Assembly (NCBI GenBank): GCA_021821945.1
Contig: JAJZTF010000002.1
Span: 62,001-126,000, forward strand
Reading direction: 5' to 3'
DNA length: 64,000 bases
Source of the DNA: Pseudomonadota bacterium
GTDB taxonomy: Bacteria > Pseudomonadota > Gammaproteobacteria > Burkholderiales > Gallionellaceae
The notes under the pieces were generated by a model. That model was not told where the DNA came from. It worked only from the letters and a program-made list of their open reading frames with translations, and ran no database searches. The position numbers and the translations under genes are program-made. The first letter of the stretch is position 1, and each line of letters begins with the position of its first letter. Below, piece after piece: positions 1 to 64,000 of the stretch.

Positions 1-1061
1 GCTACGGTTATGCCGTGCAATGCAGGCACATCGAAATCATAGAGGCAGCGCATCCCGTGCCCGACGAGGCGGGGCTCATTGCAAGCCAGCTCATGCTGGA
101 AATGGTGTCCGACCTCACCGAAGACGATCTCGTGCTGTGCCTGATTTCGGGAGGAGGCTCATCCCTGCTCGCGCTGCCGCTGGACGGAATTGCGCTCGAG
201 GAAAAGCAGCAGATCAACAGGCAGCTTTTGCGAAGCGGCGCCTCGATCTCGGAGATCAACTGCGTGCGCCGCCATCTTTCCGCGATCAAGGGCGGGAGGC
301 TTGCCAGGGCCTGCCATCCCGCAAGCGTCGTGAACCTCATCATCTCCGATGTGCCGGGCGACGATCCGGTGGACATCGCATCCGGCCCCACCGTTCCCGA
401 TCCCACCACATGCCGGGATGCGCTTGCCATACTGGAGCGCTATGCGATCGAAGTGCCGGATCACGTGCAGGAGCTGCTCGCAAGCGGCAGGGGGGAGTCG
501 GTGAAGCCAGGAGATGCGAGGCTGCCGGCAATCGAGACGCATTTGATCGCAACACCCCAGATGGCGCTGGAAGCCGCCGCAGAAAAGGCCCGTAGCCTGG
601 GGGTTCCATGCTATATCCTGGGCGATGCGATAGAGGGCGAGGCGCGCGATGTCGCCAGGGTGATGGGGGGCATCGCGCTTCAGGTGAAGAAAAGGGGCCA
701 GCCGTTCGAGCCTCCCTGCGTGCTGCTCTCGGGTGGCGAGACGACCGTGACGGTCAGGGGCGACGGACGGGGAGGGCGCAATGTCGAGTTTCTGCTTGCG
801 CTGGCATTGACGCTGCGCGGGGAGCCCGGAATACATGCGCTGGCAGGCGACACCGATGGCGTGGACGGCAGCGAGGAGGTCGCGGGCGCCTACGTTGCGC
901 CAGACACGCTTTCCCGCGCCCTCGAACTTGGCATGTCAGCTGTTGACAGCCTCGCTAGAAACGATGGGCACGGTTTTTTCGGGAGGCTGGGCGATGCGGT
1001 CGTGACCGGCCCCACGCTTACCAACGTCAACGACTTTCGGGCGATTTTCATAGAGGGGTGA
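1..1061 (+). CDS. Glycerate 2-kinase (MOFRL/GckA-TtuD family), 5' end cut by window edge
   Basis: The reading frame is already open at base 3, so the N-terminus lies outside the window; about 352 residues remain of a family usually 410-430 long. Visible family marks are the SGGGSS loop, the GRGGRN motif in the C-terminal MOFRL domain, and the closing DAVVTGPTLTNVNDFR stretch. The family phosphorylates D-glycerate, usually to 2-phosphoglycerate, in the cytoplasm. It converges on lutC, with the two 3' ends overlapping by 14 bases. With the GarR-like and hydroxyacid dehydrogenases at 15-16.9 kb it would complete a glycerate route into glycolysis. The family is clear; membership in the pathway is inferred from position. 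Confidence 0.9.
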   Translation, partial: YGYAVQCRHIEIIEAAHPVPDEAGLIASQLMLEMVSDLTEDDLVLCLISGGGSSLLALPLDGIALEEKQQINRQLLRSGASISEINCVRRHLSAIKGGRLARACHPASVVNLIISDVPGDDPVDIASGPTVPDPTTCRDALAILERYAIEVPDHVQELLASGRGESVKPGDARLPAIETHLIATPQMALEAAAEKARSLGVPCYILGDAIEGEARDVARVMGGIALQVKKRGQPFEPPCVLLSGGETTVTVRGDGRGGRNVEFLLALALTLRGEPGIHALAGDTDGVDGSEEVAGAYVAPDTLSRALELGMSAVDSLARNDGHGFFGRLGDAVVTGPTLTNVNDFRAIFIEG

Positions 1062-1674
1062 GCACCAGCAGCACGCGATACGGGCCGTGTGCGCCCAGCG
1101 TCACCGTCTGTTCTATGTCCGCCGTGCGGGAGGGCCCGGAGATGAAATTCACCGTCCTCGGAGGTGCTCCGAATTCGCGACGCAACAGATCCCACGCGTC
1201 TTCCATGGTCGCCACGATGCGACGAGGATCGACGATCGCCACATGGGTCTCGGGAAGCAGGCTGACCGAGGCGGGCGTCTTTTCCCCGCCCAGAAGCAGG
1301 AGCGTTCCCGTTTCGGCGATCGCGCAGAATGCGCCGGTGATTCCAACCATGTCCTCATTTCCCGCAGGTCTGGCCTCGATTTCCAGCCCCGAATTTCGCC
1401 ATGGAAGATGGGCGAGGGCAGGCCAGCACACGCCCTTCATCGGAAGCGCCCTTTGCTTGAGATATTCCGCGATCAGTCCTGGAACAAGGCCTAATTGATC
1501 CGCCTCGATCAGGTCGCTCGAGAGCTTTGCAGCGCGTTCCGCAAAGCGCTTCTTCAGGTCGTCGAAGGCCAGAGGCTCCGGCCCGCGCGGGTGAGTTTCG
1601 AGATGATGCCTCAAGGCGGCCTCGTCAGGCCTGGCCTTCGATATCCTGGCCAGTATCTTTTCCCGCGCGTTCAT
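1048..1674 (-). CDS. lutC: LutC-type lactate utilization protein
   Basis: This 208-residue DUF162/LUD-domain protein is the third gene of a lutABC operon. Family marks are the AETGTLLL segment, the THVAIVDPRRIV stretch and the SGPSRTADIEQT region near the C-terminus. In Bacillus and Shewanella the LutABC (LldEFG) complex oxidises L-lactate to pyruvate; LutC carries no iron-sulfur motif. The ATG at 1674 overlaps the lutB stop by 4 bases, which fixes the start and implies translational coupling. A longer in-frame reading upstream lies inside lutB and is rejected. Whether lactate or another 2-hydroxyacid is the substrate cannot be read from the sequence. Confidence 0.9.
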   Translation of the reverse strand: MNAREKILARISKARPDEAALRHHLETHPRGPEPLAFDDLKKRFAERAAKLSSDLIEADQLGLVPGLIAEYLKQRALPMKGVCWPALAHLPWRNSGLEIEARPAGNEDMVGITGAFCAIAETGTLLLLGGEKTPASVSLLPETHVAIVDPRRIVATMEDAWDLLRREFGAPPRTVNFISGPSRTADIEQTVTLGAHGPYRVLLVLTPL

Positions 1675-3071
1675 GATCTTTCCTTGTAGAGTTCGCGGAA
1701 GGTCTTTCCTTCTGGCGCCGGAAAATCGCGGCCATCGGTCCAGCCGGATGCGCCGGGAAGCCTGTGAAGCAGCCCTTTGCTGCCGCCCATGAGATTCATT
1801 GCGCGGACCGCAATCTTCGTTGCAAGCGCATAGGCCCTGGGATGCAGCGCAAGCCATGACCATGCCTTCAGCAGCGCGGTTTCCCTTTGCGGCCGGATGC
1901 CGAGCGTGAGCTGCTTTTCGCGCAGTTTCCTCAGCAGGTCGGGCAGCGGAATCTTGACAGGACAGACGACGGCGCAGGCGCCGCAAAGGGTGGAGGCATT
2001 GGGGAGATCGGGCGCCTTTTCGATTCCGTCGAGCAGCGGCGTGAGTATCGACCCCATGGGGCCGGGATAGACCCATCCATAGGCATGCCCGCCTATGTTC
2101 TGATAGACGGGGCAGTGGTTCATGCATGCGCCGCAGCGTATGCAGCGCAGCATCTCCTGCATCGGCGTGCCCAAGAGGCTGCTTCTTCCGTTGTCCAGAA
2201 GCACGATGTGAAAGTGCTCAGGCCCTTCCGGGTCGCCTTCTCCCCTTTTGCCGGTCAGCAGCGAGACATAGTTGGTGATCGACTGCCCTGTGGCCGAACG
2301 CGGGAGCAGGCGCAGCAGGGTGGACAAGTCTTCCAGCGTGGGCACGACCTTCTCTATCCCGGTGATCGCGACATGCACGCGCGGCAGCGTGGTCACGAGC
2401 CTTCCGTTTCCTTCGTTGGTGACGATGAGCGCCGAACCGGTCTCGGCGATCAGGAAGTTCGCGCCCGAGATGCCCATGTCCGCATTCAGGAAGGCGGGAC
2501 GCAGCACCTCGCGCGCTTCGCGGCATAGCTCTGCGATGCCCGTCTTGCGCGGCAATCCGTGCACCTTTTCGAAGAGATCCGAGATCTCCTCCTTGTTCTT
2601 GTGGACGACCGGGGCGACGATGTGCGAGGGCGCCTCGTGAGCCTTTTGCAATATGTATTCGCCGAGATCGGTTTCCACGACCTCAACGCCCGCCTTTTCC
2701 AGTGCCTCGTTGAGCCCGCATTCCTCGCTGACCATGGACTTGGATTTGGCTGCGGTCTTGACATTATGAAGGGCTGCGATTTCTGCAACTATCCGGTTCG
2801 CATCCTCGACGGTCTCGGCCCAGTGCACGACTGCGCCGCGGCTTGTCGCCCGTTCTTCGAATTCCAGGAGCCAGTGCCCGAGGTTGTTGAGGACGCGGTC
2901 GCGGATTTGCGCCGCCGCATCGCGCGTTTCCTGAAGATCGTGTATCTCGCTGATCACGGCCGAGCGGCCCTCGACGAAGCGCGACTGCAATCGCGACAGC
3001 GCCTGCTGCAGTCTCTCGTCTGCAAGCTTGACCGTGACCTGCCGCTTGAAGTCAAAGGATGCGTTACGCAT
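1671..3071 (-). CDS. lutB: LutB-type iron-sulfur lactate utilization protein
   Basis: This 466-residue protein has an N-terminal LUD domain (roughly residues 60-290, with an IAETGSALIVTNEGN segment) followed by a two-cluster ferredoxin-like domain. Cys310, 313, 316 and 320 form CxxCxxCxxxC, and a second set follows from Cys363 (CGACAVVCP). The family is the electron-transferring subunit of the LutABC 2-hydroxyacid oxidation system. Its ATG overlaps the lutA stop by one base (TGATG) and its own stop overlaps lutC, so the three genes are tightly coupled. Length and motif set are normal for LutB. Confidence 0.93.
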   Translation of the reverse strand: MRNASFDFKRQVTVKLADERLQQALSRLQSRFVEGRSAVISEIHDLQETRDAAAQIRDRVLNNLGHWLLEFEERATSRGAVVHWAETVEDANRIVAEIAALHNVKTAAKSKSMVSEECGLNEALEKAGVEVVETDLGEYILQKAHEAPSHIVAPVVHKNKEEISDLFEKVHGLPRKTGIAELCREAREVLRPAFLNADMGISGANFLIAETGSALIVTNEGNGRLVTTLPRVHVAITGIEKVVPTLEDLSTLLRLLPRSATGQSITNYVSLLTGKRGEGDPEGPEHFHIVLLDNGRSSLLGTPMQEMLRCIRCGACMNHCPVYQNIGGHAYGWVYPGPMGSILTPLLDGIEKAPDLPNASTLCGACAVVCPVKIPLPDLLRKLREKQLTLGIRPQRETALLKAWSWLALHPRAYALATKIAVRAMNLMGGSKGLLHRLPGASGWTDGRDFPAPEGKTFRELYKERS

Positions 3072-3799
3072 CAGTCTTCCTCTCCTGCCAGGATTTCCGC
3101 GATGTGCAGCACCCTGGTGTCATGGTCTCCATTGCGTCTCAGCCTGCCTTCGATGTTGAGCAGGCAGCCCAGATCTCCGCCTGCGATGGCGCCTGCATGG
3201 GTTTCTGTTATGTGCCTGCATTTGTTGTCCGACATGCGCGTTGAAAGCTCGCCATACTTCACCGAGAAGGTTCCGCCGAAGCCGCAGCATGTGGTCGATT
3301 CGACCATCTCCTTAAGGACGACGCCAGGCATTCTTGCAAGAAGAGCGCGCGGCTGTTTGTATACGTCGAGCTCGCGCAGGCCCGAGCAGGAGTCGTGGTA
3401 GGTAAGGCGCCCCCTGAATGTGCCGGGCATCTTTTCGAGCCTGACTATCCTGTGCAGGAAGTCCGTGAGCTCGAATGTGCGCTCTGCAATATTCAGGAAT
3501 CTGTCGAGCAGTTCGGGCTCGTCTTCGAAGAGAGCAGGGTAGTGGACGCGTATCATGCCGGCGCAGGATCCGGAAGGAATGACGATGTAATCGAAGCTCT
3601 CGAATTCGGAGAGGAATTTCAGCGCGAGTTCCTTTGCCGTTTTGCTGTCGCCCGAATTGTATCCGGGCTGGCCGCAGCAGGTCTGGCTTTCCGGCACGAA
3701 TACTACGCATCCTGCGGCCTTGAGCAGCCGCAGCGTCGCAAAGCCTATCTTCGGACGCATGGAGTCGACGAGGCAGGTGACGAATAGTCCGATGCGCAT
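3071..3799 (-). CDS. lutA: LutA-type lactate utilization protein (CCG domains)
   Basis: This 242-residue protein has two cysteine-rich CCG domains, with CCG at residues 41-43 and 171-173 and additional Cys at 79 and 138. These are the hallmark of LutA/LldE and of heterodisulfide reductase B-type subunits, where such motifs bind an iron-sulfur centre. It is the first of the three lut genes. It starts 13 bases after the GlcG-like gene behind a purine-rich GGAAAA site, in the same operon as the IclR regulator. The family role is oxidation of L-lactate to pyruvate with LutB and LutC; the real substrate here may differ. Confidence 0.93.
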   Translation of the reverse strand: MRIGLFVTCLVDSMRPKIGFATLRLLKAAGCVVFVPESQTCCGQPGYNSGDSKTAKELALKFLSEFESFDYIVIPSGSCAGMIRVHYPALFEDEPELLDRFLNIAERTFELTDFLHRIVRLEKMPGTFRGRLTYHDSCSGLRELDVYKQPRALLARMPGVVLKEMVESTTCCGFGGTFSVKYGELSTRMSDNKCRHITETHAGAIAGGDLGCLLNIEGRLRRNGDHDTRVLHIAEILAGEED

Positions 3800-3812
3800 C
3801 GATTTTTCCTTT

Positions 3813-4229
3813 TCAGGGTTGCCGGCCGATGAATTCGCCTATGCCAAAGCGCGCAATCTGCGCGTCCTCGTTGGATTTTACGCCGGATACGCCGACTGCG
3901 CCCACGCATTCGCCGTCGACCATGATGGGCTCGCCGCCTTCCAGCATGGTGAGCCCTCCCGGTACGGAAAGGAACGCGTTGCGGTTGGCGGCCACGACCT
4001 CTTCATATGCCTTGGAAGGCCTGCGACCGAGCGCGGCGGTGCGCGCCTTGCCTGCCGCGATGTCCATGCTGGTCAAAGGTGCGCTGTCCAGCCTCTGCAG
4101 CCAGACAAGATGCCCTCCGTCGTCGACGATCGCGATGCTGACCGCCCAGTTGTGACGCAGCGCCTCCGCCTCGCAGGATGCCGCGATCAGCCTAGCATCG
4201 GCCAGCGTGAGATACTTTTTCGATTTCAT
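3813..4229 (-). CDS. GlcG/HbpS-like (DUF336) protein
   Basis: This 138-residue protein belongs to the GlcG/HbpS family, shown by the GGHLVWLQRLD stretch, the KARTAALGRRPS segment and the glycine-rich GGEPIMVDGECVGAVGVSG end. Members sit in glycolate, propanediol and aromatic catabolic operons and some bind haem; no enzymatic role is settled. The ATG at 4229 overlaps the IclR stop by 4 bases and is preferred over an upstream in-frame reading that lies inside the IclR gene. It is co-transcribed with iclR and lutABC, which suggests a small-hydroxyacid or redox accessory role. Confidence 0.85.
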   Translation of the reverse strand: MKSKKYLTLADARLIAASCEAEALRHNWAVSIAIVDDGGHLVWLQRLDSAPLTSMDIAAGKARTAALGRRPSKAYEEVVAANRNAFLSVPGGLTMLEGGEPIMVDGECVGAVGVSGVKSNEDAQIARFGIGEFIGRQP

Positions 4230-5014
4230 GTGTTCCCTCTTTGATGATGGTTCGAAAATGACGCATGATAACCGAGCTGTCTTGAAATCTGTTCGCTGGC
4301 CTGCATCACGAGCTCGGTCCATTCGTCCCGGCGGCGCTCTATCGGGGCGGAAACGGAAAGCCCCGCGATCACCTGTCCGCTCGCATCGCGTATCAGCGCG
4401 CCTATGCACCCCACGCCCAGCTCCGCTTCCTGGTCATCATAGGCATAGCCGCGCTTTGCGCATGCGATGCAGTCCCTGATCAGCGATGCGACGGTCTTGT
4501 GCGTGTTGGCCGTGTACTGGGGAAGCCTGCTGCGCTTTGCATAGCCGCGGCAGGCCTCCTCGCCCAATTCGCCCAGCATCAGCTTGCCCACGGCGGTCAC
4601 ATGAAGCGGCGCCCGGCTGCCGATCACCTGTTCCACCCTGATCATGCGCTTTGCCAGGCTGCGCTCTATGTACACGACCTCGTCGCCTTCGCGCACGGTC
4701 AGATTGACCGTCTCGTCCAGCTGGTCGCGCAGCATCTCCATCACCGGCAGCGCGACCTTCCTGAAATCCGTGCTTGCCCCGACGCGGTTGCCCAGCTGCA
4801 TGAGCTTCACGCCCAGCCGGTAGTTGCCGCGGCTCGTGCGCTCGACGAAGCCCTCCTCGGCAAGCGAGGCGAGTATGCGGAATGCGGTGGACGGATGCAA
4901 TCCGGTTTCCGCCGAAAGCACCTTGAGGCTCGCATCCTCCTTCTGGGCTGCGATGGCGTCCAGCAGTCTTGCGAGCCTTTCTATCACCTGTATCGAGTTG
5001 GGTTCTTTTTTCAT
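4226..5014 (-). CDS. IclR-family transcriptional regulator
   Basis: This 262-residue protein has an N-terminal winged helix-turn-helix (about residues 8-70, including LSAETGLHPSTAFRILASL) and a C-terminal IclR effector domain (about 80-255, with LHVTAVGKLMLGEL and GVGCIGALIRDASG). IclR proteins repress or activate catabolic operons in response to a small organic acid. It is the first gene of the minus-strand operon with GlcG and LutABC and faces the TPP-enzyme operon across 121 bases, so it probably controls both. The effector is unknown; a pathway intermediate such as glyoxylate, hydroxypyruvate or the imported substrate is likely. Confidence 0.93.
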   Translation of the reverse strand: MKKEPNSIQVIERLARLLDAIAAQKEDASLKVLSAETGLHPSTAFRILASLAEEGFVERTSRGNYRLGVKLMQLGNRVGASTDFRKVALPVMEMLRDQLDETVNLTVREGDEVVYIERSLAKRMIRVEQVIGSRAPLHVTAVGKLMLGELGEEACRGYAKRSRLPQYTANTHKTVASLIRDCIACAKRGYAYDDQEAELGVGCIGALIRDASGQVIAGLSVSAPIERRRDEWTELVMQASEQISRQLGYHASFSNHHQRGNT

Positions 5015-5135
5015 AATGTGAAAACGATTGTGTATTGCGAAATATTATAGCGGGGAGTATTCTCGCTGCAAATGTTTTTTATCGATTACCGGAAGCCACC
5101 CGCAGTGGCGAAATGAACCAGAGAGGAGCAACAAC
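5015..5135. promoter_or_regulatory. Divergent control region between iclR-lut and TPP-enzyme operons
   Basis: This is the only non-coding stretch between two oppositely oriented operons, so both promoters and the IclR operator should lie here. It is markedly AT-rich from 5008 to 5050 compared with the flanks. A TATTAT -10-like box sits at 5043-5048, and an ATTG pair recurs at 5027-5030 and 5034-5037. I could not find a perfect palindrome or a convincing -35 box. The ribosome binding site GAGAGGAG at 5121-5128 belongs to the plus-strand gene. Confidence 0.4.
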
Positions 5136-7328
5136 ATGACGACGATCGCGGCCCCCAATTTTTGTGAAGGCATCCAGTATTTCGGGGATGCCTGGGAGGG
5201 TTTCTCCGTGCATGCAGCGCGTGCGGCAATCGCCGAGGGAGAGGCTGCAATCAGGGATCCGAATTCCGCCGATGCGGTCTATCAGACGCTGTTGATGGCC
5301 GATGCGCTGCGCTATGTCACGCTGCAGGTGTGCGGTTCCAAGGGGTCCGGCCATCCCGGCGGCTTTGCCAGCAGTGCGGAGGCTTATGCATCGCTTGTGA
5401 TGCTGGGACACACCAATATCGTCACCGAAGTGGGCCACCATGCTCCCGGTTTCTACAGTGCGATGTTCCTCGACACCTCATTGGAAGAGATGGGCATCAG
5501 GACCATGAGCGACATGATGGCCAGATTCCGCGAGAAGCATGGTCTCCTCGGTCACCTTTCGGGCGCGATCCCCGGGCTGCTTGCCCCCGCAGGCCCCTTG
5601 GGGCAGGGGCAGCACTTCGCGATGGCGGGCGCCCTCCTGCATCCGGGCAAGCTGTTCCCGGTGACCATAGGCGACGGCGGCATGGGCGAGCCCTATGTGC
5701 TGAATTCGATGATGCACTTCAATACCGCATACCCCAAGGTGACCAATTTCCTGCCGACCCTGATATGGAACGGTTACAGCCAGGAGCATCATTCCATGGT
5801 GTCGAGGTTCACCAACGAGGAGATGATCGCCTACTGGAAGGGTCATGGCTTCAAGGAGGTCGTGCTGGTCGACGCGAAGGATTTCGATGACAGCAACCAG
5901 GCTGGCGCCTATGTCGACAGCTCGCGCTTTTCGCTGAAGCAGCGCCTGGCATTTGCATCCGCCGTGCTTTCGGGTGTGGACAGGGCCGCCAAATCGGCGC
6001 TGGGCGGCACGCTGACCGCATTCATCATCAAACAGCTGAAGGGCACGGGCGTGCATACGGTGGGCGCCAAATCGCACAATCTTTATCCTGCCGACAGCCT
6101 CGACAAGCCGCACATGATAGAAGGGCTGAAGCGCCGCGCGCTGAACCCCGATGCCTGGGCCATCGTGCGCGAGAATTTCGTGCGCGCGGGCGGCGGCCCT
6201 GCCGCAAGGACCGCGGTGACCGAGCATGTCCTCGAGCTCTCCCCTCTCGGGCAGATGCCTTTCAAGGAATATGCAAAGAACGAGAAGGCGGTTCCGGCGA
6301 CCGCGATGGGCGCGCTCGTCGCCTATGTCGGCACTCAGGACAGGCGCTTTGTCGTCACCAATGCGGACGGCAACGAGGCTTCCGCGATGAAGAACATCAA
6401 CGATGCGCTGAAGATCCGCCATCCGACCGTCGATCCGCTTTACAACCAGGAGCCCGAGGGCCAGGTATACGAACCTCTGAACGAGGATGCCTGCGCGGGG
6501 CTTGCGGCCGGTCTCTGCCTCTTCGGTTCCCGTGCGCTCTGGCTTTCCTACGAGAGTTTCGCGATCAACGGATGGCCCATCGTCCAGACCGTGGCCCAGG
6601 CGATGGCGGAGCTGCGCCGCAGGACGCCTTCCATCGTTTCGATGTTCACGGCGGGCGCCTTGGAGCAGGGAAGAAACGGCTGGACGCACCAGCGGCCCGA
6701 GATCGAGAACTATTTCGCCGCGCAGATGCGAAACGGCAACACCTATCCGTTGTTCCCCTGTGATGCGAATGCAATACAGGCTGCATACGAATACGCCACA
6801 AACAGCTTCAACAAGTGCATGGTGATCATCGCATCCAAGAGCCCGTTGCCCGTTTACATGAGCATGGAGGAGGCGAAGCATGCGGTCGAAGAGGGCGCTG
6901 CGACCATATACGAAAGCCGCAGCGGCAGCAAAACGGTGGTGTTCGCGGTGACCGGAGACATGGTGCTGATGCCCGTGTTCGAGGCGAAGGACAGGCTCGA
7001 GGCGGACGGCTACAGGGTGCGCATCGTGTCCGTGGTGAACCCGCGCCGCCTGTATCGCTCGGTCGACATCTCGTGGGATACGGTGGCGGAGCCTGACAAC
7101 AAGTTCATGGACGATGCGCATTTCAATGCGCTGTTCGATGCGGACGTGCTGCTTGCCGTGAGCGGCGGACCGAGCGCGGTTCTCGAGCCTGTGCTTTTGC
7201 GCACGCGTGCGGCAAGGCGTGACACCTTTGCATGGAAACGCGGCGAGACCACGGCAACGCCCGCGGAGATCATGGCATTCAACGGGCTGACCGCTGAGGC
7301 GATGGTGAAGCGCGTGATGGCGGCCTGA
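5136..7328 (+). CDS. Phosphoketolase/transketolase-like thiamine-diphosphate enzyme
   Basis: This 730-residue cytoplasmic enzyme mixes two related families. The N-terminal SGHPGG (71-76) is transketolase-like. The TPP-binding segment GDGGMGEPYVLNSMMHFN (179 on), the following LIWNGYS, and the later NGWTHQRP and FPCDANAIQAA stretches line up with phosphoketolases (LHLNGYK, NGFSHQ, LPPDANTL). Phosphoketolases are near 790 residues and carry a GHWGTTPG motif not seen here. It probably cleaves a ketose or keto-acid phosphate by TPP chemistry; the substrate is unknown. ATG 5136 is chosen for its GAGAGGAG site; an upstream start lacks one. The DUF1537 kinase starts two bases after its stop. Confidence 0.75.
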   Translation: MTTIAAPNFCEGIQYFGDAWEGFSVHAARAAIAEGEAAIRDPNSADAVYQTLLMADALRYVTLQVCGSKGSGHPGGFASSAEAYASLVMLGHTNIVTEVGHHAPGFYSAMFLDTSLEEMGIRTMSDMMARFREKHGLLGHLSGAIPGLLAPAGPLGQGQHFAMAGALLHPGKLFPVTIGDGGMGEPYVLNSMMHFNTAYPKVTNFLPTLIWNGYSQEHHSMVSRFTNEEMIAYWKGHGFKEVVLVDAKDFDDSNQAGAYVDSSRFSLKQRLAFASAVLSGVDRAAKSALGGTLTAFIIKQLKGTGVHTVGAKSHNLYPADSLDKPHMIEGLKRRALNPDAWAIVRENFVRAGGGPAARTAVTEHVLELSPLGQMPFKEYAKNEKAVPATAMGALVAYVGTQDRRFVVTNADGNEASAMKNINDALKIRHPTVDPLYNQEPEGQVYEPLNEDACAGLAAGLCLFGSRALWLSYESFAINGWPIVQTVAQAMAELRRRTPSIVSMFTAGALEQGRNGWTHQRPEIENYFAAQMRNGNTYPLFPCDANAIQAAYEYATNSFNKCMVIIASKSPLPVYMSMEEAKHAVEEGAATIYESRSGSKTVVFAVTGDMVLMPVFEAKDRLEADGYRVRIVSVVNPRRLYRSVDISWDTVAEPDNKFMDDAHFNALFDADVLLAVSGGPSAVLEPVLLRTRAARRDTFAWKRGETTATPAEIMAFNGLTAEAMVKRVMAA

Positions 7329-7330
7329 TC

Positions 7331-8665
7331 ATGCTTGATACCAAGATCATCGTTCTGGACGATGACCCAACCGGGTCGCAGACGGTGCACGGCTGCCTGC
7401 TTCTGACGCGCTGGGACGTCGCAACGCTGAAGGAGGCGATCCTGGATGAGTCACCGCTGTTCTTCGTGCTGACCAATACGCGAGGCATGGCGGCGGGTCC
7501 TGCTGCAGAAATCACGAGAGAAGTGTGCCGCAATGTCAAGCTTGCACTGCTTGAGTTGAAGGCGGAAGGGCGCGAGGTCAATCCCATCCTGGTCAGCCGT
7601 TCCGATTCGACCCTGCGCGGTCACTATCCGGTCGAGACAGACGTGATCGCCGAGGAGCTAGGTCCATTCGATGCGCATTTTCTGGTGCCGGCTTTTTTCG
7701 AGGGCGGCCGCATCACGAAGGACAGCGTGCATTACCTGATGGTGAACGGACGCGAGACCCCCGTGCATGAGACCGAGTTCGCGAAGGACTCGGTGTTCGG
7801 TTACCGGAACAGCTACCTTCCGGATTATGTCGAGGAAAAGACAAAGGGGCGCATCGCGGCCGGCAGCGTCGAGCGTTTCCTGCTTGCCGACGTGAGGGGT
7901 GACAGCCTGAAGCGCCTGATGGACCTGCACGGCAATGCGTGCTGCGTGGTCGATGCGGAGTCGCAGTCCGATCTGGATCATTTTGCGGGTCAGCTTCGGG
8001 AGGCGGCGGCGCAGGGCAAGCGTTTCCTGTTCAGAAGCGCGGCGAGCCTGCTCACCGCACTTTCGGGATTGCCGAAGCAGCCCGTTGCGGCCGAGGACAT
8101 GGCGCAATATGTCAGGAATGCGCGCCCCGGTGCGGTCATCGTGGGTTCCCATGTAAAGAAGACCACGGCGCAGCTTGGGCATCTCTTGAAGATGCCGGGC
8201 ATCTCGCCCATCGAGGTGGATGTCGAGCGGCTGGACGAAATGCGCGAAGCGCTGCTTCGGGAGACGATAGCGGGATGCGAGAAGAGCCATGAGCAGGGTT
8301 TGACGCCCGTGGTGTACACATCGCGGGTCGAGAAGGTCTTTCCTGACCAGGCGGCACGCCTAGCATTCGGCGACAGGGTCTCGGAATTCCTGATGGACGT
8401 GGTGCGCAATCTGCCCCTGACGATAGGCTTTCTGATCAGCAAGGGCGGCATCACCTCCAACGACGTGCTGAGCAAGGGGCTTGCGCTGCGCACATCGCGC
8501 GTGCTGGGCCAGATACTGCCGGGATGTTCGGTGGTGCGCTGTCCCGGGGATCATCCGCGCTACCCCGATCTGCCTGTGGTGATCTTTCCCGGGAACGTGG
8601 GCGACGATCTCGCGCTGGCCTCTGCCTACGCCAGACTGACAGGACTAAAAAACGAAATTAACTGA
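7331..8665 (+). CDS. DUF1537 four-carbon acid-sugar kinase family protein
   Basis: This 444-residue protein opens with the hallmark DDDPTGSQTVHG and has the NTRGM and SRSDSTLRGH segments and a C-terminal ISKGGITSNDV region typical of the DUF1537 kinase family (OtnK, DtnK). Characterised members phosphorylate 3-oxotetronate, D-threonate or 3-oxoisoapionate with ATP. It follows the TPP enzyme with no room for another promoter, so kinase and TPP enzyme very likely act in sequence. No OtnC aldolase, OtnI isomerase, PdxA2 or RLP gene is present, so the usual downstream steps are missing and the TPP enzyme may replace them. Confidence 0.85.
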   Translation: MLDTKIIVLDDDPTGSQTVHGCLLLTRWDVATLKEAILDESPLFFVLTNTRGMAAGPAAEITREVCRNVKLALLELKAEGREVNPILVSRSDSTLRGHYPVETDVIAEELGPFDAHFLVPAFFEGGRITKDSVHYLMVNGRETPVHETEFAKDSVFGYRNSYLPDYVEEKTKGRIAAGSVERFLLADVRGDSLKRLMDLHGNACCVVDAESQSDLDHFAGQLREAAAQGKRFLFRSAASLLTALSGLPKQPVAAEDMAQYVRNARPGAVIVGSHVKKTTAQLGHLLKMPGISPIEVDVERLDEMREALLRETIAGCEKSHEQGLTPVVYTSRVEKVFPDQAARLAFGDRVSEFLMDVVRNLPLTIGFLISKGGITSNDVLSKGLALRTSRVLGQILPGCSVVRCPGDHPRYPDLPVVIFPGNVGDDLALASAYARLTGLKNEIN

Positions 8666-8741
8666 TAGAATCGCCTTAATAAGACGGGCAAGACAAGCCT
8701 GCGTTGTTACTTTGATTGACCTTTAACGGGAGAAATAAAGC

Positions 8742-9947
8742 ATGAGCCTTAAAATCAAATCCATTGTTGCCGTGTTGGCCTTGGCAACTTCCTGTACCGC
8801 ATTTGCAGCCGATGTGATCAAGATAGGCGTATCCGGTCCTTACACGGGCGGCTCAAGCCCCATGGGCGTATCCATGCGCGACGGCGTCAGGCTCGCCGCA
8901 GAGGAAATCAACGCAAAAGGCGGCATACTGGGGCACAAGATCCAGCTGGTCGAGCGCGATGATCAGGCTGACAACCAGCGCGGCGTGCAGGTTGCCCAGG
9001 AGCTCATCAACAAGGAAAGAGTCGTGGCCACGCTGGGCTACATCAACACCGGTGTTGCGCTGGCATCGCAGCGTTTCTACGAAGAGGCGAAGATCCCCGT
9101 GATCAACAACGTCGCAACCGGCACCGCAATCACCCATCAGTTCCTCCCTCCTGAATATCCCGACAACTACATCTTCCGCACTTCCGCAAACGACGTGATC
9201 CAGTCTGCGATGATCGTCCGCGAGGCGGTCGAGGGCAGGAAGTTCACCAAGCTTGCGATCCTTGCCGATTCCACCAACTACGGCCAGCTGGGCCGCGAGG
9301 ATCTGGAAAAGGCGCTGGCAGCGAGGAACCTCAAGCCCGTCGCTGAAGAGAAGTTCAACATCAAGGACGTGGACATGACCGCGCAGCTCCTGAGGGCGAA
9401 GGGTGCGGGTGCCCAGGCCATCCTGACCTATGGCATCGGGCCCGAGCTGGCCCAGATTGCAAACGGCATGGAAAAGCTGGGATGGAAGGTTCCGATGATA
9501 GGAAGCTGGACGCTTTCCATGGGCAACTTCATCGACAATGCGGGCAAGAACGGCGAGGGTGCGCGCATGCCGCAGACCTTCATCCAGGAGCCCAACACGC
9601 CCAAGCGCAAGGCCTTCATCGAGGCTTACCAGAAGGCATACAAGATCGAGCGCATCCCGTCCCCGGTGTCCGCAGCTCAGGGCTATGACTCCATGTATCT
9701 GCTCGCTGCGGCTATCAAGCAGGCAGCCAGCACCGATGGCGTGAAGGTGCGCCAGGCACTGGAAAACCTGAATGCGCCGGTCGAAGGCGTGATCACGACC
9801 TATGTCCATCCATACACGCATGATGATCACGAGGCGATCACCATGAACATGGTGGTGATGGGCGAGGTCAAGAACGGCCGCGTGGTTTATGCCTACGATT
9901 CCGACAAGGGTCAGGCAGTGCGTGAGAAGGCCAAGGCCAAGAAGTAA
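8742..9947 (+). CDS. ABC transporter substrate-binding protein, branched-chain amino-acid (LivK) type
   Basis: This 401-residue periplasmic protein has a signal peptide cleaved near the AFA-AD at residues 20-24, followed by the type-I periplasmic binding fold (IKIGVSGPYTGGSSPMG, then AAEEINAKGGILGHKIQLV). A GGGAGAAAT ribosome site precedes ATG 8742. The gene heads the importer block of the operon. Family members bind leucine, urea, amides, aromatic acids or small organic acids, so the fold does not give the ligand; its neighbours suggest a hydroxy-acid or sugar acid. Confidence 0.9.
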   Translation: MSLKIKSIVAVLALATSCTAFAADVIKIGVSGPYTGGSSPMGVSMRDGVRLAAEEINAKGGILGHKIQLVERDDQADNQRGVQVAQELINKERVVATLGYINTGVALASQRFYEEAKIPVINNVATGTAITHQFLPPEYPDNYIFRTSANDVIQSAMIVREAVEGRKFTKLAILADSTNYGQLGREDLEKALAARNLKPVAEEKFNIKDVDMTAQLLRAKGAGAQAILTYGIGPELAQIANGMEKLGWKVPMIGSWTLSMGNFIDNAGKNGEGARMPQTFIQEPNTPKRKAFIEAYQKAYKIERIPSPVSAAQGYDSMYLLAAAIKQAASTDGVKVRQALENLNAPVEGVITTYVHPYTHDDHEAITMNMVVMGEVKNGRVVYAYDSDKGQAVREKAKAKK

Positions 9948-9992
9948 TCGTCAAAGGGCCGGAGAGATCCGGCCCGGCATGGAGCTAGCATT

Positions 9993-10865
9993 ATGGATGT
10001 ATTCATTCAACTCGTCGTCAGCGGCATCGCACTGGGGATGATCTACGCATTGATCGCCTTCGGCTATCAGCTGACTTTTGCCACATCCGGAACGCTGAAC
10101 TTCGGCCAGGGAGAAGCGCTGATGTTGGGCGCCCTGGTCGGGCTCACGCTGGTCGGGCACATGAGCTACTGGCTGATGCTGCCGCTGGTGCTTGTGTTCG
10201 GCGCCTTGCAGGGTGTGGTGGTGGAACGCGTGGGTGTCCGGCCCGCGATCAAGACGAAATCCGAATTCGGCTGGATCATGACGACCATTTCACTTGCGAT
10301 CATCTTCAAGAATGTCGCCGAGAACATATGGGGCCATGACGACATCCCCTTTCCCTCTCCATTGCCCACGGAGCCGCTGCAATTCTTCGGCATCCGCGTT
10401 TTGCCGATGGAGATCATGGTCGTGGTGGGCGCGCTGGCAATCATGCTGGCCGTCGAGATCTTCAACAGGAAATCCATCTATGGCAAGGCGGTTGTGGCCA
10501 CCTCGAACGATCGCGATGCCGCGGGACTGATGGGCATCAATACCAGCATGGTGATCACCTTCTCCTATGCGTTGAGCTCCATGACCGCCGCCTTTGCAGG
10601 CGTGCTGGTCGCGCCGCTCACGCTCACCGGGGCAACGATGGGCGTTTCCCTGGGATTGAAGGCCTTTGCAGTCGCGATCATAGGCGGACTCAACAGCGGC
10701 CTCGGGGTGATCGTGGGAGGGCTGATCTTGGGCATCGCAGAAACCACGACAGGGTATTACCTGTCGACGGGATACAAGGATGTTCCCGGACTGGTCCTGC
10801 TGCTTCTGGTGTTGTCGATCAAGCCTGCCGGAATCTTTGGAAAATCCGTCATCAAGAAGGTCTAG
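9993..10865 (+). CDS. ABC transporter permease, LivH type
   Basis: This 290-residue protein is strongly hydrophobic, with about eight membrane segments, and begins with IQLVVSGIALGMIYALIAFG, typical of LivH permeases. The GEALMLGALV and SGLGVIVGGLILGIAE stretches are characteristic. It forms one half of the inner-membrane channel with the LivM part of the next gene. It lies 45 bases after the binding-protein gene, with a GGAG element upstream. Nothing unusual is seen in its length. Confidence 0.92.
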   Translation: MDVFIQLVVSGIALGMIYALIAFGYQLTFATSGTLNFGQGEALMLGALVGLTLVGHMSYWLMLPLVLVFGALQGVVVERVGVRPAIKTKSEFGWIMTTISLAIIFKNVAENIWGHDDIPFPSPLPTEPLQFFGIRVLPMEIMVVVGALAIMLAVEIFNRKSIYGKAVVATSNDRDAAGLMGINTSMVITFSYALSSMTAAFAGVLVAPLTLTGATMGVSLGLKAFAVAIIGGLNSGLGVIVGGLILGIAETTTGYYLSTGYKDVPGLVLLLLVLSIKPAGIFGKSVIKKV

Positions 10866-10866
10866 C

Positions 10867-12804
10867 ATGAGTTTGAACAAGAAGATAGCAGCCGTTCTGG
10901 CCATAGCGGTTGCAGCAATGCTGCCGACTTTCTGGCCCAATCCGTATTACATACATCTGATGGTGGTCATAGGCATCTATGCGATCCTGCTGCTGGGCCT
11001 CGACATCGTCGTGGGCTACGTCGGCGAAGTCTCGCTGGGCCATGCGGCGCTCTTCGGTGTGGGTTCCTACGCCGCAGGCGTGCTGCATGCCAAGCTTGCG
11101 GTGCCATTCCTGCTCGCGGTTCCGGCAAGCATCGCAATCACGGGCCTGTTTGGCGCGCTCCTGGCATTGCCAGCCTTGCGGGTGAGCGGCCCTTACCTTG
11201 CGATGGTGACGCTGGCGTTCGGCACCATCATCCAGATCCTGATCAACGAGATGGATTTCCTGACCAACGGACCCCTGGGTCTTTCCGTGCGCAAGCCGGT
11301 CTGGTTCGGCCATCACATCAGCGGCACCGACTATTACTACGTCGTGCTGGTGGCGCTCATCGCGACGCTGTTCGTGATCCAGCGCATCCTGAAGTCCCAT
11401 CTCGGGCGCGCATTCGAGGCGTTGCACGACAGCCCCATCGCGTCGGATTGCATGGGGGTCAGCGTTTACGGATACAAGGTCTATGCCTTCGTGCTGAGCG
11501 CGGCGATCGCGGGTCTTGCGGGCGCCCTGTTCACCTATTCCGAAGAATACATCTCGCCCAACACCTATAACTTCGAGCTGACCATTCTTTTCCTGCTCGC
11601 GGTCATCATGGGCGGACGTAAGACCAGGACCGGCCCCGTGCTGGGCGCGATCATCGTCGTGATGCTGCCCAACGTGCTCTCCGACATCGACCTGTTCCGC
11701 GAGATCTCGATCGGCATTGCGGTGATCACTGCGGTCTATGCGGTCTATGCATTCGTCACGAGGCAGAGAACTGCAAGGCAGCTTGCGCTGCCGCTTGCCG
11801 CGACCATTGCACTGGCGGTCTCGGGCTTCATGATGGAGAACATCACCGATCACAGGCTGACGATATTCGGCGCGATGATCCTGTTCGTCGTCTACTACCT
11901 TCCGAACGGCATCATGGGTTTCCTGCGCGGCATCATCGTGAAGTTCAGGCCACAGTGGATACACCGCCACACCCTGATAAGCGAGCATGGCGACATGCAG
12001 CATGTCTGGGCCGTTCCTGACCATCCGGTGACGGCCAACGGTTTCCTGCTGGAGGCGCGGAACATCGTGATGCAGTTCGGCGGGCTGAAGGCGCTGAGCG
12101 AGGTGAATCTGCAGATATCCAAGGGCACGGTGCACGGTCTGATCGGACCCAACGGATCGGGCAAGAGCACGACGATGAACGTGCTGACCGGCATCTACAA
12201 GCCGACCTCGGGCGAGATAGACTTCAACGGCAAGCTCATCACCGGGGCTACCCCGTCCTCGATCGCGGGGGAGGGCATTGCGCGCACGTTCCAGAACGTT
12301 CAGCTTTTCGGCGAGATGACCGCGATAGAAAACGTGCTGGTGGGCCTGCATCACACCTATCGCCACAACATCCTCGACGTGGTTTTCCATACGCCGCGCT
12401 GCAAGCGGGAAAAGCATGCCGCGGAAGTGCGGGCGGCGAGCCTGCTCCGTTTCGTGGGGCTTGCAGACCTTGCAAACGAGGAGGCGCGCAACCTGCCCTA
12501 TGGCAAGCAGCGCCTGCTCGAGATCGCGCGGGCGCTGGCCTTGAACCCGAGCCTGCTGCTGCTCGACGAGCCGGCCGCAGGACTGACTGCGCCCGACATC
12601 AAGGAGCTGATCGCGATGATCGAAAAGATACGCAGCCATGGCATCACCGTGATCCTGATCGAGCACCACATGGACGTTGTGATGAGCATCTGCGACAAGG
12701 TCACGGTGCTGGATTTCGGACAGAAGATCGCGGAAGGCACGCCGGCCGAAATACAGAGCAACGAGAAGGTGATCGGCGCGTATCTCGGCGGAAGCGCCGC
12801 ATAA
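10867..12804 (+). CDS. Fused ABC transporter permease-ATPase, LivM-LivG type
   Basis: This single 645-residue frame joins a LivM-type permease (about residues 1-350, multiple membrane segments) to a LivG-type ATPase (about 395-645). The ATPase half has Walker A GPNGSGKST near residue 427, the Liv signature LPYGKQRLLEIARAL near 543, Walker B LLLLDEPAAGL near 563, and the EHHMDVVM switch. Such LivM-LivG fusions occur in some proteobacteria. ATG 10867 follows the LivH stop by one base; a longer upstream frame overlaps livH and is rejected. With LivH and LivF it forms a complete importer. Confidence 0.92.
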   Translation: MSLNKKIAAVLAIAVAAMLPTFWPNPYYIHLMVVIGIYAILLLGLDIVVGYVGEVSLGHAALFGVGSYAAGVLHAKLAVPFLLAVPASIAITGLFGALLALPALRVSGPYLAMVTLAFGTIIQILINEMDFLTNGPLGLSVRKPVWFGHHISGTDYYYVVLVALIATLFVIQRILKSHLGRAFEALHDSPIASDCMGVSVYGYKVYAFVLSAAIAGLAGALFTYSEEYISPNTYNFELTILFLLAVIMGGRKTRTGPVLGAIIVVMLPNVLSDIDLFREISIGIAVITAVYAVYAFVTRQRTARQLALPLAATIALAVSGFMMENITDHRLTIFGAMILFVVYYLPNGIMGFLRGIIVKFRPQWIHRHTLISEHGDMQHVWAVPDHPVTANGFLLEARNIVMQFGGLKALSEVNLQISKGTVHGLIGPNGSGKSTTMNVLTGIYKPTSGEIDFNGKLITGATPSSIAGEGIARTFQNVQLFGEMTAIENVLVGLHHTYRHNILDVVFHTPRCKREKHAAEVRAASLLRFVGLADLANEEARNLPYGKQRLLEIARALALNPSLLLLDEPAAGLTAPDIKELIAMIEKIRSHGITVILIEHHMDVVMSICDKVTVLDFGQKIAEGTPAEIQSNEKVIGAYLGGSAA

Positions 12805-12813
12805 GGAGTCAGG

Positions 12814-13536
12814 ATGTTACAGATACAGAATCTACATGCCGGTTACGGCAAGGTCGAGGTGCTGCACGACATCTCGTTCTCGGTCCCCAAGGGTCAGGTT
12901 GTATCGCTGATCGGGTCCAACGGCGCTGGAAAGACCACGACGATGCGCGCGATATCGGGGATGCTGAAACCTTCCAGCGGCTGCATCACGTTAAACGGGC
13001 GCGCGATCGCAGGATTGCCCTCGAACAGGATAGCCCAGGCGGGGCTTGCGCATTCGCCTGAAGGAAGGCGGGTTTTCTCGACGCTTTCTGTCACCGACAA
13101 TCTGCTTCTGGGCGCATTCCCAAGGCTCACCTTCGGGCGCGAAAAGGGAGATGTGACTGGGGATCTCGCGCGCGTCTTCGAGCTTTTCCCGAGGCTCAAG
13201 GAGCGCGAGCACCAGCTTGCCGGCACGCTCTCCGGGGGCGAACAGCAGATGCTCGCCATGGGGCGCGCGCTGATGCTGAACCCCGATGTGTTGCTGCTCG
13301 ACGAGCCATCGATGGGCCTTGCGCCGCTGCTCGTCAAGGAGGTGTTCCGCATCATAGGCGAGCTCAAGAAGCGGGGCATCACCATGCTGCTCGTCGAACA
13401 GTTCGCCGCCGCTGCGCTCGAGGTTGCCGATTACGCCTATGTGCTCGAAAACGGCCGCATTTCGGTGCACGGTCCTGCAGAACAGTTGCGCAACGATCCC
13501 GCGGTGAAGGCGGCATATCTGGGCGCTGCGCATTAG
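12814..13536 (+). CDS. ABC transporter ATP-binding protein, LivF type
   Basis: This 240-residue ATPase has Walker A GSNGAGKTTT, signature LSGGEQQMLAMGRAL, Walker B LLLDEPSMGLAP and a switch at LLVEQF, the exact pattern of LivF proteins. It pairs with the ATPase half of the preceding LivM-LivG fusion to drive the importer. The start lies nine bases after the previous stop behind an AAGGAGTC ribosome site, and the aldehyde dehydrogenase follows ten bases later, so the operon continues. Confidence 0.94.
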   Translation: MLQIQNLHAGYGKVEVLHDISFSVPKGQVVSLIGSNGAGKTTTMRAISGMLKPSSGCITLNGRAIAGLPSNRIAQAGLAHSPEGRRVFSTLSVTDNLLLGAFPRLTFGREKGDVTGDLARVFELFPRLKEREHQLAGTLSGGEQQMLAMGRALMLNPDVLLLDEPSMGLAPLLVKEVFRIIGELKKRGITMLLVEQFAAAALEVADYAYVLENGRISVHGPAEQLRNDPAVKAAYLGAAH

Positions 13537-13546
13537 GAGGGAAGGA

Positions 13547-15043
<1,497 letters not shown>

Positions 15044-15053
15044 GGAGGAAGTC

Positions 15054-15926
15054 ATGAAAGTCGGTTTCATCGGGCCTGGCATCATGGGTGCGCCCATGGC
15101 GAAGAATCTCATCAAGGCGGGGCATGCCGTGAACGTCTATGCCAGACGGGCGGATGCCGCGAAGCCTCTTGTCGATGCGGGAGCCTCGTTCTGCGCATCA
15201 CCGGCCGAGGCAGCCTCGAATGCCGAAGTCGTCTTCACCATCGTATCCGACACGCCCGATGTCGAGGAAGTTGTCTTCGGCGACAAGGGCATCGTCGAAG
15301 GCGCCAAGCCCGGCACGGTGATCGTCGACATGAGCACGATCTCGCCGACTTCGACCAAGCAGTTCGCAGAGCGCCTTGAAAGACTCGGTCTTGAGATGAT
15401 CGATGCACCGGTGTCCGGCGGGGAGGCCGGTGCCATCAACGGCACGCTTTCCATCATGGCGGGCGGCAGGAAGGAAATCTTCGAGCGCGTGAAACCGCTT
15501 TTCGAATGCATGGGAAAGAACATCGTGCATGTGGGCGGAAACGGGGCGGGTCAGGTCGCAAAGGCATGCAACCAGATCGTGGTGGCGGTGACCATAGAGG
15601 CGGTTGCGGAGGCGCTGACCTTTGCGCGCCGCAACGGCGCCGATCCCGAGAAGGTGCGCGAGGCGCTGATGGGCGGGTTTGCCGGAAGCAGGATCATGGA
15701 AGTGCACGGCAAGCGCATGCTGGACAACGATTTCAGGCCGGGCTTCAAGGTCGGCCTGCATCAGAAGGACATGCGCATCGTGATGGAGACCGCGCACCAG
15801 CTGGGTGTCGCCCTTCCCGCGGCCGCGCTGGTCGCGCAGCATCTGAATGCGCTGATGGGCATGCATGATGCGGAGCTCGACTCTTCGGCCATCGTCAAGG
15901 TGATAGAACGCATGTCCGGCGATTGA
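15054..15926 (+). CDS. 2-hydroxy-3-oxopropionate (tartronate semialdehyde) reductase-like, beta-hydroxyacid dehydrogenase family
   Basis: This 290-residue protein has an N-terminal NAD(P) site GPGIMG (7-12), the substrate motif DAPVSGGEAGAING (118-131) and the catalytic Lys170 in GQVAKACNQ. It closely follows E. coli GarR in length and pattern, so reduction of tartronate semialdehyde to D-glycerate is the first choice. The same family holds 3-hydroxyisobutyrate dehydrogenase and L-threonate dehydrogenase LtnD, and the neighbouring DUF1537 kinase makes the latter a real alternative. ATG 15054 follows a GAGGAGG site; a longer upstream frame lies within the aldehyde dehydrogenase gene. Confidence 0.87.
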   Translation: MKVGFIGPGIMGAPMAKNLIKAGHAVNVYARRADAAKPLVDAGASFCASPAEAASNAEVVFTIVSDTPDVEEVVFGDKGIVEGAKPGTVIVDMSTISPTSTKQFAERLERLGLEMIDAPVSGGEAGAINGTLSIMAGGRKEIFERVKPLFECMGKNIVHVGGNGAGQVAKACNQIVVAVTIEAVAEALTFARRNGADPEKVREALMGGFAGSRIMEVHGKRMLDNDFRPGFKVGLHQKDMRIVMETAHQLGVALPAAALVAQHLNALMGMHDAELDSSAIVKVIERMSGD

Positions 15927-15930
15927 TGCC

Positions 15931-16878
15931 ATGGAACGCATCGTATTCCTCGATTCGGACACGCTGATTGCCGATCTGCATCTTCCGAGATTCGCCCATC
16001 AGTGGGAATCCCATCCCGCAACATCCCCGCATGAAGTTGCATCCCGTCTGGCCGATGCGACCATTGCGATCACCAACAAGGTTGCGCTGCGCCGCGAAAC
16101 GCTCGAGCGCCTGCCCAAACTTAAAATGATCGCGGTCGCCGCGACAGGCACCGATCATGTGGACCTAGCATTCTGCAAGGAGCGCGGCATCGTCGTCTCC
16201 AACATCCGCAATTATTCCGTGCACACCGTTCCCGAGCATGTTTTCATGATGCTGCTTGCGCTGCGCCGCAACCTCTTTGCGTTTCATTCGGACATCAGGG
16301 GAGGGGAGTGGCAGAAGGCCAGGCAGTTCTGCCTGTTCACCCATCCCGTTCAGGATCTTTACGGCAGCACGCTCGGCATATTCGGCCATGGCGCGATCGG
16401 CAAGGCAGTGGCCGGGATCGCCCGTGCCTTCGGCATGCAGGTGCTGATTGCCGAGCACAAGGGGGTTTCGGATGTTCGGCCGGGATACACGGAATTTAAT
16501 GAGGTGCTTGAAAGAAGCGATGCGATCACGCTGCATCTACCCCTTAACGATGCCACCCGGAACATGATAGGCGAGGCTGAATTTCAACGCATGAAGCAGA
16601 GCGTCCTTCTGATCAATACCGCAAGGGGCGGACTGGTCGACGAGAAGGCGCTCCATCACGCGCTGACATCAGGGCGCATCGCGGGTGCGGGATTCGATGT
16701 GCTGAGCAAGGAGCCGCCTCTAGAGGGTAATCCCCTGCTGGAAATTGATCTGCCCAATTTCATACTGACGCCCCACATCGCCTGGTCAGGCAGGTCGGCG
16801 ATGCAGACCTTGGCCGACCAGCTGATAGACAACATAGAGTCTTTCGTTGCGGGCAATCCCGTGAACCGGGTGGCTTGA
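15931..16878 (+). CDS. D-2-hydroxyacid dehydrogenase (glycerate/hydroxypyruvate reductase type)
   Basis: This 315-residue NAD-dependent dehydrogenase has the GHGAIG nucleotide site, the catalytic triad Arg232 (NTARGG), Glu261 (SKEPP) and His282 (TPHIAW), and a central NYSVHTVPEHVF stretch seen in HprA glycerate dehydrogenases. It would interconvert hydroxypyruvate and D-glycerate. It starts four bases after the garR-like stop and appears to end the catabolic operon. With the GarR-like enzyme and glycerate kinase it supports a glycerate end point. Confidence 0.88.
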   Translation: MERIVFLDSDTLIADLHLPRFAHQWESHPATSPHEVASRLADATIAITNKVALRRETLERLPKLKMIAVAATGTDHVDLAFCKERGIVVSNIRNYSVHTVPEHVFMMLLALRRNLFAFHSDIRGGEWQKARQFCLFTHPVQDLYGSTLGIFGHGAIGKAVAGIARAFGMQVLIAEHKGVSDVRPGYTEFNEVLERSDAITLHLPLNDATRNMIGEAEFQRMKQSVLLINTARGGLVDEKALHHALTSGRIAGAGFDVLSKEPPLEGNPLLEIDLPNFILTPHIAWSGRSAMQTLADQLIDNIESFVAGNPVNRVA

Positions 16879-16901
16879 CATGCAGGGGCGCCTGCTAAAA
16901 T
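16875..16901 (+). promoter_or_regulatory. Sigma70-type promoter giving a probable leaderless mRNA
   Basis: A perfect TTGACA lies at 16875-16880, overlapping the end of the preceding dehydrogenase gene. A TAAAAT -10 box follows at 16896-16901 (spacer 15), or AAATAT at 16899-16904 (spacer 18). Either places transcription start close to the ATG at 16909, and no ribosome binding site precedes that ATG. This would separate the gene at 16909 from the catabolic operon and give it an almost leaderless message. Confidence 0.65.
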
Positions 16902-16908
16902 ATGCGCC

Positions 16909-17652
16909 ATGCTCAAAGTCGCGACCTACAACATCCACAAGGGGCTCTCCTACTTCAACCAGCGCGTGGTTCTGCACGAACTGAGGGACAGGCTGAGGGA
17001 GCTCGATGCCGACATCGTGTTCCTTCAGGAAGTGCAGGGCGCGCATACCTTCCATCCCCACCAGTTCGAAAATTATCCGGCCGGCGCGCAGCACGAATTC
17101 ATCGCGGAAAAGCGCTGGCCGCATTTCGCATACGGCATGAATGCGGTGTATGCGGCAGGCCATCACGGCAATGCGATCCTGAGCGTCTATCCCATCATCA
17201 GGATGATCAATACGGACATCTCCGCGCACCGCTTCGAAAGCCGCGGGCTGCTGCACTGCGAGATCGAGCTTCCGGGCGCCCGCCGCGTGCATTGCCTCTG
17301 CGCGCATTTCGGCCTTTTCGCAAGGGGAAGGCGCACGCAGACAGCCGCGTTGATCGAGTATGTGAAGAACGAGATACCGGAGGATGCGCCTGTCATCATC
17401 GCAGGCGACTTCAACGACTGGCGCAACCAGATAAGCGTGGTGATCGAAAACGAACTCAACATGCGCGATGTGTTCAGCCTGCATGGCGGCAAGCTCGCGC
17501 GCAGTTTTCCTGCAAGAATGCCGATGTTTCGCCTGGATCGCATCTACGTCAGGGGATTTGACGTGAAGAAGAGCGAAGCGCATGTTGGCGGCGCATGGCA
17601 GCGACTGTCCGATCACGCGGCGCTTTCGGCGGGTCTCGAGATGGTCGGCTGA
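16909..17652 (+). CDS. Endonuclease/exonuclease/phosphatase family protein
   Basis: This 247-residue protein has the metal-dependent EEP fold: YNIHKGLS at the N-terminus, FLQEVQG with the metal-binding Glu, AGDFNDW in the middle and SDHAAL near the C-terminus. The fold serves DNA-repair nucleases, phospholipases and phosphatases. Its stop overlaps the upstream part of a cardiolipin synthase gene by a TGAG junction, an arrangement also seen for the ybhP-clsB pair of E. coli. A membrane-lipid phosphodiesterase role is therefore plausible but not shown. Confidence 0.85.
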   Translation: MLKVATYNIHKGLSYFNQRVVLHELRDRLRELDADIVFLQEVQGAHTFHPHQFENYPAGAQHEFIAEKRWPHFAYGMNAVYAAGHHGNAILSVYPIIRMINTDISAHRFESRGLLHCEIELPGARRVHCLCAHFGLFARGRRTQTAALIEYVKNEIPEDAPVIIAGDFNDWRNQISVVIENELNMRDVFSLHGGKLARSFPARMPMFRLDRIYVRGFDVKKSEAHVGGAWQRLSDHAALSAGLEMVG

Positions 17653-17653
17653 G

Positions 17654-18805
17654 ATGCGGCAGATAGACGGGAACGGGCTTGCGCTGCTGCAGAACGGAAC
17701 GGAGTATTTTCCCAGGCTTCTCGCAGACATCGATGCCTGCCGCAGCTTCGTCTATCTGGAAACCTACATCTTTGCCGCCGACGATACGGGGCGCTCGGTG
17801 TGCGCGGCGCTCGAGCGGGCGGCCGCCAGGGGCGTCGTGGTGCGCTTGCTGATGGACGGATTCGGCTCGGCGGATTTTCCGTCTTCATGGCTGTCACGGC
17901 TCGAGTCTGCGGGTGTCCATGTGCAATGGTTCAGGCGCGAATTGTACCGCTTCAACATGCGCCGCCATCGGTTGCGCAGGCTGCATCGCAAGCTGGTCGT
18001 GCTGGACGGTGAGATCGCCTACATAGGCGGCATCAACATCATCGACGATGCAAACAGGAACGGCGGATCTGCGGTGCCCCGCTTCGATTTTGCGGTGCGC
18101 ATAGAGGGCAGCGTGGCGGGGGACGTGCATGCGGTGATGCGCAGGCTGTGGGCTGCGGTATCCTGGGCGAGGGGGAAGCGCATTGAGCGCTTCATGCTGG
18201 GCAACGGGCACCATTCTTCCCTGCCCAATGTGGCTGTCCTTCTGCGCGACAACCTGAGGCACAGGAGAGACATCGAGCGCGCCTATCTCAAGGCGATAGG
18301 CGCTGCTGTTCGGGAGGTGGTGATCGCGAATGCGTATTTCCTGCCGGGGCTTGGATTCCGGCGCGCGCTGATGCAGGCTGCAGAAAGGGGGGTGCGCGTG
18401 ATTCTGCTTTTGCAGGGTAAGGTGGAATACCGGCTGCTGCACTATGCGACCCATGCGCTTTATGGCCCTCTGCTCGCGGCAGGAATCGAGATATACGAAT
18501 ATCAGCCAAGCTTCCTGCATGCGAAGGTGGCGGTCATAGACAACATCTGGGTCACGGTGGGCTCATCCAACATCGACCCTTTCAGCCTGCTGCTGGCGCG
18601 CGAGGCCAACCTCGTGGTGTCCGATGAGGGATTTGCCAGCGATCTGCGCGAAAGGCTGTTCGCAGCGATATCCAGGGATGCGCTGCGCATCGACCCCGAT
18701 TCCTGGAACAGGGCGAACCCTGGCAGGCATGCGCTTTCCAGACTGAGCTATGTGGCAGTGCGCATGCTGATAGGGGTGCTGGGTTATGGAAAAAATTCGG
18801 ACTGA
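17654..18805 (+). CDS. clsB: Cardiolipin synthase, ClsB type (phospholipase D superfamily)
   Basis: This 383-residue protein has two HKD motifs: His111 in HRKLVVLDGEIAYIGG and His289 in HAKVAVIDNIWVTVGSSN. It lacks the N-terminal membrane segments of ClsA, which fits the ClsB branch. The family condenses two phosphatidylglycerol molecules, or phosphatidylglycerol and phosphatidylethanolamine, at the inner membrane. ATG 17654 overlaps the stop of the preceding gene by sharing the GAG after TGA; an upstream in-frame reading lies within that gene. The two are surely one operon. Confidence 0.9.
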   Translation: MRQIDGNGLALLQNGTEYFPRLLADIDACRSFVYLETYIFAADDTGRSVCAALERAAARGVVVRLLMDGFGSADFPSSWLSRLESAGVHVQWFRRELYRFNMRRHRLRRLHRKLVVLDGEIAYIGGINIIDDANRNGGSAVPRFDFAVRIEGSVAGDVHAVMRRLWAAVSWARGKRIERFMLGNGHHSSLPNVAVLLRDNLRHRRDIERAYLKAIGAAVREVVIANAYFLPGLGFRRALMQAAERGVRVILLLQGKVEYRLLHYATHALYGPLLAAGIEIYEYQPSFLHAKVAVIDNIWVTVGSSNIDPFSLLLAREANLVVSDEGFASDLRERLFAAISRDALRIDPDSWNRANPGRHALSRLSYVAVRMLIGVLGYGKNSD

Positions 18806-18834
18806 TCGCGCTCGTTTCATGTCGAAGACAGGGT

Positions 18835-18919
18835 TATAATCGCGCCGATCCAGGGAGGAGGCGCTTCTCTTGACAAACACATCTAGAAAGAAAATCCTGT
18901 TTATTGATTTATATTGATT
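18835..18919 (+). promoter_or_regulatory. Promoter-like box and possible leader peptide upstream of the PBP7-like gene
   Basis: A perfect TATAAT lies at 18835-18840 but with no good -35 box. Fifteen bases on, GGGAGGAGG (18853-18861) stands at a normal distance from a TTG at 18869 that opens a 15-codon frame ending in TGA at 18914-18916. The tract 18890-18950 is very AT-rich, with a repeated ATTGATTTAT. This may be a leader region with a short translated peptide, or only the untranslated leader. Confidence 0.3.
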
Positions 18920-18972
18920 TATATTTTTTTTGGGGTATTCTTTTATCCGTCGGGTTTTTGAGTGAGCATGAA

Positions 18973-20127
18973 ATGAAAAAAATATTACTGATCTGCGTGC
19001 TGGCCGGCCATGCACTGATCGCGCAAGCGGGTGAAAACGACGGTAATAAGGGCGTGGAACCTGCCAGACATCACGTCAAGCACCACAAAAAGTCCCATCA
19101 CAAGGCGGTCCATCATCACAAGACCGTCCGGCATCACAAGACACATCATCAGACTGCTCACCGCGAATCCCCAAAAAACAGGGTGAGCGAGCCCGAGACT
19201 GCCAAGGTTGCAGCGATCATGGACGCGACGCCGATCGCGGATCATCCAAAAGCGGTTCAGGCGAATCTTCCCGAGGGCAATGAAAAGCCTGCCGCGGCGC
19301 ATGAAGCAAGCCTTGCGATGAAGTATGACACCAGGCTCAGCCTTTTCCAGCCTCATTCGAGCCCGAAGCTGCGCTCTTCCTTTGCGCTGGTCTATGACGA
19401 GGAGACGCAGCGTCCCCTGTATACCAAGAATCCCGACCAGATCACGCCGATTGCATCGATCACCAAGCTCATGACGGCGATGGTGGTGCTGGATGCAAAA
19501 CCCGATCTGGACGAGGAGATCCGCGTTTCCGAAGAGGATCTGGACACGCTCAAGGGCACGCATTCACGGCTGTCTGTCGGCACGACCTTCACCCGCAGGG
19601 AGATGCTGAACCTCGCGCTGATGTCATCCGAAAACCGCGCTGCATCGGCATTGGCCCGCTACTATCCGGGCGGAAAGGCGGCGGCCGTGGCGGCCATGAA
19701 CGCGAAGGCGCGCGAACTCGGCATGACGAACACGACTTTCCGCGATCCGACGGGACTGAATAGCCAGAACGTCTCGACAGCGCGCGACCTCGTGAAGATG
19801 GTTGCCGCCGCCCGCAAGTACAAGCTGATACACCAGTTCACGACCACTGCATCGCGGGTCATGGAAGCCAAGCGCGGGAGGGAGCTGCTGTTCAACAACA
19901 CCAATCCGCTGGTCAAGAGCAATTCGTGGGAGATCGGCCTCAGCAAGACCGGATTCATCAATGAGGCAGGGCGATGCCTGGTCATGCAGGCGCAGATCCG
20001 CCAGCATCCGGTCATCATCGTTCTGCTCGACTCGGTCGGGAAGAGCACCCGCATCGGCGATGCGAACCGTGTGAAGAAGTGGATAGAGAGCGCGAGCGTA
20101 CAGGCAGTCCCGATGCACCGCGGTTGA
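18973..20127 (+). CDS. pbpG: D-alanyl-D-alanine endopeptidase (PBP7/PbpG family) with a histidine-rich insert
   Basis: This 384-residue exported protein has a signal peptide (residues 1-18), a linker with 14 histidines between residues 33 and 63, and a penicillin-binding S11 peptidase domain from about 135. The catalytic motifs are Ser162-x-x-Lys165 (SITK), Ser219-Glu-Asn221 and Lys325-Thr-Gly. PBP7 cleaves peptide cross-links in murein in the periplasm. The His/Lys-rich linker is unusual and could bind metal or the anionic wall. ATG 18973 is chosen because the signal peptide starts there; an in-frame start 69 bases upstream would bury it. Confidence 0.92.
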   Translation: MKKILLICVLAGHALIAQAGENDGNKGVEPARHHVKHHKKSHHKAVHHHKTVRHHKTHHQTAHRESPKNRVSEPETAKVAAIMDATPIADHPKAVQANLPEGNEKPAAAHEASLAMKYDTRLSLFQPHSSPKLRSSFALVYDEETQRPLYTKNPDQITPIASITKLMTAMVVLDAKPDLDEEIRVSEEDLDTLKGTHSRLSVGTTFTRREMLNLALMSSENRAASALARYYPGGKAAAVAAMNAKARELGMTNTTFRDPTGLNSQNVSTARDLVKMVAAARKYKLIHQFTTTASRVMEAKRGRELLFNNTNPLVKSNSWEIGLSKTGFINEAGRCLVMQAQIRQHPVIIVLLDSVGKSTRIGDANRVKKWIESASVQAVPMHRG

Positions 20128-20145
20128 AGCTGTAGCCCCTGTTTG

Positions 20146-20167
20146 AGGCCCCTTTAAGCAGGGGCCT
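20146..20167 (+). terminator. Perfect hairpin after the PBP7-like gene
   Basis: AGGCCCCT at 20146-20153 pairs perfectly with AGGGGCCT at 20160-20167 around a 6-base loop. It lies 19 bases after the pbpG stop and 34 before the next start. There is no run of T after it, so it may be a weak terminator, an mRNA-stabilising hairpin or an operator. Confidence 0.5.
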
Positions 20168-20201
20168 GATGGGTATGTTCGATTAAACGGAAACAGGCGC
20201 A

Positions 20202-21170
20202 ATGGCGAAAAGATTAAGCAAGCTGAAAGTTCTGGTGGTCGAAGACAGCAAGGTCGCGCTCAAGGCGATCTCAGGTTACATCGAGGACATGGGCGTTCAG
20301 CCCTTCCTGGCGGAGAACGGCAAGGATGCGATAGACATCTACAACCGCGAGCGCCCCGACATCGTCCTGCTCGACATCATCCTGCCCGACACGGATGGCT
20401 ATGAGGTCGCTAAGGAAATCCGCAGGCTGCAGGGCAAGGACGAATGGACCGCGATCATATTCCTTTCGGTGATGTCCAAGGACGAGGACCTTGCGCGGGG
20501 CATAGAGGTGGGCGGCGACGATTACATCATGAAGCCAGTGGGCAGCGTGGTCGTGCAGGCCAAGGTGCGCGCGATGTACCGCCTGGTGCAGATGCAGCGC
20601 GCGCTGGTCAAGCTTGCGGGCCAGTTGAACGATGCGAATCAGGAACTGCAGCGGCTTTCGATGACGGACGGACTGACCGGCATCGCAAACCGCCGCATGT
20701 TCGACACGGTGCTGGCGCGCGAATGGCGGCGCTGTCTGAGGCTCAGCAAGCCTTTGTCTGTCGTGATGCTGGATGTGGATTACTTCAAGAAATACAACGA
20801 CAGATACGGGCATCAGGAGGGCGACGACTGCCTGGTCGCGGTCGCCAGTGAGGTTTCCCGCGCGGCCCCCCGCCCTGGCGACCTGGTCGCGCGCTACGGC
20901 GGCGAAGAATTCGTGATGATCCTTTCAGAGACCACCGAGAGCGGCGCGCACCTCGTCGCGGAACGCATCCGCCGGCAGGTCGAAAAGCTAAATCTGCCGC
21001 ACCAGGATTCCCCGTACGGGCATGTGACGGTGAGCTGCGGCATCTCCAGCGTCCAGCCCACGACAGGACTGACGCCGGAGATGCTGGTGAAGTCGGCCGA
21101 CAATGCGCTTTATCTTTCCAAGAACCAGGGGAGAAACATGATCACCTACCTGGATTACGGGCAGATCTGA
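20202..21170 (+). CDS. Response regulator with diguanylate cyclase output (REC-GGDEF, PleD-like)
   Basis: This 322-residue protein has a receiver domain (residues 8-125) with phospho-acceptor Asp58 in VLLDIILPD, and a GGDEF domain (about 160-320) with active-site GGEEF at 233-237. An RxxD inhibitory site (RPGD) sits exactly five residues before it. It should make cyclic di-GMP on phosphorylation and be product-inhibited. No histidine kinase is adjacent, so its partner is elsewhere. It converges with the outer-membrane-like gene, six bases apart. Confidence 0.94.
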   Translation: MAKRLSKLKVLVVEDSKVALKAISGYIEDMGVQPFLAENGKDAIDIYNRERPDIVLLDIILPDTDGYEVAKEIRRLQGKDEWTAIIFLSVMSKDEDLARGIEVGGDDYIMKPVGSVVVQAKVRAMYRLVQMQRALVKLAGQLNDANQELQRLSMTDGLTGIANRRMFDTVLAREWRRCLRLSKPLSVVMLDVDYFKKYNDRYGHQEGDDCLVAVASEVSRAAPRPGDLVARYGGEEFVMILSETTESGAHLVAERIRRQVEKLNLPHQDSPYGHVTVSCGISSVQPTTGLTPEMLVKSADNALYLSKNQGRNMITYLDYGQI

Positions 21171-21176
21171 AACACA

Positions 21177-21896
21177 TCAGAAGAACTCGTATTCAAGGCG
21201 GGCAAGCAGCGTTCTGGAGGGCGCACCGGGATTGATCCCGAACACGACGCCCAGGCTGTATTCCATCTCCTTTCCGCCTCTTGATCTCAGTTCGCCGGAG
21301 AACACCGGGCCTATCTGGTAGGCGTTGTCTGCCGGGCGCAGGTAGACTTCCATGCCTGGCGTGTAGGTCGAGCGTCCTGCGTTGATGTTGTATCCCATGC
21401 TGTAGGCCGCGCGGTATGCGTAGGCGCTGCTTTGGCCCGCACCTACCTCCTTGCCGAATATGAGATTGAACCGCTGGTCCACATGACCGGTTATCTTCTC
21501 AAGCAGCGGACCGAATTCCAGCGTGCTGGGCACTCCCTGCAGCTTGCTGTGCGCATAGGCGGCCAGGAAGCCGACATTGGCCCAGTATTCTCCGGGTGAG
21601 GTCAGCTGGAAGGTGTTTTCGAGTTCGTAACCGGACGGGTGAGACTGGCCTCCCGGGTCGCGGTTGAATTCCCCGACATAGGCTTCAGCCTTCCACCAGC
21701 TCGTGAAGCTGTGCGCCACCGAGATGTTGTATCCGCTTGCGCCGTTTAGCGTGCTGCGCCCATCCCGCGTGCTGAATCCGTATGTCTCCACCTCGGTCTG
21801 CCCCTCCACCACGGTCGGCGAATAGACGATGAAGTCGTTGTCCGCATGGGCCGCGCTCGCGCAGAGGAAGAGCGCTGCGGCCGATAATTTTTTCAT
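21177..21896 (-). CDS. Exported beta-strand-rich protein, probable outer-membrane protein
   Basis: This 239-residue protein has a signal peptide cleaved after AHA (about residue 18) and alternating aromatic/polar strands ending in LLARLEYEFF, a terminal Phe typical of outer-membrane barrels. I do not recognise a named family. It is the last gene of a minus-strand set with the FTR1 permease and cupredoxin; its ATG overlaps the FTR1 stop by one base. A role connected with iron or another metal at the cell surface is suggested only by this position. Confidence 0.75.
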   Translation of the reverse strand: MKKLSAAALFLCASAAHADNDFIVYSPTVVEGQTEVETYGFSTRDGRSTLNGASGYNISVAHSFTSWWKAEAYVGEFNRDPGGQSHPSGYELENTFQLTSPGEYWANVGFLAAYAHSKLQGVPSTLEFGPLLEKITGHVDQRFNLIFGKEVGAGQSSAYAYRAAYSMGYNINAGRSTYTPGMEVYLRPADNAYQIGPVFSGELRSRGGKEMEYSLGVVFGINPGAPSRTLLARLEYEFF

Positions 21897-22714
21897 TATC
21901 CAGCCTTCTTCTTGCGGTTTCCGCCACAGGTGCGCATCAGCAGGAAGATGCTTGCGAACGTGCCCACGTAAAACAGGATCTGTATGCCGGATGGGCGTGC
22001 GATATAGCCGATCAGCACGTGCAGGAACTGCCCGAACAGGCTGTTCTGGCTCAGGATGCCGGAAGTGTTCCAGATGCCGTTGCCCAGGGATGGCAACACG
22101 CCCACCTGATTCAGAAAGCCCGCAGCCTGGGCTGCAAGTCCCGCTGCAAGCAGCAGGATCAACCAGCTCGTGACGCCGAAGAAATGTCTGGTCGGGATGC
22201 GCAGCAGCCCGAGATAAAGCAGCAGGCCGACCAGGATGCCGGCGATGACGCCGCCCAGCCCCCCGATCAGCATGTTCGCGCCCTGTTCCCCTCCCGTGGC
22301 GATCGCCCAGAGAAATAGCACGGCTTCCGAGCCTTCGCGCATCACGGCCGCCAGCGTGATCAGCATCAGCGCGGCCATGGGGCGCTGCCCCGATTCGACA
22401 TCCGCGCCGATCGCCCTGGCTTCCGTTGACAGCTGCCTGCCGTGCGCGCTCATCCAGACGTTATGCCAGGCCAGCATCGCCACCGCGCCCAACAGGACTG
22501 CTGCATTGAGCAGCGCCTGCGGGTTTCCGGAAAATTCGCTCGATGCGACATTGGCGAGCAGTGCGACGATGGCGGCACCCATGAGTCCGAGCAATGCGCC
22601 CGATGCAACCCAGCGCCCGCGATTTTCTATGCCGCGGCTTGCGCCGAGCACGATGGCGATGATGAGGGAGGCCTCGAGCACTTCGCGAAACATGATGATC
22701 GCGGTCGCGAGCAT
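21896..22714 (-). CDS. FTR1-family iron permease
   Basis: This 272-residue inner-membrane protein has about seven membrane segments and the two acidic FTR1 motifs, REVLE (10-14) and REGSE (126-130, a variant of REGLE). The family carries Fe(III) formed by a partner oxidase or cupredoxin. It starts two bases after the cupredoxin stop, and a Fur box precedes both, so it should be iron-repressed. The C-terminal tail is rich in Arg/Lys. Confidence 0.93.
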   Translation of the reverse strand: MLATAIIMFREVLEASLIIAIVLGASRGIENRGRWVASGALLGLMGAAIVALLANVASSEFSGNPQALLNAAVLLGAVAMLAWHNVWMSAHGRQLSTEARAIGADVESGQRPMAALMLITLAAVMREGSEAVLFLWAIATGGEQGANMLIGGLGGVIAGILVGLLLYLGLLRIPTRHFFGVTSWLILLLAAGLAAQAAGFLNQVGVLPSLGNGIWNTSGILSQNSLFGQFLHVLIGYIARPSGIQILFYVGTFASIFLLMRTCGGNRKKKAG

Positions 22715-22716
22715 GA

Positions 22717-23046
22717 TCAGTTCCCCCTTGCCTTGACGGAGATGCTGCCCTTCATGTCGTGGTCGAAATCGTTGAAGAACTGGTAGCTGCCGGCTTCCAG
22801 GGGGCCGACATAGATCGCGGTCTCGCCATGGCCGGGCACGATGATCTCGCGCGAGAGATCATAGCTCTCGAATTCGACCGGGACCGCATTCTGGTTGCGG
22901 ATCACGATTTTCGTCTTGACTCCGGCCGGGATGCTGAGCTCTGAGGGAGTGAATTTCTGGTGGTCCGCTGTCAGGGTGATTTCGTCGGCCGCAAACGCAA
23001 TGTTCGCGAGTGCGGCAACCATTAGCAGAGATAGTGTGAGTCGCAT
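22717..23046 (-). CDS. Exported cupredoxin-like protein (EfeO N-domain type)
   Basis: This 109-residue protein has a signal peptide (AFA at 17-19) and a cupredoxin-1 domain with FTPSELSIPAG, VEFESYDLSREIIVPG and a C-terminal FFNDFDHDMKGSI segment. Classic type-1 copper ligands are not all present; the domain resembles that fused to EfeO and found beside FTR1 permeases. It probably passes iron to the permease in the periplasm. It is the first gene of the operon, behind an AAGGGG site and a Fur box. Confidence 0.87.
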   Translation of the reverse strand: MRLTLSLLMVAALANIAFAADEITLTADHQKFTPSELSIPAGVKTKIVIRNQNAVPVEFESYDLSREIIVPGHGETAIYVGPLEAGSYQFFNDFDHDMKGSISVKARGN

Positions 23047-23070
23047 TTCATGCCCCTTTCAAATGAGTAT

Positions 23071-23122
23071 GCTAATGCTAATCATTCTCATTTGTAATTG
23101 CAACAACTTTCTTTGCTATAAT
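23071..23122. promoter_or_regulatory. Fur box with fur promoter
   Basis: GCTAATGCTAATCATTCTC at 23071-23089 matches the 19-base Fur consensus (GATAATGATAATCATTATC) at 16 positions, and AAATGAG/CTCATTT arms extend the symmetry. It lies between the divergent cupredoxin-FTR1 and fur genes. A perfect TATAAT at 23117-23122 with TTGTAA at 23092-23097 (spacer 19) may serve fur. The site should let Fur repress iron uptake and itself when iron is plentiful. Confidence 0.85.
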
Positions 23123-23152
23123 CCATCCACACCATCGTGCGGAGGCATCGCC

Positions 23153-23578
23153 ATGAACGAATTGACTCATCTCAAGAGCGCGGGACTCAAGTCCACGCTT
23201 CCCAGACTCAAGGTGCTAAGCCTCTTCGAAAGCGGCAGCGAGCGCCATCTGAGCGCGGAGGACGTCTACAAGAAACTGCTTGCAAGCGGCGACGATGTCG
23301 GGCTTGCGACCGTATACAGGGTGCTGAACCAGTTCGAGCAGGCCGGGCTTCTGGTGAAGCATCACTTCGAGGGCGACAAGTCGGTTTTCGAGCTCAACCA
23401 GGGGGATCACCACGACCACATCGTGTGCCTCCAGTGCGGAAGGGTTGAGGAGTTTTACGACGCGACCATAGAGCAGCGCCAGAAGAAGGCGGCTGCAGAG
23501 CGCGGCTTCGAGCTGCACGACCATTCGCTTTACATCTACGCAAACTGCGTGAAGCCTAAATGCCAGTTCAGGAACTGA
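23153..23578 (+). CDS. fur: Ferric uptake regulator Fur
   Basis: This 141-residue protein has the Fur winged helix (TLPRLKVLSLFES, VGLATVYRVLNQFEQAGL), the metal-binding GDHHDHIVC segment, the CLQCG zinc pair and a second pair in NCVKPKC. ATG 23153 follows GGAGG at 23141-23145. It is divergent from the iron-uptake pair it probably represses. Its last 11 bases overlap the 3' end of the convergent P-type ATPase gene. Confidence 0.95.
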   Translation: MNELTHLKSAGLKSTLPRLKVLSLFESGSERHLSAEDVYKKLLASGDDVGLATVYRVLNQFEQAGLLVKHHFEGDKSVFELNQGDHHDHIVCLQCGRVEEFYDATIEQRQKKAAAERGFELHDHSLYIYANCVKPKCQFRN

Positions 23579-26063
23579 GCCTTCCTTTAAGGGCATGGCC
23601 CAGCCCCCCCGTGGCCAGCGCGGAAAGCAGGCCAACAAGCAGTATCAGGGATACGCCTCCCGAGAAGTGAAAGAGCTCCCGCAGCATCGGGATGGTCAGC
23701 ACGAGCAGAAGAGCCCCCGTGCTGCCCAGCAACACCCAGGAAAGCGCGGCATTCCCCTGCGTTCTTGAAGGCGAACGGTTGATCAGGACCAGCGCGATGT
23801 TCCCTGCGACCATGCCGCTGAAGACGAACGCGCGCACCGTGTCCACGTTTGAAAACCGCAAGGATGCCCATGCATAGACGATGAGGGCGATGAGCAGTGC
23901 GGCCGTTCCTTGCCACAGACTGAGGTGCAGCCGCCTGCCCGAGAACAGCTTTTCAGCCGCACTCCGCGGCGGGCGCGCCATGATGTTTTTTTCTTCCGCT
24001 TCGCTCTCGAAGAATATCGAACAGGTCGGGCCTATGATCAGTTCGAGAAACATGATGTGCGCGGGCATCAGGATCAGATCCCTTCCAAGCAGAACGGGCA
24101 GCATCGCGATGCCGACGATGGGAACATGAACCGAAAGGGTATAGCTCATCGCCCGGCGCAGATTGTCGTATATGCGCCGCCCCAGGCGCACCGCCGTGAC
24201 GAGGGAGGTGAAGTCGTCATCCAGAAGTACCAGGGCGGCCGCTTCGCGCGCGACGTCCGTGCCGCGGTTTCCCATCGCGACGCCTATGTGCGCCGCCTTG
24301 AGCGCGGGCGCATCGTTCACGCCATCTCCGGTCATCGCGACGATTTCATTGTTGGCCTTGAGATTCTCGACCAGGCGCAATTTCTGCTGAGGCGCGATGC
24401 GCGCGAACACCTGCACGTTCCTGAGGCTGGCCCTAAGCGCTTCGTCGGATAACGCGGAAAGCTCCGAACCCGTGATGACCTGCTCGCCAGACAGGCCGAG
24501 CTCGCGGCCTATCGCGGTGGCGGTCCTGGCATGGTCTCCGGTGATCATCACGACCCTGATGCCGGCGCTGCGGCACTGGGCAATCGCTTCCCTGACGCCT
24601 TCCCTCAGGGGATCTGCGAGCCCAAGCAATCCGACGAAGGAGAATTCGATGTCGTGCTGCTGCCTGGGCCAGTGCTGCCCCGGGATTAGTCCGGCGCGCG
24701 CAACACCCAGCACGCGCAGCCCTTCGTCGGCCATGCCGGAGGCGATGCGCGAGATCGCGTCCGCTTCGCTCTCGTCGAGATGGCAGAGGTCTATGATGGC
24801 TTCGGGCGCACCCTTGGCTGCGACCATGTGATGCGGCTGATCCTCTCCCTGCCACACATGGGACATTGCGAGCATCTCCGGGGAGAGGCTGTATTCGTGG
24901 ACGATCTCCCAGTTTTCGTGCAGGTGCCCGCTGCCGTCCAGCGTGCGCCTGCCGAGCTCGTGCAGCGCTTTTTCCATCGGATCGAAGGGGGCCTTTTCGC
25001 TTGCCAGTATGCCGAATTCGACAAGCTCATGCCAAGGCTCCGGAAGATCCTCGAGCGCCTTGACATCGAGCATCATGCCGCTTCCATAGAGCTTCCTGAT
25101 CGACATGCGGTTCTGCGTCAGGGTGCCCGTCTTGTCCGTGCAGAGCACGGTGGTGGCGCCCAGCGTCTCGATCGCGTCCAGCCTGCGCGTGAGCACGCGG
25201 TGCTGGGAGATGCGCCACGCGCCAAGGGACATGAACACGGAAAGGATCACCGGGAATTCCTCCGGCAGGCTGGACATCGCGAGCGTGATTCCCGAGAGCA
25301 GGGCATTCAGCCAGTGGCCCCGCGTATAGCCGTAGATCAGGACCAGGCTCGCGCAGATGAAGGCGGCTGTCAGCGCAAGCCGGCGGACAAGATAGGCTGT
25401 CTGTATGCGCAGGGGGGATGTGCCGGATGAGGTGTGCTCGAGGGACTTGCCGATTTTCCCGATGGCGCTCGATTTGCCTGTCGCAATCACGCGCGCGATG
25501 CCGCTGCCCTGGACCAGAACCGTGCCTGCATAGACATAGGGCTGGTCGTCGCCCCCGGGCTCCATTGCCGCATCCTGATCTCCCGCCTGTTTGCGCACGG
25601 GAACGGACTCCCCGGTCAGCATGGATTCGTCGACCATCAGGTCATTGCAGCTGATCAGCACCGCATCGGCCGAAACGCGGTCACCCTCCGACAGCAGGAG
25701 AATGTCGCCTTTCACGACCTCGCGCCCCGCGATGCGCTGGGGCTTTCCATCCCTCATGACCTTTGCGCGCGGACTCGACAATTCTCTCAGGGCTTCGAGC
25801 ACCCTTTCGCTCTTCTGCGCCTGGAAAACCGTGATGGCGATCACGATCAGCACGAAGCAGAGCAGCATCAGTGCATCTTCGAGGCTGCCCAGAAGAAGAT
25901 AGATGACGCCGGCGGCGAGAAGAAGCAGAAACATCGGTTCGCGCAGGACCTCGGCTGCGATTTCGTGCACGCGCCGGGCGCGCGGCGGCGCGAGTTCGTT
26001 GTAGCCCTCCTCGGTCAGCCGCCTTTCTGCTTCGGGCGTGGTAAGGCCCAGTTCTGCGCTCAT
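23568..26063 (-). CDS. P2-type cation-transporting ATPase
   Basis: This 831-residue ion pump has the N-terminal cation-ATPase domain (GLTTPEAERRLTEEGYNE), actuator LTGESVPV, phosphorylated Asp310 in DKTGTLTQNR, and MTGDGVNDAPALK in the hinge. The ion-binding helix reads PEEFP where calcium pumps have PEGLP, so the cation is uncertain (Ca2+, Mn2+ or other). ATG 26063 fits the family N-terminus; an upstream frame adds 53 residues without homology. The gene converges on fur with an 11-base overlap. Confidence 0.9.
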   Translation of the reverse strand: MSAELGLTTPEAERRLTEEGYNELAPPRARRVHEIAAEVLREPMFLLLLAAGVIYLLLGSLEDALMLLCFVLIVIAITVFQAQKSERVLEALRELSSPRAKVMRDGKPQRIAGREVVKGDILLLSEGDRVSADAVLISCNDLMVDESMLTGESVPVRKQAGDQDAAMEPGGDDQPYVYAGTVLVQGSGIARVIATGKSSAIGKIGKSLEHTSSGTSPLRIQTAYLVRRLALTAAFICASLVLIYGYTRGHWLNALLSGITLAMSSLPEEFPVILSVFMSLGAWRISQHRVLTRRLDAIETLGATTVLCTDKTGTLTQNRMSIRKLYGSGMMLDVKALEDLPEPWHELVEFGILASEKAPFDPMEKALHELGRRTLDGSGHLHENWEIVHEYSLSPEMLAMSHVWQGEDQPHHMVAAKGAPEAIIDLCHLDESEADAISRIASGMADEGLRVLGVARAGLIPGQHWPRQQHDIEFSFVGLLGLADPLREGVREAIAQCRSAGIRVVMITGDHARTATAIGRELGLSGEQVITGSELSALSDEALRASLRNVQVFARIAPQQKLRLVENLKANNEIVAMTGDGVNDAPALKAAHIGVAMGNRGTDVAREAAALVLLDDDFTSLVTAVRLGRRIYDNLRRAMSYTLSVHVPIVGIAMLPVLLGRDLILMPAHIMFLELIIGPTCSIFFESEAEEKNIMARPPRSAAEKLFSGRRLHLSLWQGTAALLIALIVYAWASLRFSNVDTVRAFVFSGMVAGNIALVLINRSPSRTQGNAALSWVLLGSTGALLLVLTIPMLRELFHFSGGVSLILLVGLLSALATGGLGHALKGRLSS

Positions 26064-26199
26064 GTCGCAAGGCTCCCTGATTGCCAGGACCGAAGCATAT
26101 AGCAAAGATGATGTCGGCAGGCACAAGTTTTTTTTGCATTGGAACTTTGTTGGGTTAACATTGCCAGATTGCCCGTTTGGGTGCCAAGAAAGGAACGCG

Positions 26200-26724
26200 A
26201 TGAAGCAATACAGCAAACGCATGGTGATCGCTCACTGGTTGACTCTGGGGCTGCTTGTGCTGGCCTGGTATCTTGGCGATTCGCTTTCGGATTCCACAGA
26301 CGAGAGCCGTGCGACGCTGCTTGGCTATGTCGTTCACGCCACGGCAGGCATTGCATTGCTGCTGCTGATCGCGATGCGGCTCTTCTTCCGCGGCAAGGAT
26401 GGCACGCCGCCTGCCACCGGCAATGCGGTGATGGACAGGGTGGCCCACGGTGTTCATCACACCCTCTACCTTCTGCTCCTCCTGGTGCCGATAACCGGCA
26501 TACTGACCGTGCTGCGAAGCAGCGTGGCCAAGGCTCTGCTGGCGGGCGATGCGAGCATGCTTCCCAAGGCGCATGGCTTTCACGGACTTTTGGTGCACAA
26601 ACTGCATGGGACGCTCGTGAACGTGCTGATCGCGGTGGTGGTGCTCCATGTGCTGGCCGCGCTGAAGCATCAGTTCATCGACAAGGACGGCCTGCTCGAG
26701 CGCATGATGCTGCGCAGGAAATAG
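26200..26724 (+). CDS. Cytochrome b561
   Basis: This 174-residue membrane protein has four hydrophobic helices and the paired histidines of the bacterial b561 family: His15 (IAHW), HATAG, HGVHHTLY and the C-terminal VVLHVLAALKH. It probably moves electrons between quinol and a periplasmic acceptor such as superoxide. AAGGAA precedes ATG 26200. It is divergent from the P-type ATPase and tail-to-tail with the next gene, so it is transcribed alone. Confidence 0.9.
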   Translation: MKQYSKRMVIAHWLTLGLLVLAWYLGDSLSDSTDESRATLLGYVVHATAGIALLLLIAMRLFFRGKDGTPPATGNAVMDRVAHGVHHTLYLLLLLVPITGILTVLRSSVAKALLAGDASMLPKAHGFHGLLVHKLHGTLVNVLIAVVVLHVLAALKHQFIDKDGLLERMMLRRK

Positions 26725-26727
26725 CGG

Positions 26728-27477
26728 TCACAAGATCAGCCGGTTGTTTGCGCAGGTTCTGGCCTTTGCCAGCCTCGCAATCGTGGGGAGCAGGTTGAGG
26801 CCTGTTTCCTCCCTGAGTTTGAGCGCGTCATCCTTCATGTCTTCAAGATCGATGCAGACCTCCTCCCCTTCGGCGGCGAAGGCGATGGTGTTGCCGCTCT
26901 CGCAGGATGGGAACATCAGCGCGCGCTCATCGAATGCCTTGCGGATGGCGGCATATCCCAGGGGGACGCCTTTGGACAGAAGGTTGACCGCCATGATGCC
27001 CTGTTCGCCAAGCCGGCTTCTGCAGGCCTGATAGAAGGGCTGGCTGTTGAGCTGTCCTGGGTGCGCATGCTCGTTGAAGCCGTCCACCAGGACCAGGTCA
27101 AACTTCTTGTCGCTGGCAAGTACATAGTCCGCGCCATCGCCTATCACGATATGGATGCGTTTGTCATCCTCCGGAAGTTTGAAGAAATGCCTTGCAGCCG
27201 CCACGACGGCTGGCTCGATCTCGACCACGGTCAGATGGGAAAGTGGTCGATGACGGTACAGGAACTTGGTCAGAGAGGCCGCTCCCAGGCCTATCAGAAG
27301 CACTTTCCTTGGCCATCTCGGCCCTTCGCGAAGCAGAAGGGAAGTCATCATCTCGCGCGTGTATTCAAGCTCCAGATTCCAGGGGCGCGCGATGCGCATC
27401 GCCCCCTGTATCCAGGGGGAGCCGAAATGCAGGTAGCGCACGCCGGATTTCTCTGAGATGTCTATCGGAGTCGTCAT
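26728..27477 (-). CDS. Spermidine-synthase-like (SpeE fold) protein
   Basis: This 249-residue protein has a Rossmann-type aminopropyltransferase/methyltransferase fold: VLLIGLGAASL, VVEIEPAVVAAAR, IGDGADYV and DLVLVDGFNE. It is shorter than SpeE (about 285) and lacks a clear polyamine-pocket signature, so a true spermidine synthase is uncertain. Its ATG overlaps the stop of the upstream hydrate dehydratase gene by 4 bases, making a two-gene operon. Confidence 0.78.
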   Translation of the reverse strand: MTTPIDISEKSGVRYLHFGSPWIQGAMRIARPWNLELEYTREMMTSLLLREGPRWPRKVLLIGLGAASLTKFLYRHRPLSHLTVVEIEPAVVAAARHFFKLPEDDKRIHIVIGDGADYVLASDKKFDLVLVDGFNEHAHPGQLNSQPFYQACRSRLGEQGIMAVNLLSKGVPLGYAAIRKAFDERALMFPSCESGNTIAFAAEGEEVCIDLEDMKDDALKLREETGLNLLPTIARLAKARTCANNRLIL

Positions 27478-28319
27478 GAAGTCCTTTCGGAAATCCAGAG
27501 ATTCAGAAGCTCTCTTGCCTTGTCGGCGAGCTCGCCCGCAGTCATGCCGATTGCGGTATTCCTTGCGAGTTCGTCGCCCGCCGCGCCATGCAGGTGCACT
27601 GCAAGAAGCAGCGCTTCATCCATGCGGAGTCCCTGGGCGATGAGGCCGGATATCATGCCGGAGAGCACATCCCCCATGCCGGGCGCGCTCATGCCGGGAT
27701 TGCCGGTGCGGTTGATGAACAGGCGCCCGTCCGGCATCGCGCAAAGGCTGCCGCTTCCCTTGAGCACCGCAAGGCAGCGGTAATCCTCGGCAAGCTTCAG
27801 GACCGAGGCGATCCTGTCGTTTTGCACTTTTTCGGTCGTGCAGCCAAGAAGGCGCGCAGCTTCTGCGGGATGCGGGGTGAGGAGGGAGGGCCTTCTGCGC
27901 GCGACCAGGATGCCGCGCAATTCGTCGTGGATCGCGATCAGGTTAAGCGCGTCGGCATCGAGAACCAGATCCGCATCGGCCCGCAATGCCCTGAGGAGCA
28001 GCCTTGTGGCAACTGCACTCTTGCCCATGCCGCAGCCTGCCAGCACGGTGGTAGCGGCGGGGAATTTTTCTTCGGTGCGGTGCAGCATCAGTTCGGGCTG
28101 CATGAAATCGAAGGAGGGGGCATTCTCATCCATCAGCATCGCATGCACGATGCCTGCACCCATCTTCAGGGCGGCGCGGGATGCCAGGATGGCGGCACCC
28201 GCCATGCCGGATGCGCCTCCTATCACGAGGACGGAACCGTACATCCCCTTGTGGCTTTCCTGCGGCCTTTTCGGCAGCAGCCTTGCAACATGGCTTCGTT
28301 CTATGACTTGCGGATTCAT
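27474..28319 (-). CDS. nnrD: ADP/ATP-dependent NAD(P)H-hydrate dehydratase (stand-alone YjeF C-domain)
   Basis: This 281-residue ribokinase-like protein has GSVLVIGGASGMAGAA, LDADALNL, LTPHPAEAARLLG and GMGDVLSGMI with the catalytic Asp. It repairs hydrated NAD(P)H in the cytoplasm. Many bacteria fuse it to the NnrE epimerase; here the epimerase domain is absent, so that activity must be encoded elsewhere. ATG 28319 starts the family homology; an upstream reading runs 55 residues toward purL without homology. It is divergent from purL. Confidence 0.9.
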   Translation of the reverse strand: MNPQVIERSHVARLLPKRPQESHKGMYGSVLVIGGASGMAGAAILASRAALKMGAGIVHAMLMDENAPSFDFMQPELMLHRTEEKFPAATTVLAGCGMGKSAVATRLLLRALRADADLVLDADALNLIAIHDELRGILVARRRPSLLTPHPAEAARLLGCTTEKVQNDRIASVLKLAEDYRCLAVLKGSGSLCAMPDGRLFINRTGNPGMSAPGMGDVLSGMISGLIAQGLRMDEALLLAVHLHGAAGDELARNTAIGMTAGELADKARELLNLWISERTS

Positions 28320-28380
28320 GATGGGTGCCTTGTACGCATAGCATAGTATAATTGTGTCCCGAATTTTATTCTCGTCCGCC

Positions 28381-31300
28381 ATGTTCAAAGTCTTCCTCGG
28401 CACTCCAGCCCTCTCCAGTTTCCGCCTAGAAAAATTGCGCCAGGCCGTGAGCGCGACAGCTCCCGATGTGTTCATTGCGGACACGAGGCATTGCTATTTC
28501 AGCGCGCTGCGTTCGAAGGCGCTGTCCAGGGTCGATGCCAGACTTCTGGAAAGGGTGCTCGGGATAGGGAAGGCGGCTCTCGAGCCCGATGGCAAGTTCA
28601 GGCGCATCCTGGTCGTGCCGCGCCTGGGCACGATATCCCCCTGGTCCACCAAGGCCACGGACATCGCGCAGCATTGCGGCCTGAACGGAGTGGAGCGCAT
28701 AGAGCGCGGCGTGATCTACTACCTCATGGGAGATGCAGAAAAGGCATTGCCCCTGCTTCACGACCGCATGACGGAATCGGTGCTTCATGACGTGGAAGGC
28801 GCGGCGGAAAGGATATTCCGCCACGGCGCGCCCGAACCGCTCGAGACGGTGGATGTCATGCAGGGAGGTGCGGATGCGCTGATCGCTGCCAATCGCGAGA
28901 TGGGACTTGCGTTGTCCCCTGACGAGATCGACTACCTCGTCGAGAATTTCAGGAAGCTCAAGCGCAATCCGACAGATGTCGAACTGATGATGTTCGCCCA
29001 GGCGAATTCCGAACACTGCCGCCACAAGATATTCAACGCGGACTGGGTGATAGACGGCGAGGCGCAGGGCATTTCGCTCTTCGGTATGATCAGGAATACG
29101 CACAGGGCGAGTCCGGAGGGGACCATCGTCGCCTATTCGGACAATTCCTCCGTCATCGAGGGATCGAAAATTGCGCGTTTCTATCCGCGCGCCGACAAGA
29201 CCTATGCGTTCAGCGAGGAGCTCACGCACACGCTGATGAAGGTCGAGACGCACAACCATCCGACTGCCATTGCGCCCTTTGCAGGAGCGGCGACCGGTTC
29301 CGGCGGCGAGATACGCGACGAGGGGGCGACGGGAACCGGATCGAAACCCAAGGCGGGCCTGACCGGGTTTTCCGTATCGAATCTCAACATTCCCGGATAC
29401 GCCCAGCCATGGGAGGCGCAATACGGCAAGCCATCGCGCATCGTAACGCCGCTTCAGATCATGCTGGACGGACCCCTGGGGGCCGCCGCATTCAACAACG
29501 AATTCGGTCGGCCCAACCTCGCGGGCTATTTCCGCACCTTCGAGGAGAGAATCGGCGGGGAGGTGCGCGGCTACCACAAGCCCATCATGCTGGCCGGCGG
29601 CGTGGGCAACATCTCGGCGCTGCACACGCAAAAGCACGACCTGCCGACCGGCGCGCTGATCGTGCATCTCGGCGGTCCGGGCATGCTGATAGGTTTGGGG
29701 GGAGGAGCCGCATCCAGCATGGACACCGGAAGCAATGCCGAGAATCTGGATTTCGATTCCGTGCAAAGAGGCAACCCCGAGATGCAGAGGCGCGCGCAGG
29801 AAGTGATAGACCGCTGCTGGCAGCTTGGATCTGACAATCCCATCCTTTCGATACACGACGTCGGCGCGGGCGGCATGTCCAATGCGCTGCCCGAGCTCGT
29901 GCACGGCGGAGGTAAGGGCGCGCTATTCGATCTCAGAAAGATCCCGCTCGACGAGAGCGGCATGTCGCCCAGGCAGATCTGGTGCAACGAGTCTCAGGAG
30001 CGCTATGTCCTGGCGATCCGGCCAGATCGCCTTGAGGAATTCCGTGAGTTCTGCGAGCGCGAACGCTGTCCTTTCGCGGTGGTGGGCACGGCGGTCGACG
30101 AGGACAGGATCGTCGTGCACGACGAAGAGTTCAACAATGATCCGGTGAATATGCCGCTATCCGTTCTGCTCGGCAAGCCGCCCAGAATGACGCGCAACGT
30201 GGAGAGGGAAACCGCGAAGCTCGAGCATTTCGACACCAGTGCGCTGGACCTTGCGGAATCCATACGCCGGGTGCTCTGCCTGCCTTCGGTCGCGAACAAG
30301 ACATTCTTGATCAGCATAGGCGACAGGACGGTGGGCGGCATGACCGCGCGTGACCAGATGGTGGGCCCATGGCAGGTGCCCGTCGCCGACGTCGCAGTCA
30401 CCCTCAAGGGATACAACACGAATCTTGCCGAGGCTTTCGCGATCGGCGAGCGCACGCCGCTGGCGCTCATCAATGCGGCGGCTTCTGCGCGCATGGCGGT
30501 AGGGGAGGCGATCACCAACATTTCGGCCAGCCGCATTTCGAAGCTGGGCGACATCAAGCTTTCGGCAAACTGGATGGCGGCGGCAGGGCACCACGGTGAG
30601 GACGCCGCGCTGTTCGATGCCGTAAGGGCCGTTGGCATGGAGCTCTGTCCCGAACTCGGAATCAGCATCCCTGTCGGCAAGGACTCCATGTCGATGAAGA
30701 CGACATGGAGAGAAGGATATGAGGACAGGTCCGTGACTGCGCCCTTGTCCCTGATCGTCAGCGCATTCGCGCCCTGTCTCGATGCGAGGGCCACGCTCAC
30801 GCCCGAGCTTTCCGCCGACCTCGACACCGCTCTGCTGCTGATCGACCTCGGAGGGGGCAAGAACCGCCTGGGCGGATCGGCGTTGGCCCAGGTCTACAAG
30901 CAGGTGGGGGACGTCGCGCCTGACGTCGATTCCGCAACATCATTGAAGGCATATTTCGGGTTGATACAGAAGCTCAATTCCGAAGGCCTCCTGCTTGCCT
31001 ATCACGACAGGTCGGATGGCGGCGTTTTCGTCACGCTGTGCGAGATGGCCTTCGCTTCCCACATCGGGCTCGACGTCCAGATCGAGCAGGCGGATGCGCT
31101 GCGCATGCTCTTCAGCGAAGAGCTGGGCGCCGTGATCCAGGTGAAGAACGGCGATGTTGCGCACGTGCTTCAGGCGGCCGCCGATGCGGGCATCAGGAGC
31201 GTTCAGAAGATCGCGGTGCCGAACAGCACTGGCATGATAAGGATCGCGCGTGGCAACGAGGTGCTGTTCTCCGATACGGGCGTGAATCTCATGCGCATCT

Positions 31301-32211
31301 GGTCCGAGACCACATACCGGATGCAGAGGCTGCGCGACAATCCCGCCTGCGCCGAGTCCGAATACGACCGTATCCTCGATGCGGGCGATCCCGGGCTGCA
31401 TGCGAGTCTCACCTATGATGTGAACCAGGCGCCTGCCATTCTACGCGGAAGGCCGAAGATCGCGATCCTCCGTGAGCAGGGCGTGAACGGCCATGTCGAG
31501 ATGGCTGCCGCGTTCGACCGGGCGGGCTTTGCGGCCGTCGATGTGCACATGAGCGACATCATAGCCGGGCGGATTTCGCTTGCCGATTTCAAGGGGCTCG
31601 CCGCATGCGGAGGGTTCTCCTACGGCGACGTGCTGGGTGCGGGGGAGGGCTGGGCCAAGTCCATCCTGTTCAATTCGAGGGCGAGGGACGAGTTCGAGGC
31701 CTATTTCAGCCGTCCCGACACCTTTGCGCTTGGCGTTTGCAACGGCTGCCAGATGATGAGCAACCTGCACGAGATCATACCGGGTGCGGAAAACTGGGCG
31801 CATTTTTCGCGCAACCAGTCGGAGCAGTTCGAGGCGCGCTTCGTGATGGTGGAGGTTCAGCCTTCGCCATCGATACTCTTCGATGGCATGGCGGGAAGCC
31901 GCATGCCCATCGTGGTTGCGCACGGCGAAGGCTATGCAGATTTTTCAAGCGCGAAGAAGATGAAGGCCGCCAATGTCACGCTGCGCTATGTGGACAATCG
32001 CGGCAATCCCACCGAGATCTATCCTTTGAATCCGAACGGCTCGCCCAATGGCATCACCGGGCTTACCACGCCTGACGGACGATTCTCCATCATGATGCCG
32101 CATCCCGAGCGCGTGTTCCGTGCGGTGCAGCACTCCTGGCGTCCTGCGGAATGGAAGGAGAACGGCGCATGGCTCAGGATGTTCCAGAACGCGAGAAAGT
32201 GGGTGGGCTGA
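28381..32211 (+). CDS. purL: Phosphoribosylformylglycinamidine synthase (single-chain PurL)
   Basis: This 1276-residue enzyme carries out the fourth step of purine synthesis (FGAR to FGAM, using ATP and glutamine). It has the N-terminal PurS-like part, two AIRS-type halves (for example [20 protein letters not shown]) and a C-terminal glutaminase with Cys1120 in GVCNGCQMM and a late HGEGY/PHPER pair. Length is normal for proteobacteria. A TATAAT at 28347-28352 suggests a promoter; its -35 is weak. ATG 28381 is taken; a GTG 27 bases upstream is possible. Confidence 0.97.
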
Positions 32212-32212
32212 C

Positions 32213-32848
32213 ATGGAAAAGGATTTCTGGCTGGAACGCTGGGAGCTGCAGCAGATCGGCTTCCACCAGAACGCGGTCAATCCCCACCTCGAGCGTTACG
32301 GACATCGCTTGCAGGGCAAGGTGTTCGTGCCGCTTTGCGGCAAGAGCTTCGACATGTCCTGGTTTGCCAGGCAGGGTGCAGAAGTGCTGGGCGTCGAACT
32401 GAGTCCGATCGCGGTGCGCGCCTACTTCGAGGAGAACGGGCTTAAAGCCACATGCGGGCTCTGCGGGAAATTCGAAAGCCATGAGGCAGGCGGCATACGT
32501 TTGCTGTGCGGCGACTTCTTCGACCTCGAACGAAGCGACATGGAAGGCGTCTCCGCAGTGTACGACCGCGCATCCATGGTCGCGCTCCCCGTCGAAATGC
32601 GCGAGCGCTATGTCCGGCATCTGACAAGCATCCTGCCTGAAGGCGTAGAGATACTGCTGATCACCTTCGATTATCCGCAGGATGAAATGCAGGGCCCGCC
32701 GTTTGCGGTTTCGGTCGAAGAGGTAAAAAGGCTCTATCGCGATTCGGCCCACATCGAGCTTCTAGACCAGGCCGATGTTCTGGAGCCGCGCTTCGCCGAG
32801 CGCGGGGTGACCAGGATGCAGGAGAATGTTTTTCTGCTGAAGCGCTGA
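32213..32848 (+). CDS. tpm: Thiopurine S-methyltransferase family protein
   Basis: This 211-residue protein matches bacterial TPMTs from its start (FWLERWELQQIGFHQ), with SAM-site VPLCGKSFDMSWFARQG, GVELSPIAV and the YDRASMVALP segment. Bacterial members methylate thiols and tellurite or selenium oxyanions. Its ATG follows the purL stop by one base, so it is expressed with purL; a functional link to purine salvage is not obvious. A longer frame reading back into purL is rejected. Confidence 0.92.
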   Translation: MEKDFWLERWELQQIGFHQNAVNPHLERYGHRLQGKVFVPLCGKSFDMSWFARQGAEVLGVELSPIAVRAYFEENGLKATCGLCGKFESHEAGGIRLLCGDFFDLERSDMEGVSAVYDRASMVALPVEMRERYVRHLTSILPEGVEILLITFDYPQDEMQGPPFAVSVEEVKRLYRDSAHIELLDQADVLEPRFAERGVTRMQENVFLLKR

Positions 32849-32976
32849 TGCTGCAAAGCTAGATCCGGGTTTCTGATTGTTATCTCCACCCAGTCCTGCA
32901 GCCATGACGATGCGTTAGCTCATGCTCAAGCAAGTCATCTGTTACACTCGCAAAAAACTTTAAGCTTCTTTTGCAA

Positions 32977-33183
32977 TCAGCTTTCGAGGCGTTTGGTTGT
33001 GTGGCGACCGCTTGCAGGTCTGGAGAGCGCTATTTCCAAGGCTGTTTCAAGGCGTATCACGCGTTCGGTCAGGTTTTCGATTTTTTCTTGTTGCGCCTTG
33101 ATCGTGCCCGCCATGCGTTCCACCTTGTCGTTCATCTTGATGACAGTGGTGATCGCGTCCCACATCTTGTCGGTAATGCTCAT
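32977..33183 (-). CDS. Small coiled-coil protein, second gene of a two-gene unit
   Basis: This 68-residue protein is mostly one amphipathic helix (residues 12-53, with MAGTIKAQQEKIENLTERVI), predicted to form a coiled coil. I recognise no family. Its start overlaps the stop of the 93-residue gene by one base (TGATG junction at 33183), so the two are co-translated and their products may bind each other. Downstream, GCAAAA/TTTTGC arms at 32950-32974 could form a weak terminator. Confidence 0.65.
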   Translation of the reverse strand: MSITDKMWDAITTVIKMNDKVERMAGTIKAQQEKIENLTERVIRLETALEIALSRPASGRHTTKRLES

Positions 33184-33464
33184 CAGCGCCTGGCCTTCCT
33201 GGATTCCATCGCACTTATCCGCTTGTTCGAGGCTTCGATATAGTCCAGGGCATCATCGATGGCGGCATTGGCCTGGGCAGTTGTTTTCATCATCTGGTCT
33301 ATCATGCCTTCCAGCATTCTTTGATCCTCATCCGGATGGAATGAAGAGGCTGCGCGGCGCAGAAACTCTCCCATCGACAAATGCGCATCCTGGGCTCGCT
33401 TGGCGATCATCGCCTTTTCCTTGGCAGTCATAAGGACCGGGATTCTTTCGGTGGCGGTTGCCAT
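33183..33464 (-). CDS. Small ribbon-helix-helix-like protein, first gene of a two-gene unit
   Basis: This 93-residue protein begins with RIPVLMTAKEKAMIAKRAQDA and continues LSMGEFLRRAASSF, the strand-helix-helix layout of CopG/DUF1778-like DNA-binding proteins and antitoxins. A second half (46-93) is helical and acidic/basic. The gene has its own promoter and an operator-like palindrome, with AGGAG ahead of the ATG. An autorepressor is likely; whether the pair is a toxin-antitoxin, a plasmid-derived MobC-like remnant or something else is open. Confidence 0.65.
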   Translation of the reverse strand: MATATERIPVLMTAKEKAMIAKRAQDAHLSMGEFLRRAASSFHPDEDQRMLEGMIDQMMKTTAQANAAIDDALDYIEASNKRISAMESRKARR

Positions 33465-33486
33465 AAGTTACTCCTGTTCATGGTCA

Positions 33487-33525
33487 GCACATGTGCAGTA
33501 TAGGTCGATGTGTCGAGAAATTCAA
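33487..33525 (-). promoter_or_regulatory. Promoter and palindromic operator of the RHH-like unit
   Basis: Read on the minus strand, TTGAAT (33525-33520) and TATACT (33502-33497) are separated by exactly 17 bases, a strong sigma70 match. Immediately downstream, GCACATGTGC at 33487-33496 is a perfect 10-base palindrome covering the expected transcription start. That placement suits repression by the ribbon-helix-helix-like product. The rest of the 230-base gap up to 33694 shows nothing else I can name. Confidence 0.7.
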
Positions 33526-33694
33526 GGCTGGAGAAACCTGCTCCAGGCAGCGTAGTTTGAAATGCAGCGTGGATAGAAATTTTCGGACGACTCACTAGAT
33601 AGCCGGCCGCCGGAAAAATTGGTAGCATGAGAACATCCCCCCGGAAGATGAAATTGGAAGGTCACTTTCCCCAATCAACCGAAAGGAGACTCAA

Positions 33695-34114
33695 ATGAAG
33701 TTCATTTCCCAAATGCTGCTCGCTCTTGCCTTGTGCGTCGGAACGATTGCCACCCCCGCGCTTGCAGGAGACAAGGATCCGCTGTTCGTCAATCTGACGA
33801 GCGACGAATCACACCGCGCCGACATGGCAATTTATTTCGGAGAAAAACAGCTGGAGCGAGGCCATCCCTTGACGATGTTTCTCAACGACAAGGCCGTTCG
33901 CATAGGCTCCAAAACCAATTCCCGGAAATTTGCCGAACAGCAGAAGGCGCTAACGCAACTCATGGACAAAGGGGCCGCCGTCCTGATCTGCACCATGTGC
34001 ATGAAGTACTATGGCGTGAAGGAAGCTGACCTGCTGCCGGGCATAAAGGTTGGCGGCTCTGATCTGACGGGTGAGGCCCTGTTCAAGGACAACACGAAGT
34101 CGATCTCCTGGTAA
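33695..34114 (+). CDS. Exported DsrE-like protein
   Basis: This 139-residue protein has a signal peptide (ALA at 22-24) and a DsrE/DsrF-like fold: PLFVNLTSDESHRADMAIYFGEK, then VLICTMCMKYYGV with a CxxC pair. Cytoplasmic DsrE proteins handle sulfur in sulfur oxidation; exported versions are uncharacterised. GAAAGGAG precedes the ATG. It is a single-gene unit ending at a strong terminator. Confidence 0.8.
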   Translation: MKFISQMLLALALCVGTIATPALAGDKDPLFVNLTSDESHRADMAIYFGEKQLERGHPLTMFLNDKAVRIGSKTNSRKFAEQQKALTQLMDKGAAVLICTMCMKYYGVKEADLLPGIKVGGSDLTGEALFKDNTKSISW

Positions 34115-34160
34115 ATCGGCAGATCTGGAATCTTTCCCGATGCAACCTCGTGGAGTGAAT

Positions 34161-34191
34161 AAAAAAGGACACCCTTGGGTGTCCTTTTTTT
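34161..34191. terminator. Bidirectional rho-independent terminator
   Basis: AAAAAAGGACACCC (34161-34174) pairs with GGGTGTCCTTTTTT (34177-34190), giving a GC-rich stem flanked by A and T runs. It ends with seven T on the plus strand and a matching run on the minus strand. It sits between the convergent DsrE-like and parvulin genes and should stop transcription from both sides. Confidence 0.93.
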
Positions 34192-34207
34192 GCGGATGCT
34201 CCGGATC

Positions 34208-34993
34208 CTAGTCGATCTTGGCTGATGCGCGCAGATCGCTGACTGCCTTCTGGATCTCGAGCTGCTGCAGGTGCTGTTCCAGCTTGGGTTTCATCACGTC
34301 GAAGCTCGGCGCCTTCAGGGGACGGACGTCGTCAAGCTTGATCACGTGCCAGCCGAACTGGGTCTGCACAGGCTCCTTGGTGTATTCGCCCTTCTTCAGG
34401 CTCAGCAATGCATTGGCGAAAGGCTCGACCAGCGTCTTGGGCACGGTCCAGCCCAGTGCGCCGCCCTTTTCAGCAGAACCTGCGTCCAGGGACTGCTTTG
34501 CAAGCGTCTCGAACTTGGCCTTCTTGTTGAGCTTGGCGATGATGGCGCGGGCTTCAGGCTCTGTCTTGACCAGGATGTGGCTGACTTCGTATTCCTTGTC
34601 GCCCAGCTGAGCCTTGTAATTGTCATACTCTTTCTTGAGCTGGTCGTCGCTGATCGGATGCTTCTTCAGGTAGTCCTGGATGAAGGCGCTCACCAGAACG
34701 GTCTGCTTCGCGATCGCCAGCTGATCCATCACCGATGGCGTCTTGTCCAGACCTTCCTTGACTGCCTGTTGCGCGATCACTTCGCGGTTGATCAGGTCGT
34801 CGCGGATGAGTTTGCGAAGCTCGGGGCTGTCCGGGCGGCCTTGCGATTCGGCGCCCTTGACGTCCATCTCGACTCGGGACTGGGGAATGACGACGCCGTT
34901 CACGGTCGCAGCGGCCTTGTCATCGGCGAAAGCCGGATTGATTGCGAGTGCGGTAACGATGGCCAGAGCTGCAAATTGACGAGATTTCAACAT
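34208..34993 (-). CDS. Parvulin-type peptidyl-prolyl cis-trans isomerase
   Basis: This 261-residue exported protein has a signal peptide (AFA at 22-24), a SurA-like N-terminal helical part, and a PpiC rotamase domain at about 130-230 (VSHILVKTEPEA, GALGWTVPKTLVEPF, TQFGWHVIKLDD). It assists folding of periplasmic or outer-membrane proteins. AAGAGGGA precedes the ATG. It is the last gene of the stress operon, 26 bases after bolA, and ends at the terminator. Confidence 0.93.
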   Translation of the reverse strand: MLKSRQFAALAIVTALAINPAFADDKAAATVNGVVIPQSRVEMDVKGAESQGRPDSPELRKLIRDDLINREVIAQQAVKEGLDKTPSVMDQLAIAKQTVLVSAFIQDYLKKHPISDDQLKKEYDNYKAQLGDKEYEVSHILVKTEPEARAIIAKLNKKAKFETLAKQSLDAGSAEKGGALGWTVPKTLVEPFANALLSLKKGEYTKEPVQTQFGWHVIKLDDVRPLKAPSFDVMKPKLEQHLQQLEIQKAVSDLRASAKID

Positions 34994-35019
34994 GTAAGTC
35001 CCTCTTGGATTGATTAAAG

Positions 35020-35283
35020 TTAAACTTCTTCCGGCGTTTTCGCCTGTATGTTAAGAGCGTGTATGTCACGCTTCATCATCTCTCCCAGCGCGGAATATAT
35101 CATACGGTGGCGCGCCATCGTAGTCTTTCCGGCAAAGGAGGATGCCACGATCCTGAGCAGATAATGCCCTCCGCCGTCCTTTGCGCCCGCATGGCCCGCA
35201 TGCTTGTGGCTCTCGTCGACGATGTCGACTGATACCGGGTTGAGGCTTGCAAGCCTTTCCCGCATGGCTTCTATGCGGTTCAT
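35020..35283 (-). CDS. BolA family protein
   Basis: This 87-residue protein has the BolA fold: [17 protein letters not shown], then [24 protein letters not shown]. The invariant His in the C-terminal helix is present (DIHALNI). BolA proteins bind [2Fe-2S] clusters with monothiol glutaredoxins and affect cell shape. Its ATG overlaps the yciI stop by 4 bases. Confidence 0.93.
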
Positions 35284-35582
35284 GAAGGGAAAGTCTTCCT
35301 GAAAGGCCTGACGGTGACCTTCTCGTAGACTCCGCCAGCAAGATAAGGTTCCGCATCGACCCAGGCCTGCGCCTCTTCCAGGGAGGAGAATTCGGCGACG
35401 ATCAGGCTGCCGGTGTATCCAGCGGCACCCGGATCCTCCGCGTCTATTGCCGGAAAGGGGCCCGCCAGCATCAGGCGTCCCTGGGATTGCAGCGCCTCGA
35501 GGCGCGCCACATGGGCGGGGCGGTTGAGCAGGCGTTTTTCAAGGCTTTCGGGAAAGTCATAGCCTACGATTGCATACCACAT
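35280..35582 (-). CDS. YciI family protein
   Basis: This 100-residue ferredoxin-like-fold protein begins [18 protein letters not shown] and has the family's His ([11 protein letters not shown]) and Asp ([21 protein letters not shown]) positions. YciI proteins are small and mostly uncharacterised, and some act as dehydrochlorinases. It lies between yciB and bolA, with one-base and four-base overlaps. This order recurs in betaproteobacteria. Confidence 0.92.
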
Positions 35583-36196
35583 CAGTTGTTTTCCTTATCT
35601 TCTTTCATGTATTTGGATAGCCAAGCGCTTTGCGCGACAACGAATATCAGCATCAGCGCGGTGAAGCCGAACAGCTTGAAGTTCACCCAGGTCTCGATCG
35701 TATAGGTGTAGGCGACATAAAGGTTGATGAATCCAAGCGTCAGGAAGAATATGCTCCAGCTCAGGTTCAGCTGGTTCCACACGCGCACCGGCAGCGCGAT
35801 CTTGTGGCTCAGCGCGCTGCGTATCAGGTTCTTCTTGAGAATCAGGTTGGAGCCGAGCAGCGCGATGGAGAACAGCCAGTAGAGCACGGTGGGCTTCCAT
35901 CTGATGAAGGTGTCGTTGTGGAAGATCAGCGTGGCGCCGCCCAGCAGTGCGATCACGCAGAAGCTGATCCACAGCATCGCGTCCACCTTGCCGTGGCGCA
36001 GCTTGGTCCAGATGATCTGGAATGTGGTGGCGAAGATCGAGACCAGGGTTGCCAGAAATATCGCAGGCTTGATGGCTGCGGGCAGCACGATGTCGAAGTG
36101 GGCGAGGATCGCCTCCGCGGTTTCAGGGTGTGAATTTCCAAACTTGAAAAAGATGAAAAACAGTATGACCGGAAAAACATCGAATAGCAGTTTCAT
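35582..36196 (-). CDS. yciB: Inner membrane-spanning septation protein YciB/IspZ
   Basis: This 204-residue protein starts [20 protein letters not shown] and has five hydrophobic segments with [11 protein letters not shown] and [13 protein letters not shown], all typical of septation protein A. The family works in cell-envelope synthesis and division. It follows msrB by three bases and overlaps yciI by one. Confidence 0.95.
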
Positions 36197-36199
36197 GGT

Positions 36200-36586
36200 T
36201 TAGCTTCTGTCTAGCGTCAAGGAGGCCGAGTTGATGCAGTAGCGCAACCCGGTGGGCCTTGGTCCATCGGGAAAGACATGGCCCAGGTGTGAGCCGCAAT
36301 GCGCGCAGTTTACCTCATCGCGATGCATGCCGTGGCTGTGGTCTGCGCGGATAGAGACGCTGTCGCCTTGCAGGGGCTGCCAGAAGCTAGGCCATCCCGT
36401 GCCCGAGTCGTACTTGGTGGAAGCGTCGAAAAGGGCCTGGCCGCAGCATACGCAGCGATAGATGCCAGGGTCATGGCAATCCCAGTACTGGCCCGTGAAG
36501 GCGGGCTCCGTACCGCACTCGCGGCATATCCGGTATTGCTCCGGAGTCAGTTTGCTGCGCCAGTCTTCTTCGGCTTTCGTCGTCAT
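36200..36586 (-). CDS. msrB: Peptide-methionine (R)-S-oxide reductase MsrB
   Basis: This 128-residue protein has two zinc CxxC pairs (CVCC, CAHC), GWPSFWQP, and the catalytic Cys in RYCINSASL near the C-terminus. The usual resolving Cys in FDSGCGWPSF is Thr here ([10 protein letters not shown]), so recycling must use another Cys or an external thiol. It repairs oxidised methionine in proteins. ATG 36586 follows the phoH stop by four bases; a longer frame upstream lies in phoH. Confidence 0.95.
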
Positions 36587-36590
36587 CGCT

Positions 36591-38000
36591 TCACAGAACC
36601 TCGCCTGCGTGATCCGCGAGCCTTGAGCGCTCGCCGCGCAATAATGTGATGTGCCCGCCGTGCTGCCAGCCCTTGAACCTGTCCACCACATAGGTCAGGC
36701 CCGAGCTTCCTTCCGAAAGATAGGGCGTGTCTATCTGCGCGATGTTGCCCATGCACACAACCTTGGTGCCCGGGCCTGCGCGGGTGATCAATGTCTTCAT
36801 CTGCTTGGGCGTCAGGTTCTGGGATTCGTCTATGATAATGTATTTGTTAAGGAAAGTCCGGCCCCGCATGAAATTCAGGGATTTGACCTTGATGCGCGAG
36901 CGGATCAGGTCGCGGGTTGCGGCGCGTCCCCAGTCGCCCGCGTCCTCGTCAGTCTTGTTGAGCACATCGAGATTGTCCTCCAGTGCGCCCATCCAGGGCG
37001 TCATCTTCTCCTCCTCCGTTCCGGGCAAAAAGCCTATGTCCTCGCCTATCGGCACGGTCACGCGGGTGATGATGATCTCGGAATAGAGCTTCGCCTCCAG
37101 GGTCTGCATGAGTCCTGCCGCGAGCGTGAGCAGGGTCTTTCCGGTTCCTGCCTGTCCGAGGAGCGTCACGAAATCGATCTCGGGATTAAGAAGCAGGTTG
37201 AGCACGAAGTTCTGCTCGCGGTTGCGCGCGACTATGCCCCACACGTTGTTCTTGTTGTTCGTGTAATCTGTGAGCGTGCGCAGCACCGCACTGGTGTCGT
37301 TCTGCTCCAGCACGATCGCGTAGAATCCCTCCCCGTCCTCTTCGCGATAGACGAACTGGTTGACGAACAGGGCTCCGCAGAGCGGCCCGTGTATCTGGTA
37401 GTAGGTCTGGCCATCCTTGATCCAGGACTTCATGTCACGGCCGTGGGTCTCCCAGAAGTCGGCGGGCAGTTCCAGGACGCCCGTATACAGGAGGTCGGTG
37501 TCTTCAAGCACCTTGTCGTTGAAGTAGTCCTGTGCCTCGAGACCCAGCGCACGCGCCTTGATGCGCATGTTGATGTCCTTGCTGACCAGGATCACCGGGC
37601 GTTCGGGCTGAAGCGCCTGCAGCCCGATCACCACGCCCAGTATCGCGTTGTCAGCCTTGCCAAGTTCGAGGTTGTTCGGAAGCTCCTGCTTGATGAAGCT
37701 GGTCTGCAGGAAAAGCCTGCCGGTGCAGCTCTTGTGCATGGGTGATTCGAGGGGGATGCCGGCCTCGATGTCGTGGGGCGCATCGCTTACGATCTCATCG
37801 AGGAAGCGGCTGGCCTGGCGCGCATTTCGCGCGACTTCGGTCGTGCCTTTCTTCTTGTTGTCCAGCTCCTCCAGCACGAACATCGGCAGGCAGATGTCGT
37901 GCTCCTCGAAGCGGAAAAGGCTGGTCGGGTCATGCAGTAACACGTTGGTGTCCAGAACAAACAGCTTGGTGTCGGATACCGCTTTCTTTCGTTGGCGCAT
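36591..38000 (-). CDS. PIN-PhoH family ATPase
   Basis: This 469-residue protein joins an N-terminal PIN ribonuclease-like domain (LDTNVLLHD at about 14-22, [11 protein letters not shown]) to a C-terminal PhoH ATPase with [15 protein letters not shown] and [16 protein letters not shown]. Related PhoH2 proteins are RNA helicase/ribonucleases. It lies between bcp and msrB in the oxidative-stress operon. The length is normal for this PhoH class. Confidence 0.93.
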
Positions 38001-38012
38001 GAGCTTCCTTTA

Positions 38013-38468
<456 letters not shown>

Positions 38469-38482
38469 GATGCGTCCTGTGA

Positions 38483-39566
<1,084 letters not shown>

Positions 39567-39576
39567 AAGGAACAGC

Positions 39577-40011
39577 ATGGGCAATGCTTTCACGGTCAGC
39601 CTGATCACCTGGCACGACGGCGAGCCGCTCCTGAAGTCGGTGCGTCAGGCGGTGTTCGTCGAGGAGCAGGGCATACCGGAGGATCTCGAATGGGACGGGC
39701 GCGATGAATCTTGCCGCCATGCGCTGGCGCTGAGTCTGGAAGGACAGGCGATAGGCTGCGGGCGGATCAAGGCAGACGGCCACATAGGGCGCATCGCGGT
39801 GCTGCCTGCATGGCGCAACAGGAGAGTGGGTACGGCGATCGTCGAAGCGCTGCTGGCCCATGCTCGCGCGCAGGGCTATCCCTCGGTGGATGTCGACGCC
39901 CAGGTCCAGGCCGCGCCTTTTTACAGGACCTTCGGGTTCGAGGAGGAGGGCGGGACCTTCATGGATGCAGGCCTGCCGCACATCAAGATGCGGTTGAAGC
40001 TTACCGGGTGA
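39577..40011 (+). CDS. GNAT family N-acetyltransferase
   Basis: This 144-residue protein has VFVEEQGIPEDLEWDGRDE, the acetyl-CoA loop IGRIAVLPAWRNRRVGTAIV and the FYRTFGFEEEG end, typical of the ElaA/YjcF-type GNAT group. AAAGGAACAGC precedes ATG 39577. It follows the L,D-transpeptidase by ten bases in the same operon and abuts ygfZ tail to tail. Confidence 0.9.
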   Translation: MGNAFTVSLITWHDGEPLLKSVRQAVFVEEQGIPEDLEWDGRDESCRHALALSLEGQAIGCGRIKADGHIGRIAVLPAWRNRRVGTAIVEALLAHARAQGYPSVDVDAQVQAAPFYRTFGFEEEGGTFMDAGLPHIKMRLKLTG

Positions 40012-41019
40012 TCATTCTTTCGGCAGCTCGTAGGGGAGGGGCTCGAATTGCAGCACTTCCCCTTGCATCGAGCCCATGTGTATCGGATGCGCATCGCGGC
40101 TTGCGGTCTGTATCACTGCGAGCACATCGCTTCCGCCCGCAGGGGAGGGGGCGGCATTGGCGATCATTCCCGAGGACTGTCCGGCCATGTCCTCGCTGTA
40201 GAGATGCATGCCGGGCTTTGCGTAGCCTTGCACATGCGCCAGATACATGCGGCGCTTGAGTTTTCCGAGATAGTGCATGCGGGCCACGATTTCCTGGCCG
40301 GGATAGCATCCCTTCTTGAAGTTGATCCCGCCTATCAGGTCGAAGTTCACCATCTGCGGCACGAACTCCTCCTGGGTCTGCTCGAGGATCACGGGGATGC
40401 CCTCGCGGATGTTGAACCAGTCCCAGCATGTGCTGCCAACGCGTTTTGCCTGGCTTGCGAGGGACTGCCAGAGCGTTATTGCGTTTTCAACGGAGGTGCA
40501 AATCACAAAGCGCGTCTCTCCCACCCTGACCGCGCTCATGTTTCCGGCATGCGCAACGCCCATGACTCCGCCGCAATCCACGGGAGGCTTGGCGGTCGGC
40601 CCGGACAGGCCGATTGCGATCCTGTCTTCAAGCGCAACCTTGACCCTGGAACGCAGCACGTACATGGAGAGCTTCTTGCGCATGGCTTCGGCAAGCTCCG
40701 TTGGCAGCATGAGCAGATAGTCTTTCCCATCCATCCAGACCAAAAAGCTTGCCAGCATCCTTCCCTTTGCGCTGTTGAAGCTTGAGTGCTGCGCGCGGGA
40801 GGCGCTGACTTCCCTGATGTCGTTGCTCAGGAGGTTTTGCAGGAAGCTCTCGGCATCCTCTCCCGATATGCGGAGAAAGGAGAACTGTCCGAGATCGCAA
40901 AGCGTGTTTTCGCGCAAAGCCAGAGCAAGTTCCGATCGCAAGTCGCCGAAGTGTAAGACTCTGCCATCCTCGATGAGGGCACCCTGCGAGGCCAGGAACT
41001 GTTGCCATTCTGCTTGCAT
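40012..41019 (-). CDS. ygfZ: Folate-binding protein YgfZ
   Basis: This 335-residue GcvT-like protein carries the YgfZ signature KGCYPGQEIVARMHYLGK around the conserved Cys. YgfZ uses folate to help build or repair certain iron-sulfur proteins such as MiaB. The length is normal. It lies tail to tail with the GNAT gene and 39 bases downstream of the cyclase gene on the same strand. Confidence 0.94.
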   Translation of the reverse strand: MQAEWQQFLASQGALIEDGRVLHFGDLRSELALALRENTLCDLGQFSFLRISGEDAESFLQNLLSNDIREVSASRAQHSSFNSAKGRMLASFLVWMDGKDYLLMLPTELAEAMRKKLSMYVLRSRVKVALEDRIAIGLSGPTAKPPVDCGGVMGVAHAGNMSAVRVGETRFVICTSVENAITLWQSLASQAKRVGSTCWDWFNIREGIPVILEQTQEEFVPQMVNFDLIGGINFKKGCYPGQEIVARMHYLGKLKRRMYLAHVQGYAKPGMHLYSEDMAGQSSGMIANAAPSPAGGSDVLAVIQTASRDAHPIHMGSMQGEVLQFEPLPYELPKE

Positions 41020-41058
41020 GATATGTCGAGCGAAAAGGTAAGGCAGGTATGATACTGG

Positions 41059-42441
41059 CTAGCGCGTTTCGAGTACACCTTTGTCTGTCAGGAATCTGCC
41101 CAGATGCCTGTCGTCGCGATTGGAGTGGTTGAGCATCCATTCTGCAAGGAAGAGCCTGATCCTGAATCCCGTATACCATCGGTCGCCGGAGGGGGAGAGG
41201 ATCTCCTGGCCGAGATTCGAGAGCGACCTGAGATAGGAGCGGTGCTGGGCGATGTGGTCGGCCGAGAAGGGATAGCGGTGCTCGCGCATCAGCCCTTCCT
41301 CGCGCCCGAAGTGGCTGCGGACGTCGGCCTCGAGCCCGGACAGCATTGCCGCAGTCTGCTGGTCATGGCTCATGAACGCTTCGTAGAGCGCCTCGATCCT
41401 GCCTATCAGTTCGCTGTGCTGGGCATCGAATTCCTCAATCCCGGACTCGTATTCGCTGCGCCATGAGATGTCGCCGACGAATTCCTCGGATCCGTTGTAA
41501 AGGCCGGTCTTCAGGAAGTCCTCGCAGCGCTGCAGGTAAACCCTGGCCGGAATGTCGGCCGGGTTTTCACGCAGGATCTCCTCCAGCATGGGGCGGGCCT
41601 TGAGCGCATCGCGCGTGTGGTAGCGGGCAAGCGCTTCCTCGAATTTGCGCAAGGTGGCCGCCTTCTTTTCGCGCACATCGGGTGCGTCGTGATTGAACAC
41701 CTCGTAGATGGGCTCGGGATGTGTCTTGTAGGCAACCTTGACGCGGCCGAGATGGCGCACTAGGAAATTTTCCGGCTCTGAAAGGCTGTAGAGCGTATGT
41801 TCGCTGATCAAAAGCGGCGTTCCATAGGTCTTGGTGAGCGTCTGGAGGCGGGATGCGAGATTGACCGCATGGCTGATCACCGTGCCTTCCATGCGGTTTG
41901 CGCCACCGATCACGCCCAGCATCAGCAAACCCGTGTTCACGCCTATGCCTATGCGTATCGCCGCATAGGATGCGCGCTCGCGCCCGGCGTTGTATTCGTC
42001 CAGTCTCGAGAGCATGGCCAGCGCACCGTTCAGCGCATCATCGGCCTGATTGGGAAAAAGCGCCATGATCGCATCGCCCATGTATTTGTCGATGATGCCC
42101 CGGTGCGCCGTGACGACGGGATTCATCACCGAGAAATACGAGTTGATCATGTTGAAGGTCTGCTGCGGCGTCATGCTCTCCGACAGCGACGTGAAGTTGC
42201 GGATGTCGGTGAACACGACGGACATGGATTTCTCGACCTGGTCCCCGAGCTCCACATCCTGGATGTCGGTCTTGCCCAGAAAGTCGATCAGGTTGCGCGG
42301 CACGAAGCGCATCAGCGTGCGCTCAAGAAGTTTCAGCCTCGCGCGGGTTCCTGCATGGGCCTCCCGCTCTGCGGCAAGCTCGGCGTGTACGTCCATGCAT
42401 TGGGGATCCTCGGGGTTCTGACTGCCTGTCAAAGCATCCAT
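41059..42441 (-). CDS. Class III adenylate cyclase fused to a hemerythrin domain
   Basis: This 460-residue protein has a short coiled coil, a class III cyclase domain (about 70-250) with metal Asp79 (FTDIRNF) and Asp123 (DKYMGDA), Asn194 and Arg198, a helical linker, and a C-terminal bacteriohemerythrin domain (about 325-455). The hemerythrin iron ligands are complete: His342, His377, Glu381, His396, His400, His439 and Asp444. Lys119 favours ATP, but the residue that is usually Asp or Thr in the base pocket is His191. It probably senses O2, NO or iron. ATG 42441 is chosen; a TTG at 42453 is possible. Confidence 0.9.
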   Translation of the reverse strand: MDALTGSQNPEDPQCMDVHAELAAEREAHAGTRARLKLLERTLMRFVPRNLIDFLGKTDIQDVELGDQVEKSMSVVFTDIRNFTSLSESMTPQQTFNMINSYFSVMNPVVTAHRGIIDKYMGDAIMALFPNQADDALNGALAMLSRLDEYNAGRERASYAAIRIGIGVNTGLLMLGVIGGANRMEGTVISHAVNLASRLQTLTKTYGTPLLISEHTLYSLSEPENFLVRHLGRVKVAYKTHPEPIYEVFNHDAPDVREKKAATLRKFEEALARYHTRDALKARPMLEEILRENPADIPARVYLQRCEDFLKTGLYNGSEEFVGDISWRSEYESGIEEFDAQHSELIGRIEALYEAFMSHDQQTAAMLSGLEADVRSHFGREEGLMREHRYPFSADHIAQHRSYLRSLSNLGQEILSPSGDRWYTGFRIRLFLAEWMLNHSNRDDRHLGRFLTDKGVLETR

Positions 42442-42473
42442 GGCGATCCGCAATGCCTGGGTTCTACTGGAGA

Positions 42474-42761
42474 TCAGGCATAGGTGCTGACGCGCCCGCT
42501 CTTGCCTTCGATGGCGGGGATGCCTGAAGGCTGTTTCGCATGCGTGCTCTGGGTGTTCTGGGCATTCTGTTGTGCGCTCTGCTGAGCCTGTTGCGCGGAG
42601 GATGCCTGGTTCTGCGACTGGCTCAGTTTCTTTCCCTGTTCGGAAATCGTCACGACGGTGGAGGAATTCGAGTCCGGCTTGGGCGGCTTTGCGGAAGGCG
42701 ACTGCTGCTGTACGGAATCGACGCTTGAAGAAGGATTGAAGCTGGTGCTTGATATGTTCAT
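42474..42761 (-). CDS. Gln/Ser-rich small protein of unknown function
   Basis: This 95-residue protein has no recognised domain. Residues 30-45 contain a VVTISEQGKKLSQSQ stretch, followed by a Gln/Ala/Ser-rich tract and a short basic end. It has no signal peptide and is probably unstructured. It has a GGAGA site before its ATG and lies just upstream of the cyclase-hemerythrin gene on the same strand, so the two may be one operon. Confidence 0.7.
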   Translation of the reverse strand: MNISSTSFNPSSSVDSVQQQSPSAKPPKPDSNSSTVVTISEQGKKLSQSQNQASSAQQAQQSAQQNAQNTQSTHAKQPSGIPAIEGKSGRVSTYA

Positions 42762-42811
42762 TTCATTCTCCTGGGAGAGAACCGGTTCGATGCTGAACTT
42801 TACTGCGTTTT

Positions 42812-42839
42812 TTGCTTTATGGCAACGTTAGGCTAAACT
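42812..42839 (+). promoter_or_regulatory. Promoter upstream of the peptide-type binding protein, possibly leaderless
   Basis: TTGCTT (42812-42817) and TAAACT (42834-42839) are 16 bases apart. Transcription would start near 42846, two bases before the ATG at 42848. No ribosome binding site is seen ahead of that ATG, so translation may begin on a leaderless message. Confidence 0.5.
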
Positions 42840-42847
42840 CTCGCGCC

Positions 42848-44983
42848 ATGAAACGCCTAGCCGCATATCTCCTGATGCTTCTGCTCGCCGCCTGCGATGG
42901 TCTGTGGAACGACCCCTATCCATCATCTGACGAAGGCCGCTCCATACTCTACACGGCCTTCACCGAGAGGCCCAAGCATCTCGACCCGGCGCAGGCCTAC
43001 AGCGAGAACGAGTATGCGCTCCTTGCCAACATCTATGCGCCGCCCTTGCAGTACCACTACCTGAAGCGGCCCTACGAGCTCGTGCCGCTGGCGGCAAGCG
43101 CAATGCCCGAAGTGAGCTATCAGGACAGCCGGCATCGCTCATTGCCGGCGGATGCGCCGCAGGACAGGATCGCATACAGCGTGTATGAAATCCACATCAA
43201 GCCGGGCATGCGCTACCAGCCTCACCCGGCCTTTGCCGTGGATGGATTGGGAAGGCCGGAATACGATCACCTCGGGCCGAAACAGCTGGAAGGCGTGCAT
43301 GCGCCGGGGGACTTTGGGCATTCAGACACGCGCGTGGTGCATGCGCAAGACTATGCATACCAGATCAGGAGGCTTGCGGACCCCAGGCTTCATTCGCCGA
43401 TCTATGGCGTGATGAGCCAGTACATCCTGGGTTTCAGGGAATATGGGCAGGCGCTGCAGGATGCGCTGAAGAAGAACCCGGAAGGCCACCTCGATCTTGC
43501 CGCCTATCCTTTGCCGGGCGTCGAAGTGGTGGACGATACCACCTATCGCATCTCGATCAGGGGGAAGTACCCGCAGTTTGCCTACTGGCTTGCGATGCCC
43601 TTCTTCTCCCCCATGCCGATCGAAGTGGAACGCTTCTATGAGCAGCCCGGCATGAAGGAGCGCAACCTTACGCTTGACTGGTGGCCCGTGGGCAGCGGGC
43701 CTTATTACCTCTCGGAAAACAATCCGAACCGGCGCATGATCCTCGAAAAAAATCCCTATTACGACAGCGAGACCTATCCGCCCCATGGAGAGGAGGGAGA
43801 TGAAAAGGCGGGCCTGCTTCACGACAGGGGAAAGAAGCTGCCCCTGACCGACAGGGTCGTTTTCACGCTCGAGAAGGAAACGATACCCTACTGGAACAAG
43901 TTCCTCGAGGGATACTACGATGCGTCCGGCATCAGTTCCGACAGCTTCGATCAGGCAGTCCAGGTGGGAGCGGGCGGAGAGGCCTCTGTGTCGGACGAGA
44001 TGCGCAAGAAAGGCATCACGCTCTCGACTTCTGTCGCGACATCCACGCTCTATACCGGATTCAACTGGCTCGATCCCGTCGTCGGAGGCAGCTCGGAGCG
44101 CGCGCGCAAGCTGAGGCAGGCGATCTCGATCGCGGTGGACTTCGAGGAATTCATCTCGATCTTTGCAAACGGGCGGGGAGTCGCCGCGCAGTCTCCGATA
44201 CCTCCCGGGATATTCGGCTACCGCGAGGGCAGGGCCGGCATCAATCCAGTCGTGTACGACTGGGTGGACGGAGGGCCCAGGCGCAAGCCTGTTTCGGAGG
44301 CAAAGCGTCTGCTCGCCGAGGCGGGCTACCCGAACGGCGTGGACGAGAAGACCCACCAGCCTCTGGTGATCAATCTCGACACCACCTCGAGCGGCGTGGG
44401 CGACAAGTCGCGTCTCGACTGGTTGAGGAAGCAGTTCGACAAGATCAACGTGCAGCTCGTGGTGCGCAGCACAGACTACAACCGCTTCCAGGACAAGATA
44501 CGCCGGGGCGACACGCAGATGTTCTACTACGGATGGAATGCGGATTATCCCGATCCGGAAAATTTCCTCTTCCTTCTGGATGGTGCTGAGGGCAAGGTCG
44601 CGCATGGCGGGGAGAACGCGTCCAATTACAGCAATCCGGAATACGACATGCTGTTCGATAAGATGAAGAACATGGAGAACGGCCCCGAGCGCCTGGCCAT
44701 CATAGACAGGATGCTTGAGATCTTGCACAACGACGCCCCCTGGCTCTGGGGGTACCACCCGAAGAATTACGTGTTGCAGCATGGCTGGCTTTACAACGTG
44801 AAGCCCAACGTGATGGCCAACAACAAGCTCAAGTACTGGCGCGTGGATCCCGGGGAACGGGCGCAGTACCAGAAAAAGTGGAACAAGCCGGTGTTGGCAC
44901 CTCTCTGGATCGGCGGCGGTCTGCTTGTGATTTTCGCCTTCTGGATAAGGCGCGCGCTGAGAAAGCGCGATGAATCGCGCTAG
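42848..44983 (+). CDS. ABC transporter substrate-binding lipoprotein, oligopeptide (SBP_bac_5) type
   Basis: This 711-residue protein starts with a lipoprotein signal (LLLAAC, lipidated Cys16) and continues as a family-5 peptide/nickel binding protein, with WYPVGSGPY-like WWPVGSGPYYL and FYYGWNADYPDPENFLF stretches. It is longer than OppA (about 540). It heads a transport unit with two permeases but no ATPase. An AGCGCGAT/ATCGCGCT hairpin covers its last codons (44964-44981). Confidence 0.87.
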   Translation: MKRLAAYLLMLLLAACDGLWNDPYPSSDEGRSILYTAFTERPKHLDPAQAYSENEYALLANIYAPPLQYHYLKRPYELVPLAASAMPEVSYQDSRHRSLPADAPQDRIAYSVYEIHIKPGMRYQPHPAFAVDGLGRPEYDHLGPKQLEGVHAPGDFGHSDTRVVHAQDYAYQIRRLADPRLHSPIYGVMSQYILGFREYGQALQDALKKNPEGHLDLAAYPLPGVEVVDDTTYRISIRGKYPQFAYWLAMPFFSPMPIEVERFYEQPGMKERNLTLDWWPVGSGPYYLSENNPNRRMILEKNPYYDSETYPPHGEEGDEKAGLLHDRGKKLPLTDRVVFTLEKETIPYWNKFLEGYYDASGISSDSFDQAVQVGAGGEASVSDEMRKKGITLSTSVATSTLYTGFNWLDPVVGGSSERARKLRQAISIAVDFEEFISIFANGRGVAAQSPIPPGIFGYREGRAGINPVVYDWVDGGPRRKPVSEAKRLLAEAGYPNGVDEKTHQPLVINLDTTSSGVGDKSRLDWLRKQFDKINVQLVVRSTDYNRFQDKIRRGDTQMFYYGWNADYPDPENFLFLLDGAEGKVAHGGENASNYSNPEYDMLFDKMKNMENGPERLAIIDRMLEILHNDAPWLWGYHPKNYVLQHGWLYNVKPNVMANNKLKYWRVDPGERAQYQKKWNKPVLAPLWIGGGLLVIFAFWIRRALRKRDESR

Positions 44984-44986
44984 CCG

Positions 44987-45370
44987 CTATTTCGCTTCTT
45001 CCATCATCCGGATGATCTTCTCCTCGACCTCGCGGGCGACTTCGGCGAGCCCCGCATCCTGGGACAGCATGCCGAGCATCTTCTCTGGGCTGATCGTGCC
45101 CATCTTCGTTTTTCCGTTTTCGGTATATACCGATATGCGGCAGGGCAGCGCCATGTTGAGCCTCATGTCCGCTGACAGCACCTTCGCAGCCTGCGCGGGA
45201 TTGCAGACTTCGAACACGTTGCATTCCTCGGAGAACGGGACGCCCTTTCCCCGCAGCGTGTTGCCGATGTTGTGCACATGCAGCACGCCAAATCCGTGGC
45301 GCTTGACCGCTGCCTCGAGATCCTTTGAGGCTGATTCGAAAGACTTTCCGGTGTCGACGGTGTAGTACAT
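44987..45370 (-). CDS. DUF302 family protein
   Basis: This 127-residue protein has the DUF302 pattern: SFESASKDLEAAVKRHGFGVLHVHNIGNTL, then FEVCNPAQAAKVLSADMRLNMALPCRISVY. The function is unknown; related folds occur near redox and copper genes. It lies on the opposite strand between the binding-protein and permease genes, so it interrupts the transporter unit and forces the permeases to have their own promoter. Confidence 0.85.
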   Translation of the reverse strand: MYYTVDTGKSFESASKDLEAAVKRHGFGVLHVHNIGNTLRGKGVPFSEECNVFEVCNPAQAAKVLSADMRLNMALPCRISVYTENGKTKMGTISPEKMLGMLSQDAGLAEVAREVEEKIIRMMEEAK

Positions 45371-45383
45371 GAGACCTCCTGGT

Positions 45384-45411
45384 TTGATTTGGCGTTGCCT
45401 GAACGTAGAAT
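45384..45411 (+). promoter_or_regulatory. Promoter of the permease pair, possibly leaderless
   Basis: TTGATT (45384-45389) and TAGAAT (45406-45411) are 16 bases apart. Transcription would start near 45418, and the first permease ATG is at 45419. There is no ribosome binding site between. A promoter is expected here because the DUF302 gene on the other strand blocks read-through from the binding-protein gene. Confidence 0.5.
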
Positions 45412-45418
45412 AGCCGAC

Positions 45419-46396
45419 ATGATAGCCTATCTCATCCGCCGCATGCTTTACGCGGTCCCCATTCTGGTCGGCGTGAACCTGCTCACCTTCGCGCTTTTCT
45501 TCGTGGTGAACACGCCCGACGACATGGCGCGCATGCAGCTCGGAATCAAGCGCGTGACGCCCGAGGCGATCAGGCTGTGGGAGCAGCAGAAGGGCTACGA
45601 CAAGCCCCTGATCTTCAACCGCGGGGCCAGCGGAACGGGCAAGATTACCGAGACGATATTCTGGCAGAAATCGGCTAGCATGTTCTGGCTTGATTTCGGC
45701 TATTCCGACGACGGGCGCGACATCTCGCGGGAGATACGCACCCGCATGTGGCCCAGCCTTGCGATCGCGCTCCCCACCTTCCTGACAGGGCTCGTCTTCT
45801 ACATCAGCTTCGCGCTCGTGATGACGCTGTTTCGCGCGACGCTGCTGGATGCGGCGGGTGTCGCGCTATGCGTCGTGCTGATGTCGATATCCGGGCTTTT
45901 CTATATCATAGGAGGCCAGTTTCTGATCAGCAAGCTCTGGCATCTCGTGCCGATATCGGGATTTTCGGGCGGAATCCAGGGTTTCAGGTTCGTGGTTCTG
46001 CCCGTTTTGATCGGCGTGATCAGCGGCATAGGATCGAGCAGCAGATGGTATCGCACCATCTTCCTCGAGGAGATGGGCAAGGACTATGTGCGCACAGCGC
46101 GCGCCAAGGGGCTTTCCGAAATCGGCGTGCTCTTCACCCATGTGCTGAAGAACGCGATGATTCCGATACTCACGGGCGTGGTCGTCGTGATCCCGCTGCT
46201 TTTCATGGGCAGCCTGCTCACCGAATCCTTCTTCGGCATACCCGGACTCGGCAGCTACACGATAGATGCGATCAATGCGCAGGACTTCTCCATCGTAAGA
46301 GCCATGGTCTTCCTGGGCTCGCTGCTCTACATCGCGGGCCTGATGCTCACCGACGTTTCCTATACGATGGTCGATCCCAGGGTGCGCCTGTCATGA
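45419..46396 (+). CDS. ABC transporter permease, OppB/DppB type
   Basis: This 325-residue inner-membrane protein starts MIAYLIRRMLYAVPILVGVNLLTF, typical of OppB, and has the EAA-loop-like GKDYVRTARAKGLSE stretch that contacts the ATPase. Its stop overlaps the next start by 4 bases (ATGA). It forms one half of the channel for the 711-residue binding protein. An upstream ATG ten codons earlier lies over the promoter and is not preferred. Confidence 0.9.
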   Translation: MIAYLIRRMLYAVPILVGVNLLTFALFFVVNTPDDMARMQLGIKRVTPEAIRLWEQQKGYDKPLIFNRGASGTGKITETIFWQKSASMFWLDFGYSDDGRDISREIRTRMWPSLAIALPTFLTGLVFYISFALVMTLFRATLLDAAGVALCVVLMSISGLFYIIGGQFLISKLWHLVPISGFSGGIQGFRFVVLPVLIGVISGIGSSSRWYRTIFLEEMGKDYVRTARAKGLSEIGVLFTHVLKNAMIPILTGVVVVIPLLFMGSLLTESFFGIPGLGSYTIDAINAQDFSIVRAMVFLGSLLYIAGLMLTDVSYTMVDPRVRLS

Positions 46397-47712
46397 GCTT
46401 CGTGCCCGTCGTCCTGTGGAGCGATGCGCTGGTTTACCTGCTCGTGGCCGCAGGAATTGCCGCTGCCATCTACGTGCGCCGCCACGAGCATCTGCTTCTG
46501 CCCTGGCGCCGTGTGGGGAAAAGCAGCGTGGCCCTGGTCAGCCTGCTCGTGCTCTCGTTCTTCCTGCTGGTCGGGCTCCTAGACACGCTGCATTACAGGG
46601 TCGTGCTGAAGCAGGGGGCATATTCACCCGAGGTGCTGAGCGTCTTCGACAGGCTGGCTGAGCCCTTGCGCCTTCACGTCGAGAAGACCTATTCCGCGCC
46701 GCTTGCGATCACCCTTTATGCGAAGGAGAGCATGCTGGATTCGAATGGTCGCGTGGTGCGCGACTATCCGAGGCTGAAATACGCAGGGGTGGGGATCAGG
46801 GATGCAGCCCAGCGCGATGCCGATGTCGCAAGGCGGGTGGGGACGGGTGCGCTTTTGGGATTGCTCATGGGCGGGCTTGTCATTCGGATGGCGAAGGTGC
46901 AGCGGCGGGCGGTTGCAATCTCGCTTCTTTTGATCTCTGCGCTTTTCGGCGTGACCCTCGATCTGTCCCTCGCATACCATGTGCTGGGCACGGACAAGGT
47001 GGGGCAGGACGTGCTTTATCTGTCCCTCAAGAGCATACGCACGGGGCTCATCATCGGAAGCGTGACCACGCTGGTCACGCTTCCTCTCGCGCTTTTTCTC
47101 GGCGTCGCCGCCGGTTATTTCAGGGGCTGGGTGGACGACGTGATCCAGTATATCTATACGGTGCTGAGCTCCATCCCCAGCGTGCTCCTGATCGCGGCGG
47201 CGGTCCTGATGATGCAGGTGACCATGGACACGCATCCCGGCTGGTTCGACACCGCCGCTTCGCGCGCGGATCTGCGGCTGGTGTTCCTGTCCCTGATACT
47301 CGGCATGACGAGCTGGACCGGACTTTGCCGGCTGCTGCGCGGGGAGACATTGAAGCTGCGCGAGATGGAATACATACAGGCCGCGAAATCGTTCGGCGTT
47401 TCGTCGATGCGAATTCTGTCTCGCCACATCGTTCCCAACGTGATGCACATCATCCTGATCTCGCTGGTGATGGACTTCTCATCATTGGTGCTGGCCGAGG
47501 CGGTGCTTTCCTATGTGGGGGTGGGCGTGGACCCTTCGATGGTCAGCTTCGGCACCATGATCAATGCGGCGAGGCTCGAGATGGCGCGCGAGCCCGTGGT
47601 ATGGTGGTCGCTTGCCTCGGCCTTCGGGTTCATGCTGACGCTGGTGCTGGCGGCCAACCTCTTCGCGGACAGCGTGCGCGATGCGTTCGATCCGCGACTG
47701 AACCGCTCATGA
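46393..47712 (+). CDS. ABC transporter permease, OppC/DppC type, with N-terminal extension
   Basis: This 439-residue protein carries the OppC core in its C-terminal 260 residues (HVLGTDKVGQDVLYLSLKSIRTGL, LREMEYIQAAKSFGVSSMRIL, VLSYVGVGVDPSMVSFG). About 150 extra residues precede it, with membrane segments and a periplasmic loop, making it much longer than OppC (about 300). No OppD/OppF ATPase follows; the next gene is a proton ATPase. The ATPases must come from another locus. Confidence 0.9.
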   Translation: MSFVPVVLWSDALVYLLVAAGIAAAIYVRRHEHLLLPWRRVGKSSVALVSLLVLSFFLLVGLLDTLHYRVVLKQGAYSPEVLSVFDRLAEPLRLHVEKTYSAPLAITLYAKESMLDSNGRVVRDYPRLKYAGVGIRDAAQRDADVARRVGTGALLGLLMGGLVIRMAKVQRRAVAISLLLISALFGVTLDLSLAYHVLGTDKVGQDVLYLSLKSIRTGLIIGSVTTLVTLPLALFLGVAAGYFRGWVDDVIQYIYTVLSSIPSVLLIAAAVLMMQVTMDTHPGWFDTAASRADLRLVFLSLILGMTSWTGLCRLLRGETLKLREMEYIQAAKSFGVSSMRILSRHIVPNVMHIILISLVMDFSSLVLAEAVLSYVGVGVDPSMVSFGTMINAARLEMAREPVVWWSLASAFGFMLTLVLAANLFADSVRDAFDPRLNRS

Positions 47713-47790
47713 GCTGGCTCTCATGAATTCGTGAGGAAGTGCTGGTGTTCCCAGGCGAGCCTCGGGCCGCGGGATAGGAGAGAATAGATC

Positions 47791-50172
47791 ATGGACGATA
47801 CGCAACTGCTCCCGGCAGCGCATCACGACGATACAGGATCCGGGCTCTCGGAGGATCAGGCCCGCGACCGCTTGCGCGAATACGGCTTCAACGAGATACC
47901 AGATGCGCCCGTCAGCCTGTGGCGGGGGATACTCAAGCGGCTCTGGGGACCCATCCCCTGGATGCTGGAAGCCGCTCTGATCCTGGAAGTGCTCCTGGGC
48001 AAGGTCAACGAGCCCGTCATGATCGCGCTCTGGCTTCTGTTCAGCGCTGCGGTCGGCGGCGTGCAGGAGCGGCGAGCGCAAAGCGTTCTGGACCTTCTGC
48101 GCAATCGCCTGCGCGTCATGGCCAGCGTGCGCCGTGACGGTGCATGGCGGCAGGTGCCTGCCCGGGAACTGGTACCCGGGGATCAGATCCACGTCACCCC
48201 GGGCGATTTGGTTCCCGCCGATTGCAGGCTCGATGAAGGAACGGTGGAAGTCGACCAGTCCGTGCTGACGGGTGAGTCCGCGGTCGTGACGCGCGGCGTG
48301 GGCGAGGTGATCTATTCCGCATCCACCGTTCGCGGCGGGCAGGCAACTGCCACCGTGACCGCGACGGCTGCCAGAAGCTATTTCGGCCGGACAGCCGAGC
48401 TCGTGCGTTCTGCGCGGGCTGCGGGCCACCTGGATCAGCTTCTCTTCGCCGTGGTTCGCCATCTCGTCACCATCGACGCCGTTCTGGCGGTGTCGTTGAT
48501 TGCTTTTGCGCTTTGGGGCGGTGCCGATCTGCTCACGCTGATACCCTTTCTTCTCGTCCTCGTGATCGCGACGGTTCCCGTGACGATGCCGGCCGCGTTC
48601 ACCGTTGCCAATGCCGTCGAGGCCAGGTCGCTTGCGCGAAACGGCATTCTCGTCACGGGGCTGTCCGCCGTTCAGGAAGCGGCGACGATGGACGTGCTGT
48701 GCATAGACAAGACCGGCACGCTCACGCACAACCGGCAGGTATTGACGGCCATTGAGCCCCTCTCGACCGACTCGGAGGATGAGGTATTGGCGCTGGCGGC
48801 CGCAGCCTGCGATGAAGCGTCACAGGGGATGCTGGAATCGGCAGTGCTGGGCGCTTTTGCGCGGCGGTCATTAAAGCCGCCTGACCGGATCAGGCTCGTT
48901 CCTTTCGATCCGGCGAGCAAGCGTTCCGAAGCTTATGTGCATCGTGACGGCCAGCCGATCCGGGTGGTTCTCGGTTCGCCGTCTGTCGTGCAGGACCTCG
49001 CGCTACCCCTTGCGGGGCTTCTCGGTCGCGTTGAGGAGCTGGCGGCGACTGGAGCGCGCGTGCTGGCGGTGGCGGCAGGCCCGGAAGACCGGATGGCCAT
49101 CCGCGGGCTGGTTGCGCTGGCGGACACGCTGCGCGAGGATGCGCCTGGCTTGATCCGGGCGCTGCAAGGGCTTGGAGTGCGCGTGCTGATGGTCAGCGGG
49201 GACATGCTCGCGACCGCGCGTGCCATCGGTCGCCAGGTCGGACTCGGAGAGCGCTTCGGCGACGCGGTGTCCGATTCGACCGACCCGCTGCGCTACGACG
49301 GCTTCGCACATTGCTACCCGCAGGACAAGTTTCGCCTGGTGCAGATGCTCCAGCGCGCTGGCCACGTCGTCGGCATGACGGGGGATGGGGTGAACGACGC
49401 ACCCGCGCTGAAGCAGGCGGAGGTCGGTATCGCAGTGAGCAGTGCGACCGACGTTGCAAAGGCTTCTGCACAGGTCGTGCTGATGCATCCGGGACTGGAA
49501 GACATGATCGCAGTCATCCGGAGTGGCCGCCGGGTCTACCGGCGCATGCTCACCTGGACCATCACCAAGATCGCCAGGACGATAGAGCTGGCCGCCTTGC
49601 TCACCATCGGGTATATCGCGACCGGCTTCTTCGTGACCTCGCTCTTGCTGATCGCCGTGCTTGTGGTGTTGAATGACGTGGTCACGATTACGCTCGCCAC
49701 CGACCGGGCCTGGGTTGCACCCGTTCCGGAGAAATGGAGCATCAGGGAGATCGGCAAGATCGCAGCGATCTATGCAGTCGGCTGGCTGATATTGGGCTTC
49801 GCCATCTTGTGGGCAGCCAGGGTTGTGCTGATGCTCTCCGTCCCGCAGATCCAGACACTGATGTTTGTCTATCTGATCTATTCGGCGCAGACGACCATCT
49901 ACCTTACGCGCGTGCGGGGACGGTTCTGGTCATACGCACCCAGCCCGTTCGTCGCTTTGGCGACCATCGGAAATGCCGTCATTGCAACAGTCATGGCCTA
50001 TTTCGGCTTGCTTGCGGCACCCATCCCCGCTGCTTTGCTGGGCGTTCTGTTGGCCATAGTGATCGGGGCGACCTTTGTGCTTGACGAGATCAAACTGTAT
50101 TTTTTCAAACGCGAAAATGTTCTGGGATCGCCTGAACAGAAAGCGGGTGTTTCGCCTGAGGGCTTTCATTGA
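47791..50172 (+). CDS. P3A-type plasma-membrane proton-exporting ATPase
   Basis: This 793-residue pump has the H+-ATPase pattern: GLSEDQARDRLREYGFNEIP, LTGESAVVT, TVPVTMPAAF in helix 4, phosphorylated Asp306 in DKTGTLTHNR, and MTGDGVNDAPALKQAEVGIAV. The family exports protons at the cost of ATP and occurs in some acidophiles and metal-oxidising bacteria. AGGAGAG precedes ATG 47791. It stands 78 bases after the permease genes and is probably a separate unit. Confidence 0.93.
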   Translation: MDDTQLLPAAHHDDTGSGLSEDQARDRLREYGFNEIPDAPVSLWRGILKRLWGPIPWMLEAALILEVLLGKVNEPVMIALWLLFSAAVGGVQERRAQSVLDLLRNRLRVMASVRRDGAWRQVPARELVPGDQIHVTPGDLVPADCRLDEGTVEVDQSVLTGESAVVTRGVGEVIYSASTVRGGQATATVTATAARSYFGRTAELVRSARAAGHLDQLLFAVVRHLVTIDAVLAVSLIAFALWGGADLLTLIPFLLVLVIATVPVTMPAAFTVANAVEARSLARNGILVTGLSAVQEAATMDVLCIDKTGTLTHNRQVLTAIEPLSTDSEDEVLALAAAACDEASQGMLESAVLGAFARRSLKPPDRIRLVPFDPASKRSEAYVHRDGQPIRVVLGSPSVVQDLALPLAGLLGRVEELAATGARVLAVAAGPEDRMAIRGLVALADTLREDAPGLIRALQGLGVRVLMVSGDMLATARAIGRQVGLGERFGDAVSDSTDPLRYDGFAHCYPQDKFRLVQMLQRAGHVVGMTGDGVNDAPALKQAEVGIAVSSATDVAKASAQVVLMHPGLEDMIAVIRSGRRVYRRMLTWTITKIARTIELAALLTIGYIATGFFVTSLLLIAVLVVLNDVVTITLATDRAWVAPVPEKWSIREIGKIAAIYAVGWLILGFAILWAARVVLMLSVPQIQTLMFVYLIYSAQTTIYLTRVRGRFWSYAPSPFVALATIGNAVIATVMAYFGLLAAPIPAALLGVLLAIVIGATFVLDEIKLYFFKRENVLGSPEQKAGVSPEGFH

Positions 50173-50274
50173 TGGCTGATGAGCCGGATTCCTTCAGCGC
50201 AATCGCAAGTGCCCGTATGCTGAAAACGATCAATGGATTGCGCCGAGGGGCTCGGCTTGTGCCACCCTTCGTAT

Positions 50275-51654
50275 CTACAGTTCAAACACCTGATCTAGCC
50301 TGGGCATCTCGACCCTTGTGTTCTTGAGCAGTGCTGCAAAATTGTTCATGGTGAGCTCCTCGCCGTGGACCAGGAAGGTTTCAGATACGCCCTGAATTTT
50401 GCCGTGCCAGGCAAGCAGCTCTGCCTGGTCCGCATGCGCGGAGAAGCCGTTGATCGTATGGATCTTCGCGCGCACGTCGATCTCCTCGCCAAATATCCTG
50501 ACCGATTTCTCGCCGTCTATGAGCTGGCGGGCAAGCGTGCCTGTGGCCGCGAATCCGACGAAGACCACGCTGCTGTCGTGTCGCGCTAGGTTGTGCTTCA
50601 GGTGATGCTTGATGCGCCCCCCTGTGCACATGCCGGATCCCGCCATGATGATCGCACCCCCGCCGATCTGGTTGATCGCCATGGACTCGGTCGATTCGCG
50701 CGTGAAGTGCAGGCCCGGCAGATGGAAAGGATCCCGTCCTTCGCGGAAAAGCATGGCGGTCTCCTCCCCGTAGCATTCCGGATGGCGTTTGAATATCTCG
50801 GTGGCCGAGATGGCCATGGGAGAATCCAGGAAAACCTGGATCGAGCGGGAAAGCTTGCCAAGTTCCATGCCTTCCTTCAGGAAGTACAAAATCTCCTGGG
50901 CCCTTTCGAGCGCGAAGGTGGGGATGACGACATTCCCCCCGCGCTTGAAGGTGTCTGTGACGGCCTCGTAGAATTCCTCGACGGAAGGCTTGAAGGGTTT
51001 GTGCAGGCGGTCGCCGTAGGTGGTTTCCATCACCACGACATCGGCGCTGGCGGGTGTCACGGGATCGCGAAGCAGCGGCCTCCCGCTGTTTCCAAGGTCG
51101 CCCGAGAAGAACACGCTCCTTTTCCTCCCGGCTTCTTCCATCTCGAGAAAGATGCTCGCCGATCCCAGGATGTGGCCCGCGTCCATGAAGGTTGCGCGTA
51201 TGCCGGGTGCAACTTCGATGGCCTGATTGTAGCTTGCGGTGCGACCGAACAGGTCCAGCGTGTTGAAGGCGTCGAGCAGGGAATACAGGGGCGTGTCGGT
51301 ATGCCTGCGGTGATGGCCGTGCATCTGCTTGCGCGCCTCCTCTTCCTGGATGTGGGCTGAATCGATCATCACCAGTTTTGCGAGTTCGCGCGAGGCGGAG
51401 GTGGTTATGATCTCGCCTTTGAATCCGCGCTTGGAAAGCAGCGGCAACCGCCCGCAATGGTCGAGGTGGGCATGGGTCAGAAGCACGCAGTGTATGTCTT
51501 TCGGGTCGAAGCCGAAGGGCTTGGCATTGCTCTCATCCGCCTCCCTTCCTCCCTGATAAAGGCCGCAGTCGATAAGAATTTTTTTTCCTGAACATTCGAT
51601 CAGATGGCAGGACCCCGTGACGCTGCGATCCGCGCCGTGAAATGAGAGTCTCAT
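50275..51654 (-). CDS. Beta-CASP metallo-beta-lactamase RNA hydrolase family protein
   Basis: This 459-residue protein has the zinc motif HAHLDH (61-66), DAGHILGSASIFLE, the beta-CASP ALERAQEIL and GSGMCTGGRIKHHL stretches and the final NGFSAHADQAELL. It resembles YSH1/CPSF-73-like bacterial nucleases acting on RNA. It is a single minus-strand gene between the proton ATPase and the exported protein. The 102 bases on its 3' side show nothing I can name. Confidence 0.92.
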   Translation of the reverse strand: MRLSFHGADRSVTGSCHLIECSGKKILIDCGLYQGGREADESNAKPFGFDPKDIHCVLLTHAHLDHCGRLPLLSKRGFKGEIITTSASRELAKLVMIDSAHIQEEEARKQMHGHHRRHTDTPLYSLLDAFNTLDLFGRTASYNQAIEVAPGIRATFMDAGHILGSASIFLEMEEAGRKRSVFFSGDLGNSGRPLLRDPVTPASADVVVMETTYGDRLHKPFKPSVEEFYEAVTDTFKRGGNVVIPTFALERAQEILYFLKEGMELGKLSRSIQVFLDSPMAISATEIFKRHPECYGEETAMLFREGRDPFHLPGLHFTRESTESMAINQIGGGAIIMAGSGMCTGGRIKHHLKHNLARHDSSVVFVGFAATGTLARQLIDGEKSVRIFGEEIDVRAKIHTINGFSAHADQAELLAWHGKIQGVSETFLVHGEELTMNNFAALLKNTRVEMPRLDQVFEL

Positions 51655-51676
51655 GTTTCCTCCTGTCAGATGGCGC

Positions 51677-52429
51677 TCATTGGCCGCGCTTCTCTTCTCT
51701 GCGATTTTCTTCCCGCTGCCTCTCGCGCGGTACCGGCATGGCGCGCATGCCTGGCTGCCTGTATTGCTGAGGGCCTGGCTGCGGCATCACGTTCTGCGGC
51801 AATGCGTTCTGCTGCCTCTGTACATTTGGTTGTCTTGGAGCGTTTGGTTGCCGCTCATGCTGAATTCCATTGTCGTGGGGACGATAGCGGTAATGCTGCT
51901 GTTGCAGTTGCTGCTGCTGCCACGGTTGAGGATAGCGGTCTTTAGGATATTGCTGCTGGTAGGTAGGCAGCGGCGCAGGAGCGGGGGTGCTGCGCCTGTC
52001 CCATCTGTTCCAGCCTCTTCTCTGCATCTCCCATTCCCGTCCCCAGTGCTCGCCCCAGTGTGGCGGATCGTAGGGCTGCCAGCCGATGAAATAGGGTGGA
52101 GGCCGCATGTAGTATTGCACCGGCACGCGCAGGATATAAAGGGGGACCTGATCCGGGCTCACGGGCCACCAGGGGCCGTTGTACCAGTTAGAGGAATACC
52201 AGGTGTCATACTGGTACACCCAGTAAAGTCCGTCGTAGAAGAAGAAGTTAGCCTGCAGCTGGGGGGCAAAGTAGACGGGATAGCCCGGGATGGGAACGAG
52301 ATAGGGATAGGTGGGCAGATTGATGCCGAGGCTAACCCCGGGCATGCTGATCCCCATCTGGAAGTCTGCCTGGGAAAGCGGAGAGATCAGCAGTCCAAGC
52401 GCTAGCAACACCGGTTTCAGTTTGTGCAT
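51677..52429 (-). CDS. Exported Pro/Trp/Tyr- and Gln-rich protein of unknown function
   Basis: This 250-residue protein has a signal peptide (LSQA at 17-20). Its middle is very rich in Tyr, Trp and Pro (YDGLYWVYQYDTWYSSNWY, then GPWWPVSP), and its C-terminal third is rich in Gln, Arg and Pro. I recognise no named family; similar YXXG/WPP-rich exported proteins are common in betaproteobacteria without assigned role. It is upstream of the RNA hydrolase gene on the same strand and divergent from the exporter operon. Confidence 0.75.
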   Translation of the reverse strand: MHKLKPVLLALGLLISPLSQADFQMGISMPGVSLGINLPTYPYLVPIPGYPVYFAPQLQANFFFYDGLYWVYQYDTWYSSNWYNGPWWPVSPDQVPLYILRVPVQYYMRPPPYFIGWQPYDPPHWGEHWGREWEMQRRGWNRWDRRSTPAPAPLPTYQQQYPKDRYPQPWQQQQLQQQHYRYRPHDNGIQHERQPNAPRQPNVQRQQNALPQNVMPQPGPQQYRQPGMRAMPVPRERQREENRREEKRGQ

Positions 52430-52561
52430 TTTGACCTCGCTGTCGTCGGGATGATCAACTTACTACAGTTTCGGGCAAATTCATATAGCCTGAGCAGTCT
52501 GCCGCCGTCTTTTTGCTTTATCATCGCATGAATGGCGGATGAAGGACATGGAGGCGTGGAC

Positions 52562-53575
52562 ATGAAGATTTTTCTGATCATCGCAGTTGCCGTTCTGGCG
52601 ATCGGCGCGGGAGTCTACTGGCATCGCGAGAGTCCGGTCATGACCGATCTGACGCTGCAGGGAAATGTGGATATCCGCCAGGTGGATCTGGCCTTCAATG
52701 CCAGCGGCCGCATAGCCGAGATGCTGGTGAAGGAGGGCGACCGCGTGAAGGCGGGGCAGCTGCTTGCGAGCATAGACACGACGCGGTTGCAGCTTGCGCT
52801 CGAGCAGGCCGGGGCCAGGACCAATGCGCAGCAGGAGGTTCTTGCAAGGCTGCTCGCCGGATCCCGTCCCGAGGAGATCAGGCAGGCCAGGGCCGCGCGC
52901 GATGCGGCTCGCGCCTCCATGAGCGATGCGGAAGCCTTCTACCAGCGCCAGCAGAATCTGGCCGATCGCCATTTCGTGTCCCGCCAGCAGGCTGACAGCG
53001 CTAGATATGCGCGCGACAGGGCGGCAGCGCAGCTCAAGGCGGCCGAGGAAACGCTGAGGCTTGCCGAGATAGGACCGCGCAAGGAGGACATAGCGGCGGC
53101 GAGGGCCAATCTGGCATCCGACAGGGCGCAGGTGGGATTGATGATGCGCGATCTCCAGGATGGAGAGCTGCATGCGCCCTCCGACGGCGTGATCGAGAAC
53201 CGCATACTCGAGCCTGGCGACATGGCCTCTCCGCAGAAGGCGGTATTCACCTTGGCGCTGACCGACCCTGTATGGGTGCGCGTCTATCTTCCGGAGATCT
53301 ACCTAGGCCGCGTGCCAGCCGGTGTGCGCGCCTGGATACACACGGACAGCAATCCCGGCAAGGCCTACCGGGCCTACGTGGGCTATGTTTCCCCGAGTTC
53401 CGAATTCACGCCGAAGTCTGTGGAGACCACGGAGACCAGGGAAAGCCTGGTCTATCAGACCAGGGTTTTCGTCTGCGAGGGAGGGGATGTCCTGCGCCAG
53501 GGGATGCCCGCCACGGTCACGATACATCTGGATCAGAAAGTGCCAGCCGCCGGTACCGACCCCTGCCGGGGATAA
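52562..53575 (+). CDS. HlyD/YbhG-type membrane fusion protein of an ABC exporter
   Basis: This 337-residue protein has an N-terminal membrane anchor (residues 2-22), the barrel-sandwich half VDIRQVDLAFNASGRI, a long alpha-helical hairpin (about 80-200) and the closing GELHAPSDGVIENRILEPGD. It bridges an inner-membrane ABC pump to the outer membrane. GGAGG at 52550-52554 precedes ATG 52562. It heads a four-gene ybhG-F-S-R-like operon. Confidence 0.92.
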   Translation: MKIFLIIAVAVLAIGAGVYWHRESPVMTDLTLQGNVDIRQVDLAFNASGRIAEMLVKEGDRVKAGQLLASIDTTRLQLALEQAGARTNAQQEVLARLLAGSRPEEIRQARAARDAARASMSDAEAFYQRQQNLADRHFVSRQQADSARYARDRAAAQLKAAEETLRLAEIGPRKEDIAAARANLASDRAQVGLMMRDLQDGELHAPSDGVIENRILEPGDMASPQKAVFTLALTDPVWVRVYLPEIYLGRVPAGVRAWIHTDSNPGKAYRAYVGYVSPSSEFTPKSVETTETRESLVYQTRVFVCEGGDVLRQGMPATVTIHLDQKVPAAGTDPCRG

Positions 53576-53577
53576 GC

Positions 53578-55293
53578 GTGGACATACTCGAGGCCGACAA
53601 TCTCTCCAAGCGCTTTGTCGTCGAAGGGCGGAGCATACAGGCCCTGGACGGCGTGAGCTTCTCGATACGGGAAGGGTGCGTGACCGGATTGATCGGCCCT
53701 GACGGAGCGGGAAAGACCACGCTCATGCGGCTTGCGGCCGGCCTGCTGGTGCCGGATCGCGGGACCTTGCGGGCGCTTGGGCTGGATGCGACCCGGGATG
53801 CGCTCAAGGTCCAGGCGGCGCTGGGCTACATGCCGCAGCGCTTTGGGCTCTATGAGGACCTGACCGTGCAGGAGAATCTCGATCTGTATGCCGATCTGCA
53901 GGGCGTGCCTCGGGCAGAAAGGGCCGAGCGCTATGGCGTGCTGACCCGAATGACGGCGCTTTCGGAATTTGCAAACCGCCTTGCCGGCCATCTGTCGGGA
54001 GGGATGAAGCAGAAGCTGGGGCTTGCCTGCACGCTGGTCAGAGCCCCCCGCCTCCTGCTTCTGGATGAGCCTACGGTCGGCGTGGATCCGGTATCCCGTC
54101 GCGAGCTCTGGGTCATCATAGAGAAGCTGGTGAAGGAGGAGGGCATGAGCGTCCTGCTTTCCACGGCTTATCTCGACGAGGCCGAGCGTTGTGAGCAGGT
54201 CGTGCTGATGCATGAAGGCAAGGTTCTGATGCAGGGAAGCCCGGGAGATCTGAGCGCGCCCATGAGCGGCAGGACCTGGGCTGCCAAGGGTAAGAGGCTC
54301 AGGGAAATGCAGGCAAACCTTGCCGGCAAGCCGGGTGTGGTCGATGCCCAGGTTCAGGGCGATCATGTCAGGCTGGTGATGGAAAAGGCAGGGATGTCCC
54401 TGGAGCACCTCGAAGTGGAGAGCATGGAGGCGGTGAAGCCCCGCTTCGAGGACGGCTATGTCGACCTCTTGCGGGCAAGGATGCAGAGCAGGTCCCATGA
54501 GGGCATGAGTTTTCATGCGGCAGTGGAGAAAAATGGCGAAGCGTCGATGATCCAGGTGGAAAATCTAAGGCGCAGTTTTGGCGATTTCTGGGCAGTGGAC
54601 GGCATCAGTTTCGAGGTCAGGCGCGGCGAGATCTTTGGGCTTTTGGGCGCCAATGGCGCCGGAAAGTCGACGACCTTCCGCATGCTCTGCGGCCTCCTGC
54701 CGGCAAGCTCGGGGAGCCTCAAGGTGGCGGGCCTTGATTTGCGCCATGCGGCCTCAAACGCGCGTGCGCGCATAGGCTACATGTCACAGAAATTTTCCCT
54801 TTATGGCAATCTTAGCGTGATGCAGAACCTCACCTTCTTTGCCAGCGCCTATGGCCTGCCCAAAAAGGTCCGCAGGGATAGGCTGGACTGGGCGCTCATG
54901 GAGTTCGAGCTGGAAAAGCATGCAGACCAGCTTTCGGGCAGCCTGCCGCTGGGATTCAAGCAGCGGCTTGCGATGGCCTGCTCCCTGATGCATCAACCGG
55001 ATATACTGTTTCTGGACGAGCCCACTTCGGGCGTCGATCCGTTGGCGCGGCGGGAATTCTGGCAGCGCATCAACGCGCTTGCGCGCAGCGGCGTGACGGT
55101 TTTGATCACCACGCATTTCATGGAGGAAGCGGAATATTGCGACCGCGTGGCGATCATGGCGGCCGGCCGCATCCTGACGCTTGCCGAACCTTCGATCATC
55201 AAGTCCCAGGCCATAACGGAGGAAAATCCGGAGCCCAGCATGGAGGATGCTTTCATCCACCTGGTGGAGAATGCCGAAAGGGAGGCTGCATGA
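53578..55293 (+). CDS. Double ABC ATPase, YbhF type
   Basis: This 571-residue protein contains two ABC cassettes. The first has GPDGAGKTTL, LSGGMKQKLGLACTL and LLLLDEPTVGVDP; the second has GANGAGKSTT, LSGSLPLGFKQRLAMACSL and LFLDEPTSGVDP. In YbhF-type exporters one polypeptide energises two permeases. GTG 53578, two bases after the membrane-fusion stop, is taken; the upstream in-frame region lies within that gene. Substrates of such pumps include drugs and other hydrophobic compounds. Confidence 0.93.
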   Translation: MDILEADNLSKRFVVEGRSIQALDGVSFSIREGCVTGLIGPDGAGKTTLMRLAAGLLVPDRGTLRALGLDATRDALKVQAALGYMPQRFGLYEDLTVQENLDLYADLQGVPRAERAERYGVLTRMTALSEFANRLAGHLSGGMKQKLGLACTLVRAPRLLLLDEPTVGVDPVSRRELWVIIEKLVKEEGMSVLLSTAYLDEAERCEQVVLMHEGKVLMQGSPGDLSAPMSGRTWAAKGKRLREMQANLAGKPGVVDAQVQGDHVRLVMEKAGMSLEHLEVESMEAVKPRFEDGYVDLLRARMQSRSHEGMSFHAAVEKNGEASMIQVENLRRSFGDFWAVDGISFEVRRGEIFGLLGANGAGKSTTFRMLCGLLPASSGSLKVAGLDLRHAASNARARIGYMSQKFSLYGNLSVMQNLTFFASAYGLPKKVRRDRLDWALMEFELEKHADQLSGSLPLGFKQRLAMACSLMHQPDILFLDEPTSGVDPLARREFWQRINALARSGVTVLITTHFMEEAEYCDRVAIMAAGRILTLAEPSIIKSQAITEENPEPSMEDAFIHLVENAEREAA

Positions 55294-56420
55294 ACGAGCG
55301 TGGCGGCAGCCTGATGCGGCTCAAGGGGCTTGTGAGGAAGGAGTTTTTGCAGATTGCGCGGGACCCGAGCAGCATCGCGATCGCTTTTTTGATGCCGCTT
55401 TTCCTGCTGGTGCTTTTCGGCTTCGGCGTTTCGCTGGATGCGGACCACCTGCCTGTAGCACTCGTGGCCGAGCAGCCGACCTTGGACAGCGACGATTTCT
55501 TTTCCTCCATCGAGGGCAGCCACTACTTCGTGCCCCGCCGTTTCCTCACCATGGCCTCAGCCGAGGAGGCGATGCGCGAGGGCAGGGTGAATGCCATCGT
55601 GCATCTGAGGGCCGATTTCGCAAAAAGGCTTTCAAGCCGGGAAGGCGCGGACATACAGATCATCGTCAATGGCGTCGATGCCAACACGGCGCGCCTGACT
55701 CAGGGCTATCTGCAGGGTGTCTGGGTGAACTGGCTTGACAGGCGGGCAAGGAATGCTGGGCGGGACCTTGTCATGCCGGTCAAACTCGAGGAGCGGGTGT
55801 GGTACAACAGCGATGTGAAGAGCCGCAACTTCCTCGTGCCAGGGCTGGTCGCGATCATCATGACCCTGATCGGCACGCTGCTCACCGCGCTCGTGATGGC
55901 GCGGGAATGGGAGCGCGGAACCCTTGAGGCGCTGCTCGTGACGCCCGTTTCGATGACGGAGGTGCTGCTGGGCAAGATCATCGCGTATTTCGCGCTGGGC
56001 ACCGGCGGCATGCTTTTGAGCGTGGGCCTTGCCGTCTGGCTTTTCGGCGTGCCTCTCGTGGGATCCTTCTGGCTGCTTTGGATATGCGCCTCGCTCTTCC
56101 TGATCGCGGCGCTGGGCATGGGGCTTGCGATTTCCACGATGGCCAGAAACCAGTTCGTCGCAGGCCAGATCGCGATCGTCGGCACCTTTCTTCCCGCCTT
56201 TCTGCTTTCCGGTTTCATCTTCGACATAGACAGTATGCCTTCCGTTGTGCAGTTCATCACGCACCTGATCGTCGCCCGTTATTTCGTCTCCATCGTCCAG
56301 ACCCTTTTCATGGCCGGTAACGTGTGGTCCGTGCTGCTGCCCAACGTGTTCGCGCTGATCGTCATGGCGGTCTTCTTCATGGGCATCACGTGGCGAAAAT
56401 CAAAGAAGAGGCTCGAGTGA
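55290..56420 (+). CDS. ABC-2 type permease, YbhS-like
   Basis: This 376-residue protein has an N-terminal membrane segment, a large extracytoplasmic loop and five C-terminal membrane helices with REWERGTLEALLVTPVSMTEVLLGK, the ABC-2 signature. Its ATG overlaps the stop of the ATPase gene by 4 bases behind GGAGG. It pairs with the following permease. Confidence 0.92.
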   Translation: MNERGGSLMRLKGLVRKEFLQIARDPSSIAIAFLMPLFLLVLFGFGVSLDADHLPVALVAEQPTLDSDDFFSSIEGSHYFVPRRFLTMASAEEAMREGRVNAIVHLRADFAKRLSSREGADIQIIVNGVDANTARLTQGYLQGVWVNWLDRRARNAGRDLVMPVKLEERVWYNSDVKSRNFLVPGLVAIIMTLIGTLLTALVMAREWERGTLEALLVTPVSMTEVLLGKIIAYFALGTGGMLLSVGLAVWLFGVPLVGSFWLLWICASLFLIAALGMGLAISTMARNQFVAGQIAIVGTFLPAFLLSGFIFDIDSMPSVVQFITHLIVARYFVSIVQTLFMAGNVWSVLLPNVFALIVMAVFFMGITWRKSKKRLE

Positions 56421-57529
56421 TGCTGACGCGCATGATTGCATTGATCTACAAGGAGTTCCTTGCCCTCCTCAAGGATCCGAAGAGCCGGCTCGTGCTCGTC
56501 GCCCCGCCGATGATACAGCTCCTGGTATTCGGCTATGCGGCAACCTTCGATTTGAGGAATGTCGAGTACGCGCTCTACAACGAAGACAAGGGCATCGCAT
56601 CCCGCGAACTGGTCGCGGCCTTCGACGGCGCACCGGCCTTTCGCCGCGCGGCGACCCTGCAGTCCGAAGAGCAGATCGCACCCCTGGTCGACAGCCGCGG
56701 CGTGCTGATGGTGGTGCACATAGGCCCCCGCTTCAGCTCGGATCTGCTTGCAAACAGGGGTGCGCCGCTGCAGATCATCGTCGACGGGAGGGACTCCAAC
56801 ACCGCGATGATCGTGCTGAACTATGTGAGCACCATCGTCGAAAGATTCAACACGCAATGGATCAAGGACCACGGACTCGAGAATGCGCCTGCGAAACTCG
56901 ATGTGCGGGCATGGTTCAATCCGAATCTGGAAAGCCGGTGGTTCTTCATACCCGGCATCATAGGCATGCTCACGCTGGTGACCACCATGCTGGTCACGGC
57001 GTTGACCGTGGCGCGGGAGCGCGAACAGGGAACCTTCGACCAGCTCCTGGTCACGCCGCTTCGCCCGGGGGAAATTTTGCTGGGCAAGGCTTTGCCCGGC
57101 TTCATCATCGGATTCATACAGGCAAGCGTGATTCTGCTGATCGCGACGAAATGGTTCGACGTGCCATTGCTCGGCAGCCTGCCCGCGTTCTATGCGGGGC
57201 TGTCCGTGTTCCTGGTCTCGGGCGTGGGGGCGGGCATGCTCATCTCGTCACTGGCGGTGACGCAGCAGCAGGGATTGCTGGGTGCATTCCTCTTCATGGT
57301 CCCCGCCGTGATCCTTTCGGGATTCGCGACCCCGATCGCCAACATGCCTCGCATCGTCCAGATGGTCACACTGATCGATCCGCTGCGCTATTTCCTCGTG
57401 ATATTGCGCAAGGTGTTCCTTGAGGGGGCGGGTTTCGACGTGTTGATGGACCAGTTCTGGCCGATGGCGGTGATCGGCGCGGCAACGCTCGCCATGGCGA
57501 GCTGGCTGTTCAGGCATCGCATGTACTAG
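56420..57529 (+). CDS. ABC-2 type permease, YbhR-like
   Basis: This 369-residue protein repeats the layout of the preceding permease: MIALIYKEFLALLKDPKSRL, a periplasmic loop, and REREQGTFDQLLVTPLRPGEILLGK before the last helices. Its ATG shares a base with the previous stop (TGATG). It completes the exporter; a convergent EamA transporter gene overlaps its end by 4 bases. Confidence 0.92.
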   Translation: MLTRMIALIYKEFLALLKDPKSRLVLVAPPMIQLLVFGYAATFDLRNVEYALYNEDKGIASRELVAAFDGAPAFRRAATLQSEEQIAPLVDSRGVLMVVHIGPRFSSDLLANRGAPLQIIVDGRDSNTAMIVLNYVSTIVERFNTQWIKDHGLENAPAKLDVRAWFNPNLESRWFFIPGIIGMLTLVTTMLVTALTVAREREQGTFDQLLVTPLRPGEILLGKALPGFIIGFIQASVILLIATKWFDVPLLGSLPAFYAGLSVFLVSGVGAGMLISSLAVTQQQGLLGAFLFMVPAVILSGFATPIANMPRIVQMVTLIDPLRYFLVILRKVFLEGAGFDVLMDQFWPMAVIGAATLAMASWLFRHRMY

Positions 57530-58359
57530 GTTCTGCGCTCCACGATCACCAGCGCGATCCCACCCAGCGTTGCGATTGAGGCGATGATGAGGCGGTAGTT
57601 CAGGGGCTCGCCAAGGAAGGCAATGCCGCCAAGCGCTGCGATCACCGGCACGCTTAGCTGTATGGTCGCAGCATGGGTTGCCTTGAGCATGGGAAGCGCG
57701 GTGTACCAGATCGCATAGCCTAGACCAGACGCCAGCGCACCGGATGCGGCCGCGTAAAGGAATCCCGCTTTGTCCATCGATGCGCTGCCATGCATCATGA
57801 GGCTCAATGCCAGGGCTGCGGGGACGGCGTAGAGAAAATTGCCGGCCGAAACGCCGATGGGATTTCCCTTGCCGCGTCCTTTCAGCGAATAGATGCCCCA
57901 TGCGGCACCTGCGAGCAGCATCAGCAAGGAGGCCTTGGGGGGAGGCGCCGAGATGCCAGGCAAAAGCAGGATCACGAGTCCGGCCAGAGCGAGCGAGATG
58001 CCCGCGATCTGCATGCCCTTGAAGCGTTCCCCCTTCAGGATGCCATAGCCTATCATCGTCGCCTGAACCGCGCCGAACAGCAGCAGCGCGCCCGTTGCGG
58101 CGGAAAGCTTCACATATGCAAAGGAAAAACCGGCTGCATAGACGAAAAGCATCAGCGCGGAAATCCAGTTGCCGCGCATCCTGTTCCGGTTCATCGCGGC
58201 GATCATGCAGAGCATCGCCGCGCCAAACGCCAGTCTGACGGAAGTGAAGCTCGCCGCATCTATCGCCGTGTGCTTCAGTGCGGCACGGCAAAGAAGGGAA
58301 TTAGCCGCGAATGCGATCATCGCAAGCGAGGTCAGGATGAGGGGGCGCGTGGCAATCAT
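57526..58359 (-). CDS. EamA/DMT-family transporter
   Basis: This 277-residue protein has ten hydrophobic segments arranged as two EamA repeats, with FTSVRLAFGAAML early and VPVIAALGGIAFLGEPLNYRL late. DMT proteins carry varied metabolites across the inner membrane; the substrate is not readable. It is a single gene, divergent from the chemotaxis receptor. Confidence 0.9.
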   Translation of the reverse strand: MIATRPLILTSLAMIAFAANSLLCRAALKHTAIDAASFTSVRLAFGAAMLCMIAAMNRNRMRGNWISALMLFVYAAGFSFAYVKLSAATGALLLFGAVQATMIGYGILKGERFKGMQIAGISLALAGLVILLLPGISAPPPKASLLMLLAGAAWGIYSLKGRGKGNPIGVSAGNFLYAVPAALALSLMMHGSASMDKAGFLYAAASGALASGLGYAIWYTALPMLKATHAATIQLSVPVIAALGGIAFLGEPLNYRLIIASIATLGGIALVIVERRT

Positions 58360-58448
58360 GAGGTCGGGGTAGCCATATTAAACGTTTGCGGATTTTATGC
58401 TAAGCGCATCTAAAGGTCGTCGACATGAGGCCGATAACCTTGGTGTGA

Positions 58449-60092
58449 ATGGGGGGTAAAGTGGACGCGATCAAAAACAGCATACGCAACAAGCTCCTGT
58501 TGATATCGGGGCTGGGGACGGTCTTCGTGCTGGGGGCAGCCCTGTCAGGCTACTGGCAGGCATGGAAAAGCATAGGGGAATTCACAGGCAGGGTGGAAAT
58601 GCGCAATGCCAGCGAAAGGCAGGTGCGGGAGATCCAGCTCGACTTCAAGAAACAGGTCCAGGAATGGAAGGATACCCTCCTGCGCGGCAGCGATCCTTCA
58701 TCTCTTGAAAAATACTGGGGGAACTTCCTGAAGCAGGAGGGCAGGGTGGATGAGGAGGCCCTATCCCTGATGCGGAAGCTGGACTACGATCCTGCCGCAC
58801 AGGACCTGCTGAAGAAATTCTATCAGGCCCACCAGGAAATGGGTGCCGCCTATCGCAAGGGGCTTCAGGCCTACAAGGATGCGAATTTCGACATCAGGGC
58901 CGGGGACGGTGCGGTGAAGGGGATGGACCGCGCGACCACCGAAGACCTTACCGATGCCGCAAAGGAAATCGGGTCTGCCGCAGAGCGGGCTTCAGGCGAG
59001 GCGGCTGAAAGCGGGAAACGCGGGATACTCTTCGGCATCGGGATGATAGGACTTTCTGCGCTGGCTGCATTCGTCATCTACCTTTCGATGATCAGAAAAC
59101 ACATTCTCAATCCTGCAAGGGATCTGGTCGGGGAACTGGAAGCGCTGGCGCAGGGCGATTTTTCACGCCCGCTTGCCTTCAGGTCTGGCGACGAACTCGG
59201 GAAAATTGCGGCGAGCGCCGAGAGGATAAGGAGCAATCTGGGCGGCATTATCTCTGAAATCAGGGATTCGGCGAGCACGGTCTCAAATGCCGCGGGCAGC
59301 CTGTCACAGAACTCATCCAGCGTGGTGTCCGCTTCACAGCAGCAGTCAGAGGCCGCGGCTTCGATGGCAGCGGCCGTGGAGCAGATGGCGGTCAGCATTG
59401 CATCGGTCGCCGACAACGCCAATGAGGTCAGAAGGCTCTCCTCAAGGGGGCTCGAAAAGACTCAGCAGGGCAATGGCAAGATAGCCGATCTGACGCAGGA
59501 GATCAGCGCCGTGGAGAGGGCGGTCCAGGACATAGAGGAGTCGATAGGCCAGTTTGTCCACAGCACGGATTACATCACCGGCATGGCAAGGCAGGTCAAG
59601 GACATCGCCGACCAGACCAATCTGCTGGCCCTGAATGCGGCGATCGAGGCTGCCAGGGCGGGAGAGCAGGGGAGGGGATTTGCGGTGGTCGCCGATGAAG
59701 TGCGCAAGCTCGCGGAAAAATCGGCCAAGGCCGCCAGCGAGATAGACAAGGTCACGCAGACCCTGGGTGCGCAGTCTGCCAAGGTGGGAGGGGCGATCAA
59801 GGAGGGGATAGACTCCCTGCGCGCCAGCGGCACAGCGCTGGCTGATGTCACCTCCGTGCTGACGGAAGCGAATGTCTCCGCGACGGAGGTGGATCAGGGT
59901 GTCAGCGGCATACATGCCTCGGTCAACGAGCAGCGAGCGGCGAGCGATGACATCGCAAGGCATGTCGAGAGGATATCCCGGATGGCCGAGGAAAACAGCA
60001 TGGCGATCGACAGGAGTGGAGATGAGATCAGGCATCTCGAGCATCTTGCCTCCTCCCTTCTTTCGGTCGCCGGAAAATTCAAGGTGGCATGA
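58449..60092 (+). CDS. Methyl-accepting chemotaxis protein
   Basis: This protein of up to 547 residues has a membrane segment at about 15-36, a helical periplasmic domain (40-185), a second membrane segment (191-214), a HAMP domain and a signalling domain whose hairpin tip holds [27 protein letters not shown] 58461 behind GGGGGG is an alternative start to ATG 58449. No cognate che genes are near. An alpha/beta hydrolase gene begins three bases after the stop. Confidence 0.92.
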
Positions 60093-60095
60093 CAA

Positions 60096-60704
60096 ATGGA
60101 CAGCCCAACCAAGCTGATATTCCTGCCAGGAGCCGCAGGGAGTCCGGATTTCTGGCGCCCAGTATCCGACCTCGTCATCCATCCGGCTAGGCGCGCCTTG
60201 CTGGGCTGGCCGGGGTTCGACGGTGTGCCAAGGGATCCCGGCATTTCAGGCCTTTCAGACCTGGTGCGCATGGTGATAGAGGAGATGGATCAGCCATGCG
60301 CGCTGATCGCGCAGTCCATGGGTGGCGTCATCGCCATTTCTGCTGCGCTCGAGCGCCCCGGGTTGCTCACGCATATCGTCCTTGCGGTGACCTCGGGTGG
60401 CATCGACATGCAGGGTGCCGAAGACTGGAGGGCATCATTCTGGAAGGCCAATCCGCAGGCGCCCTCCTGGTTTGCCGATTATCGCGGGGATCTTGCCGCC
60501 CGCATTCCGTCCATCAAGGCGCCTGCCCTGCTGTTGTGGGGGGATGCCGACCCGATCAGCCCGGTATCGGTGGGCAGGCGTCTGGAAGCCTTGTTTCCCC
60601 ATGGCCGTCTGCACATCCTTCATGGCGGAAGGCACGATCTCGTCGTTAAGCTTGCCCCCCAGGTTGCCCGCCTGATCGGCGAGCATCTGGGCGCTGCAGC
60701 CTGA
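60096..60704 (+). CDS. Alpha/beta hydrolase
   Basis: This 202-residue protein has an oxyanion loop LPGAAGSPDFW, nucleophile Ser in AQSMGG (about residue 74), acidic WGDADPISP and a final GGRHDLV His. The fold covers esterases, lipases and thioesterases, so the substrate is unknown. It follows the chemotaxis receptor by three bases and is probably co-transcribed with it. Confidence 0.88.
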   Translation: MDSPTKLIFLPGAAGSPDFWRPVSDLVIHPARRALLGWPGFDGVPRDPGISGLSDLVRMVIEEMDQPCALIAQSMGGVIAISAALERPGLLTHIVLAVTSGGIDMQGAEDWRASFWKANPQAPSWFADYRGDLAARIPSIKAPALLLWGDADPISPVSVGRRLEALFPHGRLHILHGGRHDLVVKLAPQVARLIGEHLGAAA

Positions 60705-60798
60705 TGCTACAAACAGGCTATACGATTCCTGCTTCGTTTTGTAATGAACATGGTTTTGTTCTACCATGGCGGCGTACTGTCAACTCGAGGAGGTAAAA

Positions 60799-61365
60799 AT
60801 GAAACTCTTTATCTTGATGGCTGCTATCCTCTTTTCCAATGCCGTCTGGGCCGCAGAGTCGGATTATGCGGCCGCGAAGAAGGCCGCGGAAGCGCGTTAT
60901 GCAGAAGACAGGAAGCTCTGCGCGGACGAATCCACCTCCAGCATAAGGATGCAATGCCTGCGCGATGCGAAGGATGAGTACAACAAGGCCCTCGCCAAAG
61001 CCAGGCCGGAGCGCTCCACGGCTTCGGCAGTCTGTTCCGGATGCGGCCGCGTGATTTCGGTTGATGTGGTGGAGAAGAAGGGCGAGGGCGGTCCGCTTGG
61101 GCTTATCGCTGGCGGCGTGGCGGGCGCATTGCTGGGCCACCAGGTGGGCGGCGGCACCGGCAAGGACATCGCGACCCTGGCGGGAGCGGCGGGCGGCGCC
61201 TATGCGGGGCACGAAATCGAGCAGCGGGTGAAGTCGGCAAAGACCTGGCGCGTTGCGGTGAGATTCGAGAACGGGGACGAGAAGACCTTCGACTTCGACA
61301 AGGATCCTGGCTTTTCGGTGGGGTCCCAGGTCAGGGAGAGCAACGGCAGCATCGTCGCCCGTTGA
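60799..61365 (+). CDS. Exported glycine-zipper 2TM-domain protein
   Basis: This 188-residue protein has a signal peptide (VWAAES near 17-22), a charged helical part with KAAEARYAEDRKLC, and a Gly-zipper (GLIAGGVAGALLGHQVGGGTG) like outer-membrane lipoprotein SlyB-type domains. GAGGAGGT before ATG 60799 is a strong ribosome site and decides the start over an ATG 33 bases upstream. A role in the cell envelope is likely but not specific. It is convergent with the nuclease gene. Confidence 0.85.
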   Translation: MKLFILMAAILFSNAVWAAESDYAAAKKAAEARYAEDRKLCADESTSSIRMQCLRDAKDEYNKALAKARPERSTASAVCSGCGRVISVDVVEKKGEGGPLGLIAGGVAGALLGHQVGGGTGKDIATLAGAAGGAYAGHEIEQRVKSAKTWRVAVRFENGDEKTFDFDKDPGFSVGSQVRESNGSIVAR

Positions 61366-61366
61366 A

Positions 61367-62089
61367 TCAGGATCCGGCTGGCAAGAATTCGATGCCGGTG
61401 CGCCGCACCAGTTCCTCATAGCTGATCGGCTTGCCGACCCGCGCGTCGTCGCTGTTGTCCAGCCAGTGCACCCAGGCCCGATGGGTGGAAGGGTCGTAGA
61501 CCAGCTTGAAAAGATGCTGGGGTACCCAGACATGGTCTACGCCTATGGTGGGCGGCGTTCCATCGAACACGGGTCCGGTGATCACATAGATATCGCCTTT
61601 CGCGCGCATCGCGTAATGGCGCGTCGCCTGTTCTATGCTGGCCCAGGCTTTCCGGTTGTTGACGGGAGCCTGCGGAACCATGTTTGCAAGAGAAAAACTC
61701 TGTGCCATCGCCTGCTCGGTCGCCATGTCTCCTGCTGGCGCCATGTGGCCTCTGTCGTATCCGGAACCGCGGTAGTCATCAAGTTCCGAGCGCTCTGATC
61801 TCGGCAGCCTTGCATCCGCAAAGAATCTGTTCGTCCTGTGATGGTATCTGGCGTCGAGCAGCAGTCTGCTGTTCAGTCGCTCGGCGACATAGACCGGAGT
61901 ATGGCTCAGTCCGGAGTGCAGGACGGCAAATTCGTCGAAGCAGAGTGCGCGCGCCTCCAGCCTCTCGACATGGGGAATCACAGGCGGGCTGCCGTTGGCG
62001 AACTCGTTCCTGCATGAGTCGAAATCGCCGGCGAAGGCGGCCCCGCATGTAAGGAGGGCTGAAAGCGCGAAGCGTCTGACTGCAAGCAT
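61367..62089 (-). CDS. Exported DNA/RNA non-specific endonuclease (NUC1 family)
   Basis: This 240-residue protein has a signal peptide (AFA at 18-20) and the ββα-metal motif DRGHMAPAGDM, followed by SFSLANMVPQAPVNN with the metal-binding Asn. The family degrades DNA and RNA in the periplasm or outside. Its ATG overlaps the FabMG-like stop by one base, so it is translated with it. Confidence 0.92.
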   Translation of the reverse strand: MLAVRRFALSALLTCGAAFAGDFDSCRNEFANGSPPVIPHVERLEARALCFDEFAVLHSGLSHTPVYVAERLNSRLLLDARYHHRTNRFFADARLPRSERSELDDYRGSGYDRGHMAPAGDMATEQAMAQSFSLANMVPQAPVNNRKAWASIEQATRHYAMRAKGDIYVITGPVFDGTPPTIGVDHVWVPQHLFKLVYDPSTHRAWVHWLDNSDDARVGKPISYEELVRRTGIEFLPAGS

Positions 62090-63408
62090 CAGGCGCTGTG
62101 CATCAGGTTCAGCTGTTTTGCGATGATGTCGTGGTTCAGCCAGAGCACGGGGCCCGAAGGATTCGAGCTCTCATGGAACATCAGGGGGCCCGTGCCATCC
62201 AGCACCAGCGAGCTCAGATGCCCTGCGACCAGTTCGTTCCGGTTGATGTGCATGTGGGTGATCTCTTCCGAAGTCCCTATCATCACCTCAGCGAGCTCTG
62301 CCGAGTTGTCCATGGGCCAGGCTGAAAAATCGCGGAATCGCATCATCACGTCGCTGACGTTGTAGTCCTCGATTTTTTTCAGGAGGCTGTCCAAGGAAAC
62401 GCCTTCCTGCAGGAGCGCCTGACAGGCCTTCCACTGTTCATTCGCCCATGTTCCGTCTCCTTCCCTTTGCAGCGCCTTGAGCAGCGGGAAAAGCGAGAGC
62501 TCCACACCCACGAAGATGTCCGATGAGTTGGTGCGTATCTCGGGACAGTTGTAGACGGTCGCCACAACGCCCTTTTCCCAGGCAGACCTCGCGATATCCT
62601 CGAGGCGCATCTTGGCATAGCCCTGGGTGTAGTTGGTGTAGGTCTGCCACTGGTATCTTCCGTCTATCAGTATCTCGGTGCCGTGGTAGCCATAGGCGGA
62701 ATAGCGCACTTGGCCTCCCGTCTTTTCCATGCGGTTGCGGATCGCGGCGCTGCCATCTATCAGGTGCTGGAAGGTGTTGGCGGTGACCTCGTCGAAATTC
62801 ATCAGGATCAGTTTGCCAAGATCGCTGTCCAGAAGCGCGCGCGAAGACATGAATCGCTCGCCTCGCCCCTTGTAGATGCGGTTGGCGATCGCGAGGAAAA
62901 CTTTGACCTTGGGGATGCCGCCCGCCATGGTGTGGGCGAAGAAGACATTTCTGCCGTCCTCTATCATGCCGTCGAGCTCCCGCATTGCTTCTGCAACAGC
63001 ATCCCTGAAGCGCTGCACGCCGGCTGCACGGCACTTCTCTATGTGCGCCCAGTCCAGTTTGTCTTCCTGCCAGCTCTTGAGCGTCATCTCGGAAAGCATA
63101 TCCGTGGGGGTGGGCGTGCCCTCGGGCGCATCGAGGTCGAATCCCGCCATCAGCGGCACGTTGATGATGCGGCCGCCGAGATTGGCTTCAGCTACGGCTA
63201 GCTCCTCGTTTGTCAGCTTGCGCAATGCATTGTTCTCGTCGCGTCGGCCCACCGTGATGCCGATCAGCGTCATTCCGGCCTTTCTCGCCTCATTGACCAG
63301 ACCGTTTGCATAGCCGCGGCCGAAGAGTTCTCCGAACAGCACGAAGACATCGCCCTTGCGAAATATGTTTGTTTTGGGAATGTCCCTCAGTGCAACTGGT
63401 GAAGTCAT
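62089..63408 (-). CDS. FabMG-like family protein of uncertain function
   Basis: This 439-residue cytoplasmic protein begins KTNIFRKGDVFVLFGELFGRGYANG, then GITVGRRDENNALR and PLMAGFDLDAPEGTPTPTDML. I recall this layout from proteins annotated as FabMG-type enoyl-ACP reductases, but I cannot confirm this from the sequence. The C-terminal third has THMHINRNELVAGHLSSLVL. ATG 63408 is seven bases from GGAG and is chosen over a TTG two codons earlier. It follows tldD. Confidence 0.6.
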   Translation of the reverse strand: MTSPVALRDIPKTNIFRKGDVFVLFGELFGRGYANGLVNEARKAGMTLIGITVGRRDENNALRKLTNEELAVAEANLGGRIINVPLMAGFDLDAPEGTPTPTDMLSEMTLKSWQEDKLDWAHIEKCRAAGVQRFRDAVAEAMRELDGMIEDGRNVFFAHTMAGGIPKVKVFLAIANRIYKGRGERFMSSRALLDSDLGKLILMNFDEVTANTFQHLIDGSAAIRNRMEKTGGQVRYSAYGYHGTEILIDGRYQWQTYTNYTQGYAKMRLEDIARSAWEKGVVATVYNCPEIRTNSSDIFVGVELSLFPLLKALQREGDGTWANEQWKACQALLQEGVSLDSLLKKIEDYNVSDVMMRFRDFSAWPMDNSAELAEVMIGTSEEITHMHINRNELVAGHLSSLVLDGTGPLMFHESSNPSGPVLWLNHDIIAKQLNLMHSA

Positions 63409-63433
63409 AATCAAGCTCCGCTTTCAGATTCAA

Positions 63434-64000
63434 TCAAACTGTGCCGCCGACGGTCAGGCCGTCTATCTTTACCGTCGGTTGGCCGACTCCGACGGGCACG
63501 CTCTGGCCTTCCTTGCCGCAGGTGCCAACGCCGGGGTCCAGCGCCATGTCATTTCCTATCATCGAGATGCGCGTCAGCACATCGGGCCCGTTGCCGATCA
63601 GGGTCGCTCCCTTGACGGGGTATGCAACCTTGCCGTCTTCTATCATGTAGGCCTCGGCGGTGGTGAACACGAACTTGCCGCTGGTGATGTCCACCTGGCC
63701 GCCTGCGAAATTCACCGCATAAAGGCCGTGCTTGACCGAGGCGATGATCTCCGCTGGGTCCTTGTCGCCGTTCAGCATGTAGGTGTTGGTCATGCGCGGC
63801 AGCGGGATATGCGCGTAGGATTCTCGCCTTGCATTGCCGGTGATAGGGACGCCCATCAGTCGCGCATTCAGGCTGTCCTGAAGATAGCCCTTCAGTATGC
63901 CGTTTTCGATCAGGGTCGTGCACTGCGACGGGTTGCCCTCGTCGTCCATCTGCAAAGAGCCTCTGCGGTTCTGTATCGTCCCGTCATCGACCACCGTCAC
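63434..64000 (-). CDS. tldD: TldD metalloprotease, C-terminal part (N-terminus outside window)
   Basis: The frame runs off the right edge; about 188 residues of a roughly 480-residue protein are visible. They include [35 protein letters not shown], and [21 protein letters not shown], the conserved TldD/PmbA C-terminus. The TldD/TldE complex degrades unfolded peptides and matures microcins. It is first in the minus-strand set with the FabMG-like and nuclease genes. Confidence 0.93.

Follow-up and report, generated by a model that had tools for sequence, protein, structure and literature searches.

A conserved ThDP-dependent enzyme paired with a DUF1537 kinase in Rubisco-bearing bacteria: a possible route for glyoxylate salvage

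The window, i.e., the whole 64-kb stretch of DNA analyzed here, contains a complete reading frame of 730 aa at 5136–7328 on the (+) strand, which is open throughout and has an ATG start with AGAGAGGAG upstream of the ATG. Because full-length relatives with 69–96% identity exist in many genomes, this frame did not arise by chance but is a real, strongly conserved gene. The annotated features of the locus are as follows.

15–1061, (+): glycerate 2-kinase of the MOFRL type (PF13660 from profile position 80 on, PF05161), 5′ end left of the window
1048–1674, (−): LutC-like LUD-domain subunit (PF02589, E = 2e-27)
1671–3071, (−): LutB-like iron-sulfur subunit (TIGR00273, 482.9, exceeding the cut-off of 444.8)
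3071–3799, (−): LutA-like cysteine-rich subunit, 2-hydroxyacid dehydrogenase (PF02754; LdhH C-terminal match below cut-off)
3813–4229, (−): GlcG/HbpS-like protein (PF03928, E = 1e-34)
4226–5014, (−): IclR-family regulator, divergent from the ThDP enzyme (PF01614, PF09339)
5136–7328, (+): ThDP-dependent enzyme of a phosphoketolase/transketolase-like family, 730 aa; proposed glyoxylate-accepting ketol transferase
7331–8665, (+): DUF1537 (SBD_N + NBD_C) kinase, 444 aa (PF07005, E = 8e-57; PF17042, E = 3e-37); proposed 3-oxotetronate 4-kinase
8742–9947, (+): branched-chain-type ABC transporter substrate-binding protein (subfamily match below cut-off)
9993–10865, (+): LivH-type permease (PF02653)
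10867–12804, (+): LivM-LivG fused permease/ATPase (PF02653 + PF00005)
12814–13536, (+): LivF-type ATPase (PF00005)
13547–15043, (+): MMSDH-type aldehyde dehydrogenase (TIGR01722, 740, exceeding the cut-off of 448.5)
15054–15926, (+): tartronate-semialdehyde reductase type enzyme, GarR (TIGR01505, 374.5, exceeding the cut-off of 340.75)
15931–16878, (+): 2-hydroxyacid dehydrogenase (PF02826, PF00389), which we take to be of the hydroxypyruvate/glycerate type

A gap of 2 bp separates the ThDP enzyme gene from the kinase gene. The locus carries LutABC and GlcG, not glcDEF, which the host encodes on a different contig with a class V aminotransferase gene directly following. GlcG/HbpS-like proteins are usual companions of glycolate operons, and the ligand of the ABC substrate-binding protein may perhaps be glycolate or a related acid.

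The initial annotation presented the 730-aa protein as an intermediate between transketolase and phosphoketolase with no visible catalytic His. The motifs that it named (SGHPGG, GDGGMGEP, LIWNGYS, NGWTHQRP, and FPCDANAIQ) are present, GHWGTTPG is absent, and the chain, described as about 60 residues short, falls 59 residues below the 789 aa (counted from the first Met) of L021, the ordinary phosphoketolase that this genome also encodes. All active-site motifs tested proved common to the 53 aligned family members. Specifically, SGHPGG stands where phosphoketolase has GHWGTTPG in 53/53 members (GHWG[TS][TS]PG was found in 12/12 compared phosphoketolases), the transketolase ThDP/active-site motifs GHPG and GPLGQG are likewise found in 53/53, and the transketolase GEDGPTHQ-type loop, as taken from the consensus of the transketolase alignment, is replaced by EQGRNGWTHQRPE in 53/53. 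The catalytic His, in turn, is most likely in place: H73 of SGHPGG aligns in the profile alignment with the transketolase GHPG His, presumably the equivalent of phosphoketolase H64. Measured against the phosphoketolase active-site residues listed in PMC10547157, including Gln321 and His548, the ThDP enzyme is identical at the positions of H97, H142, H320, E479, Y501, Q546, N549, H553, and K605, and its S416 is the likely equivalent of Ser440, while two residues are changed in all 53 aligned members (Q321 to N315 and H548 to R513). Since the phosphoketolase catalytic set is largely kept, the enzyme might still form acetyl phosphate.

Profile comparison returned phosphoketolase as the best match and transketolase as a weaker one. 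The Pfam XFP domains scored over cut-off yet weakly (PF03894, 48.2 bits; PF09364, 39.3 bits; PF09363, 33.8 bits). Plain phosphoketolase membership was set aside because the NCBIfam phosphoketolase models stayed below cut-off (best, 119.4 bits; cut-off, 962), GHWGTTPG is absent, and Gln321 and His548 are replaced; plain transketolase membership was set aside because the curated model also stayed below cut-off (42.4 bits; cut-off, 575) and the GEDGPTHQ-type loop is absent. The modeled fold is nearer to phosphoketolase (Z of 40.2 over 656 residues) than to transketolase (best Z of 33.4 over 588 residues), with XFP from Bifidobacterium breve/longum (structures 3ahc and 3ai7) as the best fold and profile match, at 19% identity in the structural alignment. 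Residue-level geometry was not taken from this model, as pLDDT falls below 50 in loops 133–155, 308–313, and 508–517, among others. In a midpoint-rooted tree, the ThDP family stood apart from the phosphoketolases included, all 12 of them unassayed, with support of 90/88. The tree rows comprised 16/32 of the ThDP family, 12/18 phosphoketolase loci (L012, L018, L022, L023, L024, and L027 were omitted for wrong frame, odd start, partial sequence, or near-copies), and 9/12 transketolase loci (L150, L151, and L155 were omitted as wrong frame or truncated). Tree, profile, and fold comparisons thus support a separate family beside phosphoketolase and transketolase; the idea of an intermediate enzyme holds as regards this distinct group, but not as regards a fold lying midway. 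A plasmid search matched 191 records, every one below 60% identity; the 60 listed had ~21–25% identity, and those annotated were called phosphoketolase family protein.

Of 517 loci related to the ThDP enzyme at E = 1e-3 or better, 80 were fetched, and neighbors were counted by tblastn, relatedness ignored, across 81 loci with an E limit of 1e-12, at which related subunits can cross-match (e.g., GlcF in 32/47 loci at this limit versus 28/47 as strong hits). The DUF1537 kinase was detected in 79/81 loci, in 78 of these 79 on the same strand and ≤400 bp downstream, and both kinase-less loci run out within 56 bp of the ThDP enzyme gene. In 71 of the 72 loci where the IclR regulator was found, its gene points away from the ThDP enzyme gene at a distance of no more than 600 bp. 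After kinase and regulator, the commonest neighbors found were glycolate dehydrogenase subunits: strong GlcD occurred in 38/81 loci, in 30 of these 38 on the same strand and ≤600 bp from the kinase, and where ≥6 kb of downstream sequence was available (47 loci), strong GlcD, GlcE, and GlcF were present in 29, 28, and 28, respectively. Representative GlcD, GlcE, and GlcF each scored over the curated NCBIfam cut-off. The GlcG/HbpS-like protein and the ABC substrate-binding protein each also occurred in 9/80 fetched loci. Taken together, the ThDP enzyme and the DUF1537 kinase make up a well-supported two-enzyme module linked to glycolate genes.

Some neighbors are rarer and bear on other possible substrates. 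A ketol transferase that uses another acceptor or donor, e.g., hydroxypyruvate or glycolaldehyde, whose product still goes to the kinase, would suit the transketolase-type N-terminus (GHPG and GPLGQG) and the tartronate-semialdehyde reductase, 2-hydroxyacid dehydrogenase, and glycerate kinase close to the window gene. These three, however, occur in just 10, 6, and 3 of the 81 loci, respectively, and glycolate dehydrogenase subunits are commoner; we regard this reading as unlikely. An F_bP_aldolase protein lies immediately downstream of the kinase in 5/81 loci (the other four are 60–74% identical to that of L076), and glcD follows its gene in three of the five (L084, L085, and L131); the match in L083, one of six aldolase matches, is only distantly related and lies upstream of the module. 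A class II aldolase was rejected as a general third enzyme, as a close homologue was found in just 1/40 carriers of the ThDP enzyme (G323, 58% identity, adjoining the kinase); the remaining aldolase matches are more distant and occur in carriers and non-carriers alike (40 + 40 genomes).

The kinase family offers a lead to the chemistry. According to PMC12540250, DUF1537 kinases of L-threonate pathways act on four-carbon oxo-acids en route to DHAP, and one such pathway includes an F_bP_aldolase-type decarboxylase. The window kinase belongs to a subfamily distant from D-threonate kinase (60.6 bits against that model; cut-off, 450). The work of such kinases in these pathways would also fit the breakdown of an external four-carbon acid of the erythronate/threonate type, the ThDP enzyme cleaving the keto-acid in the reverse of the direction that we propose, as would the transporters near the module (LIV ABC in 10/81 loci and TRAP in 10/81). 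Yet the window GarR-type dehydrogenase exceeds the tartronate-semialdehyde reductase cut-off, falls below that of the threonate dehydrogenase model, and has counterparts in 10/81 loci only; moreover, 32/33 hosts have Rubisco and many bear chemolithoautotroph genus names. Such a breakdown route is therefore very unlikely.

As for the hosts, the Rubisco large chain was present in 32/33 carriers versus 155/336 non-carriers of one sample (Fisher p = 2e-9, relatedness ignored), in which carriers are a minority of the Rubisco-bearing genomes (32/187). Carrier records not titled as MAGs are Mariprofundus, three Acidithiobacillus, two Candidatus Nitrotoga, and one betaproteobacterium; MAG-titled carriers include Gallionella, Sideroxydans, Thiobacillus, Sulfuriferula, Thiogranum, and Halothiobacillus. 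For genome comparison, we used 40 of the 43 known carriers, omitting G022, G025, and G093 for low completeness and retaining four others that are <90% complete or fragmentary, and 40 Rubisco-positive non-carriers, chosen non-randomly and mainly on completeness. A DUF1537 kinase homologue was found in 40/40 carriers (in G417, far from the ThDP enzyme gene) versus 0/40 controls, relatedness again being ignored. Genome-wide, glcD showed a modest association (36/40 carriers versus 25/40 non-carriers) at a bit score threshold set post hoc; the curated GlcD cut-off was passed by 4/80 genomes, two per group. A transketolase N-domain (E = 1e-138 or better) was present in 39/40 carriers, with a contig-edge fragment in the remaining one, so the ThDP enzyme is not the household transketolase. 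An extra Calvin-cycle transketolase would agree with the shared ThDP-binding motifs and the Rubisco hosts, but it is extremely improbable given this regular transketolase, the weaker transketolase profile match, and the recurrent-neighbor list, inspection of which (not a cbb-specific search) recognized no cbb gene.

Other possible glyoxylate sinks were compared in the same 40 + 40 genomes. Glyoxylate carboligase over cut-off was found in 0/40 carriers versus 2/40 non-carriers and malate synthase in 13/40 versus 9/40, i.e., neither differed between carriers and controls, and both were dropped as markers of complement or replacement. A class V aminotransferase, a candidate glyoxylate user that scores far below the cut-off of BhcA, the curated model it matches best, occurs in 33/40 carriers; all three are absent from 5/40 carriers and 12/40 non-carriers. 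According to PMC7486775, malate synthase is found in 0% of 9 Rubisco-bearing Acidithiobacillales and 0% of 6 Halothiobacillales. These data bear on a further reading, in which the protein is a shortened phosphoketolase that converts xylulose 5-phosphate or fructose 6-phosphate to acetyl phosphate, acetyl units join glyoxylate via malate synthase, and the kinase has a separate role. The nearest fold and profile, the conserved equivalents of E479, Y501, Q546, N549, H553, and K605, and malate synthase G in 5/81 loci speak for it. We nevertheless consider it quite unlikely, as 27/40 carriers have no malate synthase match, 6/9 carriers of the genus sample have an ordinary phosphoketolase-type match besides, Q321 and H548 are replaced in 53/53 members, and the constant kinase is left unexplained. 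That the enzyme catalyzes a distinct reaction, as the initial annotation suggested, is likely from its pairing with the DUF1537 kinase, its glycolate dehydrogenase neighbors, and its near-restriction to Rubisco hosts; the original grounds fail, since the catalytic His is most likely present and the catalytic set permits acetyl phosphate.

We lean, if only slightly, toward a role of the two enzymes in the removal of glycolate-derived glyoxylate in chemolithoautotrophs that use the Calvin cycle, where the main source would be 2-phosphoglycolate, the by-product of Rubisco. In this proposal, a glycolate dehydrogenase, either GlcDEF or one of the Lut type, would oxidize glycolate to glyoxylate. With fructose 6-phosphate or xylulose 5-phosphate as donor, the ThDP enzyme would transfer a two-carbon ketol unit onto glyoxylate; the products would be 3-oxotetronate and, depending on the donor, erythrose 4-phosphate or glyceraldehyde 3-phosphate. 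Arg513, which is invariant and occupies the phosphoketolase His548 position, may bind the carboxylate. The kinase is predicted to phosphorylate 3-oxotetronate to 3-oxotetronate 4-phosphate, which would pull the reversible ketol transfer forward. Decarboxylation would then yield DHAP and CO2, via the class II aldolase-type protein where it is encoded; a dedicated decarboxylase gene is absent from most loci, in which some other enzyme or spontaneous decarboxylation may serve. The proposal is weakened by the other possible glyoxylate sinks of most carriers compared, the minority share of carriers among Rubisco-bearing genomes, the modest genome-wide glcD association, the scarcity of decarboxylase genes, the lack of glcDEF in the window locus itself, and the largely kept phosphoketolase catalytic set. 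The family, the kinase pairing, the glycolate-gene neighbors, and the Rubisco association are observed here, and we infer from them the donor, acceptor, and product, the part played by Arg513, and the decarboxylation step.

Each known system shares part of this scheme. Unlike XFP, the ThDP enzyme has a constant kinase partner. It resembles transketolase in its N-terminal motifs (SGHPGG, GHH, and GPLGQG) and overall fold, but its C-terminal half is phosphoketolase-like, its fold matches transketolase with a lower Z than phosphoketolase, and an ordinary transketolase coexists in the host. AptAB and SqwGH are two-chain split transketolases with specialized acceptors in catabolic clusters; the present enzyme differs in being a single chain whose C-terminal half is of the XFP type. 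OtnK and 2-OtnK, which act with OtnC decarboxylases, share the kinase family and the proposed endpoint DHAP, and the F_bP_aldolase-type protein adjoining the kinase in 5/81 loci recalls OtnC; here, however, a ketol transfer to glyoxylate would take the place of threonate as the source of the C4 acid. The glycerate pathway, malate cycle, and C2 cycle perform the same task with glyoxylate from Rubisco oxygenation, whereas the proposed route would run on sugar phosphate and ATP chemistry with no ammonia release, and none of the 40 carriers compared has a carboligase over cut-off.

Whether this is an unreported natural salvage, in which a sugar-phosphate ketol is transferred to glyoxylate and the product phosphorylated and decarboxylated to DHAP in iron-, sulfur-, and nitrite-oxidizing autotrophs, seems to us evenly balanced. 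In the open-licence PMC literature, we found no paper joining the ThDP enzyme, the DUF1537 kinase, and glycolate/glyoxylate use, a weak negative of that scope. A Cupriavidus study leaves further phosphoglycolate routes for future work (PMC7486775). For phosphoglycolate recycling in non-photosynthetic Calvin-cycle bacteria, the module is a two-gene, testable candidate, and its named carriers include Mariprofundus ferrooxydans PV-1 and Acidithiobacillus. If the proposal is true, glyoxylate would re-enter the Calvin cycle with no need for carboligase, transamination, or malate synthase. If the proposed reaction is right, the transketolase superfamily would gain a new acceptor, glyoxylate being, to our knowledge, new in that role, and the ThDP enzyme/kinase pair would be a candidate part for photorespiration bypasses.

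Profile and structural comparisons revealed that the ThDP enzyme encoded in the window is closer to phosphoketolase than to transketolase. Its gene and that of its partner kinase are arranged as follows:

5136-7328 (+), ThDP enzyme of 730 aa, ATG start preceded by AGAGAGGAG
7331-8665 (+), DUF1537 kinase (SBD_N + NBD_C), starting 2 bases past the ThDP-enzyme stop codon

The motifs that the initial annotation had read as intermediate between the two enzyme types were all found, and GHWGTTPG was absent, as claimed. The enzyme matched all three phosphoketolase Pfam domains weakly, yet above cut-off, while its scores against the curated phosphoketolase and transketolase models fell far under their cut-offs. 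In the profile alignments, hhalign matched the family to phosphoketolase with a probability of 99.5 (E 6e-23), in comparison with 92.6 (E 4.5e-7) for transketolase, and the predicted model (mean pLDDT 82.3, pTM 0.84) aligned with phosphoketolase 3ahc at Z 40.2 (rmsd 3.9, 656 residues) and with the best transketolase at Z 33.4 (rmsd 4.0, 588 residues); the profile alignment and the predicted model agree on this placement. A tree built from sequences of the sampled genomes, none of them an assayed enzyme, separated three groups: the family (16 members, support 90/88), phosphoketolases (12) and transketolases (9), the last two supported at 100/100 each. Placement inside an assayed phosphoketolase clade, which the initial annotation held would overturn its reading, is thus addressed in part: the family stands apart from the 12 phosphoketolases, but these comparison enzymes are all unassayed. 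The window's genome also encodes an ordinary 789-aa phosphoketolase with GHWGTTPG (G000:C23:42380-43354, fetched as L021), ~20 kb left of the window, and a second match of the regular phosphoketolase type occurs in 6/9 genus carriers.

Active-site residues were compared using printed alignments and a published list for Bifidobacterium phosphoketolase (PMC10547157), with 3ahc residues counted at a chain offset of 20. In these alignments, phosphoketolase H97, H142, G155, E479, Y501, Q546, N549 and H553 correspond to H101, H140, G153, E450, Y472, Q511, N514 and H518 of the ThDP enzyme, and H320 corresponds to H314, provided that the aligned His-Gln pair is 320-321. We take K605 to be a further phosphoketolase active-site residue, aligned with K568. 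H64 is presumably equivalent to the His of transketolase GHPG and so, via the transketolase alignment, to H73 of SGHPGG. Because the phosphoketolase site is largely intact, the enzyme may still form acetyl phosphate. Two listed positions are changed (Q321 to N315 and H548 to R513), and the surrounding motifs are identical across 53/53 family members, whereas 12/12 compared phosphoketolases carry the HQVP and RQD.NGF versions instead; transketolase has Glu at the position of R513. The invariant R513, present in neither compared family, would suit a carboxylate-bearing acceptor, such as glyoxylate.

Full-length relatives (69–96% identity) were found in 9/37 genomes of the genus sample, 33/369 (24 families) of the class-wide sample and 3/398 of the phylum-wide sample, the first and last counts including the window's own genome; in one genome of the class-wide sample (G096), the gene is broken across two contigs, with pieces at 69% and 62% identity. 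With a limit of E 1e-3, at least 517 loci in GTDB species genomes encode a relative; the best 80 were retained for locus analysis. Their titles include Gallionella, Sideroxydans, Thiobacillus, Sulfuriferula, Thiogranum, Halothiobacillus, Acidithiobacillus, Candidatus Nitrotoga and Mariprofundus ferrooxydans PV-1, and the nearest genus-named relative among the matches listed is from Candidatus Gallionella acididurans (89%), so the window probably comes from a Gallionellaceae-like organism. A member at 72% identity lies on a 4 kb contig (L117), possibly misbinned, of a MAG titled Campylobacterota, which is another phylum. In the class-wide sample, the Rubisco large chain, counted with a Pfam model that can also match Rubisco-like proteins, occurred in 32/33 carriers vs 155/336 non-carriers (Fisher p 2e-9, kinship ignored), the lone negative carrier (G093) being an 86% complete bin. 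Of the 40 carriers tested, 39 had the N-domain of a regular transketolase (E 1e-138 or better), partial in G378; G268 had a contig-edge fragment of it.

The kinase was found in 79/81 loci (the window plus the 80), on the same strand and ≤400 bp downstream in 78/79 and at 500 bp in the remaining one; both loci lacking it terminate ≤56 bp from the ThDP-enzyme gene. It was present in 40/40 carriers vs 0/40 Rubisco-positive non-carriers. Because one genome (G417) retains both genes ~750 kb apart, the link is more than operon inheritance. The stand-alone G417 kinase lies tail-to-tail, across a 6 bp gap, with a HAD-IA family hydrolase (L183 7471-8250; TIGR01509 over cut-off), which we take to be CbbY-like. 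A tandem second kinase copy in Candidatus Nitrotoga sp. M5 (L114 13999-15357), with DDGPAG replacing DDDPTG, may be a decaying duplicate, and a single in-frame TAG interrupts the kinase frame at G369:C11:2125-3444. Bacterial DUF1537 kinases of L-threonate pathways phosphorylate 3-oxo- or 2-oxo-tetronate en route to DHAP, and the decarboxylase is of the Aldolase_II or F_bP_aldolase type (PMC12540250).

From the observed family, kinase partner, gene neighbours and hosts, we infer each chemical step of a putative pathway, the most likely one. The ThDP enzyme would transfer a ketol unit from F6P or X5P onto glyoxylate, yielding 3-oxotetronate, a member of the partner kinase's substrate class; phosphorylation would render the transfer irreversible, and CO2 loss from the product would give DHAP (net: glyoxylate + F6P + ATP -> DHAP + CO2 + E4P + ADP). 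Strong hits to GlcD, GlcE and GlcF occurred in 29, 28 and 28, respectively, of the 47 loci that extend ≥6 kb downstream, and glcD lay on the same strand ≤600 bp from the kinase in 30/38 loci holding strong GlcD. Against curated cut-offs, the representative GlcD scored 569.5 (TIGR00387; cut-off 567.9) and 889 with a second model (under 897), GlcE 489.5 (over 284) and GlcF 637.5 (over 333). A class II aldolase-type protein directly follows the kinase in five loci (L076, with PF01116, L084, L085, L087 and L131), with glcD next in L084, L085 and L131, an arrangement that would complete the proposed route. Gallionellaceae-like loci, including the window, have subunits resembling LutABC, alongside GlcG and a LIV-type transporter, instead of glcDEF, which in the window's genome lies away from the module on G000:C6 (L182). 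Directly after that glcDEF is a class V aminotransferase (G000:C6:68341-69513), a possible glyoxylate user. Near the module, malate synthase G occurs in 5/81 loci and TRAP transporters in 10/81. An oxalate/formate antiporter lies downstream of the kinase at L064 6308-7501 (TIGR04259 over cut-off) and L121 13678-15141 (same cluster), and the window encodes tartronate-semialdehyde reductase (15054-15926) and glycerate kinase (15-1061) near the module; no glyoxylate carboligase scored over cut-off in its genome.

Several counts weigh against this pathway, as does the possible formation of acetyl phosphate at the largely intact phosphoketolase site. Most carriers tested have another possible use for glyoxylate, namely a class V aminotransferase (33/40), whose substrate is uncertain (best curated match BhcA, 209.7 vs a cut-off of 650), or malate synthase (13/40). 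Carboligase, malate synthase and aminotransferase were all missing in 5/40 carriers (G267, G300, G305, G340 and G520) and in 12/40 non-carriers. Genome-wide, glcD showed a modest association (36/40 carriers vs 25/40 non-carriers, at a threshold set afterwards), with the curated GlcD cut-off passed in two genomes of each group, and 39/40 carriers lacked a close homologue of the aldolase-type protein. The literature searched yielded no description of the ThDP enzyme combined with a DUF1537 kinase or glyoxylate; if right, the pathway would be a new natural route of phosphoglycolate salvage.
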